DNA from: Bosea sp. Tri-49
Lineage (GTDB): Bacteria; Pseudomonadota; Alphaproteobacteria; Rhizobiales; Beijerinckiaceae
Length of the DNA stretch: 64,000 nt
Direction of reading: 5' to 3'
Assembly (NCBI RefSeq): GCF_003952665.1
Contig: NZ_CP017946.1
Location: 558,001-622,000, forward strand
Shown here: one piece after another, positions 1-64,000 of the stretch
Layout: every line of letters begins with the position of its first letter
Numbering within the stretch: the stretch's first letter is position 1
Position numbers and translations under genes: made by a program
The notes under the pieces: model-generated
The model's database searches: none
Seen by the model: the letters and a program-made list of their open reading frames with translations, nothing else
Told to the model about the DNA's origin: nothing

Positions 1-1250
1 ATTGCGCCGCCGCCGGCTGTCGCCTCGCCGGCGAGCCAGAGCTTGCCGCCGATCGGTTCGGCGAGGACGTCGCGTGCATTGGCATGGCCCGGCAGGCAGA
101 CTGAGTAGGACCCGTGCGAGAACGGGTCGGTCCACCAGGCCGGGAAGGAGACCGGGCCGGCCGCCTTGCGGAATTCGCTGCCGATCATCGATGCCAGCAG
201 ATCGACGACCTGCTCGCGGGCGGCGCCCGGACCGGCGCTCGAGAGGTCGCGGGCGAAATCGCCGCCGCAATAGCCGATGACGAGGTCGCGGTCGTCCGGG
301 AAGAGCTCGAAGCTGATCAACCGCCCAGCCGCGCCGGCCTCGAAATAGGTCGTGCCCGGCGCGATGCCGAAGCGATCGCCCTCGACCTTGAGCGCGATCT
401 TGGTGAGCGCGCCCATGCCAATGCCGGCGAGCGCGTCGCGGGTGCGTGCGGGCAACTCCGGCGTGAAGCGGATTCCACCGGCCTTCAGCACGCCGACCGG
501 CACGGTGACGATGCAGGCGCGGGCCCGGAGCGTTCCCGCGGCGGTGGTGACGGCAACGCGCGAGCCGCTCCAGTCGATCGCCGTGACGGGCTGGTTCAGG
601 CGGATATCGAGACCGGCGCCATAGCGCGCGACGAGATTGCCGTAGCCGCTCGGCACGACGTAATCCTCGCCCGACCAGAGCCGCTGATAGTCGCGCGCCG
701 AGATGCGCGCCGATTCCTCGCCGATCGAGAGCAGCAGGCCGGAGGAGGCGACGGGCGCGAGGTCGGGGCCGAGATCGCTCAGCAACTCGGCAACGGAGAG
801 ATCGCGGCTTTGCAGATCGACCGTCTCCAGCCGCCGGTCGATCTCGCCGAAGGCGCCGCGGCGGCGGGCGCGGTCGCCCGCCGGCATTGGCTTACCGCTC
901 TGGAAGAGCTGGAAGCCACCACCCCAGCTTTCGTTCGGGGTCGCGACGCCAAGGTCGCGGGCAATCTCGGTCCAGGGATTGCGCTCGGCCCAGTGGATGA
1001 ACATCGCCCCGGCGTCATAGGCCGGCCCCAGCGACGAATCGGTGAAGGTGCGCCCGCCGAGGCGGTTACGCGCCTCGAGCACGATGGCCTGCCGGCCTGC
1101 AGCCTGAAGCTGCTTTGCCGCGGCGATCCCGGCCGCTCCAGCACCGATCACGACGACATCGGGTTCGGCGGCGCGGGCAGGGAAGGGCCCGCCGGCGAGA
1201 CTTGCTGCCAGCGCGCCTGAACCCATCAGCCATCTCCGGCGGTCGAGCAT
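1..1250 (-). CDS. Flavin-containing amine oxidase (3' end cut by window edge)
   Basis: This minus-strand frame stays open from the ATG at 1250 to the left edge, about 416 codons, so the C-terminus lies outside the window. The N-terminus starts MLDRRRWLMGSGALAASLA, a twin-arginine-like signal ending near ARA, so export is likely. A Rossmann dinucleotide fold follows at once (VVVIGAGAAGIAAAK, then LEARNRLGGRTF), the FAD signature of the monoamine oxidase/polyamine oxidase family. A family-typical segment LWLAGEATAGGG is reached just before the edge and marks the C-terminal FAD contact. These enzymes oxidise amines to imines with release of H2O2; the substrate cannot be read here. The gene is divergent from the TonB receptor across an AT-rich gap. 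Confidence 0.85.
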   Translation of the reverse strand, partial: MLDRRRWLMGSGALAASLAGGPFPARAAEPDVVVIGAGAAGIAAAKQLQAAGRQAIVLEARNRLGGRTFTDSSLGPAYDAGAMFIHWAERNPWTEIARDLGVATPNESWGGGFQLFQSGKPMPAGDRARRRGAFGEIDRRLETVDLQSRDLSVAELLSDLGPDLAPVASSGLLLSIGEESARISARDYQRLWSGEDYVVPSGYGNLVARYGAGLDIRLNQPVTAIDWSGSRVAVTTAAGTLRARACIVTVPVGVLKAGGIRFTPELPARTRDALAGIGMGALTKIALKVEGDRFGIAPGTTYFEAGAAGRLISFELFPDDRDLVIGYCGGDFARDLSSAGPGAAREQVVDLLASMIGSEFRKAAGPVSFPAWWTDPFSHGSYSVCLPGHANARDVLAEPIGGKLWLAGEATAGGGA

Positions 1251-1379
1251 GAAGAATGGTCCGTGTCTGTGACGAGGCGATGATGATGCCAGCGGCTTTT
1301 CGCACCGCAATACACGACCACGAGTGCGGCGGGAGCAGGGCCATCACAGCTTTGCGAGGCCGGCCGGGTGGCGGCCTCG

Positions 1380-1560
1380 TCGGCGCGCAATCTTTCGGTT
1401 TAGACGAATGATAATTTTAGTTTGAAATTGCAATAAATAAGTAATGCATCACGCAATCGCGAGTCTATTGACAGTTAAACTGCAGTTAAATAACCGCTGA
1501 TGGTGAAAGTAAGGCATATGTCCTAGTTTTCAGGCATTATAAAAAGCAATCGACTTGGCA
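1380..1560. promoter_or_regulatory. AT-rich divergent intergenic region with paired direct repeats
   Basis: This stretch is strikingly AT-rich compared with its surroundings and separates the amine oxidase from the TonB receptor. A TTGACA hexamer at 1468-1473 overlaps the first of two perfect direct repeats CAGTTAAA at 1472-1479 and 1483-1490, which are 11 bp apart (about one helical turn). The central AACTGCAGTT (1478-1487) is also a perfect palindrome. This looks like a promoter with a regulator site, plausibly for iron or substrate control of the receptor. No good match to a known Fur, Irr or RirA box was recognised. Confidence 0.45.
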
Positions 1561-1607
1561 AGACAACTTGGCAAGGAAAGTTGCTTCTCAGCGACAGGAT
1601 ACGGGCG

Positions 1608-3878
1608 ATGGGGACGAATTGCAGCGGGCTGCGCCAAGGCGTGGCGCTTGGGGCCTTGATGCTGGCCATGACGGCGCCGGCGCTCGCGCAGCAGCAACGA
1701 ACCCCTGCGCGCCCGCCCGCCACGCCCGATCAGGTCGTGCTCGACCAGATCAACGTGCAGGGTGAGGGGCAGGCATCGCCGCTGCTGCAGGGGCCGACGA
1801 CCACGACCACCACCCGCGCCGAGCTCGACCGGCAGCAGATCCAGAGCCTGACCGATCTGTCCAACCGGATCGAGGCGGGCATCACCTTCAACCGCCAGAA
1901 CGGCTCGCTCAACATCCGCGGCCTGGATGGCGCGCGCGTGCTGACGACGATCGATGGCATTCGGCAGCCCTTCATCGTCGACACCCGGATCGGCCGCGCC
2001 GGCGCCAACGCCTTCGACTTCGATTCGCTGTCCTCGCTCGACCTGCTGCGCGGCGGCAGCGGCGGCGCCACGCTCGGCGGTGGTGCGCTCGGCGGCGCTT
2101 TGGCGGTCCGCACGCTCGATCCGGAGGACCTGATCCGTAACGGGCGCTCCTATGGGGCGCTGGCCAAAACCGGCTATGACAGTACCGATCGGGCCTGGTT
2201 CGGCAGCGCGGCGGCGGCCGCCCGCATGGGCAACACCTCCGTCCTGCTGCAGGGTGGCTTCCGCAACGGCCACGAGGTCGACAACAGGGGCAAGGACAAG
2301 TCGATCGGTGCGACCCGCACGGAGCCGAACCCGGCCGACTTCAACCAGTACAGCTTCCTCGGCAAGATCTACCAGCAGGTCGGTGAGGCCCACCGCTTCG
2401 GCCTCACTGGCGAGTTCTTCAAGCGCGCCGACCGGATTCAGACCCGGACCAGCACGGTCTCGCTGACCGGCAATTTCCGGCCCGGCGCCCATCAGACGGG
2501 CGAGGATGTCGAGCGCAACCGCGTTTCGTTTACCTATGACTACAAGCAGCCCGGCGGCTTTCTCGACGAGGCGCACGCCAATCTCTACTGGCAGAAGCTG
2601 AAGCGTAACGACCTGGTCAGTGCCTGGCGCTACACCAGCATCATCGGGCCTTATGGTCGCGACAACGAGAGCGAAGAGAACGCCTACGGCTTCAATGCCT
2701 ATGGCGTGAAAAATTTCCAGACGGGGCCGGCTTCGCATCGCGTGACGTTCGGCACCGAGCTGCGCATGTCCTCGCTGAAGCAGTATTCGTCCGGCATCGA
2801 CAATTGCCCGCCGCGGCCGGCCTCCGGTTCGTTCACGGGGGCGCTTGCCACCTGCAACAACCTGTTCACCAACCAGGCCGACCAGCCCGATGTCGACGGG
2901 CGGCTCGTCGGCCTCTATGTGCAGGACGAGATCGGCCTGCTCGACAACCGGCTTCGCATCACGCCTGGCGTGCGCTTCGACTGGTATGAGGAGAAGCCGC
3001 AGGCGACGCCGGCCTATTCGGCCGGTGGCTCAAATCCGATCGGCCTGCCGCCGTCCTCAAGCGATTCCGGCTGGTCGCCGCGCATCCGGCTCGAATACGA
3101 CCTCCTGAAGAGCGCTCCTTTCGTGAAGGACGTCACTGTCTTCGCGCAATGGGCCAAGAGCTTCCGGGCACCGACGGCGGACGAGCTCTATGGCCGCTTC
3201 GGCGGGCCGAGCACCTATCTGCGCGCCGGCAACCCCTTGCTGCGGCCGGAAGAGGGCAATGGCGTCGATGTCGGCGTCCGCTTCGGCGACAAGCAGCTCG
3301 GCGGCTCGATCACCTATTTCTACACCAACTATCGCAATTACATCGAGCAGATCCAGCTTCAGGCTCCGAATGTTGGTGGCCTGTACCCACAGGGCGGTAT
3401 CGTCAGCTTCCGCAACATCCCGCGCGCCGAGATCCAGGGCGTCGAGCTCAACGGGCAATACGCCTTCGCGCCGAACTGGCTGGTGCGCGGCTCCTTCGCC
3501 TATACCCGTGGCCGCAACAAGACCGACGACATCTTCCTGAACTCGATCCCGCCGGTGCAGGGTATCGTCGCCGTCGCCTATGGCACGGATCGCTGGGGCG
3601 CCGAGGTCTCGGCCAAGATGGCCGGCAAGCGCGACGACGTCTCGACTGTCCAGGCCGGCACCGGCTTCAAGGCGCCGGGCTATGCGATCTTCAACGCCTC
3701 GGCCTGGTGGCGCCCGGCGCCGGAGATCGCAGATGTCGAGCTGCAGGTCGGCGTCTACAACATCTTCGACCGCAAGTATTTCGATGCAGCCAACGTGCCG
3801 CTCGCGCGCCCGCAGTCGCGCGATTACTACAGCGAGCCCGGCCGCACCGTGAAGGCGACGCTCAAGTACCAGTTCTAG
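1608..3878 (+). CDS. TonB-dependent outer-membrane receptor, heme/hemoglobin-receptor-like
   Basis: The protein has 756 residues. I chose the ATG at 1608 because AGGA lies 8 nt upstream and the product then starts with a clean signal peptide ending ALAQQ. An upstream in-frame TTG at 1581 is less likely. A plug domain follows, containing LNIRGLDGARVLTTIDGIRQP and a glycine-rich GGSGGATLGGGALGGA segment. The beta barrel carries FRAP near residue 518 and NPLLRPE near 541, the FRAP and NPNL boxes of heme receptors, and ends in a C-terminal phenylalanine (LKYQF). No histidine lies between the two boxes, where heme receptors usually have one. No TonB, ExbBD or periplasmic heme-binding gene is adjacent. 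Assignment to the family is secure; the ligand is inferred. Confidence 0.85.
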   Translation: MGTNCSGLRQGVALGALMLAMTAPALAQQQRTPARPPATPDQVVLDQINVQGEGQASPLLQGPTTTTTTRAELDRQQIQSLTDLSNRIEAGITFNRQNGSLNIRGLDGARVLTTIDGIRQPFIVDTRIGRAGANAFDFDSLSSLDLLRGGSGGATLGGGALGGALAVRTLDPEDLIRNGRSYGALAKTGYDSTDRAWFGSAAAAARMGNTSVLLQGGFRNGHEVDNRGKDKSIGATRTEPNPADFNQYSFLGKIYQQVGEAHRFGLTGEFFKRADRIQTRTSTVSLTGNFRPGAHQTGEDVERNRVSFTYDYKQPGGFLDEAHANLYWQKLKRNDLVSAWRYTSIIGPYGRDNESEENAYGFNAYGVKNFQTGPASHRVTFGTELRMSSLKQYSSGIDNCPPRPASGSFTGALATCNNLFTNQADQPDVDGRLVGLYVQDEIGLLDNRLRITPGVRFDWYEEKPQATPAYSAGGSNPIGLPPSSSDSGWSPRIRLEYDLLKSAPFVKDVTVFAQWAKSFRAPTADELYGRFGGPSTYLRAGNPLLRPEEGNGVDVGVRFGDKQLGGSITYFYTNYRNYIEQIQLQAPNVGGLYPQGGIVSFRNIPRAEIQGVELNGQYAFAPNWLVRGSFAYTRGRNKTDDIFLNSIPPVQGIVAVAYGTDRWGAEVSAKMAGKRDDVSTVQAGTGFKAPGYAIFNASAWWRPAPEIADVELQVGVYNIFDRKYFDAANVPLARPQSRDYYSEPGRTVKATLKYQF

Positions 3879-3917
3879 AAATGGGCGCCCTGCGAGTGCG
3901 ACGAGCGGCGCGTCGGC

Positions 3918-4775
3918 TCATCCCCCGCCCAACCCGGTGATCAAGGTCTGCACGAGCGCGATCGCCCCTGAAATCGGCCTGAACTGGCTGGTGGCTGAGT
4001 TGTCGACGAGGAAAGCCAGGTCCGCGTGGCGCGCCAGGGGGCTTTCGGGTACGTCGGTCAGGACAAGGATACGTTTGCCGCTGAGGTGGGTGTCGAGCGT
4101 GATGTCGACCACCGACTGCGTGTAGGGCGTGAAGGCGATCGCGACCAGGAGGTCGCCGGAGCGCATGGTGGCGATTTGTTCGGCTGCCATGCCGCTGCCG
4201 AAATCGAGCAGGCTGCACTGCCGTTCGCAGCGCGTCAGGCCATAGGCCAGATAGGTCGCGATCGGCCGCGAGCGGCGCAGGCCGGCGATGTAGACATGCT
4301 CGGCCTGGCGTAGCATCGCCGTCGCCTTCTCCAGCGACTCTGGCGAAATGGTCCGCCGCAGGTCCTCCAGCGAGGCGATGAGCGCATCGACGCAGCCGTT
4401 CAGCAGGCCGCCGAAATCCCGCGCCTCTTGCGGGGAAGTCTGCCGAGCGAAAACCTCTTCGCGTGCGCGGGGGGCGCCCTCGATCAAGCGCAGCCGGAAG
4501 ACCCGCTGCATCTCGGAGAAGCCGCGATAACCGAATTCCTTGGCGAAACGGATCAGCGTCGATGGCTGGACCTCGAGTTCGCCGGCGATGACGACCACGG
4601 TGTTCAAGGCAAAATCATTGGGCTTCTCCAGTGCCGACCGCGCGATGCGCTGCAGGTGCGGACTGAGTTGATCGAAGCGATTGCGCAGACGCTGGCGCAG
4701 CGCCTCGAACGTCTCCTGCGTGGCCTCTCCCTGAGAAGACGCAGGCACCTGGTTATTGAATGAATTTTCGTTCAT
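3918..4775 (-). CDS. MurR/RpiR family transcriptional regulator (HTH plus SIS domain)
   Basis: The protein has 285 residues. The N-terminal RpiR helix-turn-helix covers about residues 25-100 (NTVVVIAGELEVQPSTLIRFAKEFGYRGFSEMQ). A SIS sugar-phosphate-binding domain follows at about 130-265 (HVYIAGLRRSRPIA, then SGDLLVAIAFTPYTQS). The ATG at 4775 has AGAAG upstream on its strand. The gene is divergent from the nine-gene transporter and sugar-acid operon beginning at 4930 and convergent with the TonB receptor. RpiR regulators usually sense phosphosugars or sugar acids and control adjacent catabolic genes, so this one probably represses or activates the 4930-14320 operon. That role is inferred from position. 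Confidence 0.88.
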   Translation of the reverse strand: MNENSFNNQVPASSQGEATQETFEALRQRLRNRFDQLSPHLQRIARSALEKPNDFALNTVVVIAGELEVQPSTLIRFAKEFGYRGFSEMQRVFRLRLIEGAPRAREEVFARQTSPQEARDFGGLLNGCVDALIASLEDLRRTISPESLEKATAMLRQAEHVYIAGLRRSRPIATYLAYGLTRCERQCSLLDFGSGMAAEQIATMRSGDLLVAIAFTPYTQSVVDITLDTHLSGKRILVLTDVPESPLARHADLAFLVDNSATSQFRPISGAIALVQTLITGLGGG

Positions 4776-4776
4776 T
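4759..4776. promoter_or_regulatory. Inverted repeat over the rpiR-type start codon (possible operator)
   Basis: AATGAA at 4759-4764 and TTCATT at 4771-4776 form a perfect 6-bp inverted repeat with a 6-nt spacer. It overlaps the first codons of the regulator at 4775 and faces the divergent operon. Autoregulation through this site is plausible, but the repeat is short. Confidence 0.3.
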
Positions 4777-4830
4777 ATTTCTTCTAGCGCACTCGAACAG
4801 TGACATAAAGCGCCAAATTTTCTGCGCTAG

Positions 4831-4859
4831 TTGACAAGAGAGAAAAAATATTCATGCTC
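4831..4859 (+). promoter_or_regulatory. Candidate promoter of the transporter/sugar-acid operon
   Basis: TTGACA at 4831-4836 is a perfect -35 hexamer in the AT-rich divergent gap. The -10 is weak: the best candidate is CATGCT at 4853-4858 with a 16-bp spacer. It lies about 70-100 bp upstream of the binding-protein start. Confidence 0.3.
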
Positions 4860-4929
4860 TTTGAAAATTAGTTCTGACTTCGATCAGACAAGAGGCGGGC
4901 ACAAGCCCGCCCGTTTCGGGGAGGACATG

Positions 4930-6219
4930 ATGTCGAAGATCAAGATCTCACGGCGCGGCTTGTTGGGAGCCGCCGGCGCCGCGTCCGCAGTCTCGCTGTT
5001 TGCAGGCCCGTGGCAGCACAATCGCGTCTGGGCGCAGGGCGCGGCCAAGCCGCTCCGGATCGGCATCACAGCCGATGCCAGCGGCATGTATGCGAACTCC
5101 GGCGCCAGCGACAAGCGCGGCATGGCGATGGCGATCGCCGAAGCCAATGAGCGCGGCGGCGTGCTCGGCCGCAAGGTCGAGTTCGTCCATATCGACACCG
5201 AGACGACGGCCGCCACCGGCAGCCGCGTAGCGGAACGGATGATCAGCCGCGAGCAATGCGGCTTCCTCGTCGGCGCGGTCCATTCCGGCGTCGCCAACGC
5301 GATCAGCCAGGTCGCCCAGAAATACGGCGTGGTCTACATCAACACCAACTCGTCCTCGCCGACCGAGGCTGGCCAGAACTGCCACCGCGTCAAGTTCGTG
5401 TTCGACGGCAACGGCACCAATTTCGCCAAGGCTGCGGTCAAGAGCGCGATCGAGCGCTTCGGGCCGGACTGGATGCTGCTGACCAACGACTATGTCTGGG
5501 GCCATGATACTGCCGCCGCGACCAAGACCCTGCTGAAGGAGTATGGCGGCAAGGTCATGGAAGAGGTGCTGATCCCGCAAGGCACCCGCGACTTCACCTC
5601 CGCCTTGCTCAAGGTGCAGCAGCGCAAGCCCGGCGTCATCTCGGCGGCGATCGGCGGTGACGACCAGAAGGCGATGCGCCAGCAGGTCGTCCAGCTCAAG
5701 ATGGGCGACAAGCCGGCCTGGATCAACAGCCAGCAGGACTGGGACGACGTCTACGGCCTGCCGATCGAGACCCTGTTCGGCGTGTTCGGTACGACCTGGT
5801 ACTACCGCCTCGACCTTCCGGGCGTCGCCGACTTCGTCAAGCGCTACCAGGCGATGTATCCCGAGACCGCCATGCGCTCGCCTGGCAACGTCTTCTATAA
5901 TGGCTACATGGCGATACGAGAGCTGCTCGGCGCCGTGGAGCGGGCCGGCACGACCAACAACATCGCCGTGATCAAGGCGCTTGAAGGCCACAGGATTTCG
6001 GCCAGGGACCGCATGCAGCATTTCGATGCGAGCATCGATGCCCAGACGCATCAGGTGCAGCAGACGATCTATCTCGCGACCGCCAACAAGGCGCCCAAGG
6101 AGAAGGACGACATCTTCGAGGTCCTGAGCCAGGCCAAGGCGGAGGATGTGCGGGACACCGATTCCGCCAAGCTCTGCAAACTGGAGCCTTACGAACAGAC
6201 GCCGACCTTCGATGCCTGA
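4930..6219 (+). CDS. Liv-type ABC transporter substrate-binding protein (Tat signal)
   Basis: The protein has 429 residues. ATGs lie at 4927 and 4930; GGGGAGG at 4918-4924 is well spaced only for 4930. The N-terminus has a twin-arginine signal (SRRGLLGAAGAASA) with cleavage after WAQG, so the protein is periplasmic. The mature part starts LRIGITADASGMYANSG and continues with type I periplasmic-binding folds of the LivJ/urea/amide class (ANERGGVLGRKVEFV; FLVGAVHSGVANAISQVA). It is the first gene of a tight operon with two permeases and three ATPases. The catabolic genes downstream suggest a sugar or sugar-acid ligand rather than an amino acid. Confidence 0.9.
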   Translation: MSKIKISRRGLLGAAGAASAVSLFAGPWQHNRVWAQGAAKPLRIGITADASGMYANSGASDKRGMAMAIAEANERGGVLGRKVEFVHIDTETTAATGSRVAERMISREQCGFLVGAVHSGVANAISQVAQKYGVVYINTNSSSPTEAGQNCHRVKFVFDGNGTNFAKAAVKSAIERFGPDWMLLTNDYVWGHDTAAATKTLLKEYGGKVMEEVLIPQGTRDFTSALLKVQQRKPGVISAAIGGDDQKAMRQQVVQLKMGDKPAWINSQQDWDDVYGLPIETLFGVFGTTWYYRLDLPGVADFVKRYQAMYPETAMRSPGNVFYNGYMAIRELLGAVERAGTTNNIAVIKALEGHRISARDRMQHFDASIDAQTHQVQQTIYLATANKAPKEKDDIFEVLSQAKAEDVRDTDSAKLCKLEPYEQTPTFDA

Positions 6220-6290
6220 CCCGTCCCGCCATCCGTGGCCGCCAGCCGGCGGCTGCGGATGATGGCACCGCTGCATCCGGACGGATCCGC

Positions 6291-7211
6291 ATGATCGATC
6301 TTCTGCCGCATATCATCAACGGCCTGACGCTGGGCCTGCTCTTCGCCCTGATCGCCCTTGGCTTCACCCTGATCGTCGGCGTGATGGAGGTGATCAATCT
6401 CGCCCACGGCTCGCTGTTCGCGATCGGCGCCTATTTCGCGCTGACGGTGATTGCCGGCAGCTGGTTTGCCGGAACGCCTTTCGGCGCCTGGTGGCTGAGC
6501 CTGCCGCTCGGCCTACGCTATGTGCTGGCGCTCGCCCTCGGGCCAGCGCTTGCCGGGCTCGCCGGCATGCTGCTCGAGCTCTGCCTGCGCCCGACCTATG
6601 GCAAGCCGCCGCTCTACGGGCTGCTGCTGACCTTCGGCGCCGCTCTGGTCATCGAGGAGCTGATCCGGCTCGTCTGGGGCACGGGCGAGCAGAACCTGGC
6701 CCTGCCGCAGGCGATCAACGGCGCCTTCCTGCTGAACGGCATGATCTTCTCGACCTACCGCTTCTTCGCCGCCGGCTTCAGCATCGCCGCGATCATCGCC
6801 GTCTGGCTGTTCCTGGAGCGCACCTCGGCCGGCGCGGTGATCAAGGCTGGCGCGCATGACAGCGAGATGGTCCGGGCCCTCGGCTACGATCTCGCCAGGC
6901 TCAGGCTCGTCGTCTTCGGCTTCGGCGCTGCGCTAGCCGGGCTCGCCGGCGTGGTGATGGTGCCGATCTGGGGGCTTCGCCCGCATGTCGGCGTCGATAT
7001 CGTGATCCCGGCCTTCCTCATCATCGTCATCGGCGGCGTCGGCAGCTTCTGGGGCGCCGTCATCGCGGCCCTGCTCGTCGGTCTCGCCATCGGAATCACC
7101 GGCGCCTATGCGGCGGCCTGGTCGACGATGTCGATGTACCTGCTTCTGATCGCGATCCTCGGCTTCCGCAGCCGCGGCCTGCTCGGCCGCAAGAGCGCCC
7201 TGGAAAATTGA
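6291..7211 (+). CDS. ABC transporter permease, LivH family
   Basis: The protein has 306 residues and about eight hydrophobic segments. It begins MIDLLPHIINGLTLGLLFAL and carries the LivH-type segments IALGFTLIVGVMEVINLAHGSLF and GLAGVVMVPIWG. It lies 71 bp after the binding protein and 4 bp before the LivM-type partner. The two permeases should form the heterodimeric channel of this importer in the inner membrane. The start at 6291 is a normal ATG with GGA upstream. Confidence 0.92.
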   Translation: MIDLLPHIINGLTLGLLFALIALGFTLIVGVMEVINLAHGSLFAIGAYFALTVIAGSWFAGTPFGAWWLSLPLGLRYVLALALGPALAGLAGMLLELCLRPTYGKPPLYGLLLTFGAALVIEELIRLVWGTGEQNLALPQAINGAFLLNGMIFSTYRFFAAGFSIAAIIAVWLFLERTSAGAVIKAGAHDSEMVRALGYDLARLRLVVFGFGAALAGLAGVVMVPIWGLRPHVGVDIVIPAFLIIVIGGVGSFWGAVIAALLVGLAIGITGAYAAAWSTMSMYLLLIAILGFRSRGLLGRKSALEN

Positions 7212-7215
7212 CGCC

Positions 7216-8244
7216 ATGATCTCGCTCTCGGACATCCCCGCGCGCCCATCGGCCTGGATCACGCCGCCGATGATCGTGCTCGCCCTGCTGCTGCTGGCCG
7301 CGCCGGACCTGCTGCCTGCCGTCGGGCTCTATCAGTATCTCGGCATCGAGATCGCGATCTGGATCGGCTTCGCACTCGGGTTCAACCTGCTGTTCGGCTA
7401 TACCGGCCTGCACTCCTTCGGCCATGGCGCCTATCTCGGCATCGGCGCCTATGCCTTCGGGCTGTTCCAGCACCATGTCGCAGTCAGCCTGTGGGGTGGG
7501 CTGCTGGCCGCCGTGCTGGCGGCCGGGGTCGCAGGCGCCCTTGTCGGGGCATTCCTCTCCCATCGCCGCGGCATCTACTATGCGCTGCTGACGATCGGCT
7601 TCGGCCAGATCTTCTGGTTCCTCGCGATGAAGCTCCATCGCGTCACCGGCGGCGAGGACGGGTTGCTCGGCATTCCGCGCCCGCCGCTGACGCTCGGGCC
7701 CTGGCAGCTCGCGCTCACCGACAACCGCACGCTGTTCTATTTCGCGGCTGCGCTGCTGATGATCGTCGTGGTGCTGTGCTGGCGGCTGGCGAACTCGCCC
7801 TTCGGCCGCGTGCTGCAGGCCATCCGCCAGCACGAGACCCGCGCGCGCTTCGTCGGCTACGAGGTCTGGCGCTTCAAATGGGCCGTCTTCACGCTGTCTG
7901 CGATGCTCGCCGGCCTCGCCGGGAGCCTGCTCGCGATGGCCCAGCAGAGCGCTTATCCCGATGTGATGAGCCTGCATCAATCCGGCCTCATCGTGATGAT
8001 GGTCCTCGTCGGCGGCGGCCTTGTGAGCTTCTGGGGACCGGTGCTGGGCGTGGTGTTCTACTTCGTCGCCCGCGACGTCCTCGGCGGCCTGACCGAGACC
8101 TGGCTGCTCTGGTACGGCCTGATCTTCATGGCGATGGTGATGCTGCGGCCGGAAGGCCTGGCGGGCATGCTGCACGGGCTGTTGCGGCGCAGGCCTGCCC
8201 TGAAGCCGACTACAGCGCCGGCCCCCGCGACGGAGGCCGCGTGA
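7216..8244 (+). CDS. ABC transporter permease, LivM family
   Basis: The protein has 342 residues and multiple membrane segments. It shows LivM family features such as LGFNLLFGYTGLHSFGHGAYLGIGAYA near the start and GLAGSLLAMAQQSAYPD, VLVGGGLVSFWGPVLG toward the end. It lacks the long N-terminal extension seen in the second LivM of this window (57701-59083). The stop codon overlaps the next ATG (TGATG), so it is translationally coupled to the ATPase gene. Confidence 0.92.
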   Translation: MISLSDIPARPSAWITPPMIVLALLLLAAPDLLPAVGLYQYLGIEIAIWIGFALGFNLLFGYTGLHSFGHGAYLGIGAYAFGLFQHHVAVSLWGGLLAAVLAAGVAGALVGAFLSHRRGIYYALLTIGFGQIFWFLAMKLHRVTGGEDGLLGIPRPPLTLGPWQLALTDNRTLFYFAAALLMIVVVLCWRLANSPFGRVLQAIRQHETRARFVGYEVWRFKWAVFTLSAMLAGLAGSLLAMAQQSAYPDVMSLHQSGLIVMMVLVGGGLVSFWGPVLGVVFYFVARDVLGGLTETWLLWYGLIFMAMVMLRPEGLAGMLHGLLRRRPALKPTTAPAPATEAA

Positions 8245-8993
8245 TGGCGCTCTTCGAGGCTCGCAACATCCATAAGCGCTTCGGCTCGCGCGTTGTGCTG
8301 GAGAACATTTCGCTCTCCTTCGAGGCCGGCCAGGTCAGCGGCATCATGGGTCCCAACGGGGCCGGCAAGTCGACCTGCTTTCATGTCCTCACCGGCCAGC
8401 ACAAGCCCGATCGCGGCGAGGTCGTGTTCGACGGCCAGCGGATCTCGGGCCTGCCGCCGCAGCGCATCGCCCGGATGGGCGTCTCGCGCTCCTTCCAGCT
8501 GATGAACCTGTTCGACGACACGGTCGTCATCGAGAACGTCATGCTGGCGCTGCCGGCCTTCCGGAAACGCCGGCTGCGCGCGATGTCGGCGGTGTTCTCG
8601 GATACCGCCCTCATCGATCAGGCGCTGGCCGTGCTCGATCAGGTCGGCCTTGCCGCACGCGCCTGGGACGCTGCCGCATCGCTCAGCTATGGCGACCGCC
8701 GCGCGCTGGAGATCGCCGTCGCGCTCGCGGCCCAGCCCCGCATCCTCTTCTTGGACGAGCCGACATCAGGCCTCGGCGTGGAGGCGACGCGCCGCCTCGC
8801 CTTGCTCGTGAAGCGGCTGCGCGAGCGCTACACGATCGTGATGATCGAGCACGACATGCGCTTCCTGTTCGAGCTCGCCGACCGGATTTCGGTGATCCAC
8901 TGGGGTCAGGTCATCGCCGAGGGAACGCCGGCCCAGCTCAGCGACAACAAATGGGTGCGGCGCTCGGCCCTGGCGGAGGCAACCCATGCTTGA
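8244..8993 (+). CDS. ABC transporter ATP-binding protein, LivG family
   Basis: The protein has 249 residues. The start is the ATG at 8244, which overlaps the LivM stop. Walker A is GPNGAGKST, the signature is LSYGDRRALEIA, Walker B is ILFLDEPTSG and the H-loop is MIEHDMRF. The C-terminus is LivG-like. Its 3' end overlaps the next gene by 8 bp. It energises import together with the LivF-type ATPase. Confidence 0.92.
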   Translation: MALFEARNIHKRFGSRVVLENISLSFEAGQVSGIMGPNGAGKSTCFHVLTGQHKPDRGEVVFDGQRISGLPPQRIARMGVSRSFQLMNLFDDTVVIENVMLALPAFRKRRLRAMSAVFSDTALIDQALAVLDQVGLAARAWDAAASLSYGDRRALEIAVALAAQPRILFLDEPTSGLGVEATRRLALLVKRLRERYTIVMIEHDMRFLFELADRISVIHWGQVIAEGTPAQLSDNKWVRRSALAEATHA

Positions 8994-9681
8994 GGTCCGC
9001 GACATCGAAACCTTCTATGGCGAGACCCAGGCCCTGTTCGGCACCTCGCTACGGGTCGGCGAGGCTGAGGTGGTCTCGCTGCTCGGTGCCAACGGCGCCG
9101 GCAAGACCACGACCATCCGCTCGATCCTGGGTCTGACGCCGCCGCGGCGCGGGCAGATCCATTTCGACGGGCAGGACATCACCCGCCACCCGACGCATCG
9201 CATCTCGGCCATGGGCATCGGTTGGGTGCCGGACGATCGCCGTGTCTTCCCGACGCTGACCGTCGCACGCAACCTGCAGATCGGCATGCGCAAGACCCGT
9301 TTCCGGTCCTGGCAGGTCAGCGAGATGTTCTCGATATTCTCGGCGCTCGAACATCTGATGCCGCGCGAATGCGAGAACCTCTCCGGCGGCGAGATGCAGA
9401 TGGTCGCGATCTCGCGGGCGCTGCTCGGCTCGCCGGGACTCGTCCTGCTCGACGAGCCGAGCCAGGGGCTTGCGCCCAAGATCGTCCAGGACGTGCTGTC
9501 GACAGTGCGGCGCCTCAAGGCCGAAGGCATCTCCGTGCTGATCGTCGAGCAGAACGCGCTCGCCGCGCTCGAGGTCTCGGACCGCGCCTATGTCATGGAC
9601 CGCGGCCGGATCGTCCATGAGGGACCGGCCCGCGCTCTGCTCGACGACAGCTCCCGGCGCCAGCGCCTGATCGGAATGTGA
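8986..9681 (+). CDS. ABC transporter ATP-binding protein, LivF family
   Basis: The protein has 231 residues and is a complete nucleotide-binding domain: Walker A GANGAGKTT, signature LSGGEMQMVAIS, Walker B LVLLDEPSQG and H-loop VEQNALA. The glutamine-asparagine at the H-loop (VEQN rather than EHD) is normal for LivF. It overlaps the LivG-type gene and lies 1 bp before a third, abnormal ATPase gene. Confidence 0.92.
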   Translation: MLEVRDIETFYGETQALFGTSLRVGEAEVVSLLGANGAGKTTTIRSILGLTPPRRGQIHFDGQDITRHPTHRISAMGIGWVPDDRRVFPTLTVARNLQIGMRKTRFRSWQVSEMFSIFSALEHLMPRECENLSGGEMQMVAISRALLGSPGLVLLDEPSQGLAPKIVQDVLSTVRRLKAEGISVLIVEQNALAALEVSDRAYVMDRGRIVHEGPARALLDDSSRRQRLIGM

Positions 9682-9682
9682 C

Positions 9683-10324
9683 ATGAGCGCCATGCTTGAC
9701 GTCAGTAACTTGTCGAAGATCTACACGCGCGGCCGTTTCGACCGAACGCCGACCTTTAGGCTCGACGCGGATTTCCGCATCGAGGAACCGGCGATCGTCG
9801 GCATGATGGGCCCCAACGGCTCGGGCAAGACGACGCTGTTCGAGCTGATCACCGGCTCGAACAGCCCGACATCCGGCAAGGTCGAGGTCTGCGGCCGCGA
9901 CATCCACCGCGTCCGCACCGACGAGCGCGACCGCCTCGCCATCCACTACCACCAGTCCTACCAGGTCCGGCATTTCCGCTCGCTTCGTCCCAATGCGCTG
10001 ATGCAGCGTGCCGGCAGCGAGTATCCGCTGGTCCATCTTTTCGACGAGCCGCAGTTCAACACGCAGGACGGCTATATCGGCTTCATGCTGGATTTCTTCC
10101 GGCGGCTGCGAGCTGAGCGCCGGCTGGTCTTCCTCTGCGTCCACCCGAACGAGCGCTTCCACCTCGAGATCCTCGAGGAGATCTGCGAGCGCTTCATCTT
10201 CGTCAACAAGGGCGTCGTCACGCCCTTGCCGGACTATGCCGGCCTGCTCGCCCACGAGCCGGCCCGCGCCTATCTCGGCACTCTGCTGACGGACCGCGCC
10301 GCCGCCCTGGAGCCCGCCGCATGA
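9683..10324 (+). CDS. Degenerate ABC ATPase lacking the LSGGQ helical region
   Basis: The protein has 213 residues and is the third ATPase gene of this importer operon. Walker A is intact (GPNGSGKT, residues 43-50), Walker B reads LVHLFDEP (D121, E122) and a histidine at 154 (VHPNER) could be the switch. No LSGGQ-like signature exists, and only about 30 residues separate the Q-loop candidate Q91 from Walker B, where a normal domain has about 70. The signal-transducing helical subdomain therefore appears to be missing. The reading frame is intact, overlaps the next start by 4 bp (ATGA) and is free of disruptions, so it is probably expressed. It may be a regulatory or assembly partner rather than a transport motor. 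Its function is unknown. Confidence 0.8.
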   Translation: MSAMLDVSNLSKIYTRGRFDRTPTFRLDADFRIEEPAIVGMMGPNGSGKTTLFELITGSNSPTSGKVEVCGRDIHRVRTDERDRLAIHYHQSYQVRHFRSLRPNALMQRAGSEYPLVHLFDEPQFNTQDGYIGFMLDFFRRLRAERRLVFLCVHPNERFHLEILEEICERFIFVNKGVVTPLPDYAGLLAHEPARAYLGTLLTDRAAALEPAA

Positions 10325-11142
10325 ACCGCTCCGAAGGGCACCTGACGCCGCAGATCGACCTCGACGCGATCGACCGGCTTTTCAACATCCAAGGGCTGCG
10401 CGTCTTCCTGCCCGGCGGCTACGGAGCGCTCGGCGAGGCGATCGCCTTGGCGATGACGCGGCACGGCGCCGATGTCGCCATCGCTGGCCCGAGCGAGGCC
10501 AAGGCGCTAGCGCTAGCGGATAGGCTGCGCGGGCAGGGCGTCGAGGCTCATGGCTTCGCGCTGGATGCGCGCCATCCGGCCGCGATCGCGGAGGCGACCG
10601 ACCGCGCCGCCGAGGCGATGGGCGGCATCGACGTGCTCGTCAACTGCGTCGGCATCCAGCGCGAGCAAAGGCTGATGGATGTCGACGAGGCGACCTTCGA
10701 CAGCATCTACGAGACCAACCTCAAATCGGCGATGTTCCTGGGCCAGGCGGTGGCGCGCCACCAGATCGCGCAGGGAGCCGGAGGCCGCCAGATCCACCTG
10801 CTCTCGGTGCGCTCGCAACTGGCGCTGCGCAATCGCGGCTATTCGGCCTACTGCGCCACCAAGGGCGGCCTCGTCATGCTGGTCAAGCAGCATGCGATGG
10901 AACTCGCAGAACACAACATCACCGTCAACGGCGTTGCACCGACCTTCATCCAGTCCGAGCGGATCCGCCCTCATCTCGAGCGCGAGGGTTTCCGCGACTT
11001 CATCCTCGATCGCAACCCGCTCGGCCGGATCGGCGATCCCGTCGAGGTTGTCGGGCAGGTCATCACCTTCGCTGCGCCGGCCGGCAGCTACATGACGGGC
11101 CAGGTCGTCTATATCGACGGCGGCGTGACGGCGAGCCAATGA
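10321..11142 (+). CDS. Short-chain dehydrogenase/reductase (SDR)
   Basis: The protein has 273 residues and a classical SDR layout: a glycine-rich cofactor loop PGGYGALGEA (residues 31-40, a variant of TGxxxGxG), NCVG at 108-111 in place of NNAG, a catalytic Tyr-Lys pair Y177-x3-K181, and a serine at 162 or 165. The C-terminal YMTGQVVYIDGGVTA is typical. It overlaps both neighbours by ATGA junctions. In this operon it probably oxidises a sugar or sugar acid with NAD(P) before dehydration. The exact substrate cannot be read. Confidence 0.88.
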   Translation: MNRSEGHLTPQIDLDAIDRLFNIQGLRVFLPGGYGALGEAIALAMTRHGADVAIAGPSEAKALALADRLRGQGVEAHGFALDARHPAAIAEATDRAAEAMGGIDVLVNCVGIQREQRLMDVDEATFDSIYETNLKSAMFLGQAVARHQIAQGAGGRQIHLLSVRSQLALRNRGYSAYCATKGGLVMLVKQHAMELAEHNITVNGVAPTFIQSERIRPHLEREGFRDFILDRNPLGRIGDPVEVVGQVITFAAPAGSYMTGQVVYIDGGVTASQ

Positions 11143-12863
11143 CGGCAACGCCGCTTCGCAGCGCCCGCTGGTTCGACACCGACGACCTTCGTGGCTTCGG
11201 CCATCGCTCGCGCCTGATGCAGATGGGCTACGGCATCGAGGACTGGAACGGCCGGCCGGTCATCGCGATCGTCAACACCTGGTCGGACATCAACCCCTGC
11301 CACGCGCATTTCCGCCAGCGCGTCGAGGATGTGAAGCGCGGCGTGCTGCAAGCCGGCGGCTTTCCGCTGGAGCTGCCCGCGATCTCGCTCTCGGAGAATT
11401 TCGTCAAGCCGACGACGATGCTCTATCGCAACCTCCTGGCGATGGAGACCGAGGAGCTGCTGCGCTCGCATCCGGTCGACGGCGCCGTGCTAATGGGCGG
11501 CTGCGACAAGACCACACCCGGCCTGATCCTCGGCGCGATCAGCGCCGACCTCCCGGCCATCTTCCTGCCTGCCGGGCCGATGCTGCGCGGCAACCTGCGT
11601 GGCGAGGTGCTGGGCTCGGGCTCCGATGCCTGGAAGTATTGCGACGAGCGCCGCGCCGGCAGGATCGATGCGCAGGAGTGGCAGGCGGTCGAGGCCGGCA
11701 TCGCACGCTCCTACGGCCACTGCATGACGATGGGCACGGCCAGCACCATGACCGCCATCGCCGAGGCGATGGGGCTGACGCTGTCCGGGGCCTCCTCGAT
11801 CCCCGCCGCCGATTCCGGCCATATCCGCATGGCGACGGAGACCGGCCGGCGCATCGTCGCGATGGTCGGCGAGGACCTGCGGCCCTCGGCCGTACTGACG
11901 CGCGCCTCGTTCGAGAACGCCGTCGCGGTCGCCATGGCTATGGGCTGCTCGACCAACGCGATCATCCACCTCATCGCGATGGCCCGCCGCGCGGGCCAGG
12001 ATATCGGTCTTGCCGATTTCGAGGCGGCGAGCCGGATCATTCCGGTGCTGGCCAACATCCGCCCCTCCGGCGAGCGCTATCTGATGGAGGATTTCTACTA
12101 TGCGGGCGGCCTGCCTGGACTGATGAGCCGGCTGACACGGCATCTGTCTCTCGATGCGCTGACGATCGAGGGGCGAACGCTCGGGGCTGCGATCGAGGCC
12201 GCGCCGGTCTGGAACGACGACGTCATCCGGCCCCTGGACAGGCCAGTCTCGGCGGAGCCTGCGCTGGCCGTGCTCTATGGCAATATCGCGCCGCTGGGCT
12301 GTGTGATGAAGCCGTCGGCGGCCGAGCCGCATCTGCTCGACCATACCGGACCTGCGCTCGTCTTCGACAACTACGCGCAGATGAAGGCTGAAATCGACGA
12401 CCCCGATCTCGCCGTAACCGCCGACACGATCCTAGTGATGCGCGGCGCCGGCCCACAGGGCGGCCCCGGCATGCCGGAATGGGGCATGCTGCCGATCCCG
12501 AAGAAGCTCCTGAAGCAGGGCGTGCGCGACATGCTGCGCGTCTCCGATGCCCGCATGTCCGGCACGAGCTACGGTGCATGCATCCTGCATGTCGCGCCCG
12601 AGGCCCATATCGGCGGCCCGCTCGCCCTTGTCCGCAGCGGCGATCTCATCCGTGTCGATGTCGCGGCGCGCAGCATCGATCTCTGTGTCGACGCAGCCGA
12701 GCTGGAACTCCGGCGCGCCACGCTGACGCGTCCGGAACCGCGCTTCGAGCGCGGCTATGGCTGGATGTTCTCGCGCCATATCGGCCAGGCCCATGAGGGC
12801 TGCGACTTCGATTTCCTCGAGACCTCGTTCGGAGCGCCCGTTGGCGAGCCGGACATCCTGTGA
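11139..12863 (+). CDS. IlvD/Edd family dehydratase, sugar-acid (aldonate) type
   Basis: The protein has 574 residues. Cysteines at 54 (INPCH), 122 (GGCDKTTP) and 195 (GHCMTMGTAS) match the three Fe-S ligands of the family, and K124 is at the carbamylated-lysine position. The GHCMTMGTASTM form is that of pentonate and hexonate dehydratases such as L-arabinonate or D-xylonate dehydratase rather than biosynthetic IlvD. The expected reaction is removal of water from an aldonate to give a 2-keto-3-deoxy acid. The start overlaps the SDR stop. A housekeeping IlvD function is the less likely alternative, because no other branched-chain amino-acid biosynthesis gene is nearby. Confidence 0.85.
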   Translation: MTATPLRSARWFDTDDLRGFGHRSRLMQMGYGIEDWNGRPVIAIVNTWSDINPCHAHFRQRVEDVKRGVLQAGGFPLELPAISLSENFVKPTTMLYRNLLAMETEELLRSHPVDGAVLMGGCDKTTPGLILGAISADLPAIFLPAGPMLRGNLRGEVLGSGSDAWKYCDERRAGRIDAQEWQAVEAGIARSYGHCMTMGTASTMTAIAEAMGLTLSGASSIPAADSGHIRMATETGRRIVAMVGEDLRPSAVLTRASFENAVAVAMAMGCSTNAIIHLIAMARRAGQDIGLADFEAASRIIPVLANIRPSGERYLMEDFYYAGGLPGLMSRLTRHLSLDALTIEGRTLGAAIEAAPVWNDDVIRPLDRPVSAEPALAVLYGNIAPLGCVMKPSAAEPHLLDHTGPALVFDNYAQMKAEIDDPDLAVTADTILVMRGAGPQGGPGMPEWGMLPIPKKLLKQGVRDMLRVSDARMSGTSYGACILHVAPEAHIGGPLALVRSGDLIRVDVAARSIDLCVDAAELELRRATLTRPEPRFERGYGWMFSRHIGQAHEGCDFDFLETSFGAPVGEPDIL

Positions 12864-12880
12864 CCGTGCTGGAGATACCG

Positions 12881-14320
12881 ATGTCCAACCTTGAGCCCAA
12901 GCTTCTGATCGGGGGCGAGTTCCGGACGGCCACCGCGCTGCCGCCGCTTTCCGTTCTCAATCCCTGCACGGAAGAACAGCTCTGGACGGCGCCTCGCGCG
13001 GGTGCTGCCGAAGTGGAGGAGGCGCTCCATCACGCGCGGGCCGCGCTCAAGACCTGGTCGAGGGTGCATGGCTGGGGGCGGGCCAAGGTGCTACGCGGCA
13101 TCGCCCGGGCGATGGAGGCGCGCAAGGGGGCGCTGGCGAGCGCCTTGTCCTATGAGATCGGCCGGCCGATCTCCCAGTCCGAAGGCGAGGTCCTGATCGC
13201 GATCGAGCAGTTCGACTGGTTCGCCGGCGAGGCTGAACGCCTCTTCGGCGAGACGATCCCCTCGCGCCAGGGCGGACGGCTGGCCACGGCGCTGGAACCG
13301 GTCGGCATCGTCGCCGCCTTCACCGCCTGGAATTTTCCGATCAACCTGCTGGCGCGCAAGATCGCTCCCGCGCTCGCCGCCGGCTGCCCGATCATCTGCC
13401 GGCCGTCCGAACAGACACTGCTGACCTCGACGCTGATCGCCGAAGCCTGCGCCGCCGGCGGCGCGCCGGCCGGCACCGTCCAGATGCTGTTCGGCCCGGC
13501 CGAGACGATCACCCCGGCCCTGATGGCGGCCGAGGACGTCCGCAAAATCTCGCTCACCGGCTCGACGCGCGTCGGCCAGATGCTGCTCGCGGAAGCCGCC
13601 AAGACCGTCAAGCGCTGCTCGATGGAGCTCGGCGGCCACGCGCCCGTCGTGATCTGCGAGGATGCCGACGTCGACAATGCGGCGGCGCTATGTGCGCAGT
13701 TCAAGTTCCGCAATGCCGGCCAGGTCTGTATCGCCCCGAACCGCTTCTACGTGCATGAGAGCCTGGCCGAGCGCTTCGCCAGCGGCATGGTCAAGGCCGC
13801 CGAGGCGCTGGTGCTTGGCGACAGCCACGACCGGGCGACGACCATGGGGCCGCTGACACTCGCCAGCCAGCGCGACCGGGTCGAAGCGCTGTCAGCTGAC
13901 ACTGAAACCTCTGGCGCGCGACGCCTTACTGGCGGACGGCGCCTCGCCGGCCGGAACAAGGGTTACTTTTTCGAGCCGACGGTTTTCGCCGATGTGCCCG
14001 ATGAGGCCCGCATCATGCGCGACGAGCCCTTTGGCCCGCTGGCACCAATCGCCACCTTCCGCGACTTCGACGATGCGATCGAGCGGGCGAATTCGACTCC
14101 CTATGGGCTCGCCGCCTATGGCTTCACGTCCAGCCAACGCTACGCCGAGGCGCTGAGCGCCGGCCTCCACGCCGGCATGGTCGGGGTCAACACCTTCATG
14201 ATCGCCCATGCCGAGGCCCCGTTCGGCGGCATCAACCATTCCGGCATGGGGCGCGAAGGCGGCCGTCAGGCGATCCACGATTATCTCAACGTCAAACTCA
14301 CGCATTTCATCTCGACGTGA
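12881..14320 (+). CDS. NAD(P)-dependent aldehyde dehydrogenase
   Basis: The protein has 479 residues from the ATG at 12881, chosen because GGAGA lies 5 nt upstream. A GTG at 12860 overlapping the dehydratase stop is the alternative. The catalytic residues are present: N151 in FTAWNFP, E249 in MELGGHAP and C283 in NAGQVCIAP. The family is close to succinate or alpha-ketoglutarate semialdehyde dehydrogenases. As last gene of the operon it would oxidise the aldehyde left after dehydration or cleavage of the 2-keto-3-deoxy acid, for example alpha-ketoglutarate semialdehyde in a Weimberg-like route. The intervening second dehydratase or aldolase is not encoded here. Confidence 0.88.
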   Translation: MSNLEPKLLIGGEFRTATALPPLSVLNPCTEEQLWTAPRAGAAEVEEALHHARAALKTWSRVHGWGRAKVLRGIARAMEARKGALASALSYEIGRPISQSEGEVLIAIEQFDWFAGEAERLFGETIPSRQGGRLATALEPVGIVAAFTAWNFPINLLARKIAPALAAGCPIICRPSEQTLLTSTLIAEACAAGGAPAGTVQMLFGPAETITPALMAAEDVRKISLTGSTRVGQMLLAEAAKTVKRCSMELGGHAPVVICEDADVDNAAALCAQFKFRNAGQVCIAPNRFYVHESLAERFASGMVKAAEALVLGDSHDRATTMGPLTLASQRDRVEALSADTETSGARRLTGGRRLAGRNKGYFFEPTVFADVPDEARIMRDEPFGPLAPIATFRDFDDAIERANSTPYGLAAYGFTSSQRYAEALSAGLHAGMVGVNTFMIAHAEAPFGGINHSGMGREGGRQAIHDYLNVKLTHFIST

Positions 14321-14754
14321 GATGACCTCGAACTGGCGCCCGGCAAGGGCCACAAATGCCCTCCACCGGCTGGGAGAAATGCGCCACTAGCCGACATAGG
14401 CATGCCGCCTGGAACCGGACGTTACGAACGGTCTCGCCTCTACTGATGGTCCAGCTGTAATCGATTGCCGCTGTGGCTGCTGTCGACGACTCGTGGAGCT
14501 AGGCACAGCGAGCCTTGATGGCGCGAGAAGCTCCAGCCCTGACGACTATCGCCGAAGCTAAATTAGCCCAGGGACGGCGACATTCTCGCAGCCGCCAGGC
14601 GTTTTCGATGCCCGACAGCTTTCGTGCGCGATCGGCCGCGCCATCACGCTGAATCGCCTATGTGCGGCACCTCACAGACGAGATGCCCCCCGAGCCGCCA
14701 CAACGCTGTAGCACCGCCCGAAGAGGCGGCGAACAAAGCAATGGGAGCGGCACC
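14321..14754. other. 434-bp non-coding gap
   Basis: No convincing gene, terminator or RNA was found. The sequence is GC-rich with many short ORFs in several frames and no good ribosome-binding site until 14743, just before the DUF1127 gene. Confidence 0.4.
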
Positions 14755-15120
14755 ATGTATGCGCTGAAAAGCGATCTTCTCTACGACATCGATGACCTGA
14801 CCGACACGCTGCGGCCTCGCACTAAGTCGGTGCTCGACCGGCTGGTTGGACGCATGGCAGTTGGGCAAATCCTCGGAGAGCAGTTTCTCTATGAGGTCCA
14901 TGGTCCCTTCGTCCCACCTCATCGCAAGCCTGCCCGGCGCTCTCTGACGACCAGGCTGATCGAGGCGCTGTCGGGACGGCTGCGCAGGATCGCCTTTGGG
15001 GTGCAGTTACGCCACGCGGCAAACGCATTGTCGGGTCTCGACGACAGGATGCTGAAGGATATCGGCATCAGCCGTTCGGAGATCGAGTTCAGCGTTCGGC
15101 AAATCGATCCGCGGCCGTGA
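14755..15120 (+). CDS. DUF1127 domain protein
   Basis: The protein has 121 residues. GGGAG at 14743-14747 precedes the ATG at 14755. The C-terminal 35 residues (RHAANALSGLDDRMLKDIGISRSEIE in two parts) match the DUF1127/YjiS helical module, an arginine-rich motif common in alphaproteobacteria and linked in some species to RNA binding and stress or phosphate responses. The N-terminal 80 residues are not recognised, so the protein is longer than the usual 45-90 residue members. It stands alone between two larger transcription units. Confidence 0.7.
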   Translation: MYALKSDLLYDIDDLTDTLRPRTKSVLDRLVGRMAVGQILGEQFLYEVHGPFVPPHRKPARRSLTTRLIEALSGRLRRIAFGVQLRHAANALSGLDDRMLKDIGISRSEIEFSVRQIDPRP

Positions 15121-15213
15121 CCACTCACTGTACGGCGCGAGGCCCCCCCGAAGCGCCATGCCCCACCCGTTCATCCGAGCCTACCGAGCGAACCTCGCAG
15201 GGAGAAACATCCA

Positions 15214-16056
15214 ATGTCCACCATGCTTCAAGCCGCTGCCCCGCAGAAGATCGACCACGAGGCGATCAAACTCCGCCAGCATGGCGCCTGGTCGTCCGGT
15301 GACTACGCCATCGTCGGAACGACCTTGCAGATCGTCGGCGAGCGCCTGTGCGAGGCGCTCGATGTGCGCAGCGGCCAGACCGTGCTCGATGTCGCCGCCG
15401 GAAACGGCAATGCCAGTCTCGCTGCAGCTCGCCGCTGGTGCGACGTCACCAGCACGGACTATGTCGCGGCGTTGCTCGAGCGCGGCCGCGAGCGCGCCGC
15501 GACCGAGCGCCTTGATATCTCCTTCCGCGAAGCCGATGCCGAAGCCTTGCCGTTCGCGGATGGCCGTTTCGACGCGGTCATGTCGACCTTCGGGGTGATG
15601 TTCACGCCCGATCAGGAGCGCGCCGCCGCGGAGCTGCTGAGGGTCTGCAGGCATGGCGGCAAGATCGGCCTGGCCAACTGGACGCCGGACGGCTTCATTG
15701 GCCATCTCTTCAAAACGATCGGAAAATATGTCCCGCCGGCTCCCGGGCTGCGTTCGCCCGCGCTCTGGGGCACCGAGGAGCGCCTGGCCGAGCTGTTCGG
15801 TTCGGCTGGCGCCTCGATCCAGGCGACGCAGCGCGACTTCGTCTTCCGCTATCGCTCGCCCGAGCACTGGCTCCAGGTCTTCAGCAGCTACTATGGACCG
15901 GTGCTCAAGGTCTTTGGGGCGCTGGACGCCCCTGCCAAGGCGGCGTTGACACGGGATCTGATGGCGCTGGTCGAACAGTTCAACCGATCGGGCGATGCAA
16001 CCATGGTGGTGCCGAGCAGCTATCTCGAGGTCGTCGTCACGCGAAAGTCGAGGTGA
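15214..16056 (+). CDS. Class I SAM-dependent methyltransferase
   Basis: The protein has 280 residues. AGGGAG lies about 9 nt before the ATG. Motif I is VLDVAAGNGNASLAAA (about residues 57-72), followed by the acidic loop TSTDYV and FREADAEALPFADGRFDAVMSTFGVMF, the methyltransferase-11/UbiE-like fold. The C-terminal half has HWLQVFSSYYGP, seen in many actinobacterial and alphaproteobacterial small-molecule methyltransferases. No operon partner helps to name the substrate. A perfect inverted repeat follows the gene at 16147. Confidence 0.82.
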   Translation: MSTMLQAAAPQKIDHEAIKLRQHGAWSSGDYAIVGTTLQIVGERLCEALDVRSGQTVLDVAAGNGNASLAAARRWCDVTSTDYVAALLERGRERAATERLDISFREADAEALPFADGRFDAVMSTFGVMFTPDQERAAAELLRVCRHGGKIGLANWTPDGFIGHLFKTIGKYVPPAPGLRSPALWGTEERLAELFGSAGASIQATQRDFVFRYRSPEHWLQVFSSYYGPVLKVFGALDAPAKAALTRDLMALVEQFNRSGDATMVVPSSYLEVVVTRKSR

Positions 16057-16146
16057 ATTCGATCACGTCTGTCCGCGCCTGCGCTCGATATCGGTCTCCG
16101 GCGCGGTTCGCTCGCGCTTAAACTCTTGTGACCACGCTGATACCTG

Positions 16147-16176
16147 CGCTGCAACAGGCTCCAGCCTGTTGCAGCG
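16147..16176 (+). terminator. Perfect 14-bp inverted repeat after the methyltransferase gene
   Basis: CGCTGCAACAGGCT at 16147-16160 and AGCCTGTTGCAGCG at 16163-16176 are perfect inverse complements separated by CC. The hairpin would be very stable. The following TTTA is short, so it is either a weak intrinsic terminator or a dispersed palindromic repeat. Confidence 0.45.
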
Positions 16177-16436
16177 TTTATCCGTTCGCCCCTGCCGCCA
16201 TACGCCAGCACGTCTCGCGTATTGAACAGGCAAGGCCGCTGAAGCTCTGACGAGCCACGATCGTCGTAGCCCCCTTTAGGTAGGCCGGTCGCGAGCCGGT
16301 TTCGCGACACAGCTGACCCAGCATGATATGAGGGGAGCAGGTGCAAGTCGGGCGTTTCCCGACCTGCATCGATCGCGGTCGAAAGGGGGGAACGGTTGTG
16401 CGTTTCACGCCCTGCTCCTTGCGCCAGGCTGTTCCG

Positions 16437-17417
16437 ATGACGCGCCGCGAGACCATCGCGCTGCTCGGCGCGATGGCCGCATCGACGATCTCGGCCCGTG
16501 CGCAGCAGAAAACCGCGCCGGTCATCGGTTATCTCGGCTCGGAATCGCCCGAACCATACGGCAGTCGCCTCGCTGCCTTTGCCGAGGGCCTGGCCGAAGC
16601 AGGCTATGTCGACGGCCGCAACGTCGCGATCGATTTCCGCTGGGCTGAAGGCCAGTACAGCCGATTGCCGGCGCTCGCGATGGATCTGGCGGATCGTCAG
16701 GTCACCGTCATGGTCGCGCCGGGCGGTGCGGAGGTTGCGCTCGCCGCACGATCCGCCACCAAGACGATCCCGATTGTCTTCGAGTTAGGCGGCGACCCTG
16801 TCGCGCTCGGCTTGGTCGCCAGTCTGTCGCGGCCCGGCGGCAATCTCACCGGCGTGAGCAGCCTGAGTGTGGAAGTCTCGCTGAAACGGCTGGAGTTCAT
16901 GAGCGAGCTGTTTCCAGCCGCCGGGACCTTTGCCGTCGCCGTCAATCCGACGAGCCCGACCTCGGCTTCGCAATCGAGAAACCTCCAGGCCGCTGCGGGC
17001 AGTCTCGGATTGGAGCTGCGCCTCCTCAATGCCAGCAGCGAGCCGGAGCTGGAGGCCCTGTTCGCGGCCGTATCCCGGATGCAGCTGCCTGCGCTGGTCT
17101 TCACCTCCGATCCCTATTTCGCCTACCGAAGTCGGCGCCTCGCCGAGCTGGCCGTGCGTCATAAAGTACCCGCCATCACCCAGGCGCGGGATTTCCCTAA
17201 CGCTGGCGGCCTGATGAGCTATGGCGGCGACTTCCGGCAGTCGCATCGCCATACCGGGATCTATGCCGGCCGGATCATCAAGGGTGAGAAGCCCTCCGAT
17301 CTGCCGGTCCAGCGCGTGACGAAGGTCGAGCTGTTCGTCAATCTGAAGGCAGCCGGGCAGCTCGGACTGACCATGCCGCCTTCAATTTTGAGCAGCGCGG
17401 ACGTGGTGATCGAATAA
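16437..17417 (+). CDS. Orphan ABC-type substrate-binding protein (TrpX/YtpR-like, pfam04392 class)
   Basis: The protein has 326 residues from the ATG at 16437, giving MTRRETIALLGAMAASTISARAQQ (in full 24 residues) as signal peptide, a very common N-terminus in this family. A GTG at 16398 with AAGGGGGG upstream (16383-16390) is an alternative start that would add 13 residues. The body (GYLGSESPEP, GLAEAGYVDGRNVAIDFRWAEG, DPVALGLVASLSRPGGNLTGVS) is the ABC_sub_bind fold with periplasmic location. No permease or ATPase lies beside it. Instead the membrane cyclase gene starts 34 bp downstream, so the two are probably co-transcribed. Confidence 0.85.
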   Translation: MTRRETIALLGAMAASTISARAQQKTAPVIGYLGSESPEPYGSRLAAFAEGLAEAGYVDGRNVAIDFRWAEGQYSRLPALAMDLADRQVTVMVAPGGAEVALAARSATKTIPIVFELGGDPVALGLVASLSRPGGNLTGVSSLSVEVSLKRLEFMSELFPAAGTFAVAVNPTSPTSASQSRNLQAAAGSLGLELRLLNASSEPELEALFAAVSRMQLPALVFTSDPYFAYRSRRLAELAVRHKVPAITQARDFPNAGGLMSYGGDFRQSHRHTGIYAGRIIKGEKPSDLPVQRVTKVELFVNLKAAGQLGLTMPPSILSSADVVIE

Positions 17418-17451
17418 ACTTCGCCGGAAAGCCGGCGCATGAGCTGTCACG

Positions 17452-19188
17452 GTGACTCAATCGCCATCCGCTCCACGGAGCTCGCTCTTCGCGAAGTATT
17501 TCATCGCGCTGTTCGCGGCGGTCGTCGTGCCCCTTCTCGTTGCCGGCGGCAGCGAAGCCTGGTTTGGCCATCGCGACCAAAGAGCCAGGCTGAACGACCT
17601 TCTCGAAGCAGAAGCCCGATCCGCCGCTGCGAAAATTCAGGACTTCCTGGACGGGATCCGCGATCAACTGGCGTGGACCGTCCAGCTGCCATGGTCTGAC
17701 GGCGCCGCCGAAAGGCGCAGGCTCGACGCCTTTCGGCTGTTGCGCCAGGTACCTGCCGTCGTCAGCCTGACCTTTGTCGATGCCACGGGCCGTGAGCGCC
17801 TGTTTGTATCGCGCATGGGGCTCAACAAAATCGAGGGCGGCACGGACCACTCGGCCAGTCCGGCGTTCAGAAACGTCCGCCCGGGGGGCGCTTGGTACGG
17901 CCCCGTTTCCTTCCATGCCGGTTCCGAACCCTTTTTGACCATTGCAGTAGCCGGTACCCGCGCGGCGGTCGGCGTGGCAGTCGCCGAGGTCAATCTCAAA
18001 CTGATATGGGACGTGATATCGGCGATCCGGGTCGGACGAACCGGGGGGGCGTTCGTTCTCGATCAACCAGGGCGCCTCGTCGCTCATCCCGACATCAGCC
18101 TGGTCCTGCGAGCCGACCAAACAGCGATACGGCCGCTCCAAGCTCTCAGGGCGAGGATTACGACGCGAAGCGGCCAGGCAACCGAGGGACGTGACATCGA
18201 CGGGCGTATGGTTCTCGCCGCAATGGCGCAGATACCCGGTGTCGACTGGAGCGTCGTCGTCAAGCAACCAGTCGCCGAGGCTTTCGAGCCGATTTACGCG
18301 GCTCTATGGCGTACGGGCGCCTTGCTCATTGGTGGTTCCGGCCTCGCGGCAGCGCTCGCCTATTGGCTCACACAGCGCATGATCGAACCGATCCGCCTTC
18401 TAGAGGACGGTGTGGCGCGGATCGGGGCTGGGCAATTTGATCACCGGATCGACATCGCCACAGGCGACGAATTCGAGCGGCTGGCGACGCGCTTCAACGA
18501 GATGGCGGGCGATCTGGCAGTGTCGCAGGAGCGCTCGGAGCGGATCGGCCGGCTGAAGCGATTTCTCGCGCCGCAGGTGGCCGAACTGGTGGACCGCTCC
18601 GGCGACGACAGCGTGCTCGACGGGCGGCGCATCGAGGTGGTCGTCGTTTTCGGCGATCTGCGCGGTTTCACCGCCTTCTCGGCGCGTGCCGAGCCCGAAA
18701 TCGTCATGAGCTTCCTCAGCGACTACTACGACGCTCTGGATAGGGTGGTGATCGACCACGGGGCCACGCTGACGCATTTCTCCGGAGACGGGATGATGGT
18801 CCTGATCAATGCCCCGGTGCCCCGTCCGGACCCGGCTTTGTGCGCCGTCAATCTGGCGCGGGACATGCAGAAGACCGTCCAGTCCCTTTTGCGCGATCGA
18901 CAGACGCTGGACCACCGACTCGGCTTCGGGGTCGGGCTCGCCATGGGGCCTGCGACGGTGGGGCGTATCGGCTCCGAAGGCCGGCTCGAATACACCGCGA
19001 TCGGAACCGTCGTGAATCTCGCCTCGCGCCTGTGCGCAAGCGCAGGCAATGCCGAAGTCCTGGTCGATATGGTCGCCGCGGCGGCCGTCGATGGGCGATC
19101 CCCTCTGGTTGAATTGAAGGCGCATGTTCTGAAGGGGTTCGACCAACCCGTTCGGGTTTTCGCCGCTGACATAGGGGCAGCCGGATAA
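17452..19188 (+). CDS. Membrane adenylate/guanylate cyclase: periplasmic sensor, HAMP, class III cyclase
   Basis: The protein has 578 residues with a GTG start at 17452. The first membrane segment lies at about residues 12-32 and the second at about 285-306, enclosing a Cache-like periplasmic sensor domain. A HAMP segment follows (RMIEPIRLLEDGVARIGAGQFDHRI). The cyclase domain starts with VVVVFGDLRGFTAFS, whose aspartate is the first metal ligand. THFSGDGMMVL carries the second, and YTAIGTVVNLASRLC the catalytic Asn/Arg pair. The product is cAMP or cGMP in the cytoplasm; adenylate cyclase is more likely by family. The neighbours are an orphan binding protein upstream and a convergent CRP-type regulator, suggesting a sensing module. 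Confidence 0.88.
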   Translation: MTQSPSAPRSSLFAKYFIALFAAVVVPLLVAGGSEAWFGHRDQRARLNDLLEAEARSAAAKIQDFLDGIRDQLAWTVQLPWSDGAAERRRLDAFRLLRQVPAVVSLTFVDATGRERLFVSRMGLNKIEGGTDHSASPAFRNVRPGGAWYGPVSFHAGSEPFLTIAVAGTRAAVGVAVAEVNLKLIWDVISAIRVGRTGGAFVLDQPGRLVAHPDISLVLRADQTAIRPLQALRARITTRSGQATEGRDIDGRMVLAAMAQIPGVDWSVVVKQPVAEAFEPIYAALWRTGALLIGGSGLAAALAYWLTQRMIEPIRLLEDGVARIGAGQFDHRIDIATGDEFERLATRFNEMAGDLAVSQERSERIGRLKRFLAPQVAELVDRSGDDSVLDGRRIEVVVVFGDLRGFTAFSARAEPEIVMSFLSDYYDALDRVVIDHGATLTHFSGDGMMVLINAPVPRPDPALCAVNLARDMQKTVQSLLRDRQTLDHRLGFGVGLAMGPATVGRIGSEGRLEYTAIGTVVNLASRLCASAGNAEVLVDMVAAAAVDGRSPLVELKAHVLKGFDQPVRVFAADIGAAG

Positions 19189-19219
19189 GCGCTCGAGCTG
19201 CCGCCGTTTACCTCCGCTG

Positions 19220-19903
19220 CTAGGCGACATCGATTTTTGCCAGACGCCGCAAATCGTCGATATCCTGGATCAGCAGTCGTCCTCGCCCCAAGGAAATGAC
19301 GCCGGTGCGCTTCCAGGACTGGAGGTGACGGTTGACCGTCTCACGCGTCACGCCGGTGAGCGATGCCAGTTCCTCCTGAGACGCGCGGACATCCGTGCCG
19401 TAGTCGGCAGCGAGGACCAGAATGCGCCGTGCAAGTCGAATGGCGGGAGGCAGAAATGTCGTCTCTTCCAGGCGGCCTATGACATCGCGCAGCCGGGCGC
19501 AGAGCAGGGCGATCAGTTGCAGCGCGATCGGCGGCTCGCGATTCAGCAAGCTCAGGAATTCGCGGCGCGGCAGGAAGAACATGTCGGTGTCCTCCATCGC
19601 CACGGCATCGGCGGTGCGGGATTGGCCGTCAAGCAATGTGATTTCACCGAAAACGTCGCCACCGCCCAGAACGTTCATCGTCATCTGCTGGCCGACATCA
19701 TCCATTGTGCCGATGCGGATCAGCCCACGTCGAATGGCATAAAGCCCATCACCCGGATCACCCTTGAGGAACAGGATCTCCCGTGCGGCCAGATGTCTTT
19801 GCTTGCAGACGGCAGCAATCTTCTCGAGCGCGTTCCGTTCGAAGTCCGAAAAGAAAGGGTTCGTGGTCAGAATACTGACGATGCGGTGAGAGACATCACT
19901 CAT
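19220..19903 (-). CDS. CRP/FNR family transcriptional regulator with cyclic-nucleotide pocket
   Basis: The protein has 227 residues. The N-terminal cyclic-nucleotide-binding domain includes GEITLLDGQSRTA at residues 86-98. Its Glu87, Arg96 and Thr97 match the phosphate-binding cassette of CRP, so true cNMP binding is plausible. No FNR-type N-terminal cysteine cluster is present. The C-terminal winged helix has SQEELASLTGVTRETVNRHL. The gene is convergent with the nucleotide cyclase, with 31 bp between the stops. The position suggests it answers the cAMP made by that enzyme. Confidence 0.87.
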   Translation of the reverse strand: MSDVSHRIVSILTTNPFFSDFERNALEKIAAVCKQRHLAAREILFLKGDPGDGLYAIRRGLIRIGTMDDVGQQMTMNVLGGGDVFGEITLLDGQSRTADAVAMEDTDMFFLPRREFLSLLNREPPIALQLIALLCARLRDVIGRLEETTFLPPAIRLARRILVLAADYGTDVRASQEELASLTGVTRETVNRHLQSWKRTGVISLGRGRLLIQDIDDLRRLAKIDVA

Positions 19904-20454
19904 CGGAAGCCCTCAGAATTTGGACCGGGCCGCTGCAGCTTCAACAGGCTGAACGGCGCGGAAGCCAAGGCGATAGGCCACCGTATCCGTTTGCGACCAT
20001 GCGCGGCCGATCGCAAGCGGAGCAAGACAATGCCGAATGGCTTGGTCTGTCACAACACGTTCGCGCGGCTATTAATTCCCAAACCGCTGCCGGATCGCAT
20101 GCGCACCGCGTGGAGAAATATCAGTTTCTGGCGCGCATCATTCGCGCAGCCCGGAAGCTTCATCTGCGACGGGCGCGTCTGCTGGCTTGACGAATTCTCG
20201 GGGTTTGTCGGAAGACTAAAGCATCAGGACATCCGGGAGCAGACATCACCAGAGTCCGCAAGGGCCCATCGCGAGCCATTGAGGCGGGTCCTCAACTAGC
20301 CTGCCGGTAAGCGGACATCACCGAAGTCCGCTATGGGCCAAGAGTAGCCCCTAGACGTACGCCAAGAAGCGGACATTCATACCGTAGGTTGCATTTTGCC
20401 GGACGGACGGATTGCGGCGCTCATCAGTTCTCAGCACAACCGAAGGAGCGGGAC
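19904..20454. other. 551-bp gap upstream of the pqq genes, with short repeats
   Basis: No convincing protein gene was found. The gap holds the promoter region of the CRP-type gene at its left end and a group of GCGGAC repeats (20239-20383) on the right. The pqqB transcript presumably begins here. Confidence 0.4.
20239..20383. repeat. Cluster of GC(A/G)GACAT...GTCCGC repeats
   Basis: GCAGACATCACCAGAGTCCGC is a 21-bp unit at 20239-20259; a second, GCGGACATCACC then GAAGTCCGC, lies at 20311-20331. Each has GCGGAC/GTCCGC-type inverted arms, the second perfectly. A third partial copy, GCGGACATTC, is at 20369. A related element (GCTGACATTC, then GCGTCAGC) occurs at 48430-48451. These look like dispersed intergenic palindromes. 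Confidence 0.55.
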
Positions 20455-20535
20455 ATGCCTTGGGTCGAATGCGTGATGAGGGTGCCGGAAACCGAGGCGC
20501 TCGTTCGGTGCGCTTGCGAGAAAACGGCGATCTGA
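20455..20535 (+). CDS. 26-residue ORF directly upstream of pqqB, in the usual pqqA position
   Basis: The ATG at 20455 has a textbook AAGGAG at 20443-20448 with 6-nt spacing, and the TGA at 20533-20535 is 9 nt before the pqqB GTG. The peptide starts MPWVECVMRV, contains three cysteines (6, 19, 21) and has exactly PqqA length. It lacks the Glu-x3-Tyr pair that is crosslinked to make PQQ, and a genuine pqqA exists at 23838-23918. It could be a leader peptide that couples pqqB translation, a degenerated former pqqA, or chance. No database family was recognised. Confidence 0.4.
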   Translation: MPWVECVMRVPETEALVRCACEKTAI

Positions 20536-20544
20536 GGCGCGGCG

Positions 20545-21432
20545 GTGAAGGCCATCGTTCTCGGCGCGGCGGCTGGTGGAGGTTTTCCGCAGTGGAATTG
20601 CCGATGCCGGGTCTGTGCGCTCGCCTGGAGCAGGGATTCCCGCGCCCCCTGGCGGACGCAGGCGAGCCTCGCGGTGAGCCTCGACGGCGAGAGCTGGACC
20701 GTGCTGAACGCGTCGCCCGATCTCGGCAGCCAGATCCGCGCGACGCCGGCCCTGTGGCCGCGTGGTGAGCGGCATTCGCCGATCGGCGCTGTCATCCTGA
20801 GCAGCGCCGAGATCGACCATGTCACCGGGCTGCTCAGCCTGCGCGAGCGGCATCCGTTCGATCTGGTCGCGCTGCCGCCGGTCCTCGATGCGATCGCCGC
20901 CAATCCGATCTTCGCCGCAGTGCCGGCACGTCGGGTGGCCGCGAACGCCTCCGCGCCAATCACGCTGGCCGGTGGGCTGACGGCAGAGCTCTTTCCCGTT
21001 CCCGGCAAGGCGCCGCTCTATCTCGAGGGCAAGGATCCGAAGCTCAAATCCGAGGCCGGGGAAACGGCGGGCGTCAGGATCAGCGGAAGCGGTCGCTCCA
21101 TCGTCTTCATCCCGGGCTGCGCCGCCCTGTCCGACGATCTGCGTGCCAGGGTGGAGAGCGCCGACCTGTTGTTCTTCGACGGCACGTTGTTCACCGACGA
21201 CGAGATGATCCGGGCCGGCGTCGGCCAAAAGACCGGCCGCCGCATGGGACACATGCCGATCGCCGGCGACGGCGGTTCGCTCGCCTGGCTCGCCGGGCTC
21301 CCCGTCGAGCAAAAAGTCTACATCCACCTCAACAACACCAATCCGGCGTTGATCGCGGGATCGCCAGAGCGCCTTATGATCGAAGCAGCCGGTGTCGCGG
21401 TGGCCCACGACGGCATGGAGATGACGCTGTGA
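20545..21432 (+). CDS. pqqB: PQQ biosynthesis protein PqqB
   Basis: The protein has 295 residues with a GTG start at 20545. The N-terminus KAIVLGAAAGGGFPQWNCRC is diagnostic for PqqB, a metallo-beta-lactamase-fold protein. The zinc-site cysteines in NCRCRVC and the segments ASPDLGSQIRATPALWP, SSAEIDHVTGLLSLRE and FFDGTLFTDDEM are present. PqqB hydroxylates the Glu-Tyr intermediate during pyrroloquinoline quinone synthesis. Its stop overlaps the pqqC start (GTGA). Together with pqqC it lies on the strand opposite to pqqA, pqqD and pqqE. Confidence 0.95.
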   Translation: MKAIVLGAAAGGGFPQWNCRCRVCALAWSRDSRAPWRTQASLAVSLDGESWTVLNASPDLGSQIRATPALWPRGERHSPIGAVILSSAEIDHVTGLLSLRERHPFDLVALPPVLDAIAANPIFAAVPARRVAANASAPITLAGGLTAELFPVPGKAPLYLEGKDPKLKSEAGETAGVRISGSGRSIVFIPGCAALSDDLRARVESADLLFFDGTLFTDDEMIRAGVGQKTGRRMGHMPIAGDGGSLAWLAGLPVEQKVYIHLNNTNPALIAGSPERLMIEAAGVAVAHDGMEMTL

Positions 21433-22160
21433 GCGCTTTGCTATCGCCGGAGGAGTTGGAGCGGCGCCTGCGCGAGGTCGGAGATGCCCGCTATCACGAC
21501 AAGCATCCCTTCCATGCGCGGCTCCACTCCGGCCATTGCAGCAAGGGCGAGGTCCAGGCCTGGGCGCTCAATCGCTTCACCTATCAGGCTCATATCCCGG
21601 TGAAGGATGCCTATCTCATCGCCCGTGCCAATGATCCCGCGCTCCGGCGGGCCTGGCGCCAGCGCCTCGTCGACCATGACGGCGACCATGATGGCGAGGG
21701 CGGGATCGAACGCTGGCTCCGGCTCTGCGAAAGCCTGGGGCTGGCGCGGGCGGATGTGCAGGCGCATCGCGGCGTGCTGCCGGCGACCCGCTTCGCGGTC
21801 GAGGCCTATGTCAATTTCGTGCGCGAGCGGCCTCTGCTGGAAGCGATCGCCTCCTCGTTGACCGAGCTGTTCTCGCCAAAAATCATCCGCAACCGAGTCG
21901 AAGGCATGCTGGCGCATTACGACTTCGTCAGCCCGGAGAGCCTGAGCTATTTCACCGCCCGCCCGGAGCAGGCGCGGCGCGACGTCGGGACTGCCCTCGG
22001 CTATGTGACGGCCCATGCCCGCACGCCAGCGGAGCAACGGGCAGTGATCGCGGCGCTGGAGTTCAAATGCGACGTGCTCTGGGCGATGCTGGATGCGCTG
22101 CATCACGCCTATGTCGCACCCGGCCATATTCCGCCCGGCGCTTTCGTGCCGGCGCCTTAA
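21429..22160 (+). CDS. pqqC: Pyrroloquinoline-quinone synthase PqqC
   Basis: The protein has 243 residues with a GTG start overlapping pqqB. It is a heme-oxygenase-like helical fold with the PqqC segments YHDKHPFHARLHSGHCSKGEVQAWALNR (given as one region, residues 22-49), DHDGDHDGEGGIERWLRL and YDFVSPESLSYFTARPEQARRD. It catalyses the final ring closure and oxidation to PQQ using O2. It ends 49 bp before the convergent pqqE stop, with no obvious terminator between them. Confidence 0.95.
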   Translation: MSALLSPEELERRLREVGDARYHDKHPFHARLHSGHCSKGEVQAWALNRFTYQAHIPVKDAYLIARANDPALRRAWRQRLVDHDGDHDGEGGIERWLRLCESLGLARADVQAHRGVLPATRFAVEAYVNFVRERPLLEAIASSLTELFSPKIIRNRVEGMLAHYDFVSPESLSYFTARPEQARRDVGTALGYVTAHARTPAEQRAVIAALEFKCDVLWAMLDALHHAYVAPGHIPPGAFVPAP

Positions 22161-22209
22161 CGGCGATTTAGAGGGAGGCAAGTTACTCCGGACCAGAAGG
22201 CGGCTTTCG

Positions 22210-23340
22210 TCAAACGCCCTGATAGCCCCGGTAGATGAAGTCGCTGCGCTCGGAGGCCGCCTCGGCTTCCGCCAGCGCAACCACCTTTTCGTGCAGCGGT
22301 GACAGGGAGCAGGCGGGATCGGTCGCGGTCGCATCCCCCGCGAGGGCCAAGGCCTGGCAGCGGCAGCCACCGAAATCCTGTTCCTTGCGGGCGCAACTGC
22401 GGCACGGCTCGTTCATCCAGTCCGTGCCACGGAAGGCGTTGAACGCCGCGCCGCGATACCAGATCTCCGACAGGCTGGCGTCGCGTATATTGTCGAAGCT
22501 CAGCCCCGCGATCGTTTCGGCGGCATGGCAGGGCAAGGCGAGGCCCGACGGCGTGACGTTCATCAGCCGCGCGCCCCAGCCGCCCATGCAGGCCTTCGGG
22601 TAGCGGGCATAGTAATCGGGCAGCACGCTATCGATGACGAGGCGCCCAGCCGTGCGGCTCCGCGCCTCGTCGACTTCCATCATCGCGGTTTCGACCTGCT
22701 GGCGCGTCGGCATCAGCCTCGCGCGGTTGACCAGGCCCCAGCCATAATACTGCACATGGGCGATCTCGATCCGCGCCGCGCCCCACGCTTCGGCAAGCTC
22801 AACAAAGGCGGGTATCTCGCGCACGTTCCCGCGATGTATGACGGCGTTGACGGTGAGGCGCAGGCCGAGCCGGACGATGGCGGCTGCGACCGCATGCTTG
22901 CGCTCCGCGGCGCCCTCATAGCCGGCGACGCGATCGCAGGTATTGGCGTCGATCGCCTGTACCGAGAGCTGGATGTGGTCGAGCCCGGCCTCGGCCACGG
23001 CGTCCAGCACGGCTGGCTGAAAGCCGACGCCGGAGGTGATCATGTTGGTATAGAGACCGGCATGACGCGCATGCGCGACAAGCTCGGCGATATCGCGCCG
23101 CAGCATCGGCTCGCCGCCGGAAAAATAGATATGCAGGACACCGAGGGCGGCCGCTTCATCGATCAGCCGCTTCCATTCGGCAGTCGAGAGTTCCTGCGAG
23201 CGTCGGTCGAGTTCGAGCGGGTTGGAGCAATAGGGGCAGCGCAGGGAGCAGCGATGCGTCAGCTCCGCCAGCAGACCCATGGGCGGCGGCAATGTCGGCC
23301 GGGCGGGCGTGGCTTGCGGGAGCGTCTCGACATCGCTCAC
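22210..23340 (-). CDS. pqqE: PqqA peptide cyclase PqqE (radical SAM)
   Basis: The protein has 376 residues with a GTG start overlapping the pqqD stop. The radical SAM cysteines are C31-x3-C35-x2-C38 (CSLRCPYC). The C-terminal SPASM-type cysteines appear in [16 protein letters not shown] and [17 protein letters not shown]. PqqE forms the carbon-carbon bond between Glu and Tyr of PqqA, with PqqD presenting the peptide. It is the last gene of the pqqA-D-E transcription unit on the minus strand. Confidence 0.95.
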
Positions 23341-23630
23341 AGATCGACCATCCTCTGATCGGCGAGGCCGCGCAGAAACGCCATGACGTCGGCAGCGATC
23401 TCGTCACGGTCCGCTTCGAATGCCGCCGCCAGCTCCTGCGCTATGGCCTCGACGCTGCGCGCGCCGTCAACGCGCTGCAAGATCTCGAGTGCGATCTCGT
23501 CGGGCTCGAATACCCGTTCTGGGCCGAGAAGGAACCATTGCTGGCGGCTCTCGTCGAAACGCAGGCGAACCCCGCGAGGCAGGGCCGGGACAATGGCTGC
23601 GATATCGATATGCGTGGCGTCGGCTTTCAT
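23337..23630 (-). CDS. pqqD: PqqA-binding protein PqqD
   Basis: The protein has 97 residues. [33 protein letters not shown] (residues 15-47) is the typical PqqD core, a small winged-helix RRE domain that binds the PqqA peptide and docks on PqqE. It overlaps pqqE by 4 bp. It lies 207 bp after pqqA, separated by two hairpins. Confidence 0.93.
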
Positions 23631-23674
23631 GGGGCGGCGGCTCGTGCGAACTCGTCAAGCACCAGAACAAGCGA

Positions 23675-23747
23675 CGATGCGGAACGCATCGCACAAAAGC
23701 GCGAGGATCGGTCTCCCGCCTGCCTCGCGGACGGGAGGCCGATCCTC
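23675..23747 (-). promoter_or_regulatory. Two hairpins between pqqA and pqqD (attenuator or mRNA processing/stability element)
   Basis: In the direction of transcription the first hairpin pairs 23739-23747 with 23703-23711 (GAGGATCGG/CCGATCCTC, 9 bp). It continues through one G-T pair and six more pairs (CGGGAG/CTCCCG), with a 13-nt loop. A second pairs CGATGCG (23675-23681) with CGCATCG (23685-23691). TTTT follows the first stem at 23695-23698. This would allow pqqA mRNA to outnumber the distal genes. Confidence 0.6.
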
Positions 23748-23837
23748 ATACCGCAAAACTCATTGCTCGGCGCCAATCCGAGAAGGCGCCTCTACGTCCC
23801 GCCTAGGACAATAGCTTTGGGCCTCGGAACCGAAACG

Positions 23838-23918
23838 TCAGAGCTTGGCGGGAGCGTAGGACGTCACTTCGCAGCCGACCGTCACTTCGATGATGGTGGG
23901 CTTTTTCCACTTGCGCAT
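23838..23918 (-). CDS. pqqA: PQQ precursor peptide PqqA
   Basis: The peptide has 26 residues, starting MRKWKKPTIIEVTVGCEVTS and ending in APAKL after Y21. The conserved Glu17 and Tyr21 (E-V-T-S-Y) are the atoms of the future cofactor. The ATG at 23918 has GGAGA 8 nt upstream. The frame stays open further upstream, but that extension has no family support. It is the first gene of the minus-strand pqqADE unit and lies just downstream of the cytochrome c and PQQ-type dehydrogenase genes on the same strand. Confidence 0.95.
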   Translation of the reverse strand: MRKWKKPTIIEVTVGCEVTSYAPAKL

Positions 23919-24103
23919 GATCGGTATCTCCAGATCGTCGCCAGCTCTCGCTCGGGAAAGCAGGAGAAGGTTACACCCGGCTCCAGTGTGTTGCAAACGA
24001 GGCCGATCGCCGGGCGGCGTCATCTCGCTGCGTCGACGAAGGACGAGCCGTCCTTCAACATCGGCCCGCGTTACCTCCTCGCGGGACTGACACTCAGGTC
24101 TCG

Positions 24104-24415
24104 CTACTGGGCGAGAATCCACTTCACGAGAATTTCGGCGTCCTCCGGCGAAACGCCCGCTTGCGGCGGCATCGGCGTTTGTCCCCAAACGCCGCCGCCG
24201 CCCTTCACGACCCTTTCACTCAGGGTCTTGATCGCGGATTCATCCTTGCCATAGCGCTCGGCCACGACCTTGAAGGCTGGCCCGATCATCTTCCGTTCGG
24301 CGTGGTGGCAGGCCACACAGTTCTTGCTCCTGGCCAGTTCGGGGCTTGCGATAGCGCTCGGCGACGCCAGAAGCGCGGCGAAAAGGGCTGTCGCGAGTTG
24401 GCGAAAGTCAGGCAT
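24104..24415 (-). CDS. Small class I cytochrome c (c551/c552-like)
   Basis: The protein has 103 residues from the ATG at 24415, with a signal peptide ending AIASPE. The heme motif is C33-x2-C36-H37 (CVACH) and the distal ligand Met82 lies in QTPMPPQAG, the order of bacterial c551-type cytochromes. It is periplasmic. It follows the sugar dehydrogenase gene by 113 bp on the same strand, so it probably takes electrons from that PQQ enzyme and passes them to an oxidase. Confidence 0.9.
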   Translation of the reverse strand: MPDFRQLATALFAALLASPSAIASPELARSKNCVACHHAERKMIGPAFKVVAERYGKDESAIKTLSERVVKGGGGVWGQTPMPPQAGVSPEDAEILVKWILAQ

Positions 24416-24528
24416 GGGCAGGATTCCCTCATGCGCGATCCGGATCGGACGGTATCGCAGGGCCGACACCTCCGCAGATGAATGGGCAGCCGCGCCGCCG
24501 CTTTGGCGGGTGCGGCTGCCGGATGCGC

Positions 24529-25794
24529 TCAGTTGGGCTTGAGCTGGTAGACATCGCCCTGGTCGGTGGCGACGTACATGCTGCCGTCCGGCGCCTGCAC
24601 GACGGAGCGGAAGCGCCCGGCCGGCATCGGCAACGACACCGTGCTGCGCTTGGCGGACGAGCCGTCGGGCGTGATGTCGAGCACGTCGAGGCGGTTGCCG
24701 ACCGGCGTTCCATGGATGCCGATACCCATGAAGGTCACCACCATCCGGCCGTTCCAGTCCTTCCATTGCGGACCGTTCAGGAACACGCATGACGACATGC
24801 CCTGCGAGAGCATTTCGTTGTTCCAGGCCGGCTTCATCGCGTTGGGATAGGTCTTGGTGTCGGTCATCGGCATGAATGCCGAGCGATCCTTCGGATCCAC
24901 CGCGCCCATCTGGTTTGGCGAGTAGCCGCAATAATTGTCGGGACAGTCGGCGCGTCCCGCCATATTGGGGCGCGGATCCCAGCCGGCATTACCGCCGGCC
25001 GTGAGCGCCGTCACCTCGTCGCTATGCCAGGGACCGTTCTCCGCGGTGTAGGGCTGGTTGGTGCCGGGGCGGAAGCAGATGCCCTGCGGGTTGCGATGCC
25101 CGTAGGTGAAGACGCGCGCATCGAAGCCCTGTGGCGGGTTGTTGCCGGGCGCGGCCTTGCCGTCCCGGTCGATGCGGAGCACTTTTCCGCCGATGCGGGT
25201 CGGACTTTGCGGCACCTCGCCATTATGGGTGTCGCCTGTCGTCACATACAGGAATCCGTCCGCCGGACCGAAGCGGAGGCGCCCGCCATTATGCGCGCCC
25301 GGATCGCCGAAGGGATGATTGCTGGGCGCCGGCTTGTAGGCGATGTCGGTTACGATGTCCTGCCGGTTCGAGACCTTGGTCAGATCGGGATTTACCGTCA
25401 ACCGCAGCACCCGATTGGTTCCCGGCGCGGTCATGTTCGACGCCGAGGACACATAGATGAGGCGGTTGGTAGCGAAGTCGGGGTCGATCGCGACACCGTA
25501 CATGCCAGCCTGACCACCGCAGAAGAGGTCAGATGCGGTGTCAGGGTAATTCTTGGAATCCTTGATGCCGAGCAGGGAGTTGATCTTGCCGGATGGTAGC
25601 CGGACCGAGAGTCCGCTGCACTTCTCGGTGAAGAACATCGTGCCGTCGGGCAGGAAGGCCATGTCCCAGGTGAGGTCACGACCTGACATCACGGCGGTGC
25701 TGGTGAGTCCGGGAGTTTGGGCCACCGCTGCCCCGGACAGAATGAATGAGGTCAGTAAGGCATAGGGCAACACGAAGCGAACACGTCGAGTCAT
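24529..25794 (-). CDS. PQQ-dependent sugar dehydrogenase (soluble GDH/GSDH family)
   Basis: The protein has 421 residues. The ATG at 25794 is chosen because GGAGGAGA lies about 6 nt upstream and a signal peptide follows (MTRRVRFVLPYALLTSFILS, ending AAVAQ). A six-bladed propeller of the glucose/sorbosone dehydrogenase family is shown by LTWDMAFLPDGTMFFTEK, HNGGRLRFGPADGFLYVTTGD, GGKVLRIDRDGKAAPGN and YGHRNPQGICF. It also has four additional cysteines (for example DLFCGGQ, DCPDNYCGY). It is periplasmic and oxidises a sugar or alcohol with PQQ. Its place next to a cytochrome c and the pqq genes supports PQQ use. Confidence 0.88.
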   Translation of the reverse strand: MTRRVRFVLPYALLTSFILSGAAVAQTPGLTSTAVMSGRDLTWDMAFLPDGTMFFTEKCSGLSVRLPSGKINSLLGIKDSKNYPDTASDLFCGGQAGMYGVAIDPDFATNRLIYVSSASNMTAPGTNRVLRLTVNPDLTKVSNRQDIVTDIAYKPAPSNHPFGDPGAHNGGRLRFGPADGFLYVTTGDTHNGEVPQSPTRIGGKVLRIDRDGKAAPGNNPPQGFDARVFTYGHRNPQGICFRPGTNQPYTAENGPWHSDEVTALTAGGNAGWDPRPNMAGRADCPDNYCGYSPNQMGAVDPKDRSAFMPMTDTKTYPNAMKPAWNNEMLSQGMSSCVFLNGPQWKDWNGRMVVTFMGIGIHGTPVGNRLDVLDITPDGSSAKRSTVSLPMPAGRFRSVVQAPDGSMYVATDQGDVYQLKPN

Positions 25795-25957
25795 CGATGT
25801 CTCCTCCGAGCTTGTAAGCCTCCCCATTGATAGGACCCGCGATCCGCAGGCCTTGGCCGAAATCGCTGTTCGGCCGCACGATTGTTATGTGACGGCCATA
25901 ATCTGCGCAACATCGTTTCTCGGCGAGGCCGGCATCGATGTTTGCAGAGCAACCTCA

Positions 25958-26896
25958 CTAAGCTGCGGATTGGCGCTGCTGCGCACGCGACATGGCCAGC
26001 ACCCAATCTCTGAACTGCGCACCGAATGGCTTCTCCAGTGCGGCCCGATCCCAGGCCAGGAAATAGCTTTCGCCGAGCTGCAGCCGCCTGTCGATCGGAA
26101 CGACGAGCCGCCCGGAGGCTAGATCCTCGCGGATCATCGCGATCTGGGCGAGCACGAAACCACGGCCGTTGACGGCGGCATCCAGGGCCGTGCTCGACAA
26201 TGAGAAGGCGAGCTCCGTCGAGACGCTGCCCACGGAGACCCCGACGCTGCGTGCCCACTCGTCCCAGCTCGGCGGAGGCTTGTGCGATCCCTCCCACTCG
26301 ATCCCGATCAGGGGGCAGGTGAAGATGTCTTCCGGTGCCGCGATGGCCTTGCCGGCGATCAAGCCGGGCGCGCAGGCCGGCACGACACAGTCCGTGAAGA
26401 GCGGTGCGTAGTGGTCGAAGGCTTGGCTCTTCGACCCGTATGACAGCCTGAAATCGACCCCGTCCTCGAAAAGCCGCGGCTCGGACTCCGCCCCGATCAG
26501 GCGGATCTTCGAGGCAGGATTCAGCACCTGCCAGTCGAAGAGCTGTGGGCCGAGCCAGCGGCTGGCCACGGTGGCGAGGCAACTGACGACAAGGCCAGAG
26601 CTGGCGCGCTTGCGATGGAGGGTGGCCTGGGCCTGGCGGAGCGCCGCGAAGGGACCGACGATGTCGAGGTGGTAGGCCGCCCCCCAGGAGGTCAGTTCGA
26701 CGCCGCGCCCGTTGCGCTCGACCAGCCGGATGCCGAGGCAGCTCTCCAGCTTCTTGATCTGCTGGCTGATCGCGCCGGGCGTGACGAACAGCTCGGCCGC
26801 CGCATCGGACACGCTGCCCAGCCGTGCGACCGCCTCGAACGCGTGAAGAGCCTTGAGCGGCGGCAGTCCCAAACCTGTCTCCCATCCGATCTTCAC
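25958..26896 (-). CDS. LysR family transcriptional regulator (GcvA-like)
   Basis: The protein has 312 residues from a GTG at 26896. The winged helix is LPPLKALHAFEAVARLGSVS and TPGAISQQIKKLESCLGIRLVERNGRG, followed by a substrate-binding effector domain (about residues 100-300). The GTG has no ribosome-binding site and overlaps a perfect palindrome. An in-frame TTG at 26872 with GGGAGA upstream would start just before LPPLKAL and may be the true start. The gene is divergent from the Rieske oxygenase gene and presumably controls it. Confidence 0.88.
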   Translation of the reverse strand: MKIGWETGLGLPPLKALHAFEAVARLGSVSDAAAELFVTPGAISQQIKKLESCLGIRLVERNGRGVELTSWGAAYHLDIVGPFAALRQAQATLHRKRASSGLVVSCLATVASRWLGPQLFDWQVLNPASKIRLIGAESEPRLFEDGVDFRLSYGSKSQAFDHYAPLFTDCVVPACAPGLIAGKAIAAPEDIFTCPLIGIEWEGSHKPPPSWDEWARSVGVSVGSVSTELAFSLSSTALDAAVNGRGFVLAQIAMIREDLASGRLVVPIDRRLQLGESYFLAWDRAALEKPFGAQFRDWVLAMSRAQQRQSAA

Positions 26897-26917
26897 ATTT
26901 TAGCAAATCTAAAATGT
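26895..26917. promoter_or_regulatory. Perfect palindrome, probable LysR operator
   Basis: ACATTTTAG at 26895-26903 and CTAAAATGT at 26909-26917 are perfect 9-bp inverted arms around CAAAT. It contains the T-N11-A pattern of LysR sites and lies in the 100-bp divergent gap between the regulator and the Rieske oxygenase gene. Confidence 0.6.
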
Positions 26918-26996
26918 AACGCAATTCTTCGGACTCAAGCCGGCGCCGCATCGCTGCCTATCATCACCCTCGATGGCGATTGATGGGAGAGCGTCG

Positions 26997-28040
26997 ATGT
27001 TCCTGAAAAATGCCTGGTATGTCGCGGCTTGGGACCATGAGGTCCGGGACCAGCTTCATCCGGTGACGATGCTGTCCGAGAACGTCGTGCTCTACCGGCG
27101 GCGCGACGGAAAGTTGGCCGCGCTCGAGGATGCCTGCCCGCACCGCAAGCTGCCGCTCTCGATGGGGCGCATCAAGGGCGACGACGTCGAATGCGGCTAT
27201 CACGGCCTGACCTTCGACTGCTCGGGCACCTGCACCCGCGTTCCCGGCGCCGAGCGGATTCCGCATGTCGCCCGCGTCCGGTCCTATCCCGTCGCTGAGC
27301 GCTACGGCCTGATCTGGGTCTGGATGGGTGATCCGGCGCTGGCCGACCCCGCGCTGATCTTCGCCGTCGACCATTGGGGCGACCCCACATGGGGCGTCAA
27401 CCAGGGCGACGGCATGACGATCGCCTGCAACTACCTCTACATGACCGACAACCTGCTCGACCCCTCGCATGTCGCCTGGGTGCACCAGAGTTCCTTCGCC
27501 GGGGCCGGCACCGAGGAGACGCCGCTGGAGACGACCGTCGGCGAGGACGGAGTCACGGTCTGGCGCTGGATGATGGATACCGAGCCCGCGCCCTTCTACG
27601 CACCGTTCCTGACGTTCAAGGGCCGCTGCGACCGCAAGCAGCACTATGAGGTGCGCTATCCCAGCCACGCCATCATCCGGGCGATCTTCACGCCGGCCGG
27701 CAGCGGCGGCGTCGGCCAGCCGCTCCATCCGGACGTGTTCCTGATGGACAGCTACAACTTCATGACGCCGGTCGACGAGAACAGCACCCGCTATTTCTGG
27801 TTCCAGATGCGCAACTTCGCGCCGAACGATCCGGAGATTTCGGCGCAGTTCGCCCACTCGGTGCGCGGTGCCTTCGAGGAGGACCGGGCGGTCCTCACCG
27901 CTGTGCATCAGGGCATGGCCAACAAGCGCACCCCCAATCTCGACCTCAAGATCGATGTCGGGCCGCTGCGGTTCCGCCGCCGCCTGGCACAGATGATCGA
28001 GGCCGAGAACGCCGCCAGCGCCCAGCAGGCGGCGGAATAG
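26997..28040 (+). CDS. Rieske [2Fe-2S] aromatic-ring-type oxygenase, VanA-like
   Basis: The protein has 347 residues. The ATG at 26997 gives MFLKNAWYVAAWDHEV, the standard VanA-type N-terminus, with GGGAGAG upstream; an earlier ATG at 26973 lacks support. Rieske ligands are C47, H49, C66 and H69 (CPHRKLPLS and CGYHGL). The mononuclear iron site is NYLYMTDNLLDPSHVAWVH (two His and an Asp), with a catalytic-bridge Asp. Relatives demethylate vanillate or hydroxylate/demethylate other small compounds using electrons from a reductase, which is encoded next. Here the substrate is unknown. Confidence 0.9.
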   Translation: MFLKNAWYVAAWDHEVRDQLHPVTMLSENVVLYRRRDGKLAALEDACPHRKLPLSMGRIKGDDVECGYHGLTFDCSGTCTRVPGAERIPHVARVRSYPVAERYGLIWVWMGDPALADPALIFAVDHWGDPTWGVNQGDGMTIACNYLYMTDNLLDPSHVAWVHQSSFAGAGTEETPLETTVGEDGVTVWRWMMDTEPAPFYAPFLTFKGRCDRKQHYEVRYPSHAIIRAIFTPAGSGGVGQPLHPDVFLMDSYNFMTPVDENSTRYFWFQMRNFAPNDPEISAQFAHSVRGAFEEDRAVLTAVHQGMANKRTPNLDLKIDVGPLRFRRRLAQMIEAENAASAQQAAE

Positions 28041-28048
28041 GCGCCGCC

Positions 28049-29191
28049 GTGGCGGACGCTGCGCAAGCTGCATCCCGGTTCCGGCCGTTCCGCGTGGTTT
28101 CGCGGACGCCGGAGAGCCGGACGATCACATCCTTCGCACTGGAGCCGCTCGATCCCGCGGACTGGCAGGCCTTCGAGCCCGGCCAGTACCTGCCGATCCG
28201 AATCCCCGGCGCGGACGGGCAGGTGCCGGCGCTCAGGACCTACAGCATCTCGTCGCGGCCATCGGACACGGCGCGCTACCGAATCACGGTGAAGCGCGAG
28301 GCCGCGCCGGCGCCGGGCCTGCCGGACGGCGTCGGGTCCTGCTTCCTGCACGACCGGATCGGAGTCGGTGACCTCGTCGAGATCGCACCGCCGCGCGGAG
28401 AGTTCGTGCTGGCCACGGATACGAAACGGCCCGTCATCCTCGCGAGCGGTGGTGTCGGCCTGACGCCGCTCGTCTCGATGCTCCACGCGCTGACGGACGA
28501 GCCGGAGCGGGAGGTGCATTTCCTGCATGCCTGCGACGATGGCGAGGTCCATGCCCTGCGCGAGGAGGTCGATGCGCTGATCCGCAGCCGTCCCGGCCTG
28601 ACGGCGCGCTATTGCTACCGTGCCCCCTCTGCCGCGGATGCCGTGGCCGGACGGCATCATGCCGATGGAATCATGACCAGGGCGCTGCTGCGCAGCTGGC
28701 TGCCGCTCGGCGACTACGACGTCTATCTTTGCGGGCCGCCGCCCTTCATGGCCAATGTCTACGCCGCTTTCCGCGAGCTCGGCGTGCGCAAGGAGCGGAT
28801 CCGCTACGAGTTCTTCGGTCCGGCTACGGTACTCGAAGCGGTTGATGACGATGCGCTTGGGGCGCCTCCGGCCGCCGTCCTGCCGCCCGCTGACGAACCC
28901 GTTGCCGCTGCCGAAGCAAATGGGGCCGGAGCCGGCCTGCAGATCAGTTTCGCGCAATCGCGGCGCTCGGCCGCATGGGACGAGGCGGTTGATACGACCT
29001 TGCTCGCCTTCGCCGAACGGCTCGGTCTCGACCCGCCCTTCTCCTGCCGCGCCGGCATCTGCAGCACCTGCCGCACCGGCCTGATTCAGGGCGAGGTCGA
29101 CTATGTCGAGGAGCCGCTCGATCCGCCCGGCCCCGGCGAGGTGCTGCTGTGCTGCGCCAGGCCACGCGGCCCGCTCGTCCTGGATCTGTGA
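28049..29191 (+). CDS. Flavin/[2Fe-2S] oxidoreductase (ferredoxin-NADPH reductase fused to C-terminal ferredoxin)
   Basis: The protein has 380 residues with a GTG start 8 bp after the oxygenase stop. The FAD-binding barrel has RTYSISSRPSD, the NAD(P) domain has ILASGGVGLTPLVSML and YLCGPPPFMA. The C-terminal plant-type ferredoxin has CRAGICSTCRTG with the fourth cysteine in LLCCARP. A proline/alanine-rich linker (about residues 265-300) joins the parts. It supplies electrons from NAD(P)H to the Rieske oxygenase. Confidence 0.9.
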   Translation: MADAAQAASRFRPFRVVSRTPESRTITSFALEPLDPADWQAFEPGQYLPIRIPGADGQVPALRTYSISSRPSDTARYRITVKREAAPAPGLPDGVGSCFLHDRIGVGDLVEIAPPRGEFVLATDTKRPVILASGGVGLTPLVSMLHALTDEPEREVHFLHACDDGEVHALREEVDALIRSRPGLTARYCYRAPSAADAVAGRHHADGIMTRALLRSWLPLGDYDVYLCGPPPFMANVYAAFRELGVRKERIRYEFFGPATVLEAVDDDALGAPPAAVLPPADEPVAAAEANGAGAGLQISFAQSRRSAAWDEAVDTTLLAFAERLGLDPPFSCRAGICSTCRTGLIQGEVDYVEEPLDPPGPGEVLLCCARPRGPLVLDL

Positions 29192-29205
29192 GGAAAGCCT
29201 TGCCG

Positions 29206-30435
29206 ATGACCGAAGCGACGCTCCGCACTGTCGACGAAGCCGGACGGACCGGCGGCTCGCTGGTTCTCAATCCGCATGTCGCGGCGCTGCCGCCCTACAA
29301 TGCCGGGCTGAATATCGCGGTCGCGCGAGCTGTGAGCGGACGGTCCGATATCGCGCGGCTCGCCAGCAACGAGAACCCCGACGGCTGCTCGCCCGCCGTG
29401 CTGGAGGCGCTGCGCTCGCCGCAATTCGAGCCCTGGCGCTATGCCGACCCGGCCTGCACAGAGCTGAGGACCGCGCTCGCCGAGAAGCTCGCGACCGCGG
29501 CCGACCGGATCGTGATTGGCAACGGCTCGGAGGAGATGATCGCGGCGATCGCGCGCGCGGTGCTGACGCCGGGCTGCAAGGTCGTGACGGTCACGCCGAG
29601 CTTCGGCCTGCACGAGATCGAGCCGATGGCCGCCGGCGCCTGCGTGGTGAAGATTCCGATGGCCGACGACCTCGGCTTCGATATCGAGGCCATCGCTGCT
29701 GCGCTCGCGGCCGAGCCGCGAATCCTGTTCCTGTCGTCGCCGTCCAACCCGGTCGGACCCGCCCTCGACCAGGCGCAGCTCGAACGGCTCGCCCGAGCCG
29801 CTTCACCGCGCACACTCTTCGTGCTCGACGAGGCCTATTTCGAATATGCCGACGAAGGCGCGCCCGATGCGCGCGTGATCCTGAGCGCCGCCGGCTTGCC
29901 GCATGTCGTGCTGCGGACCTTCTCGAAGGCCTATGGCCTCGCCGGCCTCAGGGTCGGCTATGCGATCTGTTCCGATGCCGCGCTCGCTCGGACCGTCGCA
30001 GCGGCGAAGACACCGTTCAACGTCAACGGCGCCGCCCAGATCGCCGCCATGGCCGCATTGCGGGACGAAGCCTGGATGAAGGCCTCCACCGCGCGGCTGT
30101 GGGCCGAGCGCGAGCGGGTCCGGGCGGCATTGCACCAGCTCGGCCTCAAACCCGCCCCGTCGCAGACCAATTTCCTGTTCTTCGATACCGGCGCCGACAG
30201 CGACGGCATCGCCGCCGCGCTCTTGCGCGAGGGCATCATCGTCAAGCCTTGGCGCGAGGCCGGGTACCGCAGCTACCTGCGCGTCACCATCGGCCATGCC
30301 GCGGACAATGACCGGCTGATCGCCGGGCTCGCCGCCTGCCTCGGCGCACATCGGCCACCAGCATTCAACGAGAGCGAAAACCGCTCCGACAACACAGAGG
30401 GAAACTGCAATGACCAACCACGGACATCTGGATAG
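29206..30435 (+). CDS. HisC-like PLP aminotransferase (class I/II)
   Basis: The protein has 409 residues from the ATG at 29206, with AGGAAAG upstream. Fold-type I landmarks are ASNENPDG (54-60), NPVG (N181), VLDEAYFEY (D208, Y211) and the PLP lysine K241 in TFSKAYGLAG. It is longer than usual for HisC because of a polar 35-residue tail that overlaps the next gene by 26 bp. True histidine biosynthesis is unlikely, because the gene sits within a catabolic cluster. It may transaminate a histidinol-phosphate-, tyrosine- or phenylalanine-like amine. Confidence 0.85.
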   Translation: MTEATLRTVDEAGRTGGSLVLNPHVAALPPYNAGLNIAVARAVSGRSDIARLASNENPDGCSPAVLEALRSPQFEPWRYADPACTELRTALAEKLATAADRIVIGNGSEEMIAAIARAVLTPGCKVVTVTPSFGLHEIEPMAAGACVVKIPMADDLGFDIEAIAAALAAEPRILFLSSPSNPVGPALDQAQLERLARAASPRTLFVLDEAYFEYADEGAPDARVILSAAGLPHVVLRTFSKAYGLAGLRVGYAICSDAALARTVAAAKTPFNVNGAAQIAAMAALRDEAWMKASTARLWAERERVRAALHQLGLKPAPSQTNFLFFDTGADSDGIAAALLREGIIVKPWREAGYRSYLRVTIGHAADNDRLIAGLAACLGAHRPPAFNESENRSDNTEGNCNDQPRTSG

Positions 30436-31960
30436 GCGAAGCCTTCTTCTCGGCGCCGGCGCGCTCGGCGCAGCGCAACTCTTGCCGTCCAATGCGATGG
30501 CGCAGACTCCGAAGCGCGGCGGCGCCTTCAGGGTCGGCATTTCCGACTTCGCGACCTCGGACTCGCTCGACCCGACGCTGGTCGAGACGCAGTTCTCGCA
30601 GCATCTGCAATGGCAGTTGCGCAATAATCTCGTCGAGGCCGGGCCGGGCGGAAAGCTCGTCCCCGAGCTCGCGGAAAGCTGGGAAGGCTCGAAGGACGCG
30701 AAGACCTGGACCTTCAAGCTGCGCAAGGGCGTCACTTTCCATGACGGCAAGAGCCTGACGCCAGCCGATGTCGTCCATTCCTTCAACACCCATCGCCGCG
30801 ACGGCTCAAAATCCATGACCAAGCCGATCCTGGCCCAGATCGCAGCGGTCAAGGCTGACGGTCCCGATGCGGTCGTGTTCGAGCTCATCGACGGCAATGT
30901 CGGATTTCCGGCCCTGACGAGCTCGGTCGGCCTCGTCATCATCCCAGATGGCGATACCGACTACCGCCGCGGCATGGGCACCGGCGGCTACATTCTGGAG
31001 CAGTTCGAGCCCGGCGTGCGCTCACGCGTGAAACGCAATCCGAATTACTGGAAAGCCGGCAGGGGCAATTTCGACACCGTCGAGATGATCTGCATCAAGG
31101 ATGCGACGGCCCGCGCCAACGCCCTGCTGACCGGCCAGCTCGACGCCTACAACGCCGTTGACCCGCGCACCGTGGCGCTGCTCGAGCGCAACAGCGCGGT
31201 GCGCATCAACCGGGTGAAGAGCAAGGCGCATTTCGCCTTTCCGATGATGGTCGACCAGGCGCCGTTCGCCTCCAACGATGTACGCCTCGCCATGAAATAC
31301 GCGATCGACCGCGAGGAGATCGTGAAGCGGGTGCTCGGCGGCTTCGGCTCCCCGGGCAACGACCATCCGCTCTCGGCGGCCTACGAGTTCTACGACGGCT
31401 CGATCCCGCAGCGCGCCTATGATCCCGACAAGGCGAAATTCCACCTCGCCAAGGCGGGCGAGGCCAGTCTGCGCGTCCAGCTCCATGTCTCCGAGACCCC
31501 GTTCTCCGGAGCGACCGATGCGGCGGTGCTGTTCAAGGCCCACGCTGCCAAGGCCGGCATCACCGTCGACGTCGTCAAGGAACCGGAGGACGGCTACTGG
31601 TCTTCCGTCTGGAACAAGCGGCCATTGTGCACCTCGCGCTGGAGCGGGCGCATCAACGACGACGTGCTGCTGACGCTGGGTTATTCCGACACCGGCACCA
31701 AGGCGGGCTGGAACGAGACGCGCATCAACAGTCCGCGCCTCAACGCCATCGTGGCCGAAGCCCGCAAGGAGTTCGACACCGGCAAGCGCCGCGCGCTCTA
31801 CAGCGAGGCGCAGCGCATCATCCACGACGATGGCGGCTCGAACATCTTCGCCTTCGCCGATTTCCTCGATGCGACCAGCCGCAAGCTGGCCTTCGGCGAA
31901 CTCGCCGGCGACTGGATGCTCGATGGCTGCCGCGCCTCCGAGCGCTGGTGGTTCGCCTGA
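30410..31960 (+). CDS. Oligopeptide/dipeptide-type ABC substrate-binding protein
   Basis: The protein has 516 residues. A Tat-like signal (DRRSLLLGAGALGAAQLLP) is followed by the SBP_bac_5 fold: GGAFRVGISDFATSDSLDPT, VPELAESWEGSKDAKTWTF and LRKGVTFHDGKSLTPADVV. It is periplasmic. The ligand could be a peptide, but this family also binds glycosides, opines and other amino-acid derivatives. It overlaps the aminotransferase gene and precedes the two permease genes by 74 bp. Confidence 0.92.
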   Translation: MTNHGHLDRRSLLLGAGALGAAQLLPSNAMAQTPKRGGAFRVGISDFATSDSLDPTLVETQFSQHLQWQLRNNLVEAGPGGKLVPELAESWEGSKDAKTWTFKLRKGVTFHDGKSLTPADVVHSFNTHRRDGSKSMTKPILAQIAAVKADGPDAVVFELIDGNVGFPALTSSVGLVIIPDGDTDYRRGMGTGGYILEQFEPGVRSRVKRNPNYWKAGRGNFDTVEMICIKDATARANALLTGQLDAYNAVDPRTVALLERNSAVRINRVKSKAHFAFPMMVDQAPFASNDVRLAMKYAIDREEIVKRVLGGFGSPGNDHPLSAAYEFYDGSIPQRAYDPDKAKFHLAKAGEASLRVQLHVSETPFSGATDAAVLFKAHAAKAGITVDVVKEPEDGYWSSVWNKRPLCTSRWSGRINDDVLLTLGYSDTGTKAGWNETRINSPRLNAIVAEARKEFDTGKRRALYSEAQRIIHDDGGSNIFAFADFLDATSRKLAFGELAGDWMLDGCRASERWWFA

Positions 31961-32034
31961 AGCACGTCTTCCTCCTCGATTTGGCCGCCTGACCCGTTCC
32001 CGCCGGAACCGGTCAGGCCAGCAAGGATCGTTCG

Positions 32035-33006
32035 ATGCACGGCGTCCTCGCCATGATCGCCCAGCGGATCGCGCTCGGGATCGCGACCCTGTTCGTGATC
32101 TCGATGCTGGTCTTCCTCGCCGTCGACATGCTGCCGGGAGACCCGGCCGAGGCGATTCTCGGCCAGAGCGCGACACCTGCCTCAGTGGCGGCGCTCCGGC
32201 AGGAGCTTGGCCTGAACAAGCCGCTGATCGTGCGCTATGCCGATTGGACCGCGGGCATGCTGCGTGGCGATTTCGGGCGTTCCCTCGCCAATGACCGGCC
32301 GATCTCGGAGCTCGTTGCGCCCCGGCTGGGCGCAACCTTGTCGCTTGCGGCACTGGCGGCCGCGATCGCGCTGCCGCTCGGCGTGTTGCTCGGCATCCTG
32401 TCGACCGTGCACCGCGACCGAGCGCTCGACCGGGTCGCCTCCACCGCCTCCCTGCTCGTGATTTCGTTTCCCGAATTCTTCACGGCCTACATGCTGGTGG
32501 CCTGCTTCTCCGTCGGCCTCGGCTGGCTGCCGGCGATCTCGCTGTCGAGCCAGGGCGGTTTCCTCGAAACCCTCACGATGCTGGCGCTGCCGGCCCTGAC
32601 GCTGTCGCTCGCCGTGATCGGCTATGTCCTGCGGATGACGCGGGCGGCCATCATGGGCGTCATGGCCTCTCCTTACGTCGAGATGGCCCGCCTCAAGGGC
32701 GTGGGACCCTGGGACGTCGTCGTCCGCCACGCGCTGCCCAATGCGCTGTCGCCGATCATCAACGTCGTCATCATCAACCTCGCCTATCTCGTCGTCGGCG
32801 TCGTCGTGATCGAGGTCGTGTTCGTCTACCCGGGGCTCGGCCAATTGCTGGTCGACTCGGTCGCGAAGCGGGACATCCCCGTCGTCCAGGCCTGCTGCAT
32901 CCTGTTTGCCGCCACCTATATCGGTCTCAACCTGCTCGCCGACATCCTGGCGCTGCTGGCCAATCCGCGCCTGCGGCGGCCGCGCCATCGGGAGGCGCGG
33001 GCATGA
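32035..33006 (+). CDS. Oligopeptide/dipeptide-type ABC permease, DppB/OppB family
   Basis: The protein has 323 residues and six membrane segments. Family landmarks are MLPGDPAEAILGQSATPA, the EAA-type loop EMARLKGVGPWDVVVRHALPNAL and VVIEVVFVYPGLGQLLVDSV. It overlaps the next permease gene by 4 bp (ATGA). It forms half of the inner-membrane channel. Confidence 0.93.
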   Translation: MHGVLAMIAQRIALGIATLFVISMLVFLAVDMLPGDPAEAILGQSATPASVAALRQELGLNKPLIVRYADWTAGMLRGDFGRSLANDRPISELVAPRLGATLSLAALAAAIALPLGVLLGILSTVHRDRALDRVASTASLLVISFPEFFTAYMLVACFSVGLGWLPAISLSSQGGFLETLTMLALPALTLSLAVIGYVLRMTRAAIMGVMASPYVEMARLKGVGPWDVVVRHALPNALSPIINVVIINLAYLVVGVVVIEVVFVYPGLGQLLVDSVAKRDIPVVQACCILFAATYIGLNLLADILALLANPRLRRPRHREARA

Positions 33007-33854
33007 GCGGCATCGCAGCGTTCCGCACGGCTCCGCTTTCGGCCCGGATCGGGCTGGCGATCGTCGCCCTTTATCTGTTCTGCCTGCTCTTCGCCCCGCT
33101 CGTCGCGCCCTATGGCGAGACCGAAATCGTCGGCGGTCCCTGGGCCGGGGGCTTCTGGGACCCGGCGGCGGACGGCCCGGCGACCCTGCTGGGCACAGAC
33201 CATCTCGGACGGGACGTGCTCTCGCGCCTGATCTATGGCGCCCGCAATTCGATCATGCTGGCGCTGCTGACCACGGCTCTCTCCTTCCTCACCGGCACGA
33301 CATTGGGACTGGTCGCAGCCGTGCGCGGCGGGTTGATCGACCAGACCCTGAGCCGGCTCGTCGATCTGGTGATGGCCTTCCCGACCCTGATCTTCGCCTT
33401 GCTGGTGCTCGCCGTCGCCGGCTCGACGCTGCCCGTGCTGATCGGCGTCATCGCGCTGCTCGATGCGACGCGGGTCTTCCGGATCGCGCGCGCCGTCGCG
33501 ATGGACGTCGCGGCCCAGGATTTCGTCGAGGTCGCACGCCTGCGCGGCGAGGGAACCGGCTGGATCATGCGCCGCGAAATCCTCCCCAACATTGTCGTGC
33601 CGCTCGCGGCCGAGTTCGGCCTGCGCTTCTGCTTCGTCTTCCTGTTCATCGCCACGCTGAGCTTCATCGGCCTCGGCATCCAGCCACCCACCGCCGACTG
33701 GGGCTCGATGGTGCGCGAGAACGCCGCCGCGATCTCGTTCGGCATCCTGATGCCGCTGTTTCCGGCCGGTGCGATCGCGCTGCTCACCATCGGCATCAAC
33801 CTGGTCATCGACTGGGCCGCGGCCGGCAATCACGGGGTGAGCGATGAACGCTGA
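33003..33854 (+). CDS. Oligopeptide/dipeptide-type ABC permease, DppC/OppC family
   Basis: The protein has 283 residues. It includes LLGTDHLGRDVLSRLIYGARNS, the conserved DppC segment, and the loop DFVEVARLRGEGTGWIMRREILPN followed by ADWGSMVREN. Its 3' end overlaps the ATPase gene by 11 bp. It pairs with the DppB-type subunit. Confidence 0.93.
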   Translation: MSGIAAFRTAPLSARIGLAIVALYLFCLLFAPLVAPYGETEIVGGPWAGGFWDPAADGPATLLGTDHLGRDVLSRLIYGARNSIMLALLTTALSFLTGTTLGLVAAVRGGLIDQTLSRLVDLVMAFPTLIFALLVLAVAGSTLPVLIGVIALLDATRVFRIARAVAMDVAAQDFVEVARLRGEGTGWIMRREILPNIVVPLAAEFGLRFCFVFLFIATLSFIGLGIQPPTADWGSMVRENAAAISFGILMPLFPAGAIALLTIGINLVIDWAAAGNHGVSDER

Positions 33855-35526
33855 AACCGCGAGCCTCGTCCAGGCGGCATCACGCCTGCGAGCCGAGACG
33901 GGCGGCGCGCCGCTCCTGGTCATGCAGGGCCTCGTGATCGAGGCGAGCGGAGCCGGCCGGCCGCAGCGGATCGTCGACGGCATCGATCTGGAGCTGCATG
34001 CCGGCGAGGTGCTCGGCCTGATCGGCGAATCCGGTGCCGGCAAGTCGACGATCGGCCTCGCTGCGCTCGGCTATGTCCGGCCCGGTTGCCGCTTCGCCGG
34101 AGGCACCATCCACTTCAATGGGCAGGACCTGCTCGATTTGCCGCCGCAGCACCGCCGGGCGCTGCGGGGCACGCGCATCGCCTACGTCGCCCAGAGCGCC
34201 ACCGCATCCTTCAACCCGGCGCATCGCCTGATCGACCAGGCGGTCGAGACCGCCACAAGGCAGGCCGGCATGGGACGGCGGCAGGCGGAGCAGGAGGCAC
34301 GCGAGCTGTTCGCGCGCCTTGCGCTGCCGGATCCCGACCGCATCGGCGAGCGCTTCCCGCACGAGCTTTCGGGCGGCCAGCTCCAGCGCGTGATGATCGC
34401 GATGGCGATGATCTGTCGGCCGGACCTCATCGTCTTCGACGAGCCGACCACGGCCCTCGACGTTACCACGCAGGTCGAGATCCTCGCCTGCGTCCGCGAT
34501 GTCGTCGAAACCTTCGGGACGGCTGCGATCTACATTACCCATGATCTCGCGGTGGTGACACAGCTCGCCCATCGCATCGTCGTGCTGCGCCATGGCCGCA
34601 TCGTCGAGGAAGCTCCGACGCGCGCCATGCTCGCCGCCCCGCGCGAAACCTACACCCGCTCGCTCTGGGCGGTGCGCCAGATCCGGAAAACGCCGGAGCC
34701 GGACCACGGCGCGCCGCTGCTGGAACTGGCCGGGATCAGCGCCTCCTATGGCTCCGTCCCGGTGCTCAGGGACGTCTCGTTGACCGTTGGAAAGGGCCGC
34801 ACAGTCGCCCTCGTCGGCGAATCCGGCTCCGGCAAGTCGACCTTGGCGCGTGTCGTTGCCGGGTTGCTGCCGCCCACGGCTGGTCGGGTTTTGCTGCAAG
34901 GAGGCGGCTTACCGGCGCGCCTGCGGGATCGTTCGCGCGACGAGCTTCGCCGCGTCCAGCTTATCCACCAGAGCCCGGATGCGGCACTCAATCCCCACCA
35001 CAGCATACGCGAGACGATCGGTCGGCCGCTGCAGCTCTATAACGGCCTTAAGGGCCCGGCGCGCGAGGCTCGCCTGCACGAGTTGATGGCGCTGGTCGAG
35101 CTGAAGCCCGACCTGCTCGACCGGCTGCCCGGCGCGCTGTCGGGCGGGCAGAAGCAGCGCGTCTGCATCGCCCGCGCACTCGCGGCCGGCCCCGAGCTGC
35201 TGATCTGCGACGAGGTGACCTCGGCGCTCGATCAGGTCGTCCAGGCCGACATCCTGGCGATGCTGCAGCGGCTGCAGAAGGAACTCGGCCTGTCCTGCCT
35301 CTTCATAACCCATGACATCGCGACGGTGCGCGCCATCGCGGACGAGGTCGTCGTCATGCGCCAGGGCGCGGTTGTCGAGAGCGGGCCACGCGACACGGTG
35401 CTGGAGGTGCCGTCCGACGCCTATACGCGATTGCTGCTCTCCTGTGTGCCCGATGTCGATCCGGACTGGCTCACCCGGCTCCTGCAGCAGCGGGCCACCC
35501 CCGGAGAGATGCACGATGCGTCGTGA
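33844..35526 (+). CDS. Fused double ABC ATPase for the oligopeptide-type importer (DppD-DppF fusion)
   Basis: The protein has 560 residues with two complete nucleotide-binding domains. The first has GESGAGKST, LSGGQLQRVMIA and IVFDEPTTALDV; the second has GESGSGKST, LSGGQKQRVCIA and LLICDEVTSALD. H-loops are ITHDLAVV and ITHDIATV. Such fusions of DppD and DppF occur in alphaproteobacterial GsiA-like importers. It powers the permeases encoded just upstream. Its stop overlaps the next start by 11 bp. Confidence 0.93.
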   Translation: MNAETASLVQAASRLRAETGGAPLLVMQGLVIEASGAGRPQRIVDGIDLELHAGEVLGLIGESGAGKSTIGLAALGYVRPGCRFAGGTIHFNGQDLLDLPPQHRRALRGTRIAYVAQSATASFNPAHRLIDQAVETATRQAGMGRRQAEQEARELFARLALPDPDRIGERFPHELSGGQLQRVMIAMAMICRPDLIVFDEPTTALDVTTQVEILACVRDVVETFGTAAIYITHDLAVVTQLAHRIVVLRHGRIVEEAPTRAMLAAPRETYTRSLWAVRQIRKTPEPDHGAPLLELAGISASYGSVPVLRDVSLTVGKGRTVALVGESGSGKSTLARVVAGLLPPTAGRVLLQGGGLPARLRDRSRDELRRVQLIHQSPDAALNPHHSIRETIGRPLQLYNGLKGPAREARLHELMALVELKPDLLDRLPGALSGGQKQRVCIARALAAGPELLICDEVTSALDQVVQADILAMLQRLQKELGLSCLFITHDIATVRAIADEVVVMRQGAVVESGPRDTVLEVPSDAYTRLLLSCVPDVDPDWLTRLLQQRATPGEMHDAS

Positions 35527-36925
35527 GGAACAGTTGGTCGAGCCCGAGCTGGACAAGCTCGCTTCTTTGCGCAGCCAGCTGCCGGAAAGCCAGGTCCTCG
35601 ATCGCAGCGCGCTCGCAGGGCGCGATCCCGGCTGGGACGCCGGCAACCTGAACGCCTTCGCGCTCGTCCGCCCCCGGTCGGTTGCGGACGTCGTGCGGCT
35701 GGTGTCTTGGTGCCGGGCACAGCGCTGCTCCTTCGTGCCGCAAGGCGGGCGGACTGGCCTCGTCGGCGGCGCCGTCACCACGCCGGACCAGCTCATCTGC
35801 GACCTCGGCGCGCTCGACCGGATCGAAGAGATCGATCCCGACAGCGGCATCGCCGTGGTCCAGGCAGGGGTCACGCTCGGCGCCCTGCAAGAAGCGGCGG
35901 CGACCGTCGGCCTCCATCCCGGCCTCGACCTCGCCGCGCGCGGCTCGGCCACGGTCGGCGGGCTGATCGCGACCAATGCCGGCGGCATCACGGCCTTCCG
36001 CACCGGCGTCATGCGCCACCGCGTGCTCGGCCTCGAAGCCGTGCTTCCCGATGGACGCCTTGTCGACGACATGACGCGCGTCCTGAAGACCAGCGCCGGC
36101 TATGATGTGAAGCAGCTGCTGATCGGAGCGGAGGGAACGCTCGGCATCGTCACGCGCGCGGTGATCCGGCTCGATCCCTTGCCAAATGGCCGCGCGACCG
36201 CGCTGCTGGGCACCACCGGCGCGGCGCAGGCGCTCGACATCGTCCGTCGGTTGCGGGCTGGAACGGCGCCGCTGCTCGCAGCGGAGATCATGTGGTCCAG
36301 CTTTGCGGCCGTGACCTGTGCCGCGATCGGCCTCGATCCGGCGCAATTGCCGTTGCGCTCACCCTGCCTGCTGCTGGTCGAGCTCGGTGGCACGAGCTTC
36401 GAGGCTGCACGTACCGCCCTGGAAGAAGCGCTCGCGGCCCTCGCCGAGAAGGAGCCGGACCTCGACGGCATTGTCTGCGCCTCGATGGCTCAAGCGGCAC
36501 AGCTCTGGCGACTGCGCGAGGATACGGACGTGCTCTATCGGCTTCATCCGCAGGCGCCCTCCTATGACATCTCACTGCCGGCGCGCGAGTTCGACAGTTA
36601 CGTGGCGCGCCTGCGGCCGGCTCTGAAGGCGATCGATCCAGCCATAGAACCTTATCTGTTCGGCCATCTCGCCGACGGCAACCTCCATATCGTCCTGAAC
36701 CTGTCCGGCCCCCTCCGGCCGGATGTCCGGACGGCCGTGGACACTGCGATCTATGGTGAGTTGCGCGGGCTCGGCGGCTCGTTCTCCGCCGAACATGGCA
36801 TCGGCAGCAAACGGATCGCGGCCCTGGAACGCCACGCCGACCCGGTGAGACTAGCGCTGATGGCCCAGCTCAAGAAGCTGTTCGATCCCGACAATCTCTG
36901 CAATCCGGGCAAGATCATTGCTTGA
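35516..36925 (+). CDS. FAD-linked oxidase, GlcD/D-2-hydroxyacid dehydrogenase type
   Basis: The protein has 469 residues from the ATG at 35516, overlapping the ATPase stop. The FAD-binding PCMH domain has VPQGGRTGLVGGAV, ARGSATVGGLIATNAGG and LIGAEGTLGIVT. The C-terminal FAD-oxidase domain has FGHLADGNLHIVLN, SFSAEHGIGS and LCNPGKIIA. These enzymes oxidise D-lactate, glycolate, D-2-hydroxyglutarate or aryl lactates to keto acids. As last gene of the Rieske-aminotransferase-importer cluster it may act on a 2-hydroxy acid formed from the transported compound. Confidence 0.9.
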   Translation: MRREEQLVEPELDKLASLRSQLPESQVLDRSALAGRDPGWDAGNLNAFALVRPRSVADVVRLVSWCRAQRCSFVPQGGRTGLVGGAVTTPDQLICDLGALDRIEEIDPDSGIAVVQAGVTLGALQEAAATVGLHPGLDLAARGSATVGGLIATNAGGITAFRTGVMRHRVLGLEAVLPDGRLVDDMTRVLKTSAGYDVKQLLIGAEGTLGIVTRAVIRLDPLPNGRATALLGTTGAAQALDIVRRLRAGTAPLLAAEIMWSSFAAVTCAAIGLDPAQLPLRSPCLLLVELGGTSFEAARTALEEALAALAEKEPDLDGIVCASMAQAAQLWRLREDTDVLYRLHPQAPSYDISLPAREFDSYVARLRPALKAIDPAIEPYLFGHLADGNLHIVLNLSGPLRPDVRTAVDTAIYGELRGLGGSFSAEHGIGSKRIAALERHADPVRLALMAQLKKLFDPDNLCNPGKIIA

Positions 36926-37279
36926 ATGCCTCGAGCCGAAGATCTCGTCTAAGCTTGCGGCCGATCGCTCCCCAGCGCGCCCGCCACTCACGCCGTGCGC
37001 CAGTTGCGAACATTGAACCACCGCCCGGGAGCAGACTTTCGCCTTCGCACTTAAGTATACGAAGACACTTGGGCGTCACCTTAGAGGCGGCGAAAGCGAG
37101 TTACCGATCACGTAACATAATCAGGCCACTGCCGATGGCTGGGCTACATCCGTGCCGTGTGGTCTCTCAGTTCCGCCGAGTATGCACGCAGGTGACGGCG
37201 CTTTCGCATGCGTATCAGCCGCATGCCGAATATGAGAGGTAGCAAGGTACTCGCGGCGAGCGGCGCCGCGCGGGGCAAC

Positions 37280-37317
37280 AGCTCGACACCGTAGAATTAG
37301 CTCGACACCGTAGAATT
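37280..37317. repeat. Perfect 19-bp tandem duplication
   Basis: AGCTCGACACCGTAGAATT occurs twice head to tail at 37280-37298 and 37299-37317 with no mismatch. Origin is probably slippage or a duplicated operator; no gene starts nearby. Confidence 0.85.
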
Positions 37318-37599
37318 TTCCGAAGCCTCACACGGCGACCCCGAAAAGGCAAACGCTGATGAGGCCATAGGTCAGCGTTGAACCGACGGGCGCAGGGAGC
37401 ATAGGCAGAAGCCGCTATTTTGGCGTCGACGCTTCGCCTATGAAGGTCAGTCAAACCGTTATAACGGCGAAAGCACGTGCCATAGCTGCGATCAAACCGC
37501 GCTGAGTGACGAGCGGCCAGTTCCAGCTTTTCCGATCGGCGGTCGACGTGGACATCGAGGCTCTCATAGCGCTCATATGGCCGCTGCCTCCCGGGTCAG

Positions 37600-37790
37600 C
37601 AGAGGTGATAAAAATAATAATCAGCCGAGGTCACTGTGAAATAAACAATATCTTCAATTTATCAGCATTTTACGATCGCTAGGCTGAAAATACCTCTAAT
37701 AAAAATCGATTTCAATCCATTATTTTCGTGCCGCTGAAAATAAATCTGCATTAATATCTTATATCGACCTAAGTTAATCCTATATCAGAA
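37600..37790. promoter_or_regulatory. AT-rich island upstream of the glycan cluster
   Basis: About 190 bp are strongly AT-rich within GC-rich DNA. GCTGAAAATA is repeated at 37683-37692 and 37733-37742, exactly 50 bp apart. It is a candidate binding region for a nucleoid protein such as MucR or a distal promoter for the genes from 38102. No -35/-10 pair stands out. Confidence 0.4.
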
Positions 37791-38101
37791 CTGGAACGAC
37801 TCGTCATAAAATCGCTGGCCGTCAGTCTCTGCCGGAGCGTCTTCCCCGACGATCGAACCCCTCCCTCTACTCCGACGGGGGGAGCCGTTCGTCGGAACCC
37901 TCCAAGGCTTCAAGATCGGCCTCTTTGAGAACGCGGTCGCCGCGACCAGCTGCGTTACGCAGATGTCGGTCTCGAACTGAATCGCTCTCGTAGGGGCAGG
38001 GCCTGCAAAAAGCCTGTTGTCCACGCCTTGCCGGCCCCGCCGCCGCGTCGTTCGACAATCCTGTCGAGCTTGTCGAAGCCCGGGCGACTTTGGAGTTCGC
38101 C

Positions 38102-39061
38102 ATGGCTCTCGAATTGGCTCGCTTGCAGGCCGTATCTAAACCTTGGGGCTCACACGACCTCCTGCCCTGGAGCGGAACCGATCATCACGGTGTCGCCATC
38201 GGCGAAATCTGGTTCCAGCGCCGCGATCCCGATGCACTCGAGCCTGACTTGCTGCTCAAGCTGCTGTTCACGCGCGAAGCCCTGTCGATCCAGGTGCACC
38301 CGGACGACGATGCGGCACGAACCATGGGGCTTCCGCGCGGCAAGACCGAAGCCTGGTACGTGCTCTCCGCCGAGCCGGACGCCACGGTAGGTGTTGGGCT
38401 CAAGTCGGAATTGACGGGCGCGCAATTGCGGGCGGCGATCGCCGATGGCTCTATCGCAACGCAGGTTTCCTGGCGAAAGGTCGCGGCAGGAGACATCATC
38501 TTCATCCCAGCTGGGACGATACATGCGATCGGCCCCGGTCTCGTGCTCGCCGAGATTCAGCAGCGCAGCGACACAACCTTCCGCCTGTTCGATCACAGTC
38601 GCGGCCGCGAGCTCCACGTCGAAGCCGGCATTGCCGCTGCTAATGCCGGCCCGGCTGCGGAGCAGGCGCCCTCGCGAGGGCTCGGTAACGCCAGAACCCT
38701 GCTCGTGGCGAGCGCCTTCTTCGTGCTCGAACGACTCGAGCTTGCACCGGGGTCGGTGTGGAAACTGCGTGCCCGTTCTGAGACCTGGTTGCTGGTGATC
38801 GCCGGCCATGGGCGGCTCGGCCCGGCGCAAGCCGGTGTCGGCGAAGGCTACTTCGCCCAGGACGAGACCCTATCCGTCGAGGCAGGCGAGGAAGGCCTCA
38901 CCTGCCTCATAGCTTATGCCGCCGCGGAGCCCAGCGGCGACCTGCTTCGTCCGCTCGCGGCGAATGACGCCCTCTCACCGATGAGCGCCGCATCTCGCCG
39001 ACGCCTCACGCTCGCCGCACCGGTGGTTTCGCCCATTTCCCTTATGGAGGCACGACCTTGA
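38102..39061 (+). CDS. manA: Class I mannose-6-phosphate isomerase
   Basis: The protein has 319 residues from the ATG at 38102 (an in-frame TTG at 38090 is possible). It begins with KPWGSHDLLPW, and the zinc-site segments are LSIQVHPDD, GKTEAWYVL and IPAGTIHAIGPG, in the usual order. Class I enzymes are usually near 390 residues, and this is a short bacterial form. It interconverts fructose-6-phosphate and mannose-6-phosphate, supplying mannose units. The last codons overlap the next gene's TTG start. Confidence 0.88.
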   Translation: MALELARLQAVSKPWGSHDLLPWSGTDHHGVAIGEIWFQRRDPDALEPDLLLKLLFTREALSIQVHPDDDAARTMGLPRGKTEAWYVLSAEPDATVGVGLKSELTGAQLRAAIADGSIATQVSWRKVAAGDIIFIPAGTIHAIGPGLVLAEIQQRSDTTFRLFDHSRGRELHVEAGIAAANAGPAAEQAPSRGLGNARTLLVASAFFVLERLELAPGSVWKLRARSETWLLVIAGHGRLGPAQAGVGEGYFAQDETLSVEAGEEGLTCLIAYAAAEPSGDLLRPLAANDALSPMSAASRRRLTLAAPVVSPISLMEARP

Positions 39062-41343
39062 ACCCGCTTCACCGGATCGCCTTCATCGGCAACTCGCTGC
39101 CGCGCCGCTGCGGCATTGCGACCTTCACCACGGACCTGCAGCAGGCGGTCGCCGCGTCGGACCCCGGTCTGGCGACCTCCATCGTGGCGATGAATGACGT
39201 TGGCGACGGTTACGACTATCCGGGCTCCGTCGGCTTCCAAATCCAGGACGACCGGGTCCAGGATTATGCGCGTGCCGCCGACTTCCTGAATGGCGGCCGG
39301 TTCGACGTCGTCTCCCTGCAGCACGAATTCGGCATCTTCGGTGGCGAAGCTGGCGCGCATGTCGCCGGACTGTTGTCACGCCTGACGATGCCGGTTGTCA
39401 CCACGCTTCATACCGTACTGTCGGAACCGAACCCGGCACAGCGCAGCGTCATGGAGCGGATCGTCGATGCCTCCTCCCGGGTCGTCGTCATGGCCGAGAA
39501 AGGGCGCGACCTGCTGCGCACGATCTATCGGCTTCCCGCCGACAAGATCGAGGTGATCGCGCACGGCATCCCCGATTTTGCCTTCGTCGAGCCGGACGAT
39601 GCCAAGGCCAGGCACGGCTTCACCGGCCGCTCGGTCATCCTGACCTTCGGCCTGCTGTCGCCGAACAAGGGCATCGAGGTGATGATCGATGCGATGCCCT
39701 CGATCCTGCGGCGCCGGCCCGATGCCGTCTACGTCATCCTGGGTGCGACGCACCCCCATCTCGTCCGCGAGCAGGGCGAAGCCTATCGCATCGGCCTGCA
39801 GAAGCGTGTCCACGAGCTCGGCATCGAGGACCACGTCGTCTTCCTCGACCAGTTCGTCGATCGCGAGACGCTGCTCGGCTTCATCTCGATGTGCGACGTC
39901 TACGTCACGCCTTATCTCAACGAGGCGCAGATGACCTCGGGCACGCTGGCTTACAGCTTCGGGCTTGGAAAAGCGGTCGTCTCGACGCCCTATTGGCACG
40001 CCCAGGAACTGCTGGCCGACGGCCGCGGCGTCATGGTGCCGTTCGGCGACATCGTCGCGACCGGCAATGAGATCGCAGGGCTGCTGACGGATACTGCCCG
40101 GCGACAGGCCATGCGGCGGCGCGCCTATGCCAGCAGCCGTTCAATGACGTGGGAACAGACCGCAAAGCGCTACCTCGCCACCTTCGAGGCGGCACGCCGC
40201 GGCCGTTTGCTGAACGTGGTTGCCGGGACGGCGCAGGCAAGGCCGTTCCTCCAGCCTTCCGCGCCGCCGGAGCTGCGCACCGACCATCTCCATTGCATGT
40301 GCGACGACACTGGCCTGTTCCAGCATGCCGTCCATTCCGTACCCGATCGCACGCATGGCTACTGCGTCGACGACAACGCCCGCGCACTGCTGCTCGCCTG
40401 CGCACTCGGCGGGACCAGCGAGCAGGGCTTGCCCGAGCCGCTGACCGCGCGGTTCGCGTCCTTCGTCCAGCATGCCTGGAATCCGCAGGCGCAGCGCTTC
40501 CGCAATTTCATGAGCTTCGATCGACGCTGGCTGGAGGAGGTCGGCTCGGAGGACAGCCACGGCCGGACGCTCTGGGCTCTTGGCGAGTGCGCACGCAGCG
40601 ACACCAGCCCATCGCGGCGGCGCTGGGCGACTGCGCTGTTCGCCGAGGCGCTGCCCGTCGTCGAGAACTTCAGCTCGCCCCGTGCCTGGAGTTTCGCGCT
40701 GCTTGGTCTTGACGCCTACTGCGCCGTGGTCGCGGCGCCATCTTCTACCATCCGGCTGCGCTCCCTGCTGGCGGACCGCCTGCTCGCCCTGCTGTCGACT
40801 GTTGAAACGCCGGACTGGGCCTGGTTCGAGGAAGGCCTGTCCTATGACAATGCCCGGCTGCCCCAGGCACTGATCGCCACCGGGCTTTCGATGCAGGTTC
40901 CCGCCTATGTCGAGGCCGGCCTGAGCTCGCTGCGCTGGCTGGTCCGGGTGCAGAGCACGCCTGCCGGTCTGTTCAGGCCGGTTGGCTCGGACAGCTTCAG
41001 CGACAGGCTCAGCCCGCCGAAGGCATTCGACCAGCAGCCTCTGGAAGCCACCGCGACCATCTCGGCTTGCCTCGCCGCCTGGCGCGCCGATGGCGACGCA
41101 CAATGGCGGGCGGAAGCGCTACGCGCTTTCGCCTGGTTCATGGGCGAGAACGACCTGTCGACACCGCTGGTCGATCTGGAAACCGGCGCCTGCCGCGACG
41201 GCCTGCACCGCGACCGGCCGAATGAGAACCGCGGCGGCGAATCCGTGGTATCCTACCTTCTCAGCCTCGCCGAGATTCGCCAGCTCTCCCGCATGAGTGG
41301 GGACCGCCCGAAACTGGCGCCGCTTCGGGTCTTGCACGCCTGA
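39058..41343 (+). CDS. GT4 glycosyltransferase with large C-terminal (alpha/alpha-toroid-like) domain
   Basis: The protein has 761 residues with a TTG start at 39058 overlapping manA. Residues 1-380 are a GT4 glycosyltransferase (GNSLPRRCGIATFTTDL, LQHEFGIFGGEAGAHV, LTFGLLSPNKGIEVMIDA, NEAQMTSGTLAYSFGLGKAV). Residues about 410-750 are a separate helical, Trp/Asp-rich region (DRTHGYCVDDNARALLLAC, ENRGGESVVSYLLSL) that resembles six-hairpin glycosidase-type toroids. It probably elongates a glycan in the cytoplasm. The sugar donor is unknown, GDP-mannose being plausible because of manA and GH130. Confidence 0.8.
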   Translation: MNPLHRIAFIGNSLPRRCGIATFTTDLQQAVAASDPGLATSIVAMNDVGDGYDYPGSVGFQIQDDRVQDYARAADFLNGGRFDVVSLQHEFGIFGGEAGAHVAGLLSRLTMPVVTTLHTVLSEPNPAQRSVMERIVDASSRVVVMAEKGRDLLRTIYRLPADKIEVIAHGIPDFAFVEPDDAKARHGFTGRSVILTFGLLSPNKGIEVMIDAMPSILRRRPDAVYVILGATHPHLVREQGEAYRIGLQKRVHELGIEDHVVFLDQFVDRETLLGFISMCDVYVTPYLNEAQMTSGTLAYSFGLGKAVVSTPYWHAQELLADGRGVMVPFGDIVATGNEIAGLLTDTARRQAMRRRAYASSRSMTWEQTAKRYLATFEAARRGRLLNVVAGTAQARPFLQPSAPPELRTDHLHCMCDDTGLFQHAVHSVPDRTHGYCVDDNARALLLACALGGTSEQGLPEPLTARFASFVQHAWNPQAQRFRNFMSFDRRWLEEVGSEDSHGRTLWALGECARSDTSPSRRRWATALFAEALPVVENFSSPRAWSFALLGLDAYCAVVAAPSSTIRLRSLLADRLLALLSTVETPDWAWFEEGLSYDNARLPQALIATGLSMQVPAYVEAGLSSLRWLVRVQSTPAGLFRPVGSDSFSDRLSPPKAFDQQPLEATATISACLAAWRADGDAQWRAEALRAFAWFMGENDLSTPLVDLETGACRDGLHRDRPNENRGGESVVSYLLSLAEIRQLSRMSGDRPKLAPLRVLHA

Positions 41344-41380
41344 GCCTCCGGCGATCCGCACAAACCGACGTGGGGGCGAC

Positions 41381-42724
41381 GTGTCGCAAGCCACCTTCCT
41401 GAACCGGCAGGCCTTGCACCTGTACCCGGATCCCGCCCGGGTCGTGGTGCGCCGCTTCGGGCCCTCGCCCGATCCGCGCGACATGAACCCGACCGACAAG
41501 CTTCGTGCGAACCACATCGTCGCGCGTGTGATAGGGCTGGACCAGGAGGCGGCAGCAAGCCAGCTCGCCGAGGTGCTGGAGAATTTCAACGGCCGGCACC
41601 GGAATCTGCTGGAGCGTTTCGAGGCGCGCGCCGACGAGATGGAAGAAGTGTTCACTGCTCATGGCGAGTTCACCAGAACGCAACGCCAGCTGGTCGGGTC
41701 CTATTTCCTGCACGAGTATTCGTTCGAGGCGGCGGCGCTCTTCAACCCGAGCATCGTCTCGCACCCCGATCAGTCCGGCGCTCCGCCAGGCGGACGTCGC
41801 TTCATTCTCAGCGTGCGCGCGGTCGGCGAGGGGCATATCTCGTCCCTGACCTTCCGCTCCGGCACGATCGCTGCCGACGGCAGCCTGAGCGTCGATCCGA
41901 CCTCGCGCCTCGCGACGATCGCGACCTTCCGCAACCGGATGGTGCGCCTCGATGGCGACGACCTCGAGGTGGCGTTCTCGCCGGACGGCGATATCAGCGA
42001 GCGGGTGATCTTTCCGATCACGGCCTCGCAGTCGAACGGGATCGAGGATGCGCGCTTCGTCGAGTTCGACGAGGGTGGGCGAACCGTGTTCCGCGCGACC
42101 TACACGGCCTATAACGGCAGGGGGATACGCTCCGAGCTGATCGAGACCACCGACTTCCTGTCGTTCCGGATGTCGCCGCTGCGAGGCAGTGCTGCCGTGA
42201 ACAAGGGCATGGCCCTGTTTCCGCGCAAGATCGGCGGCCGTTACGCCATGATCGCGCGGCAGGACAACGAGAACCTCTATCTCGTCTATTCGGACGATCT
42301 CATGAACTGGGATAGCGGCGTCGCGATCCTGAAGCCGCAATATCCCTGGGAGTTCATCCAGATCGGGACTTGCGGCTCGCCGATCGAACTCGATGAGGGC
42401 TGGCTGCTGTTCACCCATGGCGTCGGGCCGGTAAGGCGCTATGCGATCGGCGCCGTCCTTCTCGACAAGAAGGATCCGTCGAGGGTGCTGGCGCGCTCAC
42501 GCGAACCTCTGGTCCGACCGGAGCCGTCCGAGCGCGAGGGCTACGTTCCCAATGTCGTCTACACCTGTGGCGCGATGCGTCATGGCGGACAGATCGTCCT
42601 GCCTTACGCGGTCTCCGACACCTACTGCAATTTCGCGACGATCAGGATCGAGGCGCTGCTGCAGGCCCTGGATCCCGTTGCTGCGGACGAGGCCCACGAT
42701 CTGCGGCAGGGCGCCGCTCATTGA
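41381..42724 (+). CDS. GH130 family glycoside phosphorylase/hydrolase (beta-mannoside type)
   Basis: The protein has 447 residues from the GTG at 41381, with GGGGG upstream. The five-bladed propeller is shown by SNGIEDARFVEFDEGG, which holds the ED pair with the GH130 catalytic aspartate. Other matches are GRYAMIARQDNENLYLVYS and GTCGSPIELDEGWLLFTHGVG, then YVPNVVYTCGA near the C-terminus. GH130 enzymes phosphorolyse or hydrolyse beta-linked mannosides. The gene follows a GT4 gene by 37 bp, so synthesis and breakdown of the same mannoside is a reasonable inference. Confidence 0.85.
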   Translation: MSQATFLNRQALHLYPDPARVVVRRFGPSPDPRDMNPTDKLRANHIVARVIGLDQEAAASQLAEVLENFNGRHRNLLERFEARADEMEEVFTAHGEFTRTQRQLVGSYFLHEYSFEAAALFNPSIVSHPDQSGAPPGGRRFILSVRAVGEGHISSLTFRSGTIAADGSLSVDPTSRLATIATFRNRMVRLDGDDLEVAFSPDGDISERVIFPITASQSNGIEDARFVEFDEGGRTVFRATYTAYNGRGIRSELIETTDFLSFRMSPLRGSAAVNKGMALFPRKIGGRYAMIARQDNENLYLVYSDDLMNWDSGVAILKPQYPWEFIQIGTCGSPIELDEGWLLFTHGVGPVRRYAIGAVLLDKKDPSRVLARSREPLVRPEPSEREGYVPNVVYTCGAMRHGGQIVLPYAVSDTYCNFATIRIEALLQALDPVAADEAHDLRQGAAH

Positions 42725-42738
42725 AAAGGAACATGAAA

Positions 42739-42978
42739 ATGACCCAGCACGAGTCTGCAATCCAGCGCTCGATCAAGCTTGGGGACGTGGTCCGGCTATC
42801 CTTCGGCTTCGCCGATCAATCCGGTAGCGGCGAGTATGAGATCGTGCGGATCATGCCGACGCGTGCGAGCGGCGAGCGCGAATACCGCGTGCGCGGCGCC
42901 GACGGCCATGAGCGGGCGATCGGGCACGATCAGATTGTTTTGGACAGCCTCGAATCGGTGCGCAGCCCCGCCGGCTGA
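42739..42978 (+). CDS. Small hypothetical protein (79 aa)
   Basis: The ATG at 42739 has AAGGA 8 nt upstream; TTG 42721 and ATG 42733 are alternatives. The protein looks like a small beta barrel (GDVVRLSFGFADQSGSGEYE, then EYRVRGADGHERAIG) of a kind common in Rhizobiales, with no named function. It lies 14 bp after the GH130 gene and is probably in the same transcript. Confidence 0.6.
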   Translation: MTQHESAIQRSIKLGDVVRLSFGFADQSGSGEYEIVRIMPTRASGEREYRVRGADGHERAIGHDQIVLDSLESVRSPAG

Positions 42979-43032
42979 CGCTCGATGTGAGGTCAGTCTC
43001 ATCCCGCAAGCCGACCCCTCTGGAGAAGACAC

Positions 43033-43257
43033 TTGGCTGAGAACTCGAAATCCCGCGTGACGGCAGATGCCGCGTTCCTGAGGACGCAAACCCAATCCTT
43101 GACGCGCAACCGCGTCCTTTCCGAAACGGAGACCATCAACCAGGCGCGCGACGCCAACACGGCGCGCCTGAAAGAACTCCGGCTGCAGAAGGAGGCCGCC
43201 GACCGCGCCGCTGCGGCATCCGCGCCACCGACGCCCAAGCGCAAACGGACGGTTTGA
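43033..43257 (+). CDS. Small hypothetical protein (74 aa), basic C-terminus
   Basis: The TTG start at 43033 has GGAGAAG upstream. The sequence is rich in Ala, Arg, Thr and Lys, predicted helical, ending PTPKRKRTV. No family is recognised. It is probably in the GH130 transcript. Confidence 0.5.
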   Translation: MAENSKSRVTADAAFLRTQTQSLTRNRVLSETETINQARDANTARLKELRLQKEAADRAAAASAPPTPKRKRTV

Positions 43258-43366
43258 CTGGCTCAATGTCCACTTCCGGGGACTCGACGATAAAACCACT
43301 GTTCTGACTGGTTGAAGCCCGCACCTTGAGCCCGCCGGATCGCGGGTTCCGACCAACGGAGTTCGC

Positions 43367-43627
43367 TTGGATATCGATGTCACGCAGAAGCCGGATGGAA
43401 CGGCCTGGTTGCTGACCGATCTGCTCGGCCGCGACATGGGATATATCGAGGACAGGGCGACCGGCGAGTTTATGATCTATCCGGCAGGCCATGCACTGCA
43501 CACGATGGAGGCCATGCGGCGGGGGCCCTTCAAATCCCTCGATGATGCGCTCGCCGAGATCGAGCGCTTTACACGAGGCACCTGCCGACGGCTGTCCGCA
43601 GATGAAGGGCCTGCTGCCGGTGGCTGA
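43367..43627 (+). CDS. Small hypothetical protein (86 aa)
   Basis: The TTG start at 43367 follows CGGAG. The protein has a compact mixed fold pattern (WLLTDLLGRDMGYIEDRATGE, KSLDDALAEIERFTRGTCR), which resembles small conserved alphaproteobacterial proteins. No function is recognised. Confidence 0.5.
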   Translation: MDIDVTQKPDGTAWLLTDLLGRDMGYIEDRATGEFMIYPAGHALHTMEAMRRGPFKSLDDALAEIERFTRGTCRRLSADEGPAAGG

Positions 43628-43658
43628 GCAAAGCCAACCGGCTCCGCGCCGGCACCGA

Positions 43659-43958
43659 TCAGACCGGCTTGGCGTCAGCGTCCTCGATGCGTCGCTTCAG
43701 CGGTGTGTCATCCGGCAGCTCGATCAGCTTTGCCTTGCGCGAGGCCTTGGCCTGATCGGAGATCGGAAGCCCCGACAGCGCTTCATCGATATGGCGCCCT
43801 GCCACCGAGCGCGCCTTCCGCTGCTGCCGCTTCCTGACGATATTGCGCGGCGCATCGGCGGGGAGCGACAGCTCCATGTCGTGATCGACGGGCGAACTGT
43901 CCGGCTGCGCGGAATGATCGATGGGCGGTGTCGGCGGGATGGTCCTGGAAATGGGCAT
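43659..43958 (-). CDS. Hypothetical protein (99 aa)
   Basis: This reading frame has plausible amino-acid composition and a serine/lysine-rich content (RKRQQRKARSVAGRHIDEAL). The upstream ribosome-binding site is weak and no family is recognised. It lies in opposite orientation within the glycan cluster. It may be real but is not certain. Confidence 0.35.
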   Translation of the reverse strand: MPISRTIPPTPPIDHSAQPDSSPVDHDMELSLPADAPRNIVRKRQQRKARSVAGRHIDEALSGLPISDQAKASRKAKLIELPDDTPLKRRIEDADAKPV

Positions 43959-44086
43959 AACGGACTAACCGTCACCAGAGTCGTTTTGTTCCGACCCAGG
44001 GTGACAAGTGCAGTGCGGGGCCAGTTCGGTGAAGAGCGAAAGAGGCTTCAAGCTCACGTGCCGCGCTTGCATGCGCTGACGCGGCG

Positions 44087-45691
44087 ATGACCGTGCCATG
44101 GTGGCAGAGCGGCGTGATCTACCAGATCTACCCGCGCTCGTTCCAGGACACCGACGGCGACGGGATCGGCGACCTCAAGGGCATCACGCGGCGGCTGGGC
44201 TACCTCGCCGAGCTCGGCGTCGATGCGATCTGGATATCGCCGATCTATCCCTCGCCGATGGCCGATTTCGGCTACGACGTCTCCGATTATTGCAACGTCG
44301 ATCCACGCTTCGGCACGCTCGCCGATTTCGACGATCTGCTGGTGCAGGCCCATGCGTGCGGGCTCAAGGTCCTGCTCGATTTCGTGCCGAACCATACCTC
44401 CGACCAGCATCCCTGGTTCGTGGAGAGCCGCTCCTCGCGCAGTAATCCGAAACGGGACTGGTATCTCTGGCGCGATCCTGCCCCCGGGGGCGGGCCGCCG
44501 AACAACTGGATCAGCGATTTCGGGGGACCCGCCTGGGAATGGGACGAAGCCAGTGGCCAGTACTACTACCACGCCTTCCTGAAGCAGCAGCCGGACCTCA
44601 ATTGGCGCAATCCGGCGGTGCGGGCGGCGATGCACGATGTGTTGCGCTTCTGGTTCGATCGCGGCGTCGACGGCTTCCGCATCGACGTGCTCTGGCACCT
44701 GGTCAAAGCCGCCGACTTCCCCGACAACCCGCCGAACCCGGCCTATCGGCCTGCGCTCGACGACAAGGACCGGTTGATCCAGCTGCATTCGACCGACCAG
44801 CCCGAGGTCCATGGCATCGCGGCAGACATGCGCACGCTCGCGGACGGGTATGGCGCGGTGGGGCAAGGCGAGCGCCTGCTGATCGGGGAGATCTACCTGC
44901 CGGTCGAGCGGTTGATGCGTTATTACGGTGGGGACAGGGCAGGCGTGCACCTGCCCTTCAATTTCCAGCTGATCGAGGCGCCCTGGCAGGCGCGCTCGCT
45001 GGCCGCGCTCATCGCCGCTTACGAGGTGGCGCTGCCGCCCGGCGGCTGGCCGAACTGGGTGCTCGGCAATCATGACCGCCCGCGCGTCGCGAGCAGACTA
45101 GGGGAAAGCCAGGCCCGGGTCGCGGCGATGCTGCTGCTGACGCTGCGGGGCACGCCCACCCTCTATTATGGCGACGAACTCGGCCTGAGCGACGTGCCGA
45201 TCCTGCCCGATCAGGTCCAGGATCCGCGCGAGCTGCGCCAGCCGGGAAAGGGCCTCGGGCGCGATCCGGTCCGCACGCCGATGCCGTGGGGTGACAGTGC
45301 GCATGCCGGCTTCAGCACGGCTCGGCCCTGGCTGCCGCTCAACGCCGACTGGCCGGCGCGCAACGTAGCACGACAGCTGGCCGAACCAGGCTCGGTACTG
45401 GCGCTGCATCGCCGACTGCTCGCGGCCCGGCGCGCCCATCCCGCCCTGGCGATCGGCGATTTCGCGCTGCTGGAGGCCGAGGGCGACGTACTTGCCTATG
45501 AGCGGCGGCATGGTGCGGACCGGCTGATCGTGGCGCTCAATCTCGGGGCGCGGCCGCAGCACCTCGCCCTGCCGGAATGGGCGCATGATTGCCGCCCCCT
45601 CCTGTCTACGCTCGCCGATGTAACGCCGGTGCAGGGCGGCGTATTGCTGCTGCAGCCCAACGAGGGCGTGATCCTGACGCTCGCCGACTGA
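44087..45691 (+). CDS. GH13 alpha-amylase family glycosidase (alpha-glucosidase/oligo-1,6-glucosidase-like)
   Basis: The protein has 534 residues. The four GH13 motifs are present: DFVPNHTS (98-105), GFRIDVLW with nucleophile D200, LIGEIYLP with acid/base E268, and VLGNHDRPR with H329-D330. The start WWQSGVIYQIYPRSFQDTDG matches alpha-glucosidases and trehalose-related enzymes. No signal peptide is seen, so it is cytoplasmic. It probably hydrolyses or transfers alpha-glucosyl units of an imported or stored oligosaccharide. The GT4 gene follows after 20 bp. Confidence 0.9.
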   Translation: MTVPWWQSGVIYQIYPRSFQDTDGDGIGDLKGITRRLGYLAELGVDAIWISPIYPSPMADFGYDVSDYCNVDPRFGTLADFDDLLVQAHACGLKVLLDFVPNHTSDQHPWFVESRSSRSNPKRDWYLWRDPAPGGGPPNNWISDFGGPAWEWDEASGQYYYHAFLKQQPDLNWRNPAVRAAMHDVLRFWFDRGVDGFRIDVLWHLVKAADFPDNPPNPAYRPALDDKDRLIQLHSTDQPEVHGIAADMRTLADGYGAVGQGERLLIGEIYLPVERLMRYYGGDRAGVHLPFNFQLIEAPWQARSLAALIAAYEVALPPGGWPNWVLGNHDRPRVASRLGESQARVAAMLLLTLRGTPTLYYGDELGLSDVPILPDQVQDPRELRQPGKGLGRDPVRTPMPWGDSAHAGFSTARPWLPLNADWPARNVARQLAEPGSVLALHRRLLAARRAHPALAIGDFALLEAEGDVLAYERRHGADRLIVALNLGARPQHLALPEWAHDCRPLLSTLADVTPVQGGVLLLQPNEGVILTLAD

Positions 45692-45711
45692 CCACACGGA
45701 GGGACGAACGC

Positions 45712-46719
45712 TTGCGCATCGCCATGCTGGCGCCGATCTCCTGGCGCACGCCGCCGCGCCATTACGGCCCATGGGAGCTGGTGACGAGCCTGCTGACCGA
45801 GGCGCTGGTGGCGCGGGGCGTCGACATCACCCTGTTCGCCACCCGGGACAGCCATACGGCGGGCACCCTGGCTGGCGTCTGCCCGGCGCCCTATTCCGAG
45901 GATCCGACGATCGACGCCAAGGTCTGGGAGCTGCTGCACGTCGCCCATGTCTTCGAGCGCGCCGGCGAGTTCGATCTCATCCACAACCAGGCCGATTTCG
46001 TGCCGCTCGCCTTCTCGCGCCTGGTCGACACGCCCGTGGTGACGACGATCCATGGCTTTTCCTCGCCACGTATCCTGCCGGCCTTCAAGGCCTATGAGGA
46101 CAAGGTCCACTATGTTGCAATCAGCGCCGCCGACCGGCACCCAGATCTGCGCTATGCGGCGACGATCCACCACGGCATCCGGATCGAGGATTTCCCGTTC
46201 GATCCGATCGGGAGCGACGACCTGCTCTTCTTCGGCCGCATCCACCCCGACAAGGGCGCGGCCGAGGCGATCGCCGCCGCGCGCGGAGCCGGGCGGCGGC
46301 TGATCATGGCCGGCATCGTCCAGGACCGCGGCTATCACGACGCTCAGGTCGCCCCCGCGCTCGCCGGCGCGAGTGTCGTCTATCTCGGCCCCGTCGGCGG
46401 CAGCGCCCGCACGCATGCGCTCGGCTCGGCGAAGGCGCTGCTTCATCTGATCAACTTTGAGGAGCCGTTCGGATTGTCAGTCGTCGAGGCGCTTGCGTGC
46501 GGAACGCCCGTCATCGCGTCCCGGCGCGGCTCGATGCCGGAGCTGATCGAGCACGGCGTGACCGGATTCCTGGTCGACAGCACCGAGGAGGCCGTGGCTG
46601 CGATCGCGCGCCTCTCCGAGATCGACCGTGCCGCCTGCCGGGCAGCAGTCGCAGCGCGCTTCACCGTCGACCGCATGGCCGATCGTTATCTCGCGCTGTA
46701 TCGGTCGGTCCTCGGTTGA
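45712..46719 (+). CDS. GT4 family glycosyltransferase
   Basis: The protein has 335 residues with a TTG start at 45712 (GGAGGG upstream, spacing 8). It begins RIAMLAPISWRTPPRHYGPW and carries the GT4 C-domain motif INFEEPFGLSVVEALACGTPVIA with the paired glutamates. It is cytoplasmic and uses a nucleotide sugar. Similar proteins add the first or last sugar of small glycans. It ends the glycan cluster. Confidence 0.88.
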   Translation: MRIAMLAPISWRTPPRHYGPWELVTSLLTEALVARGVDITLFATRDSHTAGTLAGVCPAPYSEDPTIDAKVWELLHVAHVFERAGEFDLIHNQADFVPLAFSRLVDTPVVTTIHGFSSPRILPAFKAYEDKVHYVAISAADRHPDLRYAATIHHGIRIEDFPFDPIGSDDLLFFGRIHPDKGAAEAIAAARGAGRRLIMAGIVQDRGYHDAQVAPALAGASVVYLGPVGGSARTHALGSAKALLHLINFEEPFGLSVVEALACGTPVIASRRGSMPELIEHGVTGFLVDSTEEAVAAIARLSEIDRAACRAAVAARFTVDRMADRYLALYRSVLG

Positions 46720-47041
46720 GGTTCTGGTTGTCGGCTTATCGGCTGTTGCCAATCTGACCCAACGGGCAGCCGCAAAAGAAACCGCGTGCGCTCTCCTCCG
46801 CCCTGGCCTAGGCTGCGCTTCTGCTTCGACATGACTTGCCTGGATCCGTTCCCAGGCAGCCGCGGCAGCTGCTAGCCGGCCGCGCTGCTCCGAGCACCTG
46901 CTCGCCTCTCCCTGCGTGACATCTGCGCCTGCAACCACGCATGCGCATTGCGATGGGCGACTGCCCCGCGAAGCGCCCAGCCCCGGCCGGTACGACCCGA
47001 GAGATCGCGCTCCGCGATCTCCGAACAAGGACTAGAACGGC
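46720..47041. other. 322-bp non-coding gap
   Basis: No gene or RNA was recognised. Short palindromic GC-rich segments occur (for example around 46850-46880) without a T-run. Confidence 0.35.
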
Positions 47042-47173
47042 ATGTCAAAAGGCGAACGACGCGGGAACCGCGAGTCCAAGAAGCCGAAGCAGGAAAAGCC
47101 CAAAGCTGCAGCGCTTGCTCCCACCAGTCTTGTCGCTGCAATCGCGAAGGCTCCGGCTTCAAAGAGGAAATAG
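47042..47173 (+). CDS. Small lysine-rich protein (43 aa) of rhizobial type
   Basis: The ATG at 47042 follows AAGGA. The peptide starts MSKGERRGNRESKKPKQEKP, a pattern I recognise from many short conserved proteins of Rhizobiales with no known role. It is very basic and probably unstructured, possibly nucleic-acid binding. The stop TAG is at 47171-47173. Confidence 0.7.
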   Translation: MSKGERRGNRESKKPKQEKPKAAALAPTSLVAAIAKAPASKRK

Positions 47174-47248
47174 CGTTTTGTGCTTTTCGGCAGCGGTTCC
47201 CTGGGACCAGGCGCATGCTGCGAGCTTCGGCCAACCGACAGGACAGTG

Positions 47249-47440
47249 ATGATCCGCTTCAGGACAATCGAGCCGAAACCGGCCGCAAACACCAATAAGC
47301 CAGCCATTGCCCCGCAAACGGCAGCCGCGCCGGCCAAGCCGGCGCCAGCGGACGACGATGGGAAGATCGGAAGGCAACGGCCATGGGACCCGGAGAAACC
47401 CGCCGGTCCATCGTCGACGGAAAAGCCCGAGCACGACTAG
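47249..47440 (+). CDS. Small proline/alanine-rich protein (63 aa)
   Basis: The ATG at 47249 has AGGA 4-5 nt upstream. The peptide is low in complexity (PAANTNKPAIAPQTAAAPAK). Its stop overlaps the convergent DUF1488 gene. It may be a real small gene or chance. Confidence 0.35.
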   Translation: MIRFRTIEPKPAANTNKPAIAPQTAAAPAKPAPADDDGKIGRQRPWDPEKPAGPSSTEKPEHD

Positions 47441-47700
47441 AAGTCGGAAGCCGTCAAGCGGTGGTAGCCCTGGCGCTTGCGGGAATAAGCGGCCCCGGCG
47501 GCCTTCTGAATGGTGGCAAGATGCCCATCATACGCTCTCAGGGTCGACGCTTCGTCCGGACCGGCTGAAGCGTCGATGCCGTGCAGCGCTGCAAACTCGA
47601 CCTCGAATGCGATCTCCAGAGCGGAATCCGAGCCCCAGAAACAGACGCAGTTCCGCGCGACGTCATATCGTCGGATCGGATTGGGGAAGTGGAGGCTCAT
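47437..47700 (-). CDS. DUF1488 family protein
   Basis: The protein has 87 residues. SLHFPNPIRRYDVARNCVCFWG, EIAFEVEFAALHGI and the C-terminal YSRKRQGYHRLTASDF match DUF1488, a small alphaproteobacterial family without known function. The start ATG is at 47700. Confidence 0.8.
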   Translation of the reverse strand: MSLHFPNPIRRYDVARNCVCFWGSDSALEIAFEVEFAALHGIDASAGPDEASTLRAYDGHLATIQKAAGAAYSRKRQGYHRLTASDF

Positions 47701-47837
47701 GAGATCATCCTCGAAGGGGGCTGATCGAATTCAGGCATATCGTCGGTACGCTGCGATCTTTGTCGTGCGACGCTGAGAACGCACTTCGCGCGACAAGAAA
47801 CCGCCTGGTCTCAGTGCCGCGCGACTGGCGAGCAGTC

Positions 47838-48191
47838 TCAGGTTTTCGGAATGCCGAGAGCTGCCGCGCAAGCCTTGGCTACATCCGAATCGGGCGATGA
47901 GCTGCCCGGCATCGTCGCCCATCCGCCCTTGGCGATGAAATCACCCTGTTGCCAGGAGCTGATCTTCTTGAGTTCGACGAGCTGTTCGGTCGCATTGTTC
48001 TGCTGCTGGAACCTCACCACGCAGATCGGCGAGAGAGCCGCGACAAGGGCGGTATTCGAGCGTGCCTTGGCTTCTCGTTCCGCTGTGCCCTGCGTCACCC
48101 AGCCGCCCCAGGTGAACCCGATGACGGCGAGTGCAACCGCTCCGCCGACGGCGCCCCAGGCGGCCGGCTTCAGTGCTGCTGGAATTTTCAT
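47838..48191 (-). CDS. Small membrane-anchored hypothetical protein (117 aa)
   Basis: The ATG at 48191 gives KIPAALKPAAWGAVGGAVALAVI, a single membrane segment. The periplasmic-side remainder is KARSNTALVAALSPICVVRFQQQ (in two halves) and LVELKKISSWQQGDFIAKGGWATMPG. This pattern is conserved in many Rhizobiales proteins of unknown function. An upstream in-frame ATG at 48239 is less likely. Confidence 0.7.
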   Translation of the reverse strand: MKIPAALKPAAWGAVGGAVALAVIGFTWGGWVTQGTAEREAKARSNTALVAALSPICVVRFQQQNNATEQLVELKKISSWQQGDFIAKGGWATMPGSSSPDSDVAKACAAALGIPKT

Positions 48192-48549
48192 GATGTCGGA
48201 CTTTCCGAACCGGAAGAAATCTTCCGTAAAGTACGATAACATATTCCAGATGAGAGGGGCGGCTATATTTTAATCGGATTCAATTTCTCCATCGCCAAAG
48301 TCCGAATCCAGGAAATCGAAGGAGTTGTGGTTTTTTACTTTGCGCCAGATATCAGCTCAATCCGGCGCTCTGGCTTATGACGTGCGCCGGCCGAGACGCA
48401 CCGCTTAAACCAGACAGCCCGAAAGCTGACATTCCGAGCGTCAGCAAAGGGCCAACTCCGGAAGTGCTCCCTCATGACTAACGTGTTCTTTTTCCTCGTT
48501 TCCCTTACAATTTCCTCGATCTTTATTGGCGCTTTCGAAAGGGGACGAG
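48192..48549. other. 358-bp lower-GC gap with repeat copy
   Basis: No gene was found. It holds a copy of the GC(G/T)GACAT... repeat at 48430-48451 related to the cluster at 20239-20383. The base composition drops here and stays low to about 49330. Confidence 0.4.
48430..48451. repeat. Relative of the 20239-20383 repeats
   Basis: GCTGACATTC followed by CGAGCGTCAGC gives GCTGAC/GTCAGC inverted arms and the shared GACATTC core. It is adjacent to the low-GC gene at 48550. Confidence 0.4.
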
Positions 48550-49101
48550 ATGAAAAAGAGCCGCGTCAGCCCGATGGAGCTCCAGCCTGTCACCGCAAAA
48601 TCTCATCGCACGAAGTCGCCGCCACGATCGAACGCGCGCCGAACCATGACGCCAAGGGACATCGAACAGATTGTGGAACTCATTCGAACTTGGCCATCTG
48701 AGCTGCTTACTTGGGAACTTGTTCGCAATAGGGTGGCTCGAGAAATCCAGGGTATGCGAGCGCTATCGACCAAACGAGGGAGCGATGCGGTGGGATGGTC
48801 CCGCCAAGCGCTCTCAAATCGCGATCTCATTATGCAGGCTTTTAGTGTGCGTCGCGACGAGCTCCGTTTGGAAAGAGATCGTGTTAAGCGAAACCCACAT
48901 CGCAATCGCGATCCAGAGGCCGTAACTCTCCGCCGCGAGCGAGACGGACTTCGGAACAAGATTCATGAGCTCGAGGCCAAGTTGGCCGCTTATGAAGAAC
49001 GACACCAGACGTTGCTCTATAATTTAGCACTCGGTGCTACGAGAGAGAGCGAGCTGCTCTACTCCTTGGCCTCTAAGATCGACCGGTTGGGAAGGGATTA
49101 G
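48550..49101 (+). CDS. Unrecognised helical/coiled-coil protein (183 aa) in lower-GC DNA
   Basis: The ATG at 48550 follows AAAGGGG. The N-terminal half is basic. The middle (SELLTWELVRNRVAREIQGM, GWSRQALSNRDLIMQAFSVR) could hold a helix-turn-helix, and about residues 110-155 are a heptad-type coiled coil (RRERDGLRNKIHELEAKLAA). Codon use is more AT-rich than elsewhere, suggesting acquisition by transfer. Small proteins of this kind accompany site-specific recombinases in mobile elements, but no recombinase is present here. I do not recognise a function. Confidence 0.6.
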   Translation: MKKSRVSPMELQPVTAKSHRTKSPPRSNARRTMTPRDIEQIVELIRTWPSELLTWELVRNRVAREIQGMRALSTKRGSDAVGWSRQALSNRDLIMQAFSVRRDELRLERDRVKRNPHRNRDPEAVTLRRERDGLRNKIHELEAKLAAYEERHQTLLYNLALGATRESELLYSLASKIDRLGRD

Positions 49102-49157
49102 TTATTTCCACAATTGCGCTCGGATTCGCTTTTTTACGCCTGAGATGATCTGGTCCC

Positions 49158-49229
49158 GGAGTTGACCACAATGATAGCCCGGCTACGGCGCTATTGAAGG
49201 CGCGCCGGGCTATCACTGTGTTCAACTCC
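49158..49229. repeat. 72-bp imperfect inverted repeat (26-bp arms, two mismatches)
   Basis: Arms at 49158-49183 and 49204-49229 pair with 24 of 26 positions, centred on GATAGCCCGGC/GCCGGGCTATC and extending to GGAGTTGA/TCAACTCC. The loop is 20 nt. It lies 56 bp downstream of the coiled-coil gene. No T-run follows. It could be a miniature element or a large hairpin for mRNA end protection. Confidence 0.7.
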
Positions 49230-49376
49230 TGATCATTGCGGATGGGCAACACCGTTCTTGTCATATTATCAATCATGAACGACAAATAAGCGAATATTTT
49301 CAGAGTCTTATGCAATTCAGTGGCAATCGTTATCCATCTCAACGCTTCTGAGCGCTACGATTTCGAGGCCCACTTC

Positions 49377-49403
49377 GGCCGGCTCTTCGGGGCCGGCCTT
49401 TTT
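49377..49403 (+). terminator. Strong intrinsic terminator with TTCG tetraloop
   Basis: GGCCGGCTC (49377-49385), loop TTCG, GGGCCGGCC (49390-49398) and TTTTT (49399-49403) form a 9-bp stem (one G-T pair) with the stable C(TTCG)G closing. It points along the plus strand and ends 12 bp before the convergent trmJ-type stop. Confidence 0.85.
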
Positions 49404-49414
49404 CATGGGACCTT

Positions 49415-50218
49415 TCAGTCGCCGCGCGGGTTCTTGCGCGGAGCGGGTGGCCCTTCGGCCAGTGACTTGAACACGCCGCGCAAGGTGCGGGCTTCCTGCT
49501 CGGTCATATCCAGCCGGTGCAGGATGTCGCGCAGATTGGCGGTCATGACCGGCTTCTTGCCGGGCGGAAAGAAGCCGCAGCGCTCGAGCTCGCGTTCGAG
49601 ATAGTCGAACATCGAGAGGACCGTGGCGCGGCTTGCCGGCGGGGAGGGGTTGTTCTCGCGGAAGGGCGGCTCGCCGCCGCTGGCCTTGAGCCATTCATAG
49701 CCGCAGAGCAGCACCGCCTGCGCCAGGTTGAGCGAGGCGAAGGCGGGGTTGACCGGGAAGGTCAGGATCGCGTCGGCGAAGCTGATCTCCTCATTGGTCA
49801 GGCCGATGCGCTCGCGGCCGAACAGAATGCCGACGCGCTCGTCCGAGGCGATGCGTTCGCTGAGGTTCGGCATGGCCTCGGCCGGGGTGAAGACGCGCTT
49901 CATCTGGCCGCGCTCGCGCGCCGTCGTCGCCAGCACATGGTTAAGGTCGGCGATAGCCGCGGCAGCGTCAGGAAAGAGCCGGGCATTGTCGAGGATATGG
50001 GTGGCGCCGGAAGCGGCAGCGGTCGCGCCCTTCTTGAGCCCGCCGCCGCTCGGCCAGCCATCGCGCGGTGCGACGAGCCGCAGCTCGGACAGGCCGAAAT
50101 TCGCCATGGCGCGGGCGCACATGCCGATATTCTCGGCGAGCTGCGGTTCGACGAGGATGACGATCGGGGCTTGTCCCGCGATGGACGGGCGGGTGCGGTC
50201 GGTGCCGGAACCGGTCAT
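49415..50218 (-). CDS. trmJ: SpoU/TrmH-class RNA methyltransferase, TrmJ-like
   Basis: The protein has 267 residues from the ATG at 50218 (the frame is open upstream, but the family core starts here). The SPOUT knot is shown by IVILVEPQLAENIGMCARAMANFGL, GILFGRERIGLTNEE and FPVNPAFASLNLAQAV. A C-terminal helical part (FDYLERELERCGFF) is TrmJ-type. The enzyme 2'-O-methylates position 32 of tRNAs. A general SpoU methyltransferase is the fallback. Confidence 0.88.
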   Translation of the reverse strand: MTGSGTDRTRPSIAGQAPIVILVEPQLAENIGMCARAMANFGLSELRLVAPRDGWPSGGGLKKGATAAASGATHILDNARLFPDAAAAIADLNHVLATTARERGQMKRVFTPAEAMPNLSERIASDERVGILFGRERIGLTNEEISFADAILTFPVNPAFASLNLAQAVLLCGYEWLKASGGEPPFRENNPSPPASRATVLSMFDYLERELERCGFFPPGKKPVMTANLRDILHRLDMTEQEARTLRGVFKSLAEGPPAPRKNPRGD

Positions 50219-50291
50219 GAGAAGGCTGCTTCCTGAAAGAGGGCGCAGCCATGCGCCGGCTCCGCTGCTCCCGTCAACCGCCTCGTCGAGC

Positions 50292-52475
50292 TCAGGCGCG
50301 GCGGCGCTCGTGCCTGAGATCGACGACATGACCAGCCTGGCCACCCTCATGCGTCCTGAAGGCCGCGACCAGCGCGTTCAGCCGCTCGATCTGCTGCCCC
50401 AGCGCCGTGGCCGACGCGGCGCTCTGCTCGGCGAGCGCGGCGTTCGCCTGGGTCATCTCGTCCATATGGGCGATGGTCTGGCTCATCTCGTCGATGCCGC
50501 TGGCCTGCTCGGACGAGGCCGAGGAGACCTCGGTGACCGTCGTCGCGACGCGCTGCGAGGCTTCGACGATCTGGCCGAGTACGGTGCCGGCTGAACGCAC
50601 CAGCTCGACGCCGTCACCAACCTGCGTGTTCGAAGCCTTGATCAGCGCCGAGATGCTCTTGGCCGCTTCGCTGGAACGCTGGGCGAGCGTGCGCACTTCC
50701 GAGGCGACGACGGCAAAGCCTCTGCCGGCATCGCCGGCGCGTGCCGCTTCGACGGCGGCATTTAAGGCTAGCAGATTGGTCTGGAAGGCGATCTCGTCGA
50801 TGACCGAGGTGATATCGGAGATCTTGTGCGAGGCTTCCTCGATGCGGCTCATCGCCTGGACGGCATCGTCGACGATGGCGCCACCCTTGCGGGCGATGCC
50901 GCTCGCCTCGTGCGAGAGCTTGGCTGCCTGGCGCGAGGCGTCGGCCGCAGCCTTGACCGAGGCGGCGAGCTCTTCGGTCGTCGCGGCGCTCTCCTCTAGG
51001 GAGGAGGCCTGCTCCTCGGTGCGTTTCGAGAGATCGTCGGCGCCGCTGGTGATCTCGCGGCCGGCGGTCGCGACCTCGACGGAGGTCGCCTTGATCGCAT
51101 CGACAGTGGCGGCGAGGCGCTCGATCGCCGTGTTGAAATCCTGCTTCAGCGTCTCGTAGTCGTGCGCGACGGCATCCTCGATCCGCACGGTGAGATCGCC
51201 CTGCGAGAGACGGGCGAGCGCCTCGGCCAGCAGGCCGACGACCTCGCGCTGCTCGGCGAGCAGGGAGCCCTGCGCAGCGGCGGCTTCCTCGCGCTGCCTC
51301 GTAATGGTGAGGTTCTGGCGTTCGGCCTCGGCACGACCTTCGCTCGTCTCCGCCTCCAGCCGCTGCACAGAGAGGCCGTTCTCCTTGAAGACCTGCACGG
51401 CCTGCGCCATCTGGCCGATCTCGTCGCGGCGCGACAGGCCGGCGACGGCGACCTCGTAATCGCCGTTCGCGAGCCTGAGCATGGCGTCACGCAGGCGGCG
51501 CAAGGGCAGGGCGGTGGTGCGGCCGACGATGAAGGCGGCGATCAGGCCGAGCACGAGCGCGGCCACGATCGTTCCGAGGATGATCGCCTGGGTGCGGGCC
51601 TGCGCTTCGGCGAGGCGGGCGCCGGCCTGGGCCTCCTCGGCGGCGAGCCGGGTTTCGAGCTCCTGCAGCGGCGGGGCGATCAGGTCGAACTCGCCGGAGA
51701 GTTTTTCACCGGCGAGCATGAAATCCTTCTCGGCCTTGGTCCAGGCGGGCACGATCTCGGCATAGGCCGTGAAAGCCGGGCCGATCTCGGCCTTGGCCTC
51801 GGCAGGGATGCCCTGGCGGCCGAGCGCGCGCTCGAAGCGGCCTTGCTCGACCTCCCATTGCCCGAGCAGGCTTTCGTCGAGGGAGAGGCGATAGGCGGCG
51901 TCGATCCGGCGCAGTGCCGCAAAAATGCCGGGGAGCCGGGCGAGGTCGGGCGAATCTGCCCCCATGCTGTGGGAGCGCACCTTGGTTTCCAGGGCTTCGG
52001 CAGCGTCTTCCAGCCTGGCGGCGAGGCCTTCCGGAGCGGCGGCGCGCAGGCCGAGCTGCATCGCGCCGATCGCGGTGAAGTCGGCTTCGATTGCCTTCAT
52101 GGGCGCTTCGAGCGCGGCGATGCTGTCGCGAACGCGGTCGGCTCCGGCGGCGCTGCCGAGACGTGCGATCGCCTGCTTCAGAGATTCAAGGCCGGTGCCG
52201 AAGTCCTTGAGATCAGTGGCCTCTTGGCGGAAACGGACATCGCGGCTCAACGCTTTCAGTGCGAAGCTCGCGGCCCGGACCTCGCGTGAGCGGGCGGCGA
52301 GCGCAGAGTAAGCTTTGGAGTCCTCGAAGGCGGCAGTGAGTTGACCGCTGCCGGTCCAGGAGGCGGCGCCGATCAGGACGAGGCCGAGGACAAAGACGAC
52401 GCTGACCAGCGCGATCCTGAGCTGGATCGTCAGGCGCGATGCGGCCGAGCGTGAACTTGCGGTAGACAACGCCAT
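50292..52475 (-). CDS. Methyl-accepting chemotaxis protein
   Basis: The protein has 727 residues from the ATG at 52475. TM1 is at about residues 20-42, a helical periplasmic domain follows, and TM2 ([20 protein letters not shown]) is at about 315-335. A HAMP region comes next ([21 protein letters not shown]), then the signalling coiled coil with the hairpin tip [22 protein letters not shown]. No C-terminal CheR pentapeptide is present. The ligand is unknown. It is directly upstream on the same strand of trmJ, and another chemoreceptor gene precedes it. Confidence 0.92.
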
Positions 52476-52593
52476 AGCCCTCTCACCTGCCGGGATCGGG
52501 CGAAAGCATGGCAAGTCATGCTTAAGGTTCCGCTAAACGCAGAGCGGGCGCAGCCGAAGCCGCGCCCGCTTTTGTCAGCGACGTCGATGCGCC

Positions 52594-55098
52594 TCAGAAC
52601 TCTTCCCAACCGGCATCATTGGCGCGCTTGCGGGCCGGAGCCTGTCGCGGCGGCGTCTTCTGCTGCTCGACGAGTGCCGCAGCGAGCCTGCGCAGGCGCT
52701 CCGGCTCGGCTCCCCGGCCGCTCGCGATCGCCGCCAGGTCAGAGGTGCGCAGGGGCGGCGGGGTATACGCTGTAGCAGCGACCGGGGACCTCGCGATCGG
52801 CGCGAGCTCATCGCCCGTCCTGAAGGCCGCGACGAGGGCATTGAGCTCGGCGATCTTGCCTGCGAGGGCATTGGCGCTGGCGGCGCTCTGCTCGGCGAGC
52901 GCGGCATTGGCCTGAGTCATCTCGTCCATATGGGCGACGGTCTGGCTCATTTCCTCGATGCCGTTGGCCTGTTCGGCCGAGGCGGTCGCGACCTCGGAGA
53001 TGGTGGTCTGGACGCCGCGCGAGGCCTCGACGATACGCGTCAGCGCATCGCCGGCCTGTTTGACCAGCTTCACGCCCGCCTCGACCTCGACATTCGAGGA
53101 GGAAATCAGGCCCGAGATGTCCTTGGCCGCCTCGCCCGAACGCTGCGCCAAGGTGCGCACCTCGGAGGCGACGACCGCGAAGCCCTTGCCGGCGTCACCG
53201 GCGCGGGCGGCTTCCACCGCCGCATTGAGTGCGAGAAGGTTGGTCTGGAAGGCGATGCCGTCGATCACCGAGACGATCTCGGAGATCTTCTTCGAGGCAT
53301 CCTCGATCCGGGCCATGGCCGCGACCGCCTCGCCGGCGATGGCGCCGCCATCCTGGGCGACCTGCATGGCCTGACCGGCCTGGCGCACTGCCTGCTGCGA
53401 GGCCTGGGCCGAGGCCTTGACGGAAGCGGCGAGCTCTTCGGTCGTCGCGGCGCTCTCCTCAAGCGACGAGGCCTGTTCCTCGGTGCGCTTGGAGAGATCG
53501 TCCGCGCCGGTCGAGATCTCGCGAGCCGAGAGGCCAACATCGGAGGCATTGGCCTGGATGGTCCGCATCGTCGTCGAGAGCCGCTCGGCGGTCTGGTTGA
53601 TCGCCTCCTGCAGCGCGGCGAAGCGGCCGCGATAGCCGGTTGTCACGCGGTGGGTGAGGTCGCCGGCGGCGAGCGACTGCATCGCATCCGCGAACTCGGT
53701 GGTCGCGGCATCGACCACGGCATTGATCTCGTTGACGCCCTCGACCAACTCGCGCAGCGGGCCGTCAACATCGCCGGCCTCGGCCTGGCCGGAGAAGTCG
53801 CCGGCGCGGGCTGCGGCGACGATTCCAGCAACCTCGCCGACGAGAGCACGGACCTTGGCGGCCTGCTCCGCGTCGGCCAGCATGGCGACCTCGCGGTCAC
53901 GCCGGTTGGTTTCGAGCGCGAGCGCGTTCTGGCGATAGACCTCGAGCGCGCCGCTCAGCGTGCCGATCTCGTCGGGGCAGGGCGGAGCCGGGATCTTCTG
54001 GGCGAAGTCACCAGCTTGCATGCCGGCCAGCGCCGTCTGCAGCGAAACCAGCGGCCGGGCGATGCGGCGCTGCACGCCGCGCCAGCTCACGACGCAGATG
54101 GCGAGCAGCGCAAGGAACAGGCCACCGGTTATGGCGAGCCGGGTCCAGGCCCGCGTCAGCGTCGCCTGCGTCACGTTCTCCATCTCGTCGAAGGACTGGC
54201 CGACGGCCGCGAGGATCGTGTTGAACGGGCCATTGCACTGCTTGGTCCATTCTTCCGCGCCGACGACCGGGCTGCTGCCCTGGCCGACGCGGCCGATCTG
54301 CTCGTCCATCAGCCGGTTGGCGGCCGTGACTTCGGTGTTCATCGCGCCGACCTTGCGCACCAGCTCCGGGCTGACGCCGGGACGTGCCGCCAGCTGCGTC
54401 AACTGGGCGACGCCGGCATCGGAGGCGCCACGCATCTCGCCGAGCCGGCGCAGCTGCGCCGCATCCATCGGCTTGTTGCTGCCGAAGACCGGGCGCAGCA
54501 CCGAGCACTGCGTGCCGTAGCTCGAGCGCACGCGCCAGCCGGCCGCCTTGAAGTTCTGCAGGTCGGCGAGCGCCGGATCGGACAGGCGAACCGCCGTCGA
54601 GGTCGCATCGGCGGCGGCTGTCATCACGGTCTCGATGTCGCCGATGCCATTGTACCAGGGCATCGTCGCCGCCAGGCTGCGCTGCGCCTTGGGCTTGCCC
54701 GCTTCGGCGTACATCTCCGGCAGCTTCGACGCGGTCGCCTTTTCCTTCTGGTCGATCGCATCGGCCAGCGCGTTGCGCTCGGCGAGATCGGTGCTGCGCA
54801 GCCGGGCCATGGCGCGCCCGAGTTCGTCGCGGTTGGCCTGCTCGATCTTCTTCAGCGTCGGCGAAGGATCGTCCGCGACCTGGATCGCGGTCTGGGCCTG
54901 GCCACGGTTGGAGCGGATGGTGTTGCCGGCGACGAGCAGGGCCTCGTCGGCGGCGACCAGCTCGACCAGCCGCCGGCTGGTCAGGACGTCTTCGACGGCC
55001 TGTTCCGCGAGAAAGCCAAGCGCGCCGAGGCCAGGCACGCACAGGCACGCCATGGTGGCGACGAGGTAATTCCTGATTGAGGTAGAGAAGAGATTCAC
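52594..55098 (-). CDS. Methyl-accepting chemotaxis protein with C-terminal GWEEF tether
   Basis: The protein has 834 residues. TM1 is at about 10-30, a long helical periplasmic domain reaches about residue 320, then TM2 (LAITGGLFLALLAICVVSW), HAMP and the signalling domain with [20 protein letters not shown] and [17 protein letters not shown]. The last residues are GWEEF, matching the x-W-x-x-F pentapeptide that tethers CheR and CheB. The related receptor at 50292-52475 has no such end. The signalling halves of the two are very similar, consistent with gene duplication. Confidence 0.92.
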   Translation of the reverse strand: MNLFSTSIRNYLVATMACLCVPGLGALGFLAEQAVEDVLTSRRLVELVAADEALLVAGNTIRSNRGQAQTAIQVADDPSPTLKKIEQANRDELGRAMARLRSTDLAERNALADAIDQKEKATASKLPEMYAEAGKPKAQRSLAATMPWYNGIGDIETVMTAAADATSTAVRLSDPALADLQNFKAAGWRVRSSYGTQCSVLRPVFGSNKPMDAAQLRRLGEMRGASDAGVAQLTQLAARPGVSPELVRKVGAMNTEVTAANRLMDEQIGRVGQGSSPVVGAEEWTKQCNGPFNTILAAVGQSFDEMENVTQATLTRAWTRLAITGGLFLALLAICVVSWRGVQRRIARPLVSLQTALAGMQAGDFAQKIPAPPCPDEIGTLSGALEVYRQNALALETNRRDREVAMLADAEQAAKVRALVGEVAGIVAAARAGDFSGQAEAGDVDGPLRELVEGVNEINAVVDAATTEFADAMQSLAAGDLTHRVTTGYRGRFAALQEAINQTAERLSTTMRTIQANASDVGLSAREISTGADDLSKRTEEQASSLEESAATTEELAASVKASAQASQQAVRQAGQAMQVAQDGGAIAGEAVAAMARIEDASKKISEIVSVIDGIAFQTNLLALNAAVEAARAGDAGKGFAVVASEVRTLAQRSGEAAKDISGLISSSNVEVEAGVKLVKQAGDALTRIVEASRGVQTTISEVATASAEQANGIEEMSQTVAHMDEMTQANAALAEQSAASANALAGKIAELNALVAAFRTGDELAPIARSPVAATAYTPPPLRTSDLAAIASGRGAEPERLRRLAAALVEQQKTPPRQAPARKRANDAGWEEF

Positions 55099-55236
55099 GG
55101 GACCTGTCCGGGCTGTTCTGGCGCGGGACAGGGGAGTCGCTAGCGCTCCGCCCCCGCTCGCAATGTCGGGCCCGAAAGGTCTCGCATCAGACCCTTAAAA
55201 TTTTGCCTCAATTTTGCCTTGTCGCGACTGTCGCGC

Positions 55237-56379
55237 TCAACGCGCGGCGGCATTCGCCACCGAGCGCATCACCCGCAGCATGTTGCCGCTGGCGAGCTTG
55301 GCGAGGTTCTCTTCCGACCAGCCACGGCGGATCAGCTCGGCGATCAGGGCCGGGAAGGTCGAGGCGTCCTCGAGCCCATCCGGCGTGAGGCCGCCGAAGA
55401 AATCCGAGCCGATGCCGAGATGGTCATGGCCGATCCGCTTGGCCAGATAGTCGAGATGGTCGCAGTACTGTGCCAGCGTCGCCCTTGGCCGGGGACCGGA
55501 GGTGCGGGTGATCTCGGCTTCCGCCTTCTTGAAGTCGAACCCTTCGCGCGCTTTGCCGTATTGATCCCTGGCCGGGCGGTTCCAGTCGCGCGAGGCCTGG
55601 TTGATGAAGTCGGGCACGAAGGTCGCCATCACGACACCGTCTTTGCCGGCGACGCGGTCGAGCACGTCATCGGGGACGTTGCGCGGGTGGTTGCAAAGCG
55701 AGAAGGCGTTGGAGTGCGACCAGACCACCGGCGCCTCGCTGATATCGAGCACGTCGTGCATCACTTTCGGCGCGACATGGGCGAGGTCGACGATCATGCC
55801 GAGCCGGTTCATCCGGCCGATCACCTGCTTGCCGAAGGCGCTGAGTCCGTTGTGGCGCGGAGCGTCGGTCGCCGAATCGCACCAGTCATGCGTGTCGTTG
55901 TGGCAGAGCGTCATCAGCCTGACGCCGAGGTCCCAATAGGCGTCGAGCGTCTCGAGCTCGTTGTCGAGCGCCGAGCCGTTCTCGATCGTCATGAACAGCG
56001 CGATTCGGCCCTCCTTCTTCGCGGCTTCGACGTCGTCGGCCGAGAGGCCGGGCCGGAAGACGTCGGCGTGGTGTTCCCAGATCCGGCGCATCAGCGCGAT
56101 CTGTGCCAGTGCGAAACCGGCAGGCTTGGGGTGATTGGGCGGGACATACGCCGCGAAGAACTGCGCCGCGAGCCTGCCGGCGCGCATGCGCGGGATGTCG
56201 GTATCGGTCTCGGGATGGACCTTGCCGAGGTCGTAGGTTGCGAGATCGCCCTTCGCAGCCGGGTCGAGACGCACGACGAAAGGCAAGTCGTTATGGCCAT
56301 CGATCAGCGGGACGCGATCGAGCAAAGCCAGTGCCTCGTCATAGGCAGCATCGGCGAGGTGAGGAGCGGCGAGGACCAT
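55237..56379 (-). CDS. Membrane dipeptidase (peptidase M19, renal dipeptidase family)
   Basis: The protein has 380 residues from the ATG at 56379; the frame stays open upstream but without family support. Metal ligands are H29 and D31 (DGHNDLP), E133 (TIENGSAL), H201 (DLAHVAP) and H222 (WSHSNAF). It hydrolyses dipeptides, often with D-residues, using two zincs. No signal peptide is seen with this start. The gene is divergent from the second liv operon, so the pair could serve peptide and amino-acid use. Confidence 0.9.
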   Translation of the reverse strand: MVLAAPHLADAAYDEALALLDRVPLIDGHNDLPFVVRLDPAAKGDLATYDLGKVHPETDTDIPRMRAGRLAAQFFAAYVPPNHPKPAGFALAQIALMRRIWEHHADVFRPGLSADDVEAAKKEGRIALFMTIENGSALDNELETLDAYWDLGVRLMTLCHNDTHDWCDSATDAPRHNGLSAFGKQVIGRMNRLGMIVDLAHVAPKVMHDVLDISEAPVVWSHSNAFSLCNHPRNVPDDVLDRVAGKDGVVMATFVPDFINQASRDWNRPARDQYGKAREGFDFKKAEAEITRTSGPRPRATLAQYCDHLDYLAKRIGHDHLGIGSDFFGGLTPDGLEDASTFPALIAELIRRGWSEENLAKLASGNMLRVMRSVANAAAR

Positions 56380-56777
56380 GGCGCACCTGGAAACGGGAAT
56401 CGTGGAAGCGTGATCGTGGCAGGGGGCGGGCCCCTGCGCGAGGCCTAAAGCGCATGATCCGAGCGGGATTGGAACCACCATTCCGGTATCTCGCGTGCAG
56501 GTTGGTGCGACATCGGCGACAAACCGGGCTGGTGAGGCGAATCGTACACTGCATGCCGAGCAATCATCTTGCGCGGAATGCGCGCGGGGCAGCAGCATCG
56601 GCTGCCTATTGCATATGCAATGTCCCGCAGATTGCTTTTGACAGAAATGTGGCGCGGGGTGATTGTCGAGCGCGCAGACCGTTGGTAGCTCTGCGCCGTA
56701 ATCGCATCCCGCATGCGCCGGCGTCATGCCGCGCAAAAAAGAACGGGTAACTGATTCGAGGGGTTAGGCGTCGTTCA
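56380..56777. promoter_or_regulatory. Divergent 398-bp region before the second liv operon
   Basis: ATTGCATATGCAAT at 56608-56621 is a perfect 14-bp palindrome. TTGACA at 56638-56643 is a good -35; 17 bp further GATTGT is a weak -10. No gene is seen. The region probably holds promoters for the dipeptidase and the liv operon. Confidence 0.4.
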
Positions 56778-57695
56778 ATGGAAGTATTCGTCCAGCAGCT
56801 CATTAACGGGCTGACCCTGGGGTCAATTTACGGCCTCATCGCCATCGGCTACACGATGGTCTTCGGCATCATCGGTATGGTGAACTTCGCCCATGGCGAC
56901 GTCTTCATGCTGTCGGCCTTCATCGCGCTGATCTTCTTCATGCTGATCTCGGCCTGGTTCGGCGCCGGTCTGATCGTGCTAGCGCTGATCTTCGTCCTGA
57001 TCCTTGCGATGTTCTTCACCTCGCTGTGGAACTGGACGATCGAGCGCGTCGCCTACAGGCCGCTGCGCGGTTCGTTCCGCCTGGCGCCGCTGATCTCGGC
57101 GATCGGCATGTCGATCTTCCTGATGAATTTCGTCCAGGTCGTGCAAGGACCGCGCAACAAGCCGATTCCGCCGATGCTGAACAAGTCGATCCTGCTGATC
57201 GACAGCGCGACCTATCCGGTCTCGATCTCCTACAAGCAACTCGTCATCATCATCACCACGGTCGTGCTGCTAGCCGCCTTCTGGTACCTCGTGCAGAAGA
57301 CGCCGCTCGGCCGGGCCCAGCGCGCCTGCGAGCAGGACCGCAAGATGGCCTCGCTGCTCGGCGTCGACGTCGACCGCACCATCTCGATCACCTTCGTGAT
57401 GGGCGCTGCGCTCGCTGCGGTCGCTGGCGTCATGTACCTCGTGCTCTACGGCGTGGTGAACTTCGCAGACGGCTTCACGCCGGGCGTCAAGGCCTTCACT
57501 GCGGCTGTGCTCGGAGGCATCGGGTCATTGCCGGGCGCCGTGCTCGGCGGGCTGCTGATCGGCCTGATCGAGGTGATGTGGTCGGCTTATTTCACCATCG
57601 ACTACAAGGACGTCGCCGCGTTCTGCATCCTCGCGGTGGTGCTCGTGTTCATGCCCTCCGGCATTCTTGGCCGGCCCGAAGTCGAGAAGGTCTGA
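56778..57695 (+). CDS. livH: Branched-chain amino-acid ABC permease LivH
   Basis: The protein has 305 residues. QQLINGLTLGSIYGLIAIGY and MVFGIIGMVNFAHGDVFMLSAF are the LivH start; GVVNFADGFTPGVKAFTAAVLGG appears near the end. It has about eight membrane segments. It opens a complete liv operon, with the LivM gene starting 5 bp downstream. The ligand by family is a branched-chain or other neutral amino acid. Confidence 0.93.
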   Translation: MEVFVQQLINGLTLGSIYGLIAIGYTMVFGIIGMVNFAHGDVFMLSAFIALIFFMLISAWFGAGLIVLALIFVLILAMFFTSLWNWTIERVAYRPLRGSFRLAPLISAIGMSIFLMNFVQVVQGPRNKPIPPMLNKSILLIDSATYPVSISYKQLVIIITTVVLLAAFWYLVQKTPLGRAQRACEQDRKMASLLGVDVDRTISITFVMGAALAAVAGVMYLVLYGVVNFADGFTPGVKAFTAAVLGGIGSLPGAVLGGLLIGLIEVMWSAYFTIDYKDVAAFCILAVVLVFMPSGILGRPEVEKV

Positions 57696-57700
57696 AGCCC

Positions 57701-59083
57701 ATGGCCATGGACACATCGACCCCGGCCAAGCGGCAGGCCGACATGACGAGGGCACTGAAGGAGGCGGCGTTCGCGGCGCTGATCACCTTGGGCCTGTGCA
57801 TCCCGATCATCGCCTGGGGCACGCGCCAGAACCTCGACAACCAGCTCGTGCTCGACCCGCGCTGGGATGCGGTGGCCTGGGCGGTGGCGATCGTCTTCGT
57901 CGGCCGCTTCCTGATGGCGCTACGCCAGCAGACGCGCGGCGAGGGCAAGTCGGCCGTGCGGCTGCTGCCGCATGGCACGATCGGTTTTTTCCAGCGCCAT
58001 TCGCGGATCTTCTCGCTGTTCGGCCTCGGTTTCCTGCTCACCTTCCCGATCATCGCGATCAACCTCGCCGGCTGGGGCGGGGCGCTGAAATGGATCGACA
58101 ATTTCGGCGTCCAGATCCTGATCTACGTCATGCTCGGCTGGGGGCTGAACATCGTCGTCGGCCTCGCCGGCCTGCTCGATCTCGGCTATGTCGCCTTCTA
58201 CGCGGTCGGCGCCTATTCCTACGCGCTGCTCGCCAAGAACTTCGGCCTGTCCTTCTGGATCCTGCTGCCGCTCTCCGGCATCCTCGCCGCCTTCTGGGGC
58301 GTCATCCTGGGCTTTCCGGTGCTGCGGTTGCGCGGCGATTATCTCGCCATCGTGACGCTCGCCTTCGGCGAGATCATCCGGCTCGTGCTGGTCAACTGGA
58401 CGGATTTCTCGAACGGCTATGCCGGCATTTCCGGCATCCCACGGCCGACCTTCTTCGGCATACCGTTCACGGCGGCTGACAACGGCTTTGCGGCCGTGTT
58501 CGGGCTCGAATTCTCGCCGCTCTACCGCACGATCTTCCTCTACTACGTCATCCTGATGCTGGCGCTGTTGACAGCTTATGTCAGCCTGCGCCTGCGGCGC
58601 CTGCCGGTCGGGCGTGCCTGGGAGGCGCTGCGTGAGGACGAGATCGCCTGCCGCTCGCTCGGCATCAACACCACCAACACCAAGCTAACCGCCTTCTCAC
58701 TTGGCGCGATGTTCGGCGGCTTCGCCGGCTCGTTCTTCGCGGCGCGGCAGGGTTTCATCTCGCCTGAGTCCTTCGTTTTCATGGAATCGGCGGTGATCCT
58801 CGCCATCGTCGTGCTTGGCGGCATGGGTTCACTCTGGGGCTGCGCCATTGCGGCGATTGCGATGATCGGTGGCACCGAATTGCTGCGCGAGCTCGACTGG
58901 CTGAAGCAGATCTTCGGCCAGGACTTCGACCCGACCAAGTACCGCATGCTGATCTTCGGCTTCGCCATGGTGGTGATCATGATCTGGAAGCCGCGCGGGC
59001 TGATCTCGACCCGCGAGCCGACCGCCTTCCTCAAGGAGAAGAAAGCGATCTCGGCCGATATGGTCCAGGAGGGGCACGGCTGA
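57701..59083 (+). CDS. livM: Branched-chain amino-acid ABC permease LivM (long form)
   Basis: The protein has 460 residues from the ATG at 57701 (MAMDTSTPAKRQ). The N-terminal 110 residues with about two extra membrane segments correspond to the LivM N-terminal extension of the long enzymes. The core has LGWGLNIVVGLAGLLDLGYVAFYAVGAYS and RAWEALREDEIACRSLGINT. Its stop overlaps the next start by 1 bp. It pairs with LivH. Confidence 0.93.
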   Translation: MAMDTSTPAKRQADMTRALKEAAFAALITLGLCIPIIAWGTRQNLDNQLVLDPRWDAVAWAVAIVFVGRFLMALRQQTRGEGKSAVRLLPHGTIGFFQRHSRIFSLFGLGFLLTFPIIAINLAGWGGALKWIDNFGVQILIYVMLGWGLNIVVGLAGLLDLGYVAFYAVGAYSYALLAKNFGLSFWILLPLSGILAAFWGVILGFPVLRLRGDYLAIVTLAFGEIIRLVLVNWTDFSNGYAGISGIPRPTFFGIPFTAADNGFAAVFGLEFSPLYRTIFLYYVILMLALLTAYVSLRLRRLPVGRAWEALREDEIACRSLGINTTNTKLTAFSLGAMFGGFAGSFFAARQGFISPESFVFMESAVILAIVVLGGMGSLWGCAIAAIAMIGGTELLRELDWLKQIFGQDFDPTKYRMLIFGFAMVVIMIWKPRGLISTREPTAFLKEKKAISADMVQEGHG

Positions 59084-59985
59084 TGACGAACGTGGTCGAG
59101 ACCAACTCGGCGACGACGGCCGTCACGGCCGCTCCGCCCGGGACCCCACTGCTCAAGGTCGAGCATCTGACGATGCGCTTCGGCGGCCTGACCGCCGTCA
59201 ACGACCTTTCCTTCGAGGCCCGCAAGGGCGACATCACCGCCCTCATCGGCCCCAACGGTGCCGGCAAGACCACGGTGTTCAACTGCATCACCGGCTTCTA
59301 CAAGCCGACCGAGGGCATGATCACGCTGACGCAGGAGAATCGTGACGGTTCTTCGGGCGACAGCTACCTGCTCGAACGGATGCCGGACTTCCGCATCGCC
59401 TGGAAGGCCAAGGTCGCCCGCACCTTCCAGAACATCCGCCTGTTCGGCGGCATGACGGTGCTGGAGAACCTTCTGGTCGCGCAGCACAACCCGCTGATGA
59501 TCGCCTCGGGCTTCACCTTCCTCGGCGTGCTCGGCATCGGCGGATACAAGGCGCGCGAAAAGGAGGCGATCGAGAAGGCCAAGGCCTGGCTCGAGAAGAT
59601 CAACCTGATCCATCGCGCCGACGATCCCGCCGCCGATCTGCCCTATGGCGACCAGCGCCGGCTCGAGATCGCGCGGGCGATGTGCACCGATCCGGTGCTG
59701 CTCTGCCTCGACGAGCCGGCTGCCGGTCTCAACCCGCGCGAGAGCCTCGACCTCAACAACCTCCTGCTGTCGATCCGCAAGGACCACGGCACGGCGCTGC
59801 TCCTGATCGAACACGACATGTCGGTGGTGATGGGAATCTCGGACCATGTCGTGGTGCTCGACTACGGCACCAAGATCTCGGACGGCACGCCGGCCGAGGT
59901 GCAAGCCGATCCGAAGGTGATCGCCGCTTATCTCGGCGTCGACGACGAAGAGGTCGAGCAGGTGGAAGCGGAGGTCGGCCTATGA
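59083..59985 (+). CDS. livG: Branched-chain amino-acid ABC ATPase LivG
   Basis: The protein has 300 residues, with a 20-residue N-terminal extension before LLKVEHLTMRFGGLTAVNDL. Walker A GPNGAGKTT, signature LPYGDQRRLEIARA, Walker B LLCLDEPAAGLNP and H-loop LIEHDMSVVMG are complete. It overlaps the LivF gene by 4 bp. Confidence 0.94.
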   Translation: MTNVVETNSATTAVTAAPPGTPLLKVEHLTMRFGGLTAVNDLSFEARKGDITALIGPNGAGKTTVFNCITGFYKPTEGMITLTQENRDGSSGDSYLLERMPDFRIAWKAKVARTFQNIRLFGGMTVLENLLVAQHNPLMIASGFTFLGVLGIGGYKAREKEAIEKAKAWLEKINLIHRADDPAADLPYGDQRRLEIARAMCTDPVLLCLDEPAAGLNPRESLDLNNLLLSIRKDHGTALLLIEHDMSVVMGISDHVVVLDYGTKISDGTPAEVQADPKVIAAYLGVDDEEVEQVEAEVGL

Positions 59986-60737
59986 GCGAGGCAGCACCGC
60001 TCCCGGGCGCTCAAACCGCTCCGCTTTTGGCCGTCCGCGGCGTCAAGACCTATTACGGCAAGATCATCGCGCTGAAGGGCGTCGACGTCGATGTTCGCCA
60101 GGGCGAAATCGTGACGATGATCGGCGCGAACGGCGCCGGCAAGTCGACGCTGATGATGACGATCTTCGGCACCCCGCAGGCGCGCGAAGGCACCATCACC
60201 TATGAGGGGCGCAACATCACCAGGATGCCGAGCCACGAGATCGCGCGGCTCGGCATCGCGCAGTCGCCGGAAGGCCGGCGCATCTTCCCACGCATGACCG
60301 TGTTCGAGAACCTGCAGATGGGTGCGGCCGTCGCCGGCATGCAGCATTTCGACGAGGACCTCGAGAAGATCTGCGCGCTGTTCCCGCGTGTGAAGGAGCG
60401 CTTGCAGCAGCGCGGTGGCACGCTCTCGGGCGGCGAGCAGCAGATGGTCGCGATCGCGCGCGCGCTGATGGCGCGGCCGAAGCTGCTGATGCTCGACGAG
60501 CCCTCGCTCGGCCTCGCGCCGCTGATCGTCAAGCAGATCTTTGAGGCGATCCGCGAACTCAACCGCAGCCAGGGCCTGACCGTCTTCCTGGTCGAGCAGA
60601 ACGCCTTCCATGCGCTCAAGCTCGCCCACCGCGGCTATGTCATGGTCAACGGCGTCATCACCATGAGCGGCACCGGCAAGGAGCTGCTCGCCAATCCGCA
60701 GGTGCGGGCGGCCTATCTCGAAGGCGGCCGGCATTGA
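59982..60737 (+). CDS. livF: Branched-chain amino-acid ABC ATPase LivF
   Basis: The protein has 251 residues from the ATG at 59982, overlapping the LivG stop (ATGA). Motifs are GANGAGKST, LSGGEQQMVAIARA, LLMLDEPSLGLAP and VEQNAFHAL. It completes the ATPase pair of this importer. Confidence 0.94.
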   Translation: MSEAAPLPGAQTAPLLAVRGVKTYYGKIIALKGVDVDVRQGEIVTMIGANGAGKSTLMMTIFGTPQAREGTITYEGRNITRMPSHEIARLGIAQSPEGRRIFPRMTVFENLQMGAAVAGMQHFDEDLEKICALFPRVKERLQQRGGTLSGGEQQMVAIARALMARPKLLMLDEPSLGLAPLIVKQIFEAIRELNRSQGLTVFLVEQNAFHALKLAHRGYVMVNGVITMSGTGKELLANPQVRAAYLEGGRH

Positions 60738-60766
60738 GTGCCGGCACTGTCGAACGGAGCTGAACG

Positions 60767-61120
60767 ATGCAGGGCATTCTCTACGAGGAGCCGACCATCT
60801 GGCTCTTTCTGCTGGTAACGGTGGTGATGGGCGGCTGGGCCGCCTGGATGACGGGCCGCGCGGTGGCGATCACCTGGCGTCCGCCGATCCAGCTCGTCTT
60901 CTATACGGCGATCCTCGGGCTGGTGATCCGCTTCATCCACTTTGCCCTGTTCGAGGCGACGCTGCTGTCGCCGCACTATTACATCGTCGACACGATCGTG
61001 CTGTTCGCCTTCAGCTTCGCCGGCTGGCGCTACAACCGGGCGCGCCAGATGACGACGCAATATCGCTGGCTCTACGAGCGCACCGGGCCCTTCACCTGGA
61101 GGGCTCGCGAGAGCACTTAA
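60767..61120 (+). CDS. DUF6867 family membrane protein, liv-operon associated
   Basis: The protein has 117 residues and three likely membrane segments (LFLLVTVVMGGWAAWMTG, IQLVFYTAILGLVIRFIHF, VDTIVLFAFSFAGWRYN). It matches DUF6867, which in many Rhizobiales lies between livF and the binding-protein gene. Its role is unknown but it is probably an accessory of the transporter. It starts 29 bp after livF. Confidence 0.8.
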   Translation: MQGILYEEPTIWLFLLVTVVMGGWAAWMTGRAVAITWRPPIQLVFYTAILGLVIRFIHFALFEATLLSPHYYIVDTIVLFAFSFAGWRYNRARQMTTQYRWLYERTGPFTWRAREST

Positions 61121-61267
61121 GGCGCCGAAAACACCACCAAAGTTCACGGGGCTTGCCGCGTGACAGCACCGCGAAAAAGCGCAAGACTGCGTTTCACGGT
61201 GGCACCACGCGCCGAGACGGGACGATCAAAATCGGCCCGTAATATACTCACAGGGGAGTCACAACGC

Positions 61268-62383
61268 ATGAAGAAGCTGCTCTTGGGCGGAATTGCCCTT
61301 GGCGCGGTCCTCGCCTTTTCGGGCGTAGCGAACGCACAGATCAAGCTCGGCGTCGGCGGCCCGATCACGGGTCCGAATGCGGCCTTCGGCGCGCAGCTGA
61401 AGAACGGAGCGGAACAGGCTGCCGAAGACATCAACGCCGCCGGCGGCATCCTCGGCCAGAAGATCCAGGTCGTCGTCGGTGACGACGTCTCGGATCCGAA
61501 GCAAGGCGTCTCGGTCGCCAACAAGTTCGTCGGCGACGGCGTCAAGATGGTGCTCGGCCACTTCAACTCCGGCGTCACCATGCCGGCGTCGGAAGTCTAT
61601 GCCGAGAACGGCATCCTGATGATCAGCCCCTCGGCGACCAATCCGAAGATCACCGAGCGTGGCCTCTGGAACGTGTTCCGCACCTGCGGCCGCGACGACC
61701 AGCAGGGTTCGGTGGCGGCGGAGTACATCGCCAAGAACCTCAAGGGCAAGAAGATCGCCATCGTCCACGACAAGACGACCTATGGCCAGGGCCTCGCCGA
61801 CGAGACCCGCAAGGGCCTGACCAAGGCCGGCGTCAAGGACGTGCTCTATGAAGGCGTCAACGCCGGCGAGAAGGACTTCTCGGCGCTGATCTCGAAGCTG
61901 AAGTCGACGGGTGCCGACTACCTCTACTGGGGCGGCCTGCACACCGAAGGCGGCCTGATCGTGCGCCAGATGCGCGACCAGGGCCTGAAGACCGTGCTGA
62001 TCTCCGGCGACGGCATCACCACCGACGAGTTCGCCACGATCGGCGGCCCGGGTGTCGAAGGCACGCTGATGACCTTCCCGCCGGATCCGCAGAAGCGTCC
62101 GGAGGCGGCCGCGGTCCTCAAGAAGTTCGAGGCTCGCAAGTTCAAGCCGGAAGCCTACACGCTCTACAGCTACGCTGCGGTGCAGATCATGGCCGAAGGC
62201 GCCAAGCGCGCGAACTCGGTCGATCCCAAGAAGATCGCCGCGGCGCTGCATGGCGGCCAGCCGGTCGACACCGTCATCGGCAAGATCGGCTTTGACAAGA
62301 AGGGCGACATCACCCGCCCCGACTACACCGTCTACACCTGGAAGAAGGGTGCCGACGGCAAGATCGGCTATGTCGAGAATTGA
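61268..62383 (+). CDS. Branched-chain amino-acid ABC substrate-binding protein (LivJ/LivK-like)
   Basis: The protein has 371 residues from the ATG at 61268, with AGGGGAG upstream. The signal peptide is KKLLLGGIALGAVLAFSGVA ending NAQ. The mature part has IKLGVGGPITGPNAAFG, the typical LivJ start, GVTMPASEVYAENGILMI and TYGQGLADETRKGL. It is periplasmic. It lies 147 bp after DUF6867, with TAATAT at 61240-61245 as a possible -10, so it may have its own promoter for higher expression. A strong terminator follows. Confidence 0.94.
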   Translation: MKKLLLGGIALGAVLAFSGVANAQIKLGVGGPITGPNAAFGAQLKNGAEQAAEDINAAGGILGQKIQVVVGDDVSDPKQGVSVANKFVGDGVKMVLGHFNSGVTMPASEVYAENGILMISPSATNPKITERGLWNVFRTCGRDDQQGSVAAEYIAKNLKGKKIAIVHDKTTYGQGLADETRKGLTKAGVKDVLYEGVNAGEKDFSALISKLKSTGADYLYWGGLHTEGGLIVRQMRDQGLKTVLISGDGITTDEFATIGGPGVEGTLMTFPPDPQKRPEAAAVLKKFEARKFKPEAYTLYSYAAVQIMAEGAKRANSVDPKKIAAALHGGQPVDTVIGKIGFDKKGDITRPDYTVYTWKKGADGKIGYVEN

Positions 62384-62417
62384 TATCGGCTGATCGCCTC
62401 AGGGCGTGACACCAAGG

Positions 62418-62448
62418 CCCGCTCCGGAGCGATCCGGGGCGGGTTTTT
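62418..62448 (+). terminator. Intrinsic terminator after the binding-protein gene
   Basis: CCCGCTCCGG at 62418-62427 pairs with CCGGGGCGGG at 62434-62443 (10 positions, one G-T pair) around AGCGAT, followed by TTTTT at 62444-62448. It ends the second liv operon. Confidence 0.85.
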
Positions 62449-62571
62449 CTTTGAGGCAGCTGAGCCGGATCGCGAAACCTCGCAGTCAGAAAACGAGGAG
62501 AGTTGTCGGGAGCTGCGGTGATTGTTCGTCCTCCGGCAGCAAAGCGCGCGAACCAGTCACGGAACCTGCCA

Positions 62572-63222
62572 ATGACCGTCACCATTACCGCCTTCGAACG
62601 CTCGCCTGACCGTGGCAATGGCCTGGCGCGCGACATGCGCCTCCGTTGGGCGCTCGAAGAGGCCGGGCAGCCTTATGAGGTCCGTCTCCTGCCGTTCAAG
62701 GCGATGAAGGAGCCCGCGCATCTCGCGCTTCAACCTTTCGGGCAGATTCCGACCTATGAGGACGGCGATCTTTCCTTGTTCGAGTCGGGGGCGATCGTCT
62801 TCCATATCGCGGAGCGCCATGCCGGCCTGCTGCCGGACGATATGAATGCCCGGGCGCGTGCGATCATGTGGATGTTCGCGGCGCTCAACACGCTGGAGCC
62901 GCCGATCTTTGATCGCAGCCTGGTCAGGATCCTCGAGCGCGACGAGCCCTGGTACGAGCAGCGCCTGCGTGCACTCGAGGGCATCATCCGCAAACGGCTC
63001 GAGGGTCTGTCCAACCACCTCGGCGATGCCGACTGGCTCGACGGTGCGTTCAGTGCCGGCGACCTGTTGATGGTGACGGTGCTGCGCCGGCTGCAGGGTT
63101 CCGGCGAGCTGGAGGAACGGCCGAACCTTGCCGCCTATGTCGCCCGCGCCGAAGCGCGGCCCGCTTACCAGCGTGCCTTTGCCGCTCAGCTGGCGGTGTT
63201 CGCAGCCTCGTCGGCGGGCTGA
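62572..63222 (+). CDS. Glutathione S-transferase family protein
   Basis: The protein has 216 residues from the ATG at 62572. The N-terminal thioredoxin fold has YEVRLLPFKAMKEPAHLALQPFGQIPTYEDGDLSLFES (in two parts), where PFGQIPTYEDG holds the cis-proline and ES the glutathione contact. The C-terminal helical domain ends with an aspartate-containing FSAGDLLMVTVLRRL. It probably conjugates or reduces with glutathione. It stands alone between the liv terminator and a convergent gene. Confidence 0.9.
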   Translation: MTVTITAFERSPDRGNGLARDMRLRWALEEAGQPYEVRLLPFKAMKEPAHLALQPFGQIPTYEDGDLSLFESGAIVFHIAERHAGLLPDDMNARARAIMWMFAALNTLEPPIFDRSLVRILERDEPWYEQRLRALEGIIRKRLEGLSNHLGDADWLDGAFSAGDLLMVTVLRRLQGSGELEERPNLAAYVARAEARPAYQRAFAAQLAVFAASSAG

Positions 63223-63278
63223 CGACGGATTGCTCGGGGCGCCGGCAGAATTGATGATGCCCGGTCACCCTTTGTGGG

Positions 63279-63917
63279 TCACACGGACAATCGCACGCTG
63301 TCCGTCATCAACTTGGCGCCCAGGGCCCCGACCACCGCTCCGGCGGCCCGATCGATCCAGATCTTCGAGCGCAGATAGGCAGCCTTTGGCGCGCGGGCCG
63401 AGAACCCGACGGCAACGACTGTGTACCAGGCGAATTCAATGAGGAAGAGCATGGGCGGCAGGGCAAAATACATCCAGGACGGCGTCGGCGACGGCAGCAG
63501 GGCGGCGAACATGGAGGCGTAGAAGATCGCGGTCTTCGGGTTGGACAGCTGAACGAAGAGCGCCTTCAGCAACGACTTCCAGAGAGTGCTCGGCCGTTCC
63601 GCCGTGGCCTCAGTGATGTCAAGCAGCTCGGGCGCGGCACGCCAGATATTCACGCCTAGCCAGACGAGATAAGCGCCGCCGGCCAGCCGGAGCGCCAGGT
63701 TGAGCCATTCGACCTGCAACAGGATCGCCGTCAGGCCCGCGACCGCGACGGTTGCGAAGATAAAACCACCAATTCCCATACCGATCGCCGCCATCACGCC
63801 ATCGGCACGGGTGCCGGAGATGGCGATGCGCGAGACCACGACGAAGCTCGGGCCGGGACTGATCGCGCCAAGCAGGAAAACGCCGAGGATCGAGACCAGA
63901 ACAGCAAATTCATGCAT
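63279..63917 (-). CDS. LysE/RhtB family amino-acid exporter
   Basis: The protein has 212 residues with about six membrane segments. GAISPGPSFVVVSRIAISGTR is the LysE-family N-terminal signature, followed by FVQLSNPKTAIFYASMFAALLP in the middle. Family members export lysine, homoserine or threonine. It is convergent with the GST gene. Confidence 0.92.
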   Translation of the reverse strand: MHEFAVLVSILGVFLLGAISPGPSFVVVSRIAISGTRADGVMAAIGMGIGGFIFATVAVAGLTAILLQVEWLNLALRLAGGAYLVWLGVNIWRAAPELLDITEATAERPSTLWKSLLKALFVQLSNPKTAIFYASMFAALLPSPTPSWMYFALPPMLFLIEFAWYTVVAVGFSARAPKAAYLRSKIWIDRAAGAVVGALGAKLMTDSVRLSV

Positions 63918-64000
63918 GGCTATGCCTCGCTATCGTCAATCCGCCGGTTCGTGCCGGCTGCGGGCCAATCTAGCGACAGCGAGTGTCAAGGCCAATCGTC
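63918..64000. other. Right edge, no feature seen
   Basis: The last 83 bp lie upstream of the LysE-type gene and probably contain its promoter. Nothing else can be supported. Confidence 0.3.

Follow-up and report, generated by a model that had tools for sequence, protein, structure and literature searches.

The signature motif and the helical subdomain are usually treated as defining parts of an ABC ATPase. Class 1 OLD nucleases are reported to carry an ABC-type ATPase that lacks a defining signature, has histidines in its Q- and D-loops and hydrolyses ATP (PMC7049728). In C-P lyase, PhnK and PhnL are extra ABC subunits that form a stacked double dimer and are both required in vivo (PMC9947105). 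Importers of the LivFGHM (HAAT) type combine a substrate-binding protein (SBP), two permeases and the ATPases LivG and LivF in one operon, an arrangement shared by the locus analysed here, which encodes one ATPase more.

The locus lies in a stretch of 64,000 nucleotides from Bosea sp. Tri-49, referred to below as the window. Its gene order is SBP, LivH, LivM, LivG, LivF, the third ATPase (called X here), SDR, dehydratase and aldehyde dehydrogenase, with an RpiR/SIS regulator gene oriented divergently. The permease names LivM and LivH are ones that we presume from gene order.

3918..4775, minus strand: RpiR-type regulator with HTH_6 and SIS domains, divergent (family search)
4831..6219, plus strand: Peripla_BP_6 substrate-binding protein (family search)
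6291..7211, plus strand: LivH-like permease (ORF; homologues in X loci)
7216..8244, plus strand: LivM-like permease (ORF; homologues in X loci)
8241..8993, plus strand: LivG-like ATPase, complete, LSYGD (ORF, Pfam, motifs)
8986..9681, plus strand: LivF-like ATPase, complete, LSGGE (ORF, Pfam, motifs)
9683..10324, plus strand: X, third ABC-type ATPase of the operon, without helical subdomain or signature, 213 aa (ORF, Pfam, alignment, AlphaFold)
10321..11142, plus strand: SDR oxidoreductase, a context gene that varies among X loci (family search)
11139..12863, plus strand: IlvD/EDD dehydratase, variable context gene (above the NCBIfam cut-off for L-arabinonate dehydratase, NF009559)
12860..14320, plus strand: aldehyde dehydrogenase, variable context gene (family search)

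The X gene, an uninterrupted ORF at 9683-10324 (+) that translates to 213 residues, starts one base after the LivF stop codon and overlaps the start of the SDR gene at 10321. Around the LivF-X junction (9600-10400) there was no promoter-like site and one terminator-like site, at 10077-10091 inside X (mean in shuffles 0.3), and no Rfam match occurred in 3800-14600. The SBP ORF opens at TTG, and an internal ATG near 4924 is its likely start; the SRRGLLGAAG that follows this ATG presumably marks a twin-arginine-like signal start, judging from the sequence. Elsewhere in the window, a second LivF-type gene, 42% identical to the LivF of the X operon, lies at 60027-60698 (+), and other ABC ATPase matches lie near 59.2 kb and 34.8 kb. 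At 16341-17417 (+) the window encodes an ABC_sub_bind (PF04392) binding protein, followed at 17452-19188 (+) by a dCache-HAMP-guanylate/adenylate cyclase protein; the two could form a sensor unit.

By sequence inspection, the Walker A motif of X reads GPNGSGKTT, with K49, and Walker B with the catalytic glutamate reads HLFDEP, with D121 and E122. H154 is the H-loop histidine and Y14 the A-loop tyrosine. Q91 serves as the Q-loop glutamine, with Q94 likewise invariant, and the choice between the two varies with the alignment. These motif names (Q-loop Q91, A-loop Y14 and the others) are our own assignments. Walker A, Walker B, the catalytic glutamate and the H-loop are present in all 81 sequences compared (the best 80 of 194 relatives and window X), as are a Q-loop glutamine and an A-loop aromatic residue; Y14, K49, Q91, D121/E122 and H154 themselves are kept in 81/81. 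Motif inspection found no LSGGQ-like signature in window X, and a loose signature pattern matched once among the 81 sequences, at VAGSD in L057, which we take as a chance match. Also missing is the helical subdomain between the Q-loop and Walker B. The first-pass annotation of this DNA had described Walker A, Walker B and a possible H-loop as kept and LSGGQ as lost, as is seen here. It had put the loss from the helical subdomain at about 40 residues; the loss is real but slightly larger, since the spacing from the Walker A lysine to the Walker B aspartate is 72 residues in X versus 116 in LivF and 129 in LivG, so that 44-57 residues are gone. Its remark that two normal ATPases are already encoded holds, LivG (LSYGD) and LivF (LSGGE) both being complete; X, encoded beside the two, is not an orthologue of either.

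The Pfam family PF00005 (ABC_tran) covers residues 29-91 only of X, a partial match accompanied by an AAA_23 match below the cut-off; on the same 137-position profile, LivF matches positions 3-136 and LivG positions 1-137. The first-pass annotation had proposed predicting the structure of X alone, and AlphaFold models of two members gave a bare, single RecA-like core without the helical subdomain. This core matches solved nucleotide-binding domains (NBDs) in fold, as an ABC-type RecA core. The model of window X has no helix of at least 4 residues between strands 86-89 and 117-121, and the second model has only a 4-residue helix (103-106) between the Q-loop strand and Walker B. No extra dimerisation domain is predicted, and the Toprim and dimerisation domains of class 1 OLD proteins are absent from the 213 residues. 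Local confidence is low in the residues following the Q-loop and, to a milder degree, in the D-loop, as expected if these segments become ordered on a partner; it can also mean plain flexibility. X is a variant ABC ATPase without two defining features of a canonical NBD and with the core ones kept: it keeps the cis elements that such an ATPase requires, and has lost the trans contribution and the part usually coupled to the permease.

A scan of 84,980 species genomes yielded 273 pattern matches, of which 194 encode an X relative, and we studied the best 80 of these 194. They belong mostly to Alphaproteobacteria, with Burkholderiales (Variovorax, Polaromonas, Rhodoferax, Acidovorax, Ramlibacter and Caenimonas) and metagenome bins labelled Arenicellales, Gammaproteobacteria, Desulfosarcina, Olavius symbiont and Binatia also represented. 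The relatives share the architecture of window X at 60-98% identity (78-row alignment). In the same alignment, the invariant columns comprise K12, Y14, GPNG-GK49TTLFE and RDR-A-HYHQ91SYQ-R in the first half, and HLFD121E122PQF, QDGYIGFML, H154P and YLG in the second. Two protein searches, with the best 120 clusters taken from each (240 listed, from several sources), returned proteins of 204-218 aa, named as generic ABC ATPases or 'hypothetical protein', or nameless; thousands of lower-scoring matches outside the best 120 of each search may include ordinary ABC ATPases.

The family stands apart in profile searches. Within its own genome, X scored 384 bits and the other ABC matches listed at most 53 bits. 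In a phylum sample of 398 genomes and an order sample of 397, scoring the 7 best candidates of each genome gave no match between E 1e-18 and the X family (at most 2.5e-96), so that no intermediates were seen there. X occurs in 7 of 289 class genomes, 5 of the 398 phylum genomes and 13 of the 397 order genomes, its own genome being counted each time, and a plasmid collection gave no match at E 1e-30. The VIA rows listed for X are ordinary NBDs; OLD-type ATPases are not among them, and X may still resemble those. By hhalign, the X profile scored 168.8 against LivG and 148.1 against LivF from X-less operons, and 124.4 and 121.1 against LivF and LivG from X operons, a weak comparison for origin because the profiles are unequal in diversity.

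Selection on X resembles that on its neighbours. Against L001, L002 and L003, dN/dS was 0.046, 0.109 and 0.147 for X; 0.124, 0.086 and 0.105 for LivG; 0.104, 0.144 and 0.121 for LivM; 0.022, 0.055 and 0.086 for LivF; and 0.037, 0.043 and 0.075 for LivH, the four other Liv genes together spanning 0.022-0.144. Purifying selection acts on X. Mean pairwise identity over 58 complete operons is 67.5 for X, 70.2 for LivF, 68.3 for LivH, 64.8 for LivG and 61.4 for LivM; in selection and conservation alike, X evolves as a working subunit does. The first-pass annotation had called the gene in frame, tightly coupled and not decayed, in accord with its intact ORF, its position one base from LivF and this selection. 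It had also named what would undo its view, a frameshift restoring a signature or homologues occurring only as scattered decaying copies; neither is the case, as the relatives share one architecture at the identities given above. Columns at least 95% conserved number 15 of 19 in the Q-loop region and 14 of 16 in Walker B and the D-loop. The helix after the D-loop has 9 of 15 such columns in X, versus 5 of 15 in LivF and 2 of 15 in LivG; in the linker that takes the place of the helical subdomain, 1 column of 16 reaches this level. Conservation thus peaks at the nucleotide and sandwich face. Its good conservation across many bacteria makes it probable that X does a job of its own in the working of the transporter.

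The linkage of X to LivF is close to strict. A LivF sequence lies directly upstream of X in 79 of the 79 loci with upstream DNA among the best 80; the 80th (L026) starts at X, and in L071 only the tail of LivF is on the contig before X. In 77 of the 78 loci where the gap between the two genes was measured, it spans about -4 to 19 bases. The one wide gap seen, of about 465-475 bases, is in L053; this spacer (L053:7524-7988, about 465 bases, from a Desulfosarcina bin) held no ORF called by the script. LivM, LivG and LivF were all found, at the thresholds set, in 75 of 80 loci, and 4 of the other 5 are cut by contig starts. The true exception is L046, in which X is intact, LivF is truncated at its N-terminus and LivG and LivM are missing upstream, possibly a rearrangement or misassembly. 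In that metagenome bin (L046:7372-8606) the LivF Walker A is altered to GASKTT. Several Burkholderiales loci (among them L059, L061, L064, L070 and L076) keep LivM-LivG-LivF-X together and have SBP and LivH on the opposite strand, and L008 has a second SBP-like match between its LivH and LivM matches. Among 18 X loci (L089-L106), LivF adjoins X in 17 and the contig of L100 starts at X.

Searched with LivF, the order sample (297 genomes, E <= 1e-70) gave hits in 11 genomes and the class sample (289 genomes, E <= 1e-65) in 9; these are 19 distinct genomes, as the two samples share our own. Wherever LivF was at least 60% identical, X lay within 50 nt (16 of 16 sampled genomes). Three genomes of the same class sample with LivF at 47-49% identity (G067, G186 and G280) have no X at E 1e-40, and in two of them (L147 and L148) other genes follow LivF; the next LivF paralogues in our own genome are 33-45% identical to the LivF of the X operon. 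The counts overlap with those from the 80 loci and are not independent of them, because a number of the sampled genomes reappear, as identical records, among the named loci. Natural LivF-X fusions were also considered and rejected: 5 of the 16 sampled genomes with X have X frames long enough (449-462 aa; G093, G182, G672, G836 and G837), and LivF is out of frame in all 5.

The enzymes around X vary. Nine enzyme queries were run by tblastn at set identity thresholds and 40% coverage against the 80 loci with flanks of up to 8 kb. They found an SDR in 48 loci, an IolG-like Gfo/Idh/MocA oxidoreductase in 28, an aldehyde dehydrogenase in 25, a 3-hydroxyisobutyrate-dehydrogenase-like protein in 24, an arabinonate-type dehydratase in 23, IolC in 20, an HpaI-type aldolase in 14, a second SDR in 11 and a methylmalonate-semialdehyde dehydrogenase (MMSDH) in 2. 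None of the nine was found in 14 of 80, and these absences are upper bounds, truncated loci being included (in L030 the sequence stops 26 bases past X). The SBP was found in 72 of 80 loci. Of the neighbouring proteins tested, IolC of L060 and MMSDH of L073 scored above NCBIfam cut-offs, and those of the Gfo, 3-hydroxyisobutyrate-dehydrogenase-like, HpaI-type and SDR kinds scored below them. Since the enzyme neighbours vary while LivF-X stays, X tracks the transporter and not one pathway. Membership of X in a sugar-acid enzyme pathway was rejected on these counts (IolC 20/80, dehydratase 23/80, none of nine 14/80), and the first-pass suggestion that X links uptake to the downstream enzymes is likewise not supported, the enzyme set changing or not being found. 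The expectation that homologues always occur in Liv-type sugar-acid operons is borne out in part: those examined lie beside Liv genes, and the operons are not always of the sugar-acid kind. From the neighbouring enzymes, the substrate of the importer is likely a polyol (inositol-like) or a sugar acid.

Taken together, X is a conserved protein, predicted to be an ABC-type RecA-like core, that carries its own nucleotide-site motifs and is encoded with LivM-LivG-LivF, directly after LivF. Our preferred reading, with a probability of roughly 0.45, is that one clade of Liv-type (HAAT) importers has in X a dedicated accessory subunit, an ATPase that docks on the LivG/LivF pair and gates it. The linkage to LivF, the invariant motifs, the conserved sandwich face and selection like that on the other subunits support such a role; the intact X beside a truncated LivF in L046, with no LivG or LivM upstream, speaks against it. 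X would bind ATP. Since both the coupling-helix groove and the signature depend on the helical subdomain, X would be unable to stand in for either LivG or LivF, and so would dock on the assembled or resting pair of the two. The docking surface would be the conserved sandwich face, formed by Walker A, the Q-loop HYHQSYQVR, the D-loop DEPQFNTQDG and the H-loop, most likely placed opposite the LSGGE of LivF. We speculate that ATP binding by X, perhaps with hydrolysis at one site, acts as a clamp that gates NBD closure by nucleotide or substrate state; here we infer both the partner of X and the direction of its effect. The PhnK/PhnL double dimer offers a precedent for stacked ABC subunits (PMC9947105). 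Covariation over 76 operons gave top-pair z values of 6.2 for X-LivF, 6.0 for X-LivG and 6.6 for X-LivM, against near-neighbour nulls (15 shuffles) with means of 6.4, 5.6 and 5.9 and maxima of 7.2, 7.2 and 6.8; the LivG-LivF positive control also fell within its null (5.5 versus a mean of 5.8, maximum 6.4). Top-ten means slightly exceeded the null in all four pairs (X-LivF 5.86/5.42, X-LivG 5.18/4.83, X-LivM 5.61/5.25, control 5.20/5.08), which we do not read as signal, the control being included. Clade-specific invariant residues numbered 13 in LivF (95 sequences versus 21 X-less) and 12 in LivG (94 versus 19 X-less), with the window's own copy counted twice; as conserved LivF and LivG columns cluster at motifs anyway, these residues single out no partner of X.

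The first-pass annotation had argued that an ATPase without a signature forms no standard sandwich dimer. This stands for a symmetric two-site dimer, but X could fill one composite site. A tentative and somewhat doubtful proposal is that X, as an NBD core without the helical subdomain, forms a composite nucleotide site together with either LivF (through its LSGGE) or LivG (through its signature), and gates or powers the importer asymmetrically. It is unlikely that X and LivF form the asymmetric catalytic pair proper of a three-ATPase transporter, with the LivF LSGGE completing the ATP site of X and one site unequal: the cis catalytic residues of X, including the catalytic glutamate and the switch histidine, are invariant and X adjoins and is co-inherited with LivF, yet a complete LivG can serve LivF, and X lacks the helical half of an NBD, the half that normally binds the permease coupling helix.

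Two further readings would take X away from the NBD pair. Strict linkage to LivF suggests a transporter role and the model has no extra dimerisation domain, which makes it quite improbable that X is a homo-oligomeric, signature-less ATPase acting in assembly or energy sensing, even though His88 and His90 near its Q-loop are invariant and class 1 OLD nucleases are reported to have an ATPase without a defining signature, with histidines in both loops, that hydrolyses ATP (PMC7049728). Less probable still is a role for X as a soluble P-loop phosphotransferase, which would either phosphorylate the imported polyol or sugar acid or produce a signal to the SIS-domain RpiR regulator; its acceptor site would be formed by the invariant polar residues H88, H90, Q91, S92, Y93, Q94, R96, Q124, Q128 and D129, which are expected to lie around the gamma-phosphate. 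The Q- and D-loops are indeed dense in polar and aromatic invariants, the signature is gone and an RpiR-like regulator occurs in 63 of 80 loci (loose threshold), but the ABC-type catalytic glutamate and H-loop are kept, and X tracks the transporter while the enzymes change. We know of no ABC-fold kinase of this kind. Finally, the loss of a whole subdomain could be that of a functionless degenerate duplicate, or a sequencing or frameshift artefact; with the motifs kept in 81/81, dN/dS of 0.05-0.15 and 240 clusters of proteins 204-218 aa long listed across several sources, this is close to negligible, and conservation and dN/dS rule out decay or a frameshift of X. X is a natural, taxonomically spread and strongly conserved counter-example to the usual definition, with the ATP-binding motifs kept and the trans-acting half dropped. 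Encoded beside two complete NBDs, it allows one to ask directly whether an ABC transporter can use a third ATP site with a regulatory role, and a composite-site importer with three ATPases, if true, would be an ABC transporter architecture that we have not seen described.

How X relates to described systems can be set out as follows. Searches of open-licence PMC literature, judged by title and abstract, found no paper that describes, for a Liv-type operon, an ATPase that is a third one or lacks the helical subdomain, and no named family. The first-pass annotation, too, knew of no described function for such a protein; signature-less ABC-type ATPases are not wholly without precedent, however, as class 1 OLD proteins are reported to lack a defining signature (PMC7049728). 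X also marks, in public genomes, a clade of importers whose substrate and control are undescribed in that literature. Relative to canonical NBDs (LivG, LivF, LptB and UrtD/E), X is without the signature motif and the helical subdomain, its D-loop is altered (QFNTQDGYIGFML) and its Walker A-B spacing is 72 versus 116-129. Class 1 OLD proteins share with X an ABC-type ATPase, the missing defining signature and unusual Q- and D-loop residues (PMC7049728); unlike X, a bare core from a transporter operon, they have a dimerisation insertion and a Toprim nuclease domain. PhnK and PhnL are comparable by description as extra ABC subunits stacked on a complex, whereas the PhnK chain is longer (248-253 residues) and both serve C-P lyase and not an importer. 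Neither system, as far as we saw, both lacks the helical subdomain and is encoded in an importer operon. Lastly, compared with LivFGHM/HAAT importers, the neighbouring enzymes of the X operon would point to the use of polyols or sugar acids and not of amino acids.
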